Part shown: in pieces, positions 1 to 30,357 of the stretch
Layout: each line of letters begins with the position of its first letter
Numbering within the stretch: position 1 is the stretch's first letter
Origin: a virus
Length of the DNA: 30,357 bases
Strand: one strand, 5' to 3'
Virus record (IMG/VR): IMGVR_UViG_3300017771_000063
Coordinates: 1 to 30,357 of that record
Program-made: the position numbers and the translations under genes
Notes under the pieces: model-generated
What the model was told of the DNA's origin: nothing
The model's input: only the letters and a program-made list of their open reading frames with translations
Databases searched by the model: none

Positions 1-9
1 AAACTCATT

Positions 10-516
10 TTATTCTCCACATTTTTTTGATGGATCACCAACCTGTCTCCAGTCTTGTTTAACCCAAGTTTTTAAACTGCCACCGCTACTTGTTCCGCTG
101 ACATTGCTTTTACTAGATCTTTTATACTTACCTTTAGCTGCAGCAGATCTTTTAGCGTTAATAACCTTTTGTCTTTCTTCTTTACTCATGCTAGCAATTT
201 TAGCTTTAGGTAAACAAACTTTTTTTGTACCTCCGCCTTTTGCTTTGACTTTTTTAACTTCTTTTTTTCCTAAAGGAGAAGTTTTACGACAACTACCTTT
301 AGCATTTTTCTTAGTTCCAGGAACTCTTTCGTAACCGTCCCAGCAATCTAAAGGTGATTTTCTTTTCTTTTCTGCTTCAGAAAGACTAGCGTCATTACCT
401 TTACCTCTTCCAGCTGCCGCAGCTGTTCTACTACGCATCTTATTCCAAGGTTGCGTGTGCATTACGTTTGCCCAGCAATGCCCTAGAGGCGAATCTGTTT
501 TTTGTTTATAAGCCAT
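10..516 (-). CDS. Lys-rich, Cys-containing small basic protein (168 aa)
   Basis: Function not recognised. The protein is very basic (many KK and KR pairs) with scattered cysteines near W and G residues: GHCW near the start, DCWDGYERV and GSCRK in the middle, VCLP later, and a final KKCGE. The C-terminal stretch SLKTWVKQDWRQVGDP is reminiscent of the small W/C-containing domain called DUF5872 in phages and algal viruses, but I am unsure of that name. The ATG at 516 is preferred because it overlaps the preceding gene's stop as TAATG; an in-frame GTG two codons upstream (522) lacks this coupling. It is the last complete gene of the cassette, and another ATG (complement of 6-8) opens directly after its stop and leaves the window. 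High charge suggests DNA or RNA binding, possibly as a packaged protein; this is inference. Confidence 0.75.
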   Translation of the reverse strand: MAYKQKTDSPLGHCWANVMHTQPWNKMRSRTAAAAGRGKGNDASLSEAEKKRKSPLDCWDGYERVPGTKKNAKGSCRKTSPLGKKEVKKVKAKGGGTKKVCLPKAKIASMSKEERQKVINAKRSAAAKGKYKRSSKSNVSGTSSGGSLKTWVKQDWRQVGDPSKKCGE

Positions 517-848
517 TAGCACTTACCTTTTTTCTGTTGCTTTGAAGCCCACATATTAGCATAAGCGCTAGGATATACATCAAATTTTTTTCTTGCAGCT
601 GCTTTACAACCTGCGCTTAGTTTTGCATATAATGCTGATCCCAGTTTAGCAGGTGTTTCAAAGTCTGATCCTATATCTTTTGAGCTTCTTGGAAGTTTAG
701 GGTATTTCTTATAAACGTCCTGTTGTTGATCGTAGGTTAAAGTATCAAAGCCAAACTCGCCATAGCGTTCTTGAGCTATTTTTTCTTTATTAGCTTTCAT
801 ACCAGCCTTGTACATAGCCTTAGCCGTTTTAGGGTTTATTTTTGCCAT
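516..848 (-). CDS. small basic protein with CKAAARKKFDVYPSAYAN-type motif (110 aa)
   Basis: Function unknown. Lys-rich protein whose C-terminal third holds the motif GCKAAARKKFDVYPSAYANM followed by WASKQQKKGKC, with two cysteines bracketing a conserved-looking YPSAYAN core. I associate this pattern with small proteins of marine phages and algal viruses (DUF5872-like), but could not verify it. The ATG at 848 is chosen: the longer frame to 872 would need a TTG start and would overlap the giant gene more deeply. Even so the gene overlaps the giant gene by 20 nt and is coupled to the next gene through TAATG. Like its neighbour it may be a nucleic-acid-binding virion or early-acting protein; this is inferred from charge and position only. 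Confidence 0.75.
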   Translation of the reverse strand: MAKINPKTAKAMYKAGMKANKEKIAQERYGEFGFDTLTYDQQQDVYKKYPKLPRSSKDIGSDFETPAKLGSALYAKLSAGCKAAARKKFDVYPSAYANMWASKQQKKGKC

Positions 849-3800
849 CTTTCTTTTTATTTTGTAATTCAATTATTTTTTTAACTCTAGCGTCTTCATA
901 ACGCAATGCTTTAATTTGTTTTTTATCAAGACCTAAATCTAGTAGCATTTGTGTTTGCTCAGATGTATTAGTATCACGTTTCATTACTTGAATCTCTTGC
1001 TTTTTAAGCTCTTCAGGCGTAGGTTCAACCGGTTTATCCCAGCCGCCATAATAAGGCAAACCAACATCATAAGAAGACCAACCTAGTGCCAGTGAAACTT
1101 TCTGCCACATTTGTGATTGCTCGCTTAATATACCTCTTATGTTATTTGCTTTTTTCATAACACGGTCAATAGGTAAATTTGTGAAAGCTGTTACAATTTG
1201 AGCACCTGCTAAATAAGCTGGGTTATCAAGACTAAAACCTTTTTCTTTTATTTCTTTCATGTTCCAGCTAAAGCTTTTTAAACCACCAACAAATTTTCTA
1301 TATTTAGAACTGATAGCAGGTGAAAAACTTAAAGCTTCAATAGAGGCTGCTTCATATTCAGGTCTCTTCTTGCCAGACTCTTCGTATATTTTCATTAAAG
1401 TGTTTTTAACAGCAACCATACTCATGCCAGCAATACCTAAACCTTTTAACTGAGAATCAACCATGCCGTTTGCCATTCTAGCTATTCTTTTATCATCACG
1501 AGCTTTTTTCTTTGGATCTTCATCTTCATCGTCATCACCAAATCCTATTGCAAATAAGGCTTGTTGCATGGCGTTGAATATTAAGTTTTGAATAACACCA
1601 TAATAAGCTATTCTAGCAATTTTAACTTTTGGATCACCACGACCTGCTATTAAATCTTGTAGATCTCTTTTTTGTAGTCTTACATATTGCATTGGAGTAT
1701 TGGCCCAGTTAAGTATAACACGACCCGCGCCAGAAGCTTGTTGCATACTAATTTTAGAAGGATCACTTGACTGCTGGCTTTCTTCTGCTACATCTTTAAA
1801 GTCTTCAAATGCTTTTTGTTCTGCAAGCTTTTGGTCCATACCTTCTTTTAAATACTTTTTAATTCTATTTCTATAAAAAGTAGAACCACCTGTTGCAATA
1901 GCAAAACTATCTGCGTATCTAGTAAACACAAAGCCTTTACTAAGTAAAAACGCTATAGCTGCTTTAGGTTTATTTTGAGAATCTTTTACAGCGTCTGCTA
2001 TTTCAGATTCACTTACGTTTATCTTAAGACCATTACGGCGCTGTACTAAATAGTCAGAATTTATTAACTTCATAAAGTCTGCCCAGTATTGCTTTTGATT
2101 TGCAAATGCAGCGCCTGCTTTTATAATATTATTATCACCCCAATTTAAAAAGTTTACAGCAGATATAGTTTGAAGCAGCGCAGATTTAGTATTTAAGAAC
2201 ATTACAGCACCAACAGAGTTGTTAACCCAGTCAAGAACAGCGTTGCTAGAATCAGTATAACCTAATCTATTCGTGCCAGCTTTCATACGAGCTAAACTAT
2301 TTTCTAAAGCTTTACGCCAACGAGTACCATAAGCAGCTTCCATTTTGTTTAAGTTCTCAGGTGAAAATATAATATCTACATTTTCTTGCCACTCTTGTTG
2401 ATATTCTTTACGGTTAACTTTATTAATACCACCAATAATATCTGTAGTTAGATTACCACCTAACCACTCTTTACCAGGCTTAGGATATGGTTTACCTTTT
2501 TGAATAGACATGAGTTGATCTGCAAAAGCTTGAAGCTTAGCGTCATCAGTTATAAACTTATTAAGTTTTTTAACGTCAGTTTTTGAAAGCCCAGGTATTG
2601 ACATACCTTGCTGAGTCCATATGTAAGCGCGAAGCGCATGTTGATACGTGAATTTACCAACACCTGTTTCTGTTTCTAATGTTTTAGGTAAACCTGGAAA
2701 CTGCTCTTTTAAAGCCATAAAGTCATTAGCTGCAGCTATCTTAGCTTGTATTATAGAATCTTCAGCTCTATTGTATAGATCAATAAGGTTTGTTTTTAAG
2801 AACTCATACTGAGCTTCACCTTTTTTGCCATTACCTAATAAGCTATACAATAAACCTTTAAAATCTTCAGCAGATGAAGCTAATGTTAGCCAATCAAATC
2901 TACCTTTATCTCTACCTACTGTTCTAGCTTTAGCGGCAGAAAAAGTTTTATATGATTCAATACCCGAAGAGTCTTGTATCATATCATTAACCACAGTATT
3001 AAATGTTTGCTTTTTACTAGCTCTAGCTTGCTGAACTTTAGATTTAACATCTATTTGATCTAATACTTCTTTAACTGCTTTAACATTTTTACCAGCGTCA
3101 TCTGCAAAATAAAAGTCATTATAGCCTTCAGCCGCTTTGCCAGCAATCCATCTACCTTTAGCTGCGGCTGTGCCATCGCCTAAACCAGTTATATTACCTA
3201 AAGGTATATCAATACCTAGCGCTTTCATAAAAGCTTTAATAGGACCATCAGCTTCTTGTGGTCTTGCTGTTAATATAAATAAATCTTCTGTACCACGCTT
3301 GTCTGCTATTTTTTTAGCAACATCAAACAGCGGTCCTTTCTTGCCATCAATTACCTTAGAAAACTGAGCAAAATCAAAAGTAGCACCTTGAGCTTCAAGA
3401 TCTGCTGCTTGCTCAGCAAACTGTGTAGCATTTATTTCTGTAGTAGCACCAGGTGTTTCTTTTAAAACTTCTTGCTTTTGTGACTCATTCAAACTATCGT
3501 AACCTTGTTTATAACCAGGTAAATTTTCAAATTCTTTTTTAAACTTTCTTCTAGCTACAATATCAAGCATGTCCGTGTCAATTTGAGACATTGGCTTTAT
3601 TACTATAACTTTACTATTTGATCTAGCTAAAGTGTCGTCAAAATCAAACACCCTAATTTTTTTAACTGGTTTGTCTAACTTTCTACCTTCTGCTAAAGCT
3701 TTGTCAAAAGTATTAAGCTCATTTACTACTTTAACAGTATTAGCATCTTGTTCACCTTCTATTTTTAAATTATTAGGAGCTAGGTTGTTTATTTTCTTAG

Positions 3801-6800
3801 ACTGCCTGGCTTTAGAAACCTCTGCTTCTAATTGAAAATCTAGTAGCTTTCTAGCTTTAGCTCTTGTAACTGCGTTATCACCAGTTAATATTCCAGCTTC
3901 TGTTAATATTACTTGATATATTAATTTACCCTGTAGTTGTACTACATTTATATTTTGCCTTAAATTTGGAGCAACTTCTACATTAAAATCTACAGCAACA
4001 TTTTTATCAAACACTTCTAAGTTGTTAGGGTTTAAACTAGCAGAATCTCCGTTTTTATTTTTATAGCCATTAAAATATCTTAACAAAGAACTAGGAACAG
4101 CATCCCAGTCTGCATCTTTACCTGATTTTATAGCTTTATTTAAAGCTTCCATTAAAATAGGGTGAGAAGTTCCTCCGCTATTTCTCCAAACGTTTCCATC
4201 TGAATCAACTAAATTTCCATCAACTATATCACTTTCTTTTTTTAAAGCTACTTGAATATAACTTGTTTTAATCCACTGTTTATATCTTTTTAAAGAATTT
4301 TTAGCAGCTGCAATTTTTTCCTCTAGCTCTGGCAATTTCTGCTTTGCTCCTTCAAGTTCTGCTTTATCTTTTAATTTTATTGCTTCAACTATATTTCTAT
4401 ATATTTGAAGTTTTGTTTTAGCGTGTTCTATTGCTTGAAAAACATGTTCATCTACAACTTCGCGTCTTTTACGTGTTTTACCGTTTTCTGTTATAACAGC
4501 TCCAGATTCAACACCGGCATTAGTAGCTTGGTTTCTATTTTGATTAGCGTTTAAAGCGTAATGATACATAAAGTCAGTTAAAACAGCAAAAGCTTCTTCT
4601 GATGTTTTAGCTACTTCAAGTTCTGCGTCTATTAATAAATCAACTCCTTTATTGTGAAGATCTAAATTACTAAGTCTTAATTTGTATTTAGCTCCGTCTT
4701 TTTGACCTAAAGCTTCTCTTACTTGAGTTATTTGATCTTCAGTAAAATCAGGTGTATTTTTTATTGCATCTTTTTTTATAGATTCTAATTCTAAAATTTC
4801 ACCTTTTGCAATTAAATCTTTAGCTTCTTGTCTTAATTTAGAATCTAATATTTTGTTAGAGTCTGTTATCATGTCAAGCCCTACGCCTCTTTTAGCTAAA
4901 CTAGAAACCTTATTTCCAAGCGAAAAATTAACTGATTTTTTAAGAACTTCTATAGGAAAAATAGATCCAAAAACATCTACTAGTATTTTTCTTCTTAAAG
5001 ACTTATCATTTCTTACTTTTTCTAAAGCTTCTTGATTAGCTATTTGCTTTATCTCTTTAAGCCCAGATGTTTTAGGCTGTTTTTTAATACTAAACCTAGC
5101 ACCTGTTCTTGTTCTAGCTACAGGATCTGGTACAGCTTGCTCAAATATTAAGTTTCTAAGAGATAAGTTAGCTAAGCCTTTTAATGCTTGAGCGTCAGCT
5201 GATCTGTATATTGCGTCTTTACCTTTTTTTACTTTAGCTTCAAGATTTAATGCGTCAATTATATTTTTATAATCTCTTAAACCTTTTCTAGTATCTCTTA
5301 CGTATTTGTTTTTAGAATTTTTAGTAAATAAAGCTTCTAATATTTTACCAGGTATTGATGTTGATTTGCCTTCTATGTTCGCAGATTCAGCTAGCATGGC
5401 AAAGTCAGCGTCTGCGTTTGCGTTTAACAGTTGTTGTAAAGCCGTAACAGCGCCTGACTCAACATCTTTTTTCATGATGTTTTGAGTTTTGCTAGAAAAT
5501 CTATTAGCTTTTAATCCAGTAGCTTTTTCCATCAAAGCAGCAACCGCAGGTCCTATATCTTTGATGTCTTTAAACTCTTTTATTTCACCTTTATAGAAGT
5601 TAGCAATGTCATCTGCAATAGCCTCTTCAAACATCGCGTCTACCTCGGCCTTTGTGCTAACACCTAAATTACCTAATATTGTACTAGGATACTTCCTAGA
5701 TGCTTTAGGGGTTGTTCTAGCCCTTGCTTTTGGCTTCGTAGTAGTTGTTTTACCACCAGTTGTTTTGCTTTCAATTTTTCTTTGAATGTTTTCGTCTGTA
5801 GTAGATTGAATTATACGCTCATACCTAGGATCATTTTTAAAAAACTCAAAAAGTCTAGCGTCTAAAAGCTTACCACCTGCTGTTGACGAGTTTAAATAAC
5901 CCATTATACTATCATTTCTAGCAGGATCGTAACCTTTAAGCAGACCTAACATGCCTCTTGATTCGTCATATAGAAAGTTTCTTATAACGTCTTCTCTAGC
6001 AATAGCGTCAGCATCAAATTTTAATCTACGATCTATTTCATTAAACATAGCTGGATCATTAGCTATTTCAAAAGCAGTTTCTTGTTTAGTATTAGGATCA
6101 ACAAGCTTGTCTTTAAGTGATTCTACTTTTTGATATATACGCTCTGATGTTCTAGCTTTACCTTGTTCAGTAGTTTCAGTTCCTTTTATAGTCCCGGTTT
6201 TCGCAGCCACATCTGCGCCTTTACCACTCTTAATTGCTTTATTGTATCCTTTAACAAAGTCTAAAGCACTTCTACCAGTTCTAAAGCTAATATTTAATTT
6301 ACCACCGCTAAATATACTTTTTAGTGTTCTGCCAAAATCTGCAAATTTATCAATTAAAGTAGTGTTTTCTACTATTTGATCACTAGATAAACCTTCACTA
6401 GTTAAAGTAAAAACTTCTTCATAATACTGATCTTCATTTATATCACCATCTTTAAATTGCTTATTGACTTGATCAAGTCTATTAGTAAGTAAAGCATCCA
6501 TTTCTATGCCATCACTGTTTAATAAAGCCTCTAGTTTTTTACCAGCATCTATTTTTGCAGCGCTATTATTTACAAATATTTTATCTAATAAAGCATGTAA
6601 AACCTCATGTTGAGCTGTAGTAGCTACATTATCCTTTAAAGCAGAAACTTCGTTTAGTATAATTTGAGTAGTACCATCACCCATTCTAGATATAAAACCA
6701 TAGTTTTGGTCTTTAGCAGGTAGTATATTTCCTTTTTCATCTCTAGCTAAGCCTACAACTTCACCGCCATTGGCTTCTATTGCTTCAACAGATGATATAA

Positions 6801-8979
6801 GATCTTCTGTGCCTTTAATATTCTCAAGACCTACGCCTTCAAGACCTTCAATAAAAGTCTCAGCACCTTTTATGTTTTTTGAAATTCTGTCTTGTGTAAC
6901 TAAGTTGTTTAATTCTGTATCTACTTCTTTAAGCCTAGTTGATTCTTCTTTTGTTAAACTAGAGTTATCTACTTCTTTTACTTTTTGTTGTAGATTTTTT
7001 TGCTCAATCATTAAATCAACCATAGCGGGTTGATTAGCTTCTCCTATATCTAGTTTTGTTAAAGTATTTACAGCGCCTTCAGTTTGTCTAAAGTTGTTTT
7101 TTATTTCATCACCTTTTTCTACACTGATTTCACCTGCATCTACTTGCGCTTGAACAGCTTTATCTAAAGCCATTTTAGCGACTGGATTTTGAGATAATTT
7201 TATACTGTTTTCAGTAGCTATTGGAGCTATATAAAGTTCTGTGACATTATTAAGATCAGCGTCTTTTATAGTTCTATTAACTTGTCTCGCTTGAGCATTT
7301 TGACTAATAACAGTATTAACAGCTCCACCAGCCGACAACTTTCCACCTAATGCACCACCAATTAAAAACGTGTCTATAAGTTCACTCCAAAAACCAATAA
7401 AAGCTTTTTCATCATCTAGTATATAAGAATCTGCTAGTTTATTAACAAGAAGCGTAATGCTTTCTGATGATCCTTCTGCGCCAAAATCTTTAGCTACTTG
7501 ACCAACTATTTGTTTAATGCTTTTTAGCGCAGCATCTTTTGGTATAGCTTTAAAAACTCTTTTACCTATACCCCTAAGTACGTAATCAGAAAAACCTTCA
7601 CTAACGCCATGTATTAAACTATTTGTGTTTAATTTACCGCTTAAATCTTCTCCTTGTTCTTGTTTTTCTAAACTACTCGCGGCCGCTTCGCCGGCTACTA
7701 TAGATCCAATCCCTACATATGGTACCATAGCTTGAACTAAAGATGGCAATGACTTTAAAGCCTCTGAAGACATTCTAACAGTTGCGTCCCATACTTTTCT
7801 AGTATCTAATTCTTTAAATCCTTCTCCAAACAATTCTCCAACACCTTGATCGTATTGAACCATTGTTTCATTTATAGCATCAGATTTTTGTTTAAAATTA
7901 GTAGATATACCTTGTAAGTAGTTAACAATATTAGAATTATCAACAGGTAATTTCATGCCAACCATTTTATTTAAAACCTGTTGTCTTTTTTCTACATCTA
8001 AGCTGTTATATAGTTCTAATGTTTTATCGTCTGCTAAAGCTATAAATAAGTTTTCATTAATAAAAGTAGGAAGTCTTGATAGACTACTTAGAGCTCTATA
8101 CGTATTAGACTTAATTCCTTTTAATGTTTCTCTTATTTGAACTACTTTTTGCTTGTTTTGAAGCATTAAGCTTTCTGTTATAGAGCTTTCAAGCAGCGTA
8201 GGATCTTGTATAATATAATCTTCTTCTGTAAGCTCCATTAAAGAACTAGGTTTTTTACCTGTTCTTTTTTCAAAGTTTTTCATTGCATCTTCTGTGGATG
8301 CTTTAGGTAACTCTTTTTGCGGCACATAAAAACCACCATCTTCTGCTCTTACAGCTAAATTCTTTTTTTCAGGATCTGTTTCAAGTAAAGTTACAGTACC
8401 AGGTTCTTCTTGAATCTTTTTTAATTGTTCCTGATATGCTTCAAATTCTTTTTTCTGATCTTCATTTAAATGACCAAAAGTGTTTGCTATTGAAAACTCG
8501 GCAATATCACTAGCTTTTATAAAATCTTCTTCACCTTTTTTTCTAGTTAAATAATCTAAACCACCTTGATCATTTACAGAAAACTTATATTCGTAATCAT
8601 CATTTTCTGGTGAATATACTTCGTTGGTTTTAGCTACGTTTTCATATTGTTTTTGATAATTTCTAGTAGCATCTAACTGCTCATCAGTCATGCCTGCCTG
8701 GAACTCACCAGGTTTAATTTCTTGAGATGCTAATTCTCCATCTCCAGAGTCTGAAGGATCGGATACTTCGTTTGTTTCCGCTGTTACAGTCGTATCCGTC
8801 TCCGCAACAGCAGGTGAATTTCCCTCTTTTACTACTTCAGTTGTTTCTTTAACCTCCATTTCTTCTGGAGCTTTATAACTAGTAGATGATTTCCACTCTT
8901 CTATTCTTCTTTTAATTTCTGTAGAATCAAGAGGCGGTTGAATTGCTTGTAGTTCCTGTACTTTTTCTATTAACAGCAT
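829..8979 (-). CDS. giant polyvalent-type virion/ejected protein with metallopeptidase and HAD domains (2716 aa)
   Basis: Probable internal virion protein, occupying the position of T7 gp16 and likely delivered into the host with the DNA (inferred from order, size and domains). Visible in sequence: an acidic, disordered N-terminus (about residues 30-95); two hydrophobic glycine-rich segments near 414-432 and 525-550; a coiled-coil-like stretch about 640-720; a zinc-metallopeptidase motif HEVLH at 791-795 with a candidate third ligand E854/E855; a Thr/Lys-rich linker; long charged helical regions; a HAD domain (DFDDT at 1779-1783, T1904, D1960-D1961); and a C-terminal module with hydrophobic helices around 2459-2478 followed by an Asp/Glu run. 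Such multi-enzyme giants are known as polyvalent proteins of phages and mobile elements. I see no peptidoglycan hydrolase motif and no DxDGD polymerase motif. Only 10 nt separate its ATG from the preceding stop. Confidence 0.9.
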   Translation of the reverse strand: MLLIEKVQELQAIQPPLDSTEIKRRIEEWKSSTSYKAPEEMEVKETTEVVKEGNSPAVAETDTTVTAETNEVSDPSDSGDGELASQEIKPGEFQAGMTDEQLDATRNYQKQYENVAKTNEVYSPENDDYEYKFSVNDQGGLDYLTRKKGEEDFIKASDIAEFSIANTFGHLNEDQKKEFEAYQEQLKKIQEEPGTVTLLETDPEKKNLAVRAEDGGFYVPQKELPKASTEDAMKNFEKRTGKKPSSLMELTEEDYIIQDPTLLESSITESLMLQNKQKVVQIRETLKGIKSNTYRALSSLSRLPTFINENLFIALADDKTLELYNSLDVEKRQQVLNKMVGMKLPVDNSNIVNYLQGISTNFKQKSDAINETMVQYDQGVGELFGEGFKELDTRKVWDATVRMSSEALKSLPSLVQAMVPYVGIGSIVAGEAAASSLEKQEQGEDLSGKLNTNSLIHGVSEGFSDYVLRGIGKRVFKAIPKDAALKSIKQIVGQVAKDFGAEGSSESITLLVNKLADSYILDDEKAFIGFWSELIDTFLIGGALGGKLSAGGAVNTVISQNAQARQVNRTIKDADLNNVTELYIAPIATENSIKLSQNPVAKMALDKAVQAQVDAGEISVEKGDEIKNNFRQTEGAVNTLTKLDIGEANQPAMVDLMIEQKNLQQKVKEVDNSSLTKEESTRLKEVDTELNNLVTQDRISKNIKGAETFIEGLEGVGLENIKGTEDLISSVEAIEANGGEVVGLARDEKGNILPAKDQNYGFISRMGDGTTQIILNEVSALKDNVATTAQHEVLHALLDKIFVNNSAAKIDAGKKLEALLNSDGIEMDALLTNRLDQVNKQFKDGDINEDQYYEEVFTLTSEGLSSDQIVENTTLIDKFADFGRTLKSIFSGGKLNISFRTGRSALDFVKGYNKAIKSGKGADVAAKTGTIKGTETTEQGKARTSERIYQKVESLKDKLVDPNTKQETAFEIANDPAMFNEIDRRLKFDADAIAREDVIRNFLYDESRGMLGLLKGYDPARNDSIMGYLNSSTAGGKLLDARLFEFFKNDPRYERIIQSTTDENIQRKIESKTTGGKTTTTKPKARARTTPKASRKYPSTILGNLGVSTKAEVDAMFEEAIADDIANFYKGEIKEFKDIKDIGPAVAALMEKATGLKANRFSSKTQNIMKKDVESGAVTALQQLLNANADADFAMLAESANIEGKSTSIPGKILEALFTKNSKNKYVRDTRKGLRDYKNIIDALNLEAKVKKGKDAIYRSADAQALKGLANLSLRNLIFEQAVPDPVARTRTGARFSIKKQPKTSGLKEIKQIANQEALEKVRNDKSLRRKILVDVFGSIFPIEVLKKSVNFSLGNKVSSLAKRGVGLDMITDSNKILDSKLRQEAKDLIAKGEILELESIKKDAIKNTPDFTEDQITQVREALGQKDGAKYKLRLSNLDLHNKGVDLLIDAELEVAKTSEEAFAVLTDFMYHYALNANQNRNQATNAGVESGAVITENGKTRKRREVVDEHVFQAIEHAKTKLQIYRNIVEAIKLKDKAELEGAKQKLPELEEKIAAAKNSLKRYKQWIKTSYIQVALKKESDIVDGNLVDSDGNVWRNSGGTSHPILMEALNKAIKSGKDADWDAVPSSLLRYFNGYKNKNGDSASLNPNNLEVFDKNVAVDFNVEVAPNLRQNINVVQLQGKLIYQVILTEAGILTGDNAVTRAKARKLLDFQLEAEVSKARQSKKINNLAPNNLKIEGEQDANTVKVVNELNTFDKALAEGRKLDKPVKKIRVFDFDDTLARSNSKVIVIKPMSQIDTDMLDIVARRKFKKEFENLPGYKQGYDSLNESQKQEVLKETPGATTEINATQFAEQAADLEAQGATFDFAQFSKVIDGKKGPLFDVAKKIADKRGTEDLFILTARPQEADGPIKAFMKALGIDIPLGNITGLGDGTAAAKGRWIAGKAAEGYNDFYFADDAGKNVKAVKEVLDQIDVKSKVQQARASKKQTFNTVVNDMIQDSSGIESYKTFSAAKARTVGRDKGRFDWLTLASSAEDFKGLLYSLLGNGKKGEAQYEFLKTNLIDLYNRAEDSIIQAKIAAANDFMALKEQFPGLPKTLETETGVGKFTYQHALRAYIWTQQGMSIPGLSKTDVKKLNKFITDDAKLQAFADQLMSIQKGKPYPKPGKEWLGGNLTTDIIGGINKVNRKEYQQEWQENVDIIFSPENLNKMEAAYGTRWRKALENSLARMKAGTNRLGYTDSSNAVLDWVNNSVGAVMFLNTKSALLQTISAVNFLNWGDNNIIKAGAAFANQKQYWADFMKLINSDYLVQRRNGLKINVSESEIADAVKDSQNKPKAAIAFLLSKGFVFTRYADSFAIATGGSTFYRNRIKKYLKEGMDQKLAEQKAFEDFKDVAEESQQSSDPSKISMQQASGAGRVILNWANTPMQYVRLQKRDLQDLIAGRGDPKVKIARIAYYGVIQNLIFNAMQQALFAIGFGDDDEDEDPKKKARDDKRIARMANGMVDSQLKGLGIAGMSMVAVKNTLMKIYEESGKKRPEYEAASIEALSFSPAISSKYRKFVGGLKSFSWNMKEIKEKGFSLDNPAYLAGAQIVTAFTNLPIDRVMKKANNIRGILSEQSQMWQKVSLALGWSSYDVGLPYYGGWDKPVEPTPEELKKQEIQVMKRDTNTSEQTQMLLDLGLDKKQIKALRYEDARVKKIIELQNKKKDGKNKP
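3025..3660 (-). other. HAD-superfamily phosphatase-like domain within the giant protein
   Basis: Residues about 1774-1985. Motif I is VFDFDDTLA, with the nucleophile/acid pair D1779 and D1781 and T1783. Motif II is the threonine of FILTARP (T1904). Motif IV is the acidic pair D1960-D1961 in YFADDAGKN. Candidate motif III lysines lie in the KGR/AGK segment before motif IV. All four HAD elements occur in the right order, with a roughly 110-residue cap between motifs I and II that contains a Gln/Ala/Glu-rich stretch. A phosphohydrolase or nucleotidase-type activity is expected of the family; the substrate is unknown. Confidence 0.75.
6385..6777 (-). other. zinc metallopeptidase domain within the giant protein
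   Basis: Residues about 735-865 of the 2716-aa protein. The zinc-binding HExxH motif is HEVLH (residues 791-795, bases 6595-6609), preceded by a strand-like IILNEVSAL and AATTAQ-type lead-in typical of peptidases where N and A/T residues precede the HExxH helix. Some 60 residues later YYEEVF (bases 6409-6426) offers glutamates 854/855 as the third zinc ligand, as in gluzincins. The layout resembles metallopeptidase domains of phage polyvalent proteins. Catalytic activity is inferred from these residues only; no substrate can be named. Confidence 0.65.
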
Positions 8980-8989
8980 TTAATTAAAT

Positions 8990-10036
8990 TTATAATTGGT
9001 TATCGTCAATGAATTTTTGAGCTTTAGCTTTTTTATTTTCTTCTGAATTAAATGGAGCAGCATCTGCTGGATCTTCAGGTAATTTATTAGCAGTAAATTT
9101 ATCTATATAATTATACATTAAATATTCCATGTATTTTTTAAAAAACTCATCTTTTTTATCATCGCTTAAAGGTAAATTATCTTCATACAACCAGTAGTCT
9201 TTGTGTTCAGAAAAATAAACATTCCAAGCGGCTATAGTGTCTTGCTCGAATCTCATTATACCAGCTACTTCGGCTCTTACAAATGGAGTTATTTTTCTTT
9301 GTATTTTGTCTAAATCATATTTTAATATGTTTCTACTAAAACCATTTTCTATTTCTATAACATCATACTCAGGTTTTCCATCAGATCCTGTTATTATAAA
9401 CTCATTTGATATTTTAGCACTTGGTTTTAATTCTTCATTTTCATCTATAGATTCAGGTAAAAATAAAGTAGCTTGAACAAGCAGGCTCATCATAGATTTT
9501 TCTATGTCTGGAGTTATAGATACTATGTTTTGATTTATACCAAGAAGACTATATAGTGCGTTACTGTTTATTACTAAAGGTTGTTCTAAAGCAGGACCAT
9601 TAAAAATTAAATCTTGACTACCATTTTCATTTAAATATAAACTAACATCATAACCGTCTTGTCTTGAAAAACCAGGTCTTGACAACATTACACAGTAAGC
9701 TACGTTATACCTATAATCATTATTTAAATCAAAATTAGGTTTAGTTACATTAGTTAATTGAGAAATTAAATTAGACATAAAATCTAAAGATTTTTTAGGC
9801 GCATCTTCTAAATGCTGAAGAAAAGTTATTTCGCTTTGACAACTACTATCCTGACAGTCTCCACTTTCTATTTTAGACTTTACACTAGCGTATAATTCGC
9901 CTGTTCCAGTGTATGCTTTTTCAAATATTTTAAAATCATAATCTACAGAACTAGATATATAATCACTACTAAAGGCTAAAGCTCCAGTTGTTAATATCTT
10001 TTGTATAAGCGAGTTATTTATTATGTTTTTATTCAT
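8990..10036 (-). CDS. hypothetical internal virion protein at the gp15 position (348 aa)
   Basis: Not recognised by sequence. A soluble, mixed alpha/beta, acidic protein with a hydrophobic-leaning N-terminus (residues 1-25), a cysteine pair in GDCQDSSC near residue 60 that could form a disulphide, and an acidic Asp/Glu/Lys-rich C-terminus ending in a charged helix. It lies between the gly-zipper/S74 protein and the giant protein, the position T7 uses for internal core protein gp15, and is separated from the upstream stop by one base. A role as capsid cargo or ejection protein is inferred from this context only. The start is the ATG directly after the upstream TAA. Confidence 0.85.
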   Translation of the reverse strand: MNKNIINNSLIQKILTTGALAFSSDYISSSVDYDFKIFEKAYTGTGELYASVKSKIESGDCQDSSCQSEITFLQHLEDAPKKSLDFMSNLISQLTNVTKPNFDLNNDYRYNVAYCVMLSRPGFSRQDGYDVSLYLNENGSQDLIFNGPALEQPLVINSNALYSLLGINQNIVSITPDIEKSMMSLLVQATLFLPESIDENEELKPSAKISNEFIITGSDGKPEYDVIEIENGFSRNILKYDLDKIQRKITPFVRAEVAGIMRFEQDTIAAWNVYFSEHKDYWLYEDNLPLSDDKKDEFFKKYMEYLMYNYIDKFTANKLPEDPADAAPFNSEENKKAKAQKFIDDNQL

Positions 10037-10037
10037 T

Positions 10038-10955
10038 TTATACTTGTTTAAATTCTACGTCAAGCTTAGAATAATCTACTCTGTCAAAGCTATCAGCGTG
10101 ATTTATTACAGCAATTTTAGGTATTTCATCAGACATAACACCTTCAAATACTCCTTTACCAAAACTTTTATCTTTATATTCAAAAGTATAAATATTTAAG
10201 CCAGACGGTGATACACCTATTTTATTAATGTTAGTTTTAGCTCTTCTATCTGACAGCATCGGAAGCATGTTAGCAACACTTCCTAAAGTGCTGGTTACTG
10301 CACCTACTTTATCTGCACCAGCTTGAGCTTCCATACCTAAAGCTTGATTTAACAAAGAAGCAGTTCTATCAAGTTGTTGATTTTCTCTATTATCTCTAGC
10401 TCCAAACATAAATGCTTTACCCATAGCTTCAGCGTTTTGTTCTCTAGCGCCTTCAGATATTTGTATTCCTTGTACTCTTGATTTTTCTGCTAAAATTCTT
10501 CTAGACGCGCTGTCTTCTCCTTTCGCTCTAAGTTTTAAGTTTTGTGCTTCTTGAGTTTCTATACTTGCAGCTACATCTTTTTTACTTCTTAAAGCAGCTT
10601 GAGCAAGTGCAGTTGCTCCGCCGGCAGATGCACCAGTAGCTCTTAGTGTATCTAATGTGTTAGCAAGAGCTATATCCGCTTCTTCTATCTGTATATCTGC
10701 TGCTTTAGTTGCAACTCCTAAATTAGCAAAAGGATTACTAATCTGATTAGATAAATCAACAGCTAAGCCAGCTAAACTCTCTACGTTTTCGTAAGGATCT
10801 ATAATCGCCTGCCTGTTAGCTTCTAAATCAGCCAACTTAGCTTCCAAAGAAGCTGCTCTTGCGGCAGCAGCGCTTTGAGCGCTTTTAGCTTCACTGGCAC
10901 CATATATGCCGCCACCTATACTAAGGGCCATGCCCCCTATAACTAAAAAACTCAT
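10038..10955 (-). CDS. gp14-like membrane/coiled-coil virion protein with C-terminal S74 chaperone domain (305 aa)
   Basis: The N-terminus MSFLVIGGMALSIGGGIYGA is a glycine-zipper membrane segment, followed by an Ala-rich coiled coil (residues about 22-60) and further helices to about 225. This layout fits small ejected membrane proteins such as T7 gp14. The C-terminus (from residue 235) begins SDRRAKTNI, the signature of peptidase S74 intramolecular chaperones. Ser235 and Lys240 keep the S-x4-K spacing of the self-cleaving dyad known from endosialidase, and the segment ends with VDYSKLDVEF-like S74 features. The domain is only about 71 residues, shorter than the usual 100 or more. The gene overlaps the cupin gene by ATGA. 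S74 domains normally sit on trimeric tail fibres, so this combination is unusual; alternatively the protein is a short fibre with a membrane-like base. Confidence 0.85.
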   Translation of the reverse strand: MSFLVIGGMALSIGGGIYGASEAKSAQSAAAARAASLEAKLADLEANRQAIIDPYENVESLAGLAVDLSNQISNPFANLGVATKAADIQIEEADIALANTLDTLRATGASAGGATALAQAALRSKKDVAASIETQEAQNLKLRAKGEDSASRRILAEKSRVQGIQISEGAREQNAEAMGKAFMFGARDNRENQQLDRTASLLNQALGMEAQAGADKVGAVTSTLGSVANMLPMLSDRRAKTNINKIGVSPSGLNIYTFEYKDKSFGKGVFEGVMSDEIPKIAVINHADSFDRVDYSKLDVEFKQV

Positions 10956-11395
10956 ATTGTTTTTATTTTATTATTATACTCTTCTAAAGTAAAAGAAACT
11001 ATATCTTCTTCTAATTTTTTTATATCTTTGGTGTTTGTTGGGTTTTTATGAACGTTTACAAATATAGAGTCTTCTACAGCATATATTAAACGTTTAGAAC
11101 CAGGTTTTGAAACGGTGTAGCATGGAGCAATATGTTCTACTTTATCTCCATTATTGTTTATAATAACTCTTCCTTTTAATAAAAACCAAACATGCAAATG
11201 ATTATGTATAGCTCCTATAATTACGTGGCCTTTTTTAAGATCCATTTGTCTTATATAAAGTTGATCTGCAAAATTATGAGTTATAGGTACTTCTGGTGAT
11301 TCGGCTATACTTGTACCATTGCCAAAAGAATCTTTACTATTAATTAGTAAATCTTGAAAGTCTTCAATAGACTTATCTATTTTTTTTAATTTCAT
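10952..11395 (-). CDS. cupin-fold protein (147 aa)
   Basis: Residues 57-118 match a single cupin barrel. Motif 1 reads GAIHNHLHVWFLLKGRV, with histidines 64, 66 and 68 on the strand that usually carries HxH and the usual downstream glycine (G75); the usual glutamate is absent. Motif 2 reads SKPGSKRLIYAVEDS, keeping the PxG-type turn but lacking the usual histidine; H116 in FVNVHKN is a possible substitute ligand. Metal binding is therefore uncertain. The gene is embedded between nozzle and ejection genes and overlaps the next gene by 4 nt (ATGA). Possible roles are a virion-associated barrel, a sugar-binding or modifying protein, or an assembly factor; the sequence does not decide. Confidence 0.8.
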   Translation of the reverse strand: MKLKKIDKSIEDFQDLLINSKDSFGNGTSIAESPEVPITHNFADQLYIRQMDLKKGHVIIGAIHNHLHVWFLLKGRVIINNNGDKVEHIAPCYTVSKPGSKRLIYAVEDSIFVNVHKNPTNTKDIKKLEEDIVSFTLEEYNNKIKTI

Positions 11396-11405
11396 TTAAT
11401 TTAAA

Positions 11406-12761
11406 TTAATATCCATTAGTGACAGCATAATCAGCCGATACACTAAATAACTCTTTTAAACCACCAGGGTTTGTAACAGTATCTGTGGATACTTTTACGG
11501 TAGAATAATAGCCTTTTATACCTAATTGACTATCACCTAATATTACTTGCCCAGGCGTTGTTTGAGTTCTTGCACTTTTTCTTATGCCCGCTACATATGT
11601 ATTTTCTTTTATATCAAAACCAGCATGAAATATAGGTTCTTGCGCAGAAACACCAGTGTTACCACTTGTATCATAAGATCCTTCTAAAAAGCTTAATATA
11701 GGTTGACCTATGTCTACGTAGTTGTTGCCAGTAGCGTTCCCATTATAACCTTGAACACCTTGCGTGCTGCCTTGAAGCGAAGAAACTTTCCAGCCATTAC
11801 TACCTTCATAAGCTATAGTGCTAAAAGACTTAGCGGAAGCAACATTAGGATTAAATATAAATTCTATAAAAGAAGGAACAATAGCATTTCCATAAAAAAT
11901 TCCTCTTGTAGCTCCACCAGCGTAATGTATCCATAGTTGTCCACCAGACGTAGAAAATGTATTGTTTTTTATACTAAATATAAATTCTGGTTTAAAAGAA
12001 TATCTACTAACCCAAGCATTGACAGAGTCATCAAAGGCTAAAGTTTGAAAATTACCATTTGAAGACTGCGTGCTTAAAGTATATACTTTGTTGTGAATAT
12101 CAAAACCGCCTTCTATTCTACCAAAATCATCTATTAAACCTAGTTGATTTCTAAAATAAGTTTTCATACCGTAGTTTGATATTTCTTCTACGCCATTAGC
12201 TGATAACCTTAAAACACTTCCTCTGTCTCTATCTGTAAAATATTTTCTATACCCATAAACAGCAAAGCTTTCTGGATTTCTAGATATACCAAACTCACCA
12301 TTATAGGGAACTATTTGACCTATGACATCCATAGATGTAGTAACCGTTTTACTTCCTTCTGCAGAGTATATAGCGTTTTTATCTATTAAAGCTCTACTTA
12401 CTTTTAACTCTTGAAATATATTTAAATTAGTATCTTCAGCGTAAAGTTTTTGTATGCTACCTTTGTCTGGGTTAACGGTTTTAGTTATATCATCACCAAC
12501 TGAAAATACATTTGTTTGGTTTACAGAAGTTCTAGAGTTGTATATACCAGAGTAAATTATAGAATTAGACAATATTTTTTGAGTTCTATCATCTGATACT
12601 AAGTAAGCTCTAGCTCCTGGACTAACTGATTTGTTGTTGAATCCACCTTTTATTCTTGCTTCTTCAACATACCAATCACCAGTAGTGTCGCCACCGGGTA
12701 CGAAATTCTTCTTTTTTAACCAAAAAGAGTTATAATATTGTATTCCTAATGTAATTGGCAT
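11406..12761 (-). CDS. nozzle/tail stabilisation protein, second part (451 aa)
   Basis: Beta-rich protein with a repeated blade-like pattern of short strands and G/N/D turns. The segment around residues 75-215 (SVGDDITKTV, GSIQKLYAEDTNL, VSRALIDKNAIYSAEG, EFGISRNPESFA, GYRKYFTDR, EEISNYGM) is one I recognise from marine podovirus and crAss-like tail stabilisation or nozzle proteins of the P22 gp10/T7 gp12 type; this recognition is from memory. It follows the 1696-aa nozzle protein after a 34-nt gap holding the motif at 12773-12783. The two probably assemble together at the tail tip. The ATG at 12761 follows the A/T leader AAAGTATAA with no Shine-Dalgarno sequence. Confidence 0.75.
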   Translation of the reverse strand: MPITLGIQYYNSFWLKKKNFVPGGDTTGDWYVEEARIKGGFNNKSVSPGARAYLVSDDRTQKILSNSIIYSGIYNSRTSVNQTNVFSVGDDITKTVNPDKGSIQKLYAEDTNLNIFQELKVSRALIDKNAIYSAEGSKTVTTSMDVIGQIVPYNGEFGISRNPESFAVYGYRKYFTDRDRGSVLRLSANGVEEISNYGMKTYFRNQLGLIDDFGRIEGGFDIHNKVYTLSTQSSNGNFQTLAFDDSVNAWVSRYSFKPEFIFSIKNNTFSTSGGQLWIHYAGGATRGIFYGNAIVPSFIEFIFNPNVASAKSFSTIAYEGSNGWKVSSLQGSTQGVQGYNGNATGNNYVDIGQPILSFLEGSYDTSGNTGVSAQEPIFHAGFDIKENTYVAGIRKSARTQTTPGQVILGDSQLGIKGYYSTVKVSTDTVTNPGGLKELFSVSADYAVTNGY

Positions 12762-12795
12762 TTATACTTTATTATCACTTGTTAATATATATATT
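12762..12795 (-). promoter_or_regulatory. intergenic leader with shared AACAAGTGATA motif
   Basis: The 34-nt gap before the 451-aa nozzle gene holds AACAAGTGATA (complement of 12773-12783) followed by ATAAAGTATAA and the ATG. The same AACAAGTGATA, followed further on by AGTATAAAT, occurs in the gap before the adaptor gene (19963-19973), and a variant AATAAGTGATA occurs at 29515-29525. It may be a phage late-promoter or processing element; this is inference from three copies. Confidence 0.35.
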
Positions 12796-15700
12796 TTACG
12801 GACACGTGTCTATATCCCAAGAGTTTCTATCAAACGGACCTCCACCGGGCTGATTATAATTGTCATTTTCGTTTGCATTAAATGGGATACCTATTGGCAC
12901 TGGTTCAAATAAGAACGGAGATTGACCTCCAAATGAATAGTAATTACTAGGAATAGGACCAGCGCCTGGCGCATTTCCCATCCCAGCAGGTGCAAAAACA
13001 ATAGCAAGGAATTTATCCATAGTTCCAGCTCCGTTTTTATTAAAATTTAAAATTTGTAATTCAATATTATGTATTAAAGATCCGGCTTCTACGCTTGGAG
13101 CTTGATTTGGACCCGTTGGCACGAAGGGTAATAATTGAAATAAAGGCCCTTGAGGAAGCGGTGGACCTGCTGTACCTGCAAAAATTTGTTTAAATCCTCC
13201 AGCTGCGCAGAAAGGCGGTCCTACTAATGGCACGCCAGAAGGATCATTAAAAGAAGTTGGTATCGCTGTAGCTCTTCCTGTTATATTTGCACGTGCTCCT
13301 GTAGATGGAGTATTAGTTCCTTCATTATAACACACTAACCACGCCCACACTGTTGTTGCGGTCCAATTTGCTACAGCACCTACTTTACTTGCTTGGTTTT
13401 GAGTTGGTAATGATTGAAACGTAGGATCAAGAGCGTTAAAAACAGGACCATCATAATTAGGTGGTGCAATGTTGTTGTCTAATTGAACGCCTTGATATCC
13501 AGCCCAAACAATTTGATTTAAATAGCTTACGGCCTCTGGAGTAAAAGCTATAATTGTTTCTGTTGACATACCATCTCCGAATGCTTCACTATCACTTCTA
13601 TCTGTTACTCTTACTTGTATTTTGTAAAAGAAGTTTGGTGTAAGAGGTTGAAAACCTGTAACAGATATAGTTGCTTGACCTTCATTATATTGAGAATATT
13701 CTTGAATATCAAAAGTTCTTTCTGCGACAGGCGTGTCTGCGTTTTGTATAAATTCAGGAACTCCACCAGTACATTGACCATCACCCGTAGGTTCTTTTGT
13801 TGCGTTTATTATTTCAAAAAATAATTGTTGACCATTTCTATTTGGATCTGCTGATCCATTTATAGCTTGAAGAAAAGGTGGTGGTATGGAAGGATCTGTG
13901 CATGATATTTGAGGACCCATTATGTAATTACTAGCCTCACTTACCGATTGAACAAAGTAATCTACATCATCAAAACATGGCCCAATACAGAAATTACAAT
14001 TGTTTAAATCGTGACAATTACTAACAAAAGACGGTGCTTGATTTTGAAGAGTTGCTTCTAAAGACAAAACTATTGTTTCACCTGATTCAACTTCTAATTC
14101 TATGTTAAATTGATAATATTCTGCAGTTTCTACATCTTGTAAAGCAACTTGAGGGCTAAACAACGATAAACTATAAGATCCATCAGGGTTTGAATTTAAT
14201 GAAAATTCTTCATTTCTATTTACATTTGTATTTAAATCTCCTAAAGGATTTTTAGAAAATACAGAGGTAAGTGTACCTATAGTGTTTAATACGTTGTTAC
14301 CTGCTGAATTAATTGGAAAAAATAATGTTGATATTTGAGTTCCGGGTGTCATACCTTCATTAACACTTATTTGAGTGCCAGATGTAAAACCTACCGGAGT
14401 AGCTGTAGTTGAAAGTAAGTCTTGATTTAAATCAGATATAAGACCTGTAGTAGAAGATTCCCAGAATATATCTAAAACAGATTCTACAGCCTGTGTTTCA
14501 TATACCGCTAAGTACATGGAATTAGGATATGGACTTCCAGGTATAAATGTACTTTCTACTTCACCAATGCCATTTTGAGTACTTATTCTACCTATAAGAG
14601 GGTTTGAGTTTGTTATTTGATTTTCAACAGCTATGGTAATACCACCAGTTGATTGCGGATTAACAACATTTTCAAAGTAATTTATAGGAAAGCCTGGATA
14701 TAAACAGTTTCCATTAGGAGCGCCATTCGATGTATTTGTATAATCTGGTATAGGGCCAAACAAAGTTCTTTGATCACTTATAAGTACTACTGTATCTGGT
14801 GTAAGAGATGGATAATACTGCACGTTCTTTTTAGCAGCATCATTAGAGTTAGTTACTCTACCAAAAAGCTGAATACTACTATTAAATTCTGTTTGCGTAG
14901 GACCTACACTTCCAAGATCTCTAGGTATTTTATTTATATTATCACTTATTAAAACAACATGAGCTGTATCATTTCTTTCATCTTCGTTGTTAACAATAGG
15001 ATAACCATTTATAACACCTGGTAGATAAACGTTGTAGTAGTCTTGCTGTTTTTGCTGTACTACAACTCTATACGAATAAAAACCAAGTTCATTTATAACA
15101 TATGTTGCCCTTGTTCTTTCTGCTAAAAGAGTATCTACAAAAACTCCACCTTGATTATATCTATATTCAAAAAGATAATCATCATCTATTCTTCCTTGCA
15201 TAACCATAGTAAGAGCTGGTAGACTTGGATCAGTTGTGCTATCCCATGAAGTACTTATTACTTCTACATAATCATTATAATAACCTCTTAAATATTTAGT
15301 ATTATTAAAATACTCTTCAGCTGTTGTTTGTGACCAGCCTGTAAATAAATTACTAGCCCTGTAAGTCCAAGTATTATTAGCGTTTTGAGATACTTCTTCA
15401 AAATATCTAAGAGGAGCGGTAGGCGTTGCGCCATTGTATGGGGTTGTGTAAAAACTACTTGTAGCATAAGCACCTGGGTAACCAGCATTGCCATTGTAAT
15501 TAACAGCTTCCGGTATTAATGTATTAAAAGTAATTCTTAAATTATCACCTTCCCAACTTGATATGCTAGGTTGAAAATTATCTCTTTTATATCCATGAAA
15601 AATGTTAGACCCTTCTTCTGGTTGCCCAAATTTGTCTAATAAATTATCATAGCTAGAAAGTATTACATCAGATTGTCTACCCCATTTATCAGCTAATATA

Positions 15701-17886
15701 ATACCTACTTTATAATTTCTGTTTTGTTTGATATTATGGTTAGGATATTCTACGTCTTCTTGAGGACTTTTTTCATCTATACTTATTTTGTAATCTAAGT
15801 TAAGTAAACCAGCGTGATTAGCCACGAAATTACCATACATAACTCTATTGCCCGAGCTTTCTTGAGCCAATGCTCTAACTGGTACTTTATCATAAACTCT
15901 TACTACTTCACGCTCTGGAAGAGTTCTATAAGGCTTTAATGATTGATAATTGTATTGATAAACTGGATCTGGCGTGTAGCTAAGTTCAACTAAATTTCCA
16001 TCGCTATATGACACGTCTTTATCAAGTTGCAATGTATAATAAGGTGGATTTTGTGAAGAATCTACTGTTATAGAAATTACTTTAGCTGGGGGTGTTACGG
16101 CTACTCCGTTTATAGACGTTATCACGTATCCTGGAATTATACCATTTTCAGAATCTATAGTTATTGCACTAGAAGTCGCAGATCCTATAGCGTTTGTGGT
16201 TGCTATTCTGCTGGTATAAAGCGCGTCAAAAGAAGAATCAACGTCTATAGATTCTAAAACCTTAAAAGCTAGGCCATCAGATTCTTTTATTAGTATATCA
16301 ATCTCTTTTACTTTATAGTCTTTATTAATACTTCCAGAAGGTAAAGGTATGTTTAAAACAAAATTATTAACATTGTTTTGCATAAAATCTACTATTGTAG
16401 ATCTAAATGTTTTTTCACCATCTCCTTCAAAGAAAAGTCCACCTTGATTTGGTATAAAAGCAGCTTGAGTAAATGGCGCAACTAAAGAGTACTCGTTGTC
16501 ATCAAATTTAAACCTGTAAGAAAATCTAACAAATTTTTCTCTTAAGTAATCTGGATCACCATTCCAACCATCGTAATCATCTTCTCTTATGCATCTTATA
16601 TAATAACCTACGTAGTCATTGCTGGTTGGAGCTGGAGCTAAAGATGGTCCTATGGCAGTATTTGATCCTCTAAACGCTATAAATTTTTCAGCACCAGGCG
16701 CGGCACCTTTTATCCAATAATAAGCCGCATTATTTTGAAAATTACCTGGATTTACACTATCGTCTCCACCTATGTTTATAAAGTCTGTAACTCCACCTCC
16801 GTTTGCTTTTCTATATCCTGTAGGAATAGAATCAAAAAATTCATTATTAACCTCCGTGCCGGCATAGTCAACAGCATCTGCTAGTGAAACTACCCAAGTA
16901 CCTGGTACGTAAGGAAAGTTGTTATCAGCGGTGTTAGGTGAACTTCCACTGGTGGATTTTAATCTATCAGTATCATTGCTTACAGAAGATAATAAATTAT
17001 TAAAATCAGATTCTTCTGGCAGTTTAAAACCTATTGGCGCTATAGTATCTCCGCCGCTAGAATTGCCAAATACATCGACATTATTAGACTGCATGCAAAA
17101 TCTGTTGTATATTTTTCCATACACTTCGCCATTAATAGGATCAAAATCATAATAACACCAGGCTGGTTGTTTGTTTAAAATTCTTTGTTTCCAATCTGCA
17201 AAGCTTTGAGCTTCATGTATTATAGCTCTATTTCTAAAAGATGTAACTTTTAAATTTTTTGTAGCCCAAGTTATAGGACCTATTGTTGTATCAGGTAGAT
17301 CTCTACCATCACTCATAGTGCTAGGCTTTAAGGTTGCAGTGCTAGTTAAATCTATAAGGCGAGGAGATAAATAAGGCGAGAATTTAGCAACAGATATTTG
17401 CTGCTCATTTGTGTAGTAGTAAGAAGTTGTAGTATTGAAAGACAAGGCTGATTGCCAATTTATTTTCCTTGGTTGATTAAAATTGTCTGTAAAAAACAAT
17501 AAGTCTTCAATTACCGTAGCTCCATTCATTGGATGGTTTGAAGAAAAATTTAACCAATCTCCTTGTACCAAAGTGTCAGCTAATCCAGACTGAGAATATC
17601 TAATTATAAAATGAGAAGCAATATCATTTGTTAAAAATAAAAATACAGCTTCTGAGTTTTGATCTACTACATAACCTATTGTTTTTAAATTACTAACACC
17701 TGTGTGTGTTTGAAAGTTTAAAACGCTTTCATTTCCTTGTATATTTTCAACTGCGCCAACGTCAGAACCAGCTGATTGACTTACTTGTATATTTAAAGCA
17801 TCTCTATATTCTCCGTTTTGTATTAAACGAGCATCTAAGTCCTTATTCATTTTGGACTTTAAAAATACATTTCTAGCTCTAGCCAT
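12796..17886 (-). CDS. large nozzle/tail-tubular-B-like tail protein with FISUMP insertion (1696 aa)
   Basis: Main distal tail protein. The N-terminus (NVFLKSKMNKDLDARL, GEYRDALNI, DVGAVENIQGN, then LLFFTDNFNQPRKINW at 129-144) is the typical opening of P22 gp10/T7 gp12-like nozzle proteins in marine phages. A FISUMP domain interrupts it at about 203-436. The core resumes at FVRFSYRFKFDDNEYSLVAPF and includes HVVLISDNINKIPRDL, conserved in this family as I remember it. Then come a cadherin-like region (about 1166-1290), a Cys cluster (C-x6-C-x2-C-x3-C), an Fn3-like stretch near 1416-1434 and a Pro/Gly-rich, G+C-richer C-terminus. T7 gp12 is about 800 aa, so this is roughly twice the usual size, with the extra length in likely adhesion domains. 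The ATG lies 6 nt after the upstream stop. Confidence 0.85.
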   Translation of the reverse strand: MARARNVFLKSKMNKDLDARLIQNGEYRDALNIQVSQSAGSDVGAVENIQGNESVLNFQTHTGVSNLKTIGYVVDQNSEAVFLFLTNDIASHFIIRYSQSGLADTLVQGDWLNFSSNHPMNGATVIEDLLFFTDNFNQPRKINWQSALSFNTTTSYYYTNEQQISVAKFSPYLSPRLIDLTSTATLKPSTMSDGRDLPDTTIGPITWATKNLKVTSFRNRAIIHEAQSFADWKQRILNKQPAWCYYDFDPINGEVYGKIYNRFCMQSNNVDVFGNSSGGDTIAPIGFKLPEESDFNNLLSSVSNDTDRLKSTSGSSPNTADNNFPYVPGTWVVSLADAVDYAGTEVNNEFFDSIPTGYRKANGGGVTDFINIGGDDSVNPGNFQNNAAYYWIKGAAPGAEKFIAFRGSNTAIGPSLAPAPTSNDYVGYYIRCIREDDYDGWNGDPDYLREKFVRFSYRFKFDDNEYSLVAPFTQAAFIPNQGGLFFEGDGEKTFRSTIVDFMQNNVNNFVLNIPLPSGSINKDYKVKEIDILIKESDGLAFKVLESIDVDSSFDALYTSRIATTNAIGSATSSAITIDSENGIIPGYVITSINGVAVTPPAKVISITVDSSQNPPYYTLQLDKDVSYSDGNLVELSYTPDPVYQYNYQSLKPYRTLPEREVVRVYDKVPVRALAQESSGNRVMYGNFVANHAGLLNLDYKISIDEKSPQEDVEYPNHNIKQNRNYKVGIILADKWGRQSDVILSSYDNLLDKFGQPEEGSNIFHGYKRDNFQPSISSWEGDNLRITFNTLIPEAVNYNGNAGYPGAYATSSFYTTPYNGATPTAPLRYFEEVSQNANNTWTYRASNLFTGWSQTTAEEYFNNTKYLRGYYNDYVEVISTSWDSTTDPSLPALTMVMQGRIDDDYLFEYRYNQGGVFVDTLLAERTRATYVINELGFYSYRVVVQQKQQDYYNVYLPGVINGYPIVNNEDERNDTAHVVLISDNINKIPRDLGSVGPTQTEFNSSIQLFGRVTNSNDAAKKNVQYYPSLTPDTVVLISDQRTLFGPIPDYTNTSNGAPNGNCLYPGFPINYFENVVNPQSTGGITIAVENQITNSNPLIGRISTQNGIGEVESTFIPGSPYPNSMYLAVYETQAVESVLDIFWESSTTGLISDLNQDLLSTTATPVGFTSGTQISVNEGMTPGTQISTLFFPINSAGNNVLNTIGTLTSVFSKNPLGDLNTNVNRNEEFSLNSNPDGSYSLSLFSPQVALQDVETAEYYQFNIELEVESGETIVLSLEATLQNQAPSFVSNCHDLNNCNFCIGPCFDDVDYFVQSVSEASNYIMGPQISCTDPSIPPPFLQAINGSADPNRNGQQLFFEIINATKEPTGDGQCTGGVPEFIQNADTPVAERTFDIQEYSQYNEGQATISVTGFQPLTPNFFYKIQVRVTDRSDSEAFGDGMSTETIIAFTPEAVSYLNQIVWAGYQGVQLDNNIAPPNYDGPVFNALDPTFQSLPTQNQASKVGAVANWTATTVWAWLVCYNEGTNTPSTGARANITGRATAIPTSFNDPSGVPLVGPPFCAAGGFKQIFAGTAGPPLPQGPLFQLLPFVPTGPNQAPSVEAGSLIHNIELQILNFNKNGAGTMDKFLAIVFAPAGMGNAPGAGPIPSNYYSFGGQSPFLFEPVPIGIPFNANENDNYNQPGGGPFDRNSWDIDTCP
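13975..14016 (-). other. cysteine cluster C-x6-C-x2-C-x3-C in the nozzle protein
   Basis: The peptide NCHDLNNCNFCIGPCFDD contains four cysteines and a histidine within 15 residues of an otherwise cysteine-poor 1696-aa protein. It lies directly after the cadherin-like segment and before the Pro-rich C-terminal half. It could bind a metal ion or form two disulphides in the assembled virion. Confidence 0.6.
16579..17280 (-). other. FISUMP (Fib_succ_major) C-type-lectin-like domain inserted in the nozzle protein
   Basis: Residues about 203-436. The hallmark order is present: ITWATKNLKVTSFRN at the start, WCYYDFDP and YGKIYNRFCM next, then IAPIGFKLPEESDFNNL, LKSTSG, IPTGYRKANGG, AAYYWIK, and the closing YYIRCIRED. 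These match the xGYxLP, PxGYR, YWSS and VRCIRD landmarks of Fibrobacter succinogenes major paralogous domains, which Pfam groups with C-type lectin folds as I recall. The family is abundant in Bacteroidetes and Fibrobacteres surface proteins. The nozzle sequence resumes immediately afterwards, so this is an insertion rather than a terminal fusion. Confidence 0.8.
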
Positions 17887-17892
17887 TTAATT

Positions 17893-19125
17893 TTAGTGTT
17901 TTATCCATTTAGATTGACCTCTCATTACTTGAGTTATCTCTTCTATTTTAATATTAGATAATCTAATTTTAGCATTTCTTAATTTAGCACTTTTTTCTTT
18001 TCTTAATCTTTGCACTAGATACTCTGGTTGACCAGCTCTAGTTGATATTATATAATGTAGTATAGAAGAATAAAAAGCTTCTTCTGCTAACTTAGGAACT
18101 TTAGTGTCTTTGTCTAATGCAAGTCCATCAGATATATACTCTAGAACTATTAGCTTACCGTTTAGATTACTTGAAAAAGATATTTTACCTTCTCTGTAAT
18201 TCATATTAAACCAACCGTTTATTTGAGCATACTGTGGATCTATACCGTATTGTTGCCCCCAATTCCAAGATCCATTAATTCCATAATAATCTGCCCAATA
18301 GGCGTAGTCGTCCATTATTGTAGCAGAGCTTTGATTTATAAAACTATCGCTAGCAGTTTTCCATCTTTCTTCTGTTATAGAAGTTCCTTCTATATTTTCT
18401 CCAAAGTTATCTTGTGTTGGCACACCATCTGAATCCTGAACTGGATTTTCATATGGACTTATAGTTAAGTTGTTAGCCGGATATATAGGTCTTTTAACTC
18501 CGAAAGAATCTATCCAAGATACGTTTACATAATTAACATAGTCTTGAGGTAGAGCTAAATTTAAACTAGCTGGAATAGTAAGTTCTTGTGAATGAATACT
18601 TTTTAAAGTATCATAACTAAACTCTTGTAGAGATCTTTTAGCAAAAAATAATATATCAGATTTACTTGCTGTTTGAATTATTTTACCATCACCCACGTAT
18701 CCAACCATAAAGTTGTTTACTACATCATTTAAAGTTATATATTCATAGCCTCCGTAATTATCTTCAACAGTTTCTCCAAAAGCATCAAAGCCAGTTCCCG
18801 CAGCTATGTTGCCATATTTTCCACCATCAATTGTTTTTAATTGAACAACTATATAAGGAGTTGTAGCAAAAGGAGATACTGTAAATTTTACTATATTATT
18901 TGTTACCTTGTATCCGCTAATTATTTCGTCCCATGTTCCAGGTAATCCACTGCTACTTCCATATAATTTAAAATTATTTAAAGCGTAGTTTATATTTAAT
19001 GGATTTTCACTTCCAAAAACTAAATTTGTATCAAACGTAGTTGGGAAATCTAACTGATTAGCTACAGCTAAAAAAGGTTGTGCTCCTTGATAATATTGTT
19101 GATTTGTTTCTGTTAGTAAAGCCAT
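17893..19125 (-). CDS. head-tail adaptor/ring protein with N-terminal insertion (410 aa)
   Basis: From about residue 125 (GYEYITLNDVVNNFMVGYVG, then SDILFFAKRSLQEFSYDTLK, PASLNLALPQDYVNYVNVSW) the protein follows a structural family I recall from marine podoviruses and crAss-like phages, placed between capsid and nozzle and thought to form part of the portal-proximal ring stack. The C-terminal third is helical (KLAEEAFYSSILHYIIS, then a basic helix of RLRKEKSAKLRNAK). Residues 1-16 (MALLTETNQQYYQG) also fit that family, but about 105 beta-rich residues separate them from the rest, which looks like an inserted domain. It starts 3 nt after the upstream stop and ends 6 nt before the nozzle gene. 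Confidence 0.75.
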   Translation of the reverse strand: MALLTETNQQYYQGAQPFLAVANQLDFPTTFDTNLVFGSENPLNINYALNNFKLYGSSSGLPGTWDEIISGYKVTNNIVKFTVSPFATTPYIVVQLKTIDGGKYGNIAAGTGFDAFGETVEDNYGGYEYITLNDVVNNFMVGYVGDGKIIQTASKSDILFFAKRSLQEFSYDTLKSIHSQELTIPASLNLALPQDYVNYVNVSWIDSFGVKRPIYPANNLTISPYENPVQDSDGVPTQDNFGENIEGTSITEERWKTASDSFINQSSATIMDDYAYWADYYGINGSWNWGQQYGIDPQYAQINGWFNMNYREGKISFSSNLNGKLIVLEYISDGLALDKDTKVPKLAEEAFYSSILHYIISTRAGQPEYLVQRLRKEKSAKLRNAKIRLSNIKIEEITQVMRGQSKWIKH

Positions 19126-19128
19126 TTA

Positions 19129-19914
19129 TTAACTTTTTAAATTCATTTCGTTTTGCTGTATTTCATTGTCTGCTACAGCAATAATTTGTGGATTATTTAT
19201 TATAACTCCACAATATTTTAATATTCTAATAATAATATTAGTTTGCTCAGATATGTCTAGTTCAAAATTCAAAGATCCTAAAGGTTGAGTGTTTGGATTA
19301 TAAAGAGTAGGGTTATAAACAAATTGACCTACAGCACCAACAGAGTAACCCCAGTAAACATTAGAAGGTTTTATTAAAACATTTGCTGAAACTGAATCTG
19401 GATTTGGATATATTGCTAATGTAGAACTTGTATCAAAAGTTGCAATGTTTACATTTTTATTTATAACGTGAAGAGGATATAGTTTTGTTGGAGCAGTTAA
19501 TTTAGATCTAATTATTTTATTGTATTCTTTTTTAGTACAAAGCTCTGATATTGAATTTAATGTAGGGTTTTCACCTGATTGGCTGTAAGTTGCTATAACA
19601 CTTCCTATGTTATAAACAATATCAACGCTAGACCATAAGCCATCATTAGCGTCATATACATAATCAACGTCTTTTAAAAATGGATAAAGTTTGTATTCTG
19701 CGTCTTTAAACATATTAAAAAACTCAGTATCATTTTGAACGTTAGATTGATTTTTTCTAACTAGTTGATTAGCGTTAGCAAAATAATCTTGAAATATATC
19801 TAATTGAACTTGAGTAGCAAGGTTATTAAATTCATTTGGTTGAATATAACCTCTTTGCTCTTTATTCAGTAGATATAAAACAGTTGTATATACTTCGTTT
19901 ACGTTTACTGCCAT
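19129..19914 (-). CDS. head-tail adaptor, tail-tubular-A (gp11/gp4)-like (261 aa)
   Basis: The N-terminal helical region (VNEVYTTVLYLLNKEQRGYI, PNEFNNLATQVQLDIFQDYF) and helical C-terminus (NIIIRILKYCGVII followed by IQQNEMNLKS) flank a beta-rich middle, the layout of the small adaptor proteins (T7 gp11, P22 gp4 class) that dock below the portal. The NKEQRGYI...EFN motif is one I associate with ring proteins of marine and crAss-like phages; this is from memory. It lies after the capsid block and directly before the second ring protein. The leader contains the motif at 19963-19973 and a hairpin. The ATG at 19914 follows AAAAAATAAC with no Shine-Dalgarno sequence. Confidence 0.75.
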   Translation of the reverse strand: MAVNVNEVYTTVLYLLNKEQRGYIQPNEFNNLATQVQLDIFQDYFANANQLVRKNQSNVQNDTEFFNMFKDAEYKLYPFLKDVDYVYDANDGLWSSVDIVYNIGSVIATYSQSGENPTLNSISELCTKKEYNKIIRSKLTAPTKLYPLHVINKNVNIATFDTSSTLAIYPNPDSVSANVLIKPSNVYWGYSVGAVGQFVYNPTLYNPNTQPLGSLNFELDISEQTNIIIRILKYCGVIINNPQIIAVADNEIQQNEMNLKS

Positions 19915-19937
19915 GTTATTTTTTATTTATACTATAA

Positions 19938-19955
19938 AGGCGGCCGAAACCGCCT
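19938..19955 (-). terminator. GC hairpin after the 271-aa gene
   Basis: Six-bp stem AGGCGG/CCGCCT with a 6-nt loop, about 20 nt after the upstream stop and 24 nt before the next ATG. On the minus strand it is followed by TTTATAG, only a weak T-run. It could be a weak intrinsic terminator, an RNA-processing site or an mRNA-stabilising 3' end. It is the only compact GC-rich stem in this A/T leader. Confidence 0.5.
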
Positions 19956-19962
19956 ATATTAG

Positions 19963-19973
19963 TATCACTTGTT
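19963..19973 (-). promoter_or_regulatory. AACAAGTGATA motif copy 2
   Basis: AACAAGTGATA on the minus strand, directly after the stop of the 271-aa gene and 48 nt before the adaptor ATG, with the hairpin between them. It is identical over 11 bases to the copy at 12773-12783. Possible late promoter or regulatory element. Confidence 0.35.
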
Positions 19974-19974
19974 T

Positions 19975-20790
19975 TTATAGTTTTTTATCTATAGATTTAT
20001 AGATCTCAACACCTTCATCTGTTTTTAAGAAAGCAGCAAATGCCGAGTAAGGGTTTTCGTCAAAAGGTACGTTCATTAATTTTCTACCGTTTGATGCCCA
20101 AGTAAATGTTCTTTGATCGCCTGATAAATTAATTATCCCAGCCTCTGCAGCTCTAATAGCTACGTTTCTTAATTGAACATTGTCATCGTTAGCTAAATTC
20201 ATAAAAAGATTTGGATTATTTTTAGCAAAAAGCATTAAATCTCTTCTTAGTTCTTTAGAACTCATACTGCTAACTAAAGATCCTTTTTCAACTCTTAATA
20301 TAGCTTCAGCTTGATCTATCTCTATATTTCTAGCGGCATTTAATGCATCAATTTGAAGATCTAAATTATCTAATTCATCTTCAGCTTTTTCTATAGGATT
20401 AAACTCTTCATATATTCTACCTTTCAATGGGTGATATAAAGATAAAAGTTTTTGTAAATTTTGTTGTTGCTTTTGTACTTTTAAATCTCCATCTCTAAAC
20501 ATTATATGACCCAAAGTAACTTCACCTTTTTGTTCATCTACAAAAGAAGAGTCTTGATTTGTAGCATATCTAAGCTCTTTTTGTTTACCTGTTTTTTTAT
20601 CAAAATAAAGCAACGGATGCTTTTTAGTGTGTTTACCGGGAATAGTAAGTGTTAGAGGGTTTTTATTTCCTTTTAAATAATAAACTCTGTCTTTAATTTC
20701 CCACGTTGGTTTAGTGGGTTTAGGAGCAGTTTTTACTGCAACCTCCTGAGGTGCAACCTCAATAGTTTCTGCTGTAGCTTTTTTAGCCAT
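19975..20790 (-). CDS. capsid-associated protein of unknown function (271 aa)
   Basis: Not assigned to a known family. The N-terminus is Lys/Ala/Pro-rich and probably disordered (residues 1-30). It is followed by a small beta domain (VYYLKGNKNPLTLTIPG, then a Lys-rich loop around 55-70), a short region ending in a Gln-rich stretch (VQKQQQNLQKLL near 105-115), a long helical section (about 130-200) and a C-terminal globular part that includes NLSGDQRTFTWASNG. It follows the capsid gene across a terminator-like hairpin and precedes the adaptors. Decoration, head completion or scaffold roles would all fit. Its leader (TTTAATTTTATTATATT before ATG) closely resembles that of the scaffold gene. Confidence 0.8.
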   Translation of the reverse strand: MAKKATAETIEVAPQEVAVKTAPKPTKPTWEIKDRVYYLKGNKNPLTLTIPGKHTKKHPLLYFDKKTGKQKELRYATNQDSSFVDEQKGEVTLGHIMFRDGDLKVQKQQQNLQKLLSLYHPLKGRIYEEFNPIEKAEDELDNLDLQIDALNAARNIEIDQAEAILRVEKGSLVSSMSSKELRRDLMLFAKNNPNLFMNLANDDNVQLRNVAIRAAEAGIINLSGDQRTFTWASNGRKLMNVPFDENPYSAFAAFLKTDEGVEIYKSIDKKL

Positions 20791-20818
20791 AATATAATAA
20801 AATTAAATAGTTAATAAA

Positions 20819-20858
20819 AAATCCTAGGGCTACGCTCACTGTGTAGCCCATAGGATTT
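20819..20858 (-). terminator. intrinsic terminator/attenuator after the capsid gene
   Basis: Long hairpin 15 nt after the capsid stop: an 8-bp outer stem (AAATCCTA/TAGGATTT) and a 7-bp GC-rich inner stem (GGGCTAC/GTAGCCC) separated by a one-base bulge, with a 9-nt loop. On the minus strand the distal arm runs into GGATTTTTTATTAAC, giving a T-tract of six. This is a classical rho-independent layout; partial read-through would give an abundant capsid mRNA and less of the tail genes. Confidence 0.75.
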
Positions 20859-20872
20859 AATTTAAGAAGTAA

Positions 20873-22309
20873 TTATACTCCTTTGAATAATACAAAGTTG
20901 TTAGCAGCTTGTGTTACTAAACATCTTTCAGATAGGAAGTTTACTTCCATAGCATCCAGTGTAGATGTAAATGCACCACCAGCAGAACCAGTCAACCAAG
21001 ACTTCATACGACGATCATCAGCTTGTGAAGCTCTGTATCGTACGTGTAAGAAAGGTCTACGGATGTTAGTCCCTAAAACTTGGTCATAAACAGTTGATGT
21101 TCCAGCAGGCACTAATACGCCTTCAATTGAATTAACACCTACAATAGCACCACGAGTAGAAGCATCATTTAAGTATTTCCAATCTGTTTTATAGAAATCG
21201 TAAGATCCTCTACGGAAGCCACTAAATCCAAGATTTAATGCCATTTCCTCAGAGTTTTCAAATAAACCAAATGCAGTACCACCGGCAGTTCCACCAGAGA
21301 TTGCAGCAAGCATATCATCAAAATCAAGAGCTGTTTGTCTATTCAAGAATAACATGTTTTCTTCAATAGCGCCTTGAGTATCTAAGTTTTTCAAAATAGC
21401 ATCAAATTCATCTAGTCCAGCAGCAGCAGTAAATCCTACTTCTACATTTCCACGAGTTTGAATGGCAGAGAATAAACCTTGAGTACCAGGAAGCTTGTCA
21501 GTTTGAGTAGCTCCAGCTCCAGCATTTTGATTATATTCACCTTCTACCATAGCCATTTCTAAGTAATCTTCAAAACGTAAACGAGTTTCAGATTCAGCTT
21601 TTAAATACCATAAGTATCCAGATGTTCCATCTTCTGTAGCAACTTCTACCCATCCAATTTGTGCCATATCAGAACCAGATACAGTGTATTGGTTTCTAAT
21701 AATAACAGGTGAGTTAGAAAATTGTGTAAATGAAGGTGTAACACTTACCCTGTCTCCAGTTGCAATGCTAGATCCTTTTGCATAGTCAGAACCATACACA
21801 AAGATTTTAACATTACCACCAAGACCAGCAAAGAAAGTAGCACCTAAAGCAGCTCCGCTATAAGGCTGTACAGTTATAGCACCAGTTGCAGGAGCAGCCG
21901 TTGCGCCAGAAGCAGTTACTAAAGCTTTAGCTTCAATTCCAGAAGCTGGATCTAAAATAACGATAGTATCGTTTACAGATATTACATTAGTAATATTAGC
22001 TCCAACTGGAATAGTTAAAAGGTTTACAGCAGCACCAGCGCCTAATACTACGTTTTCATAAGAAATATGCAAACGGTTTTGTTCAGACCAAATTACTTGA
22101 TCAGATGTCATAGGCATTTCAGCGCCTACCATTCGTAAAAATCCAGATAACGTTCTGTTTCCATAACGCTCTACTTCTTGTTCGTAGATCTCTGGTAAGT
22201 ATTGTTGCGCAAAATCATTAGTGCCGTCGTTAAACTGCAAGTAATTTGATTGCAACAATTGTTGTTTTTGAGATGGGACTAACGACCCAAATTGAGGAGT
22301 TAAACTCAT
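20873..22309 (-). CDS. major capsid protein (478 aa)
   Basis: Major head protein. The N-terminal arm (QYLPEIYEQEVERYGNRTLS, then FLRMVGAEMPMTSDQVIWSE), a small beta/Ala-Gly-rich insertion domain (about residues 90-170), the helical core (RLRFEDYLEMAMVEGEYN) and the C-terminal segment (FYKTDWKYLNDASTRG, RRPFLHVRYRAS, DDRRMKSWLTGSAGG, FLSERCLVTQ) match a capsid family I know from marine podovirus-like and crAss-like phages, expected to have the HK97 fold. Position after portal and scaffold agrees. Its DNA is visibly less AT-biased than its neighbours, fitting high expression. The ATG is preceded by AAAAAATTTAAACAATT, with no Shine-Dalgarno sequence, and a strong hairpin follows the stop. Confidence 0.9.
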   Translation of the reverse strand: MSLTPQFGSLVPSQKQQLLQSNYLQFNDGTNDFAQQYLPEIYEQEVERYGNRTLSGFLRMVGAEMPMTSDQVIWSEQNRLHISYENVVLGAGAAVNLLTIPVGANITNVISVNDTIVILDPASGIEAKALVTASGATAAPATGAITVQPYSGAALGATFFAGLGGNVKIFVYGSDYAKGSSIATGDRVSVTPSFTQFSNSPVIIRNQYTVSGSDMAQIGWVEVATEDGTSGYLWYLKAESETRLRFEDYLEMAMVEGEYNQNAGAGATQTDKLPGTQGLFSAIQTRGNVEVGFTAAAGLDEFDAILKNLDTQGAIEENMLFLNRQTALDFDDMLAAISGGTAGGTAFGLFENSEEMALNLGFSGFRRGSYDFYKTDWKYLNDASTRGAIVGVNSIEGVLVPAGTSTVYDQVLGTNIRRPFLHVRYRASQADDRRMKSWLTGSAGGAFTSTLDAMEVNFLSERCLVTQAANNFVLFKGV

Positions 22310-22324
22310 AATTGTTTAAATTTT

Positions 22325-23536
22325 TTAGTTAAATTTTTTAGTTTTTATTTTAAGTCTTGTAGAGTCAGCGCCTGAAATAGCTCTAACTTTCATTCCGCCT
22401 ACAAATACATCTCCTTGAGAAGTCCTAGCTTTAGTGTCACTCAGGTTTTTTGATTTATTTATAACGTCTTTAACAGCGTCTGCTTTTCCTTGCTCATAAA
22501 AATGAGCGGCAATTTTATCTACATTACTAGCGGCATACATCGCCTTGTGATAACCAGCGTGATCATTAACGTTACCGTTACTATCAAGGAACTTCCCTAA
22601 TACGTTGTTAATGTTTGAATTGGTTTCAGCAATTTTTTCAGGATTTTGAATATTATATTTATATGTTTTTTCACCAACTTTTAAATCGAAACCTTCGAAA
22701 TTATTAGTAAAAAAACTTTTTGTTTGTTCTTTAAATTCTGAGTGTTGTTGCTCCACTATTTGTTGTTGCTCACTATATCTATTGAAAAAATCCATAGCTT
22801 TTTTTTGTTCCTGAGTAACGCCCGGTCTCAACTTGATCTCGTCGTAATACTTACTCTTTGTTTCTTCTAAAAAGTTTTTGGCTTTTGCAACTTCTTCTTT
22901 AAACGCAAGTTTCTTTTTGCGTATATCCTTATCTTCGTCCAAATCTACATCGTAATCAAAATCTTCTAATAGAAGATCGACGTCTGAATTATCTAAATAA
23001 GGTTTATTTTTTTTGTAATACTCTTTTATAAGAGTTCTATCGTCAATGCTAGAATAATCTGCATTTAAACGAGTATAATCTTCTATTGTTCCACCAGTTT
23101 CTTCCATAAATAAAACTAGCTTTTCAATGTTCTCCGGCAATGGTTTGCCTAATACTTTTTCATCTCTTATAGCTTCTTTAACTTCTGCTTCAACTTGTTT
23201 AACTTCAGCTTCTGTTACTTCTTTGATTGGAGAAAACCCTTCAGTAGTCTCGTTGGACTCTTGTACAGGTTCTCCCACCTCTGAGCTATCTCCGGATGGT
23301 TCTTCCACAGATACCTCCTTTGTTTCTCCGATTTGAATGGCATCTTTTTTTTCTTCTTGTTTTGGAATTGTTACTTTTTTAACATTTGGCTCTAATTCAA
23401 CCAATGGTTCTTTAGGATTTACGTTTATTTTAGTTACGTTATCCTTAGTTTCGTTTAATTTCTTAGGTGTTGTTTTCTTTTTTAACTTAAACTCACCTTC
23501 CTGCTTAACAGGTTCATTTGTTTTTACTTCTGACAT
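22325..23536 (-). CDS. scaffold-like protein (403 aa)
   Basis: Lies between portal and capsid, the usual scaffold position. The first 110 residues are low-complexity and charged, Lys-rich then Glu/Val/Ser-rich, and probably disordered. The middle is acidic and helical, with an Asp-rich stretch (DVDLLLEDFDYDVDLDEDKD near 185-205) and a helical section with EQQQIVEQQ. The C-terminus is basic (RLKIKTKKFN), a feature scaffolds often use to contact the capsid shell. No sequence motif proves the function; assignment rests on order, composition and size. The leader between portal stop and ATG is entirely A/T after ACG. Confidence 0.75.
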   Translation of the reverse strand: MSEVKTNEPVKQEGEFKLKKKTTPKKLNETKDNVTKINVNPKEPLVELEPNVKKVTIPKQEEKKDAIQIGETKEVSVEEPSGDSSEVGEPVQESNETTEGFSPIKEVTEAEVKQVEAEVKEAIRDEKVLGKPLPENIEKLVLFMEETGGTIEDYTRLNADYSSIDDRTLIKEYYKKNKPYLDNSDVDLLLEDFDYDVDLDEDKDIRKKKLAFKEEVAKAKNFLEETKSKYYDEIKLRPGVTQEQKKAMDFFNRYSEQQQIVEQQHSEFKEQTKSFFTNNFEGFDLKVGEKTYKYNIQNPEKIAETNSNINNVLGKFLDSNGNVNDHAGYHKAMYAASNVDKIAAHFYEQGKADAVKDVINKSKNLSDTKARTSQGDVFVGGMKVRAISGADSTRLKIKTKKFN

Positions 23537-23568
23537 AATATAATATAATTAAATAATTAAATAACGTT

Positions 23569-25956
23569 TTACATAAACGCGTTCATTTCAGCATCTGGCT
23601 GATTTTCAAAATCAATTGGTAAGCCATCATTATTTCTTTGGCTTATCATTTCACTTTGCTGCGTACCTTCCATTTTTATACGCTTGTCTTTTCTATCTTC
23701 TTTTTGTTGTTCTTTTTGAGACACGGTTTGAGACTCAACTTGTTTTAATTGAAGATCATAATTAAACTGCTGTTGCATCTCTAATTGTTTTAATTGAGAG
23801 GCAATTTCCATTTTCTCTATTTCCATTTGAGTTCTAGATCTTTCATACTGAACCTTTGAAGCTGATATAGCTTCTTGTTTTTGTACTTCTGCCATAGCTG
23901 TTTTCTCAGCTGTTTCAGCCTGTGCAGCACCTTGCGCTTGTATATTAGCTTGTTGATTTAATTGATCTTGAGCTAATTTAGCTTTACGTTTTATTTTAAG
24001 CATTTGATTAGCTAGTTTAAGATTTTTAATTTGTCTTAAATCTATTGCGTCTTCAAGATTTATACCGCCTTGCTGTATAGATGCCTGTATGTTTTGTTCT
24101 AGTTGAGCTCTTTCTTCTTCATCAGGTTCTAATTCTAAAAATATTCCAAAGTCATACAAATTTAAATTAATTACTTCTTCTAATGTATTGACATTAAATG
24201 TTGAAATTGAATTTTTTAAAGACTCAGCTGTTAAAGGAAAAGATAAAGCGTCAGCTATTTTTAAAGATATATTTTCTGCTATTTTTAAAGTTATATACAA
24301 ACTAGCTTGCTTAATATGTCTTGTTGCAACGTTAGAGGCGTTTGCTGCTAATTTTTGAAGTCCAACTAATGTTTGCTTATCAGGTGTACTACCATCTCTA
24401 GCTTCATTAAGACCTGTTACGTCACGTATCATTTGTAAATAATATTGATACGTAGTAATTAAGCTTTGTATTTTTGCACCACCGCTAGAGCCATTTAATT
24501 GTTGTATAGGAACTTTACCAGGATTGATATCTCCATCTTGCGTAAGAGATCTACCAACTATAGAACCAGTCTGAAAATACATGTTAAGAGCTTCAGCCGG
24601 ATTGTAATTAGTACCATTTCCAAGATCAACCTCAGCTAATCCGTCCATGTCTAAGTAAACTCCATCTGGAACCATTTTAGACATAACTTGCTGTAGTTTT
24701 AAATGAGTAAGTTGTATCATGTCTGCAAATCCAATACACTTGCTTACTATAGATTCTATTCTACCTTTGTACATTCTTGGAGCACAAATAGCGTAGTTCA
24801 TTTTAACTCTTGTAGTGTCTGACATAGGTCTAGACATATTCTCTGCTAAACCCCACTTTAACATTGTATTTGTTCCTAGTACTTTAGCGCCGCTGTATAA
24901 AACCTCTATTGATCTTGAAACTCTTTCAAAGTTTTCATTTTCAGGTGGATCAAATGTGTCTGGTTTTTCAATAGCCTTCATTAATCCTTGCTCTGTTTGT
25001 TTTATTTTAAATACTTGATTGTGATATGTTTTATAATCAAAGTACATAACTTGAACAGTGTTTTCATCGTAATTACCCCAACCAGTTATATATTGTCTAT
25101 TTCCTGGCATTTTTTGTATACGCTCTAATTCCTCTTGAGATATATTAGGAAATTCTTTTTTAAGTTCAGGTATTGTAATTGATTTTACTTCACCTACGTA
25201 ATATACGTCTTCAAAATTAGGATCTTCAGTATAAGAATAAACCATATAAGCAGGATCAACATAATCTATAGTTATTCCTTCAGCTGTGTTAAAATTTGTT
25301 TTACAAGCTGATATACCTATTGTTGTTAAGTCTAAGTTTATTCTTCGTTTTATTAAATCAAATTTATTTTGAGCAAACATACTAGAAATTGCTTCTTCTT
25401 CAGCTATTTCAATTGATTGCTTGTAACTTAATTGCATGTGCAGCTCTAACTCTTCTTTTGATTCAGGTAAAGTTCCTACATCAGTGCTTTGATATAGATC
25501 TACTCCAAGAGTTTGTTTTAAGTTTTCTAAATAGCTTTTAGCTATCATATCATTATAAAGCCTACTAGCGTATTGAGTTCTTTTTTTAACTGAATTAGGA
25601 TCTTGAGAATATGCTTTTATATCATATGCTTTTTGAGATATACCATTAGCTACTATGTCTACAAACTTAGATAAAATAGGAACTGGTTTCCAGTCTAAAT
25701 TAAGATAAGACAAATCACCATTAATAGATAATTCATCTTTATATTTTTGTATTGGCTGTTCGCCTCTAGCGTATAATCTTAATTGGTGAAAATTATTCCA
25801 ATTAGTTAAATATCTATTACCTCCGCTTCTGCCTTGATTAAACCACTCGCCTTCAATAGCTTGAGCAACTTGTCTGCCGTATTCAATACTAGCTTTTTCT
25901 AAGTCGCTAACTACTTGGCTTGGAAAAGCGCTATTGGTGTTAGTATATATACTCAT
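23569..25956 (-). CDS. portal protein (795 aa)
   Basis: Forms the dodecameric head-tail vertex. It starts at the ATG abutting the terminase stop (TAAATG). The central region has features typical of large podovirus portals: a hydrophobic/charged wing (KPVPILSKFVDIVANGISQK), MVYSYTEDPNFEDVYYVGE, and a stem-like helical region (MIQLTHLKLQQVMSKMVPDG, then MIRDVTGLNEARDG around residues 510-525). From about residue 640 the protein becomes a Gln/Lys/Glu-rich helical coil of some 120 residues, suggestive of a C-terminal barrel extending into the capsid, as in P22 gp1; the length also fits that class better than T7's (about 540 aa). Position directly after the large terminase supports the call. Confidence 0.88.
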   Translation of the reverse strand: MSIYTNTNSAFPSQVVSDLEKASIEYGRQVAQAIEGEWFNQGRSGGNRYLTNWNNFHQLRLYARGEQPIQKYKDELSINGDLSYLNLDWKPVPILSKFVDIVANGISQKAYDIKAYSQDPNSVKKRTQYASRLYNDMIAKSYLENLKQTLGVDLYQSTDVGTLPESKEELELHMQLSYKQSIEIAEEEAISSMFAQNKFDLIKRRINLDLTTIGISACKTNFNTAEGITIDYVDPAYMVYSYTEDPNFEDVYYVGEVKSITIPELKKEFPNISQEELERIQKMPGNRQYITGWGNYDENTVQVMYFDYKTYHNQVFKIKQTEQGLMKAIEKPDTFDPPENENFERVSRSIEVLYSGAKVLGTNTMLKWGLAENMSRPMSDTTRVKMNYAICAPRMYKGRIESIVSKCIGFADMIQLTHLKLQQVMSKMVPDGVYLDMDGLAEVDLGNGTNYNPAEALNMYFQTGSIVGRSLTQDGDINPGKVPIQQLNGSSGGAKIQSLITTYQYYLQMIRDVTGLNEARDGSTPDKQTLVGLQKLAANASNVATRHIKQASLYITLKIAENISLKIADALSFPLTAESLKNSISTFNVNTLEEVINLNLYDFGIFLELEPDEEERAQLEQNIQASIQQGGINLEDAIDLRQIKNLKLANQMLKIKRKAKLAQDQLNQQANIQAQGAAQAETAEKTAMAEVQKQEAISASKVQYERSRTQMEIEKMEIASQLKQLEMQQQFNYDLQLKQVESQTVSQKEQQKEDRKDKRIKMEGTQQSEMISQRNNDGLPIDFENQPDAEMNAFM

Positions 25957-28167
25957 TTAACTTATTATTTTTGATGTGACACCTTTGTTGTCATATTTTT
26001 TTATACCTAAATTTACAGCTTTTATAGTTCTCACATTAACAGGACTATATCTATGCTTGTTGCAAGCCATAAGTGCTAGTCCAGAACTTATAGAAGCATC
26101 ATGCTTAGTTCTATTGTTTATATTAAACTTAGCCCAGTCTTCTAGTGTTCTTTGAAAATAAACATTTCCATATCCAGTTTCTAACAAACCTACAAAATTT
26201 TCTATATAAGACTCAATAGCAGCTGCGTGAGCTTGCTTTATGTCTTCACTTGAGTTTGGTATACCACCTATTTCTCTTTCAGTTACAGATAGTTTATTTC
26301 TTTTTTTATCAGGTCTATTCATAGCAAAACCTCTATATCCTCTTTTTTTAAAATAATATAAAAGTCTTGGCTTGTTATTTTCAGCTAGTATTGGCATTCC
26401 ATAAAACACACAAGCCATTAAAACATCTTCAAAAAATATTTCAGCAGTTTGTGGTCTAGCTATATATTCTAAAAAAAAATGATTAGGTGGAGCATCTTCC
26501 ATTGAAAACTTGGTTAAACCGTGCAAAGATCCTTTTGAACCTCTTTTGTCTACTGTTCCAGATATATCATAAGGATCACAACCAAAAGCTCCTATGTGTT
26601 CATTGCCTGGATATTTTAAACCATTTTTAACAAACACTCTATTTTGAATATTAATATTAGGAACCCAAGTTATTAAAAACCTTCCATTTTTATTTGGAAC
26701 AAATATAACATTAGTATCTTGCTTAGCGTTTTGCCATTGAAAAGATCCTCTTGTTACGTTTATAGAGTTTTTAAGATCTTCATTAAAATCTATTTGTTCA
26801 TAAATTTTAGTTAAATTAAATAAAGACTCTTTTGATTCATCTCTAAAAGCGTGTTTTGTGGTGCGTGGAAATTGTCTATAAAATTCATTTAAAGCATCTT
26901 GATCTTGTTTAAGTCCTTCTACTTCATTATCCCAATACTCTATTACACCTAATTCAATTTTTTCACCCTGAGGTCCTTTCTTCGGTTTTTTTGGTGTATC
27001 GAAGACAGGTATTCCATGAGAATCAATGTATCCTTCGTAATTCCACTCCATAGGTATAAACAAGCTATATAGTCCAGAGCGAGTTTGTCCATTTGCATTT
27101 CTTTGAGTGACGTCTGAGTCATTGTAAAGTTTTTTAAAATTATCACCGCCTTTATCTAATGAGTTACTAGTTGAACCCATCATACATTTACCTATAATTC
27201 TACTACCTAATCGTAGACACGTTTTCGTGACACGCCAGTTGTTGAGGATGTTCGTCGGACGTTCCCATTTACCGCTCTCATCGTGGACGAGGAGCTTGAG
27301 TTTCTCACCGTCATACGAGTTGTCGCCCGTGTTTTTCCAGTCGATCGTAGTGTCGAGCCCGTCGAGCTCGCGTAGAGTTTGGTTTGTTTCAAGCTTCTTA
27401 CGGGTGTATTTTGTGGCTGGGACTCTAAAGGCAAGTTCTGTCTTTGGCCTGTCCATACCGTCTTGTATTGGCTTGAAAAAGAACGGATAGTTGACTGATA
27501 TTGGTACCACTTTATCCGTGAACATCTTCTTCGCATCAGGTCCAGATTTCGATAGTATTCCATATCTAGAGTCAGAGGATATGGTTGCCAGGTTAACCAC
27601 CTCGCCTGATGCCATAAATGAAAATCCAGATCTTCTGTTCTTAAGGTAGCACAGTCCATATGAACGTACATCGGCTTTGCAAGCCTCCCAAAAGATATAG
27701 AATAATCTATTTGATTCGCGAAAGTCCGGTTTACCAACGTCGATTTTACTCCACTGCAAGTACATATAGTGAGTACCAGTAAGGTAAGTAGCCACACCTT
27801 TATTATAGAACCAAAACCCTTCTTCTCTGCGAGTAAATTCATTATCGATGTAATCATACCATTTCTCTTTAAAGTCTAGTGGATATTCTTCCCAGTCAAA
27901 TACTGATTTTATTTTACTTAAAACTTTAGGATACTCAGTATACTCCCATTTGTCTGTTTCAAATTTATGTACTTTTGTTTTTTCAGGTAAAGCTATTTTA
28001 AGGTTTTGTATTTCGTATATATCCCCTATTTTACCTGTTTTGCTTATAACAACAATATCATGCTCTTTGTTATAGCCATATTCCCACTTGTTATACCTGT
28101 TCATTCGTTTAAGAACTTTAGGTTTTATGTGGTTTTTTAAAACTTTATATAATGACTGCTCGTACAT
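25957..28167 (-). CDS. terL: terminase large subunit (736 aa)
   Basis: DNA-packaging motor ATPase and nuclease. An N-terminal extension includes FWFYNKGVATYLTGTHYMYL (118-137), a pattern I recall from crAss-like and marine terminases. The ATPase core has a deviant Walker A, KNRRSGFSF (176-184), which lacks the usual GK[S/T] and probably relies on the preceding Lys/Arg residues, and a clear Walker B, LKLLVHDE, with D296 and the catalytic E297. The RNase H-like nuclease triad candidates are D531 in GCDPYD, E596 in ILAENN and D690 in HDASISSGLA. The gene overlaps the small-subunit candidate stop by one base (TAATG) and abuts the portal gene. Bases 27215-27890 have unusually high G+C (see the separate entry). 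Confidence 0.92.
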   Translation of the reverse strand: MYEQSLYKVLKNHIKPKVLKRMNRYNKWEYGYNKEHDIVVISKTGKIGDIYEIQNLKIALPEKTKVHKFETDKWEYTEYPKVLSKIKSVFDWEEYPLDFKEKWYDYIDNEFTRREEGFWFYNKGVATYLTGTHYMYLQWSKIDVGKPDFRESNRLFYIFWEACKADVRSYGLCYLKNRRSGFSFMASGEVVNLATISSDSRYGILSKSGPDAKKMFTDKVVPISVNYPFFFKPIQDGMDRPKTELAFRVPATKYTRKKLETNQTLRELDGLDTTIDWKNTGDNSYDGEKLKLLVHDESGKWERPTNILNNWRVTKTCLRLGSRIIGKCMMGSTSNSLDKGGDNFKKLYNDSDVTQRNANGQTRSGLYSLFIPMEWNYEGYIDSHGIPVFDTPKKPKKGPQGEKIELGVIEYWDNEVEGLKQDQDALNEFYRQFPRTTKHAFRDESKESLFNLTKIYEQIDFNEDLKNSINVTRGSFQWQNAKQDTNVIFVPNKNGRFLITWVPNINIQNRVFVKNGLKYPGNEHIGAFGCDPYDISGTVDKRGSKGSLHGLTKFSMEDAPPNHFFLEYIARPQTAEIFFEDVLMACVFYGMPILAENNKPRLLYYFKKRGYRGFAMNRPDKKRNKLSVTEREIGGIPNSSEDIKQAHAAAIESYIENFVGLLETGYGNVYFQRTLEDWAKFNINNRTKHDASISSGLALMACNKHRYSPVNVRTIKAVNLGIKKYDNKGVTSKIIS
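27215..27890 (-). other. G+C/codon-use anomaly covering the terminase ATPase core
   Basis: By hand count, the 60-base rows beginning 27241, 27301 and 27361 contain 33, 32 and 29 G+C, while the row at 27121 contains 17. The row at 27841 falls back to 19. The elevated tract encodes terminase residues of about 93-318, including Walker A and Walker B, with an uninterrupted reading frame. The low stop density of this tract also opens long false frames on both strands. A recombination tract from a phage with different codon use is the simplest explanation; a chimeric assembly is the alternative. Confidence 0.7.
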
Positions 28168-28442
28168 TAGTTAGATCTTCCTTCAGCAAAACCTTTAAAA
28201 GCTCTTTGTTCTTTAACTTCTTTTGGTTTATCATTTAATAGGTTTTCTTCTTCTTCAATACGACTAAGTATTTCAAAGGCGTCGAATATAGCTAGCTTTT
28301 TAGTAGCTGCAGCGTTTTTAAGTCTATCAGCTGATATATCATCATCTGAATCAACAATAGCTTCTTTAGCTACTTTGATTAACTCTTCAACTGCTCGCTG
28401 CCCAGCTTGGATTATATTCTTTTTCGTTTCCTTGGTATTCAT
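28167..28442 (-). CDS. probable terminase small subunit (91 aa)
   Basis: Small, mostly helical acidic protein (AGQRAVEELIKVAKEAIV, then DSDDDISADRLKNAAATKKL and FEILSRIEEEENLL) ending in a basic tail. It sits immediately before the large terminase, sharing TAATG, which is the usual place for the DNA-recognition subunit. No helix-turn-helix signature is obvious, so the call rests on position and size. The ATG at 28442 is the only methionine in the frame and makes the gene overlap the GroES-like gene by 56 nt, an unusually long overlap for this cassette. Confidence 0.6.
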   Translation of the reverse strand: MNTKETKKNIIQAGQRAVEELIKVAKEAIVDSDDDISADRLKNAAATKKLAIFDAFEILSRIEEEENLLNDKPKEVKEQRAFKGFAEGRSN

Positions 28443-28992
28443 ACTTAATTACAATATCATTAGATTTCATACAATATAGTCGTTTGTCTTCGACTAAAAA
28501 CTCCCATTCACTGTTAGGAGTAAACCCTACAAGATCACCTGGGTTTATATTAAGCGCTTCTAAGGACTTATTACCGTATTTAAGTATACCAATAAGGTTC
28601 GCCTCTTTATCTAGCGTTAGATCTTGTTTGCTTTTTATAGGTGTTATAAAACATCTATTATTTATAGTTTTCCATTTACTTTTATTTTTATATAAATATA
28701 TTTGGTCAACTGCGCAGAAATAGTTATCATCTTTAAAATAAGATCTGCTTTTTTTCTTTTCACCTTTCATATCATAAAATGTTCTAAAAACATTTTGATG
28801 TATGATTATTATAGCACCTTTCTTTATAGGTGTTGAAAAGGCAGCTGGGGTTTCTACAACCCTAGCTAACTTATTTACAAACTTCCAGTTTTCAATTTTA
28901 GTATTTACAATTAATTTTTTATCACCTACGTTAACAGTGTTGTTGTATTTATTGCCAACTGGTTCAACAATAAAATCGTATAGACTTTTCAT
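28387..28992 (-). CDS. tandem GroES-like (co-chaperonin fold) protein (201 aa)
   Basis: Two halves each follow the order of a chaperonin-10 barrel. Half one (about residues 4-102): an opening strand DFIVEP, then VNKLARVVETPAA, IKKGAIIIIHQNVF and YFCAVDQIYLYK. Half two (about 112-187): NRCFITPIK, NLIGILKYGN, INPGDLVGFTPNSEWEF and RLYCMKSNDIVI. In GroES the matching elements are the first strand with VKP, the G-x-V strand, V-x-x-GD-x-V, and the final E-x-DI-x strand. T4 gp31 shows that phages encode GroES analogues for capsid folding. A chaperonin-partner role here is inference; a virion barrel protein with the same fold is possible. It is linked by TAATG to the gene before it. Confidence 0.6.
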   Translation of the reverse strand: MKSLYDFIVEPVGNKYNNTVNVGDKKLIVNTKIENWKFVNKLARVVETPAAFSTPIKKGAIIIIHQNVFRTFYDMKGEKKKSRSYFKDDNYFCAVDQIYLYKNKSKWKTINNRCFITPIKSKQDLTLDKEANLIGILKYGNKSLEALNINPGDLVGFTPNSEWEFLVEDKRLYCMKSNDIVIKYEYQGNEKEYNPSWAASS

Positions 28993-29219
28993 TAATATTC
29001 TAAATCATACTCAACGGATATAGCCATGTTAGAATTAAATTTTTTCCATGGCAATACCTCGTTGTTTTTTTTAATATGAATATTATAAGATGCATCAGTT
29101 TCCTGGAAAAGAATATAAGCTATTTCATGACCTCCATAAACTTGTTGACCTACAGAATAATGCATAGCATCATTTTTATAATCAGAACCAATACTGATTT
29201 TTCTTATAACTGAATCCAT
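28992..29219 (-). CDS. hypothetical small protein (75 aa)
   Basis: Function unknown. The sequence (VIRKISIGSDYKNDAMHYSV, then GQQVYGGHEIAYILFQE) looks like a small beta barrel or sheet protein with a central Gly-Gly-His turn and no membrane segment. It is translationally coupled on both sides: its ATG overlaps the stop of the coiled-coil gene (TAATG), and its own stop overlaps the next ATG in the same way. I have an impression that related short proteins precede terminase genes in marine phages, which is unverified. Confidence 0.75.
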   Translation of the reverse strand: MDSVIRKISIGSDYKNDAMHYSVGQQVYGGHEIAYILFQETDASYNIHIKKNNEVLPWKKFNSNMAISVEYDLEY

Positions 29220-29467
29220 TACTTTTTTTCTTTTTCTTCTATTTCAGTATATTCACCAGTTTTAAGATCTACAGTAATCTGACCGTATTCTTTTTCTAAA
29301 TCTTTTTTACAAGCGTCTACAACTTCATTAACTTCGGCTACTTTATGAAGTAAACTGTGTTTTTGAGTCTCTAAAGAGCCTATGGTTGTTAGTATATCTT
29401 GTATTTCAGTTTTAGCTTTAATTATTTTTTCTAATTCTTCTTTTTTTATTTTTTTAGCTTTTGCCAT
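29219..29467 (-). CDS. small coiled-coil protein (82 aa)
   Basis: Function unknown. Residues 1-60 form a Lys/Glu/Leu-rich amphipathic helix with heptad-like spacing (EELEKIIKAKTEIQDILTTI, then LETQKHSLLHKVAEVNEVVD), followed by a short strand region (YGQITVDLKTGEY) and an acidic/basic tail. It is preceded by a 53-nt intergenic leader with a 7-bp A/T hairpin and a variant of the AACAAGTGATA motif, so a transcript may start here. No Shine-Dalgarno sequence; the leader just before the ATG is A/T apart from a single C. Confidence 0.78.
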   Translation of the reverse strand: MAKAKKIKKEELEKIIKAKTEIQDILTTIGSLETQKHSLLHKVAEVNEVVDACKKDLEKEYGQITVDLKTGEYTEIEEKEKK

Positions 29468-29498
29468 AATTGAATTTAATTTAATTGTTATTTATAAT

Positions 29499-29516
29499 TA
29501 TATAGTCACCTATATA
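29499..29516 (-). terminator. A/T hairpin after the 201-aa repeat-protein gene
   Basis: Perfect 7-bp stem TATATAG/CTATATA with a 4-nt loop, 4 nt past the upstream stop, followed on the minus strand by ATTATAAATAAC. It is a weak stem with one GC pair, so it could be a weak terminator or part of the leader of the next gene. Confidence 0.35.
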
Positions 29517-29525
29517 TCACTTATT
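29515..29525 (-). promoter_or_regulatory. variant AATAAGTGATA motif copy 3
   Basis: AATAAGTGATA on the minus strand differs by one base from the copies at 12773 and 19963. Its TAA is the stop codon of the 201-aa gene. The 47-nt distance to the next ATG nearly equals the 48 nt seen at the adaptor gene. Confidence 0.3.
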
Positions 29526-30126
29526 TACATATAATAATATCAGCTTCTGTTATTGTGGTTATACTAGTTATATAATCTATAGCTATTGGTAAGTATTGAC
29601 CTGCTTGAACTTTAACAGCTATTGATTCATCAGCTGTAGGTATACCTCTTTCTAGTTTAAGAATTTGAAAAGTACAATCCGTTGATCCAGCTGGTCTTCC
29701 AGTTTCATCAACAGTTATAATATCACCTACGTTATATCCAGATCCACCATTTATTATTTCTATACTACTAACAACGCCTCCAGCAAGAACAGTTAACTCA
29801 ACTGTTATATTATTAGGGTTGGTTGGATTTGAATCTGTTGTAGGGAAAGTTGTTCCAGATGAATAATTTGTTCCAGCGGTTAATACTTTAAAAACAATAT
29901 CTTGACCTTTTACACCTACTTTTAAAGAACTTATTGAAGTTCCAGATGGTATAACATTTATTGTACCCCCAACTCCGCACCACAAAACAGAGCTGTTTAA
30001 AAAATTACCATATGTGCCTGTTTGATTTTCAAAAGGCCAAGCCGGTATCCCGTTAGGTGTACCAACTGTACCTGTTGCTATCATTGCTTTACCAGCTATA
30101 CCTGTGTCTATTGGAAATTTACTCAT
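29521..30126 (-). CDS. beta-rich virion protein with GSGY-type repeat (201 aa)
   Basis: Gly/Thr/Ser/Ile-rich protein without charged helices, typical of beta-structured virion decorations. It contains a clear Gly-Ser-Gly-Tyr turn (INGGSGYNVGDIITVD) and an earlier related turn (LTAGTNYSSGTTFP), a repeat style common in phage fibre and head-decoration proteins. The C-terminal portion (AVKVQAGQYLPIAIDYITSI) suggests a small barrel. Placed between the holin-like gene and the terminase block. A head decoration or fibre role is inferred; no enzyme motif is seen. The ATG is preceded by AATAAAAAAAA with no Shine-Dalgarno sequence. Confidence 0.75.
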   Translation of the reverse strand: MSKFPIDTGIAGKAMIATGTVGTPNGIPAWPFENQTGTYGNFLNSSVLWCGVGGTINVIPSGTSISSLKVGVKGQDIVFKVLTAGTNYSSGTTFPTTDSNPTNPNNITVELTVLAGGVVSSIEIINGGSGYNVGDIITVDETGRPAGSTDCTFQILKLERGIPTADESIAVKVQAGQYLPIAIDYITSITTITEADIIICK

Positions 30127-30131
30127 TTTTT

Positions 30132-30353
30132 TTATTTATTACTTATTGATTTAAACTTTTCTGCGCCTCGTGAGCCAAAATATGCTACATACACAGTTGT
30201 TGTTAATGTTTTTAATAGATTTATCCATTCTTGTTCTACGGTAAAATCTATATAACCATGACTATCTACCCATATAAAAGCTATAGTCATTATAGTTAAA
30301 AATATCAAACTCATTGGTCTAGTGTTTTTACTAAGCCACGAATCTGATGTCAT
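30132..30353 (-). CDS. holin-like small membrane protein (73 aa, possibly N-terminally cut)
   Basis: Two hydrophobic segments, PMSLIFLTIMTIAFIWV (about residues 13-29) and LLKTLTTTVYVAYFGS (about 46-61), with charged ends and the motif YFGSRGAEKF near the C-terminus. The pattern RP-(hydrophobic)-VYVAYFGSRGxEK resembles the three-helix holins of the gene-transfer-agent type (GTA_holin_3TM). The ATG at 30353 lies four bases from the window edge, and the frame stays open to the edge, so a longer N-terminus cannot be excluded. A holin would time lysis; no endolysin is visible nearby, so the lysis genes are either split or lie further upstream. Confidence 0.65.
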   Translation of the reverse strand: MTSDSWLSKNTRPMSLIFLTIMTIAFIWVDSHGYIDFTVEQEWINLLKTLTTTVYVAYFGSRGAEKFKSISNK

Positions 30354-30357
30354 ATCG

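Follow-up and report, generated by a model that had tools for sequence, protein, structure and literature searches.

A giant polyvalent-type protein with zincin-like and HAD-fold domains, most likely virion-packaged, in an uncultured phage related to marine flavophages

Polyvalent proteins are very large, multidomain proteins of phages and plasmids with a zincin-like metallopeptidase hub, a helical C-terminus, and a late structural gene context, and are thought to target host systems; self-processing by the zincin has been proposed for them in general (PMC5512222). A comparable giant is the virion RNA polymerase of phage N4 (gp50), an ejected podovirus protein whose large, mostly helical C-terminal part contains an HExxH subdomain and autoinhibits the polymerase (PMC12633501), so that zincins of such giants need not act as proteases. 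The cargo proteins C1 and C2 of crAss001 are likewise large packaged proteins of a Bacteroidota podovirus and are believed to be ejected (PMC10136315). The giant protein described here shares with polyvalent proteins the large multidomain make-up, the zincin-like hub, the helical C-terminus, and the late structural gene context, but adds a HAD domain and is not recognized by the LPD or MPTase models of Pfam. It differs from N4 gp50 in having a HAD domain and no RNA polymerase match, and from C1/C2 in that the description of them considered here mentions neither a HAD domain nor a zincin; the genome encoding the giant also has a muzzle-like tail domain, as in crAss001. Zincin-bearing polyvalent proteins are already known, and the new part is the HAD phosphatase-like domain. 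The terms “phosphatase,” “haloacid,” and “HAD superfamily” are absent from the main text of the founding survey (Iyer et al., 2017; PMC5512222), and a literature search of partial coverage found no earlier description of this giant family.

The giant is encoded in a window (the whole stretch of DNA analyzed) of 30,357 nucleotides, which is a linear IMG/VR record (IMGVR_UViG_3300017771_000063). The ORF at 829-8979 (-) starts with ATG, has no internal stops, and encodes 2716 amino acids, exactly as in the preliminary description; homologues occur in IMG/VR. It is the final gene of a structural cluster encoded on one strand in the order terminase, portal, 403-aa protein, head protein, tail genes, muzzle-like tail protein, adhesin, S74-like protein, 348-aa protein, and giant. 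Within the cluster, the terminase large subunit (25957-28167 (-); phrog_6681, 1e-162), the portal protein (23569-25956 (-); phrog_6547, 9e-140), the head protein, which is the major capsid candidate (20873-22309 (-); phrog_13704, 7e-89), and a tail protein with a crAss-muzzle-like C-terminal domain (11406-12761 (-); PF25729, 6e-06; phrog_14478) were identified. The 348-aa protein (8990-10036 (-)) is separated from the giant by a 10-base gap and is found beside the giant in many relatives at ~42-53% identity, and this co-conservation makes it a candidate ejection partner. The window also encodes a virion protein of 1696 aa that contains a Fib_succ_major domain (12796-17886; 3e-12) and is alignable only in part among relatives, and a phage GroES-like co-chaperonin adjoining the terminase (28387-28992), as is likewise the case in Elemovirus and phi38:1. 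Promoter and terminator scans gave scores no better than those of shuffled sequences.

The closest terminase, at 63% identity, is that of MW202828 (an uncultured podovirus from Manatee Spring); the Elemovirus terminase is 44% identical, and the next-ranked relatives are Cellulophaga phages phi38:1 (Pervagoviridae) and phi18:3 (Pachyviridae) and Tenacibaculum phage Gundel. Judged by terminase and portal sequences, the phage groups with Elemovirus, Pervagoviridae, and Pachyviridae (flavophages), and is thus an uncultured relative of phages of marine Bacteroidota. Host assignment from MAG contigs was rejected because the bins were taxonomically inconsistent and the contigs phage-like, and the host claim therefore stops at the flavophage relatives. 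In MW202828, the closest terminase relative, a different giant of 3859 aa, which contains two HExxH motifs but lacks a HAD domain, occupies the same place (L013, 741-12320); the slot is retained and its content swapped. Elemovirus elemoE_6-9C gp18 (3694 aa) and Tenacibaculum phage Gundel_1 gp74 (2482 aa) are also giants encoded beside the structural cluster, the former sharing the zincin and the latter part of the C-terminal region with the window protein, but both lack the HAD domain.

The giant had been assigned to a T7 “gp16 slot” on the basis of gene-by-gene synteny, an assignment that the comparisons did not bear out. Profile and BLAST tests of the window structural proteins and the giant profiles against T7 and N4 proteins gave zero significant matches, and the synteny is accordingly an analogy of order, not homology. 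An orthologue of T7 gp16, i.e., a core protein in which something else had taken the place of the lytic transglycosylase, would fit the large size of the giant and its location after the tail genes, which are the only features the two proteins have in common. However, no module of the giant is profile-similar to gp16, no transglycosylase domain is present, no neighbor is T7-like, and the terminase and portal cluster with those of flavophages, which makes this already disfavored reading extremely improbable. Homology to the N4 polymerase was also rejected, as the HExxH region aligned weakly and without significance (hhalign P 0.018); the zincin and C-terminus had no significant profile similarity to N4 gp50, and no single-chain RNA polymerase domain was found in the giant by Pfam, PHROGs, or NCBIfam.

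Near relatives of the giant share residues 1-80 and residues ~1750-2716, the latter at up to 88-99% identity. The N-terminal segment (residues 1-80; 8740-8979 (-)) has ~38-60% identity in many relatives, where the following region is often not alignable, and may be a packaging segment. The middle of the protein (residues ~90-1700; 3880-8712 (-)) is a variable mosaic with abrupt drops in identity between pairs. For example, the giant of L002 has ~90% identity to residues 1101-1300 and nothing alignable to residues 1301-1700, with breaks at residues 1300 and 1750. This middle contains a second confidently predicted helical domain (residues ~1090-1260; 5200-5712 (-)), with pLDDT mostly 85-97 and ~90% identity in L002 and L008. 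The variable halves of 23 relatives gave essentially nothing in Pfam beyond isolated weak matches. Residues 364-558 are matched by the giant of Maribacter phage Panino (L010, 17896-23385), which is annotated as a “tRNA methyltransferase.” The helical C-terminal chassis (residues 2040-2716; 832-2862 (-)) is present in all near relatives and resembles the C-termini of polyvalent proteins in the BFVD comparison. On sequence comparison, the constant parts are the HAD domain and the ~700-residue helical C-terminus, the zincin is nearly constant, and the remainder is exchanged between phages. Hydrophobic segments, described earlier as lying near both ends, do exist at residues 411-429 (7693-7749 (-); Kyte-Doolittle mean 1.5), 526-544 (7348-7404 (-); mean 1.38), 1332-1350, and 2462-2480, but these are not all near the ends. 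In L008 (14290-14404) and also in L018, the giant ORF is split into 2070 and 661 aa between the HAD domain and the chassis, with frame breaks near homopolymer runs. The split is probably a sequence error or a broken copy; a natural separation of HAD and chassis was rejected because the missing stretch lies in another frame, which makes frame breaks or sequencing error likelier.

The zincin-like metallopeptidase domain (residues ~716-865; 6385-6834 (-)) is predicted by AF2 with pLDDT of ~90 or more as strands followed by the HExxH helix and then a helix with E855. The elements of a zincin fold, namely a small sheet, an HExxH helix, and a later helix bearing the third-ligand Glu, are all present in the AF2 model and the alignment, in the element order described for polyvalent metallopeptidases by Iyer et al. 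(PMC5512222). The HEVLH motif (residues 791-795; 6595-6609 (-)) is not a chance occurrence: only 0.15% of 2000 shuffled versions of the giant, which has 10 His in total, contain HExxH. Across 52 aligned relatives, H791, E792, H795, and E855 are the sole invariant zincin columns; the invariance of H/E/H is partly by construction, since members were picked by HExxH, while that of E855 (6415-6417 (-)), the presumed third zinc ligand, is independent of the selection. The dN/dS of the domain is ~0.11 against L001 and L008, and 0.44 against L002, where diverged versions are aligned. These observations agree with the earlier reading of an HExxH metallopeptidase, and the bounds proposed for it (735-865) agree well with the predicted fold. 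Foldseek gave weak PDB matches, of which the best meaningful one was the anthrax lethal factor fold (E 0.58); a link of N4-type zincins to the lethal-factor superfamily was reported by Iyer et al. (PMC5512222), and in the present model the match indicates a fold resemblance only. The zincin profile also matches Elemovirus gp18, annotated as a “structural protein,” at 38 bits in a small database.

The HAD-fold domain (residues ~1770-1985; 3025-3672 (-)) has motif I (DFDDT, residues 1779-1783; 3631-3645 (-)), the motif II Thr (T1904 in LTAR; 3268-3270 (-)), and the motif IV Asp-Asp (residues 1960-1961 in FADD; 3097-3102 (-)). No variation occurs among 57 relatives at D1779, D1781, D1782, T1783, T1904, Lys 1941/1948, or D1960-D1961, and the superfamily set DxDx[T/V], [S/T], K, DD was found in the alignment, with a Rossmann-like strand order in the confident AF2 model. 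The complete HAD motif set claimed from the preliminary inspection is thus present, its proposed bounds (1774-1985) agree well with the predicted fold, and selection on the domain is strongly purifying (dN/dS 0.08-0.13). The window HAD domain alone had zero matches in Pfam. Among HAD family members searched at E up to 1, DUF2608, a HAD-clan family, was matched in 38 of 49 (best 1.2e-5) and HAD PF12710 in 16 of 49 (best 0.0097). The best meaningful Foldseek match in the PDB was 6aok (Ceg4; probability 0.91 but E 0.31), a HAD phosphotyrosine phosphatase (PMC7542358). The domain resembles DUF2608/Ceg4-type phosphatases in its DxDxT, T, K, and DD motifs and in these Foldseek and DUF2608 matches, but it sits in a 2716-aa phage protein and has its own inserts between motifs I and II. 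Every match of whole AF2 models to PDB structures had E >0.001, and PDB profile searches with the HAD, C-terminal, or zincin alignments gave no convincing match. Just upstream of the HAD domain, 23 divergent relatives have an invariant Glu-His in an “EHxxPA” stretch (alignment A4; residues 1959-1960 of the L003 giant).

The spacing of HAD motifs I and II is ~78 residues in most relatives, 124 in the window protein, which has a ~46-residue insert in the alignment (3454-3591 (-)), and ~280 in relatives that carry a P-loop kinase at this site. The nested kinase occurs in L007 (16277-17578), L031, L032, L034, L036, and L037, is strongly conserved in sequence among them, and matches AAA_33 (2e-15 to 2e-16) and Zeta_toxin (to 1e-11) in Pfam. 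The MAG contigs L097 and L098 likewise have a P-loop kinase between HAD motifs I and II, whereas the window giant has none inside its HAD domain. Membership in the PNKP family (T4 PseT-like) was not adopted, as the HAD profile aligned with T4 PseT in motif I only (33 columns, probability 51%; control RnlA, 0.2%) and the kinase is present only in the sister proteins.

HAD relatives were found in at least 479 uncultured viral stretches of IMG/VR, and a search of 50,697 phage records gave only two weak matches and no strong one. An intact HExxH lies in the same ORF as the HAD domain in 77 of 87 distinct giants, including that of the window. The other ten comprise two with HExxxH (L007 and L096), a variant also mentioned by Iyer et al. 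(PMC5512222), one with HExxH in the adjacent upstream ORF (L061), a 5′-truncated fragment (L085), and six in which EExxH replaces HExxH in a related domain (L004, L026, L054, L055, L064, and L093; giant residues ~980-1140) within a conserved AP[IL]EE[LI]FH context. The EExxH group may have a changed metal ligand or represent a pseudo-enzyme, and proteolysis may therefore not be universal. As far as the sequences searched indicate, the zincin-HAD pairing belongs to dozens of related ocean viruses and to no cultured phage. The larger set of relatives was gathered via the HAD domain itself, and an independent whole-protein search also found HAD in nine of nine. Since every relative retains the HAD domain and most of the remaining protein is exchanged, HAD is probably the central function of the giant.

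The giant is most likely packaged in the virus particle. Its positional counterpart in phi18:3, gp123, carries the annotation “structural protein, experimental MS/MS,” and because no sequence similarity between gp123 and the giant was detected, this support is positional. In BFVD, the HAD domain together with the C-terminus matches three proteins of uncultured viruses (36-39% identity), whose identity range applies to that combined stretch; the C-terminus by itself matches many giants, those named large polyvalent, PolyVal ADP-ribosyltransferase (PolyVal-ART), or MuF at E 1e-6 to 2e-4. Homology to giants of cultured phages is seen domain by domain: the C-terminal profile matches part of the chassis in Gundel_1 gp74 (35 bits, small database), and the zincin match to the “structural protein” gp18 of Elemovirus likewise favors a virion location. 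Location at the end of the structural cluster, the positional counterpart, and the likeness to polyvalent C-termini all favor the virion location proposed at the outset, and the absence of a muralytic domain was upheld in that none was recognized by Pfam, PHROGs, or NCBIfam. Two marks of polyvalent proteins were found, namely several unrelated enzymatic domains in one phage polypeptide (the zincin and HAD, from conservation and AF2) and structural likeness to annotated polyvalent giants (BFVD), in line with the suggested class. Curated Pfam and NCBIfam models of known LPD/PolyVal domains gave no convincing match in the window protein, which reflects a limit of the models and not a defining requirement of the class.

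Taken together, the giant is probably a polyvalent, virion-packaged, and likely ejected protein, encoded by a podovirus akin to Elemovirus and Pervagoviridae, with a zincin that would cut the giant itself or a host protein and a HAD domain that would remove phosphate. The giant would be made late from the structural operon, as gene order suggests, and packed in the capsid, as the MS/MS annotation of gp123 suggests; it would probably leave the capsid together with the DNA or before it, by analogy with the N4 and crAss cargo proteins (PMC12633501; PMC10136315). A constant chassis for packaging and translocation would be formed by the N-terminal segment together with the helical C-terminus of 700 residues, and the exchangeable middle would provide phage- or host-specific functions. 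The zincin would most likely cleave the giant, releasing or activating parts, or a host protein, and the HAD domain would most likely dephosphorylate a nucleotide, a protein, or the end of a nucleic acid once the phage has entered a new cell.

The enzymes may be more narrowly those of an injected effector that acts on host proteins at entry by proteolysis and dephosphorylation, as suggested by the match to the protein phosphatase Ceg4 (6aok; PMC7542358) and by the host targets envisaged for polyvalent proteins (PMC5512222). We regard this as a tentative possibility, as the Foldseek E is only 0.31, a fold does not reveal the substrate of a HAD domain, the kinase-bearing sisters suggest non-protein substrates, and the zincin may self-process. 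Zincin self-processing and HAD action on nucleic acids or nucleotides are at least as likely as host-protein substrates; the protein-phosphatase reading of the HAD domain draws on one fold match, and the nucleic-acid-end reading on the nested kinase of the sister proteins. Equally tentative is a role in which the HAD domain, with the P-loop kinase in the six sisters, heals nucleic-acid ends in a PNKP-like manner or modifies nucleotides after entry, for example against host nucleases. T4 PseT does combine a kinase with a phosphatase, but the profile match to it covers nothing beyond motif I, kinases of the zeta-toxin type can act on other substrates, and the window protein lacks the kinase.

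Both domains could instead lack catalytic activity and persist as relics with a structural or regulatory role in an ejection protein that is packaged, as the six EExxH relatives and the autoinhibitory HExxH-containing part of the N4 polymerase (PMC12633501) would allow. This is rather unlikely given that all HAD catalytic residues are invariant in 57 diverse members, that HExxH and the third Glu are retained in most, and that dN/dS is ~0.1. A late enzyme that stays in the producing cell, such as a prohead maturation protease, is less likely still: a zincin from the structural operon could process virion proteins, but the size of the giant, its polyvalent C-terminus, and the annotation of phi18:3 gp123 as a virion protein from MS/MS data argue against it, and the HAD domain has no obvious maturation role.

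The polyvalent, packaged giant suggests a wider possibility, which we offer as speculative, that a large group of uncultured marine phages delivers a ready-made phosphatase into the host, built into a packaged giant as its constant enzymatic core and joined in some members by a nested kinase. If so, the delivered phosphatase would be active during the first minutes of infection, healing, for example, nucleic-acid ends cut by host defenses or silencing host phospho-signaling, and the zincin would release parts of the giant. Giants with the HAD domain are nearly invisible in culture collections, yet common in IMG/VR, and the kinase nested in the HAD domains of the sisters hints at a biochemical role that can be tested. 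Packaged giants reveal needs of a phage that precede any gene expression.
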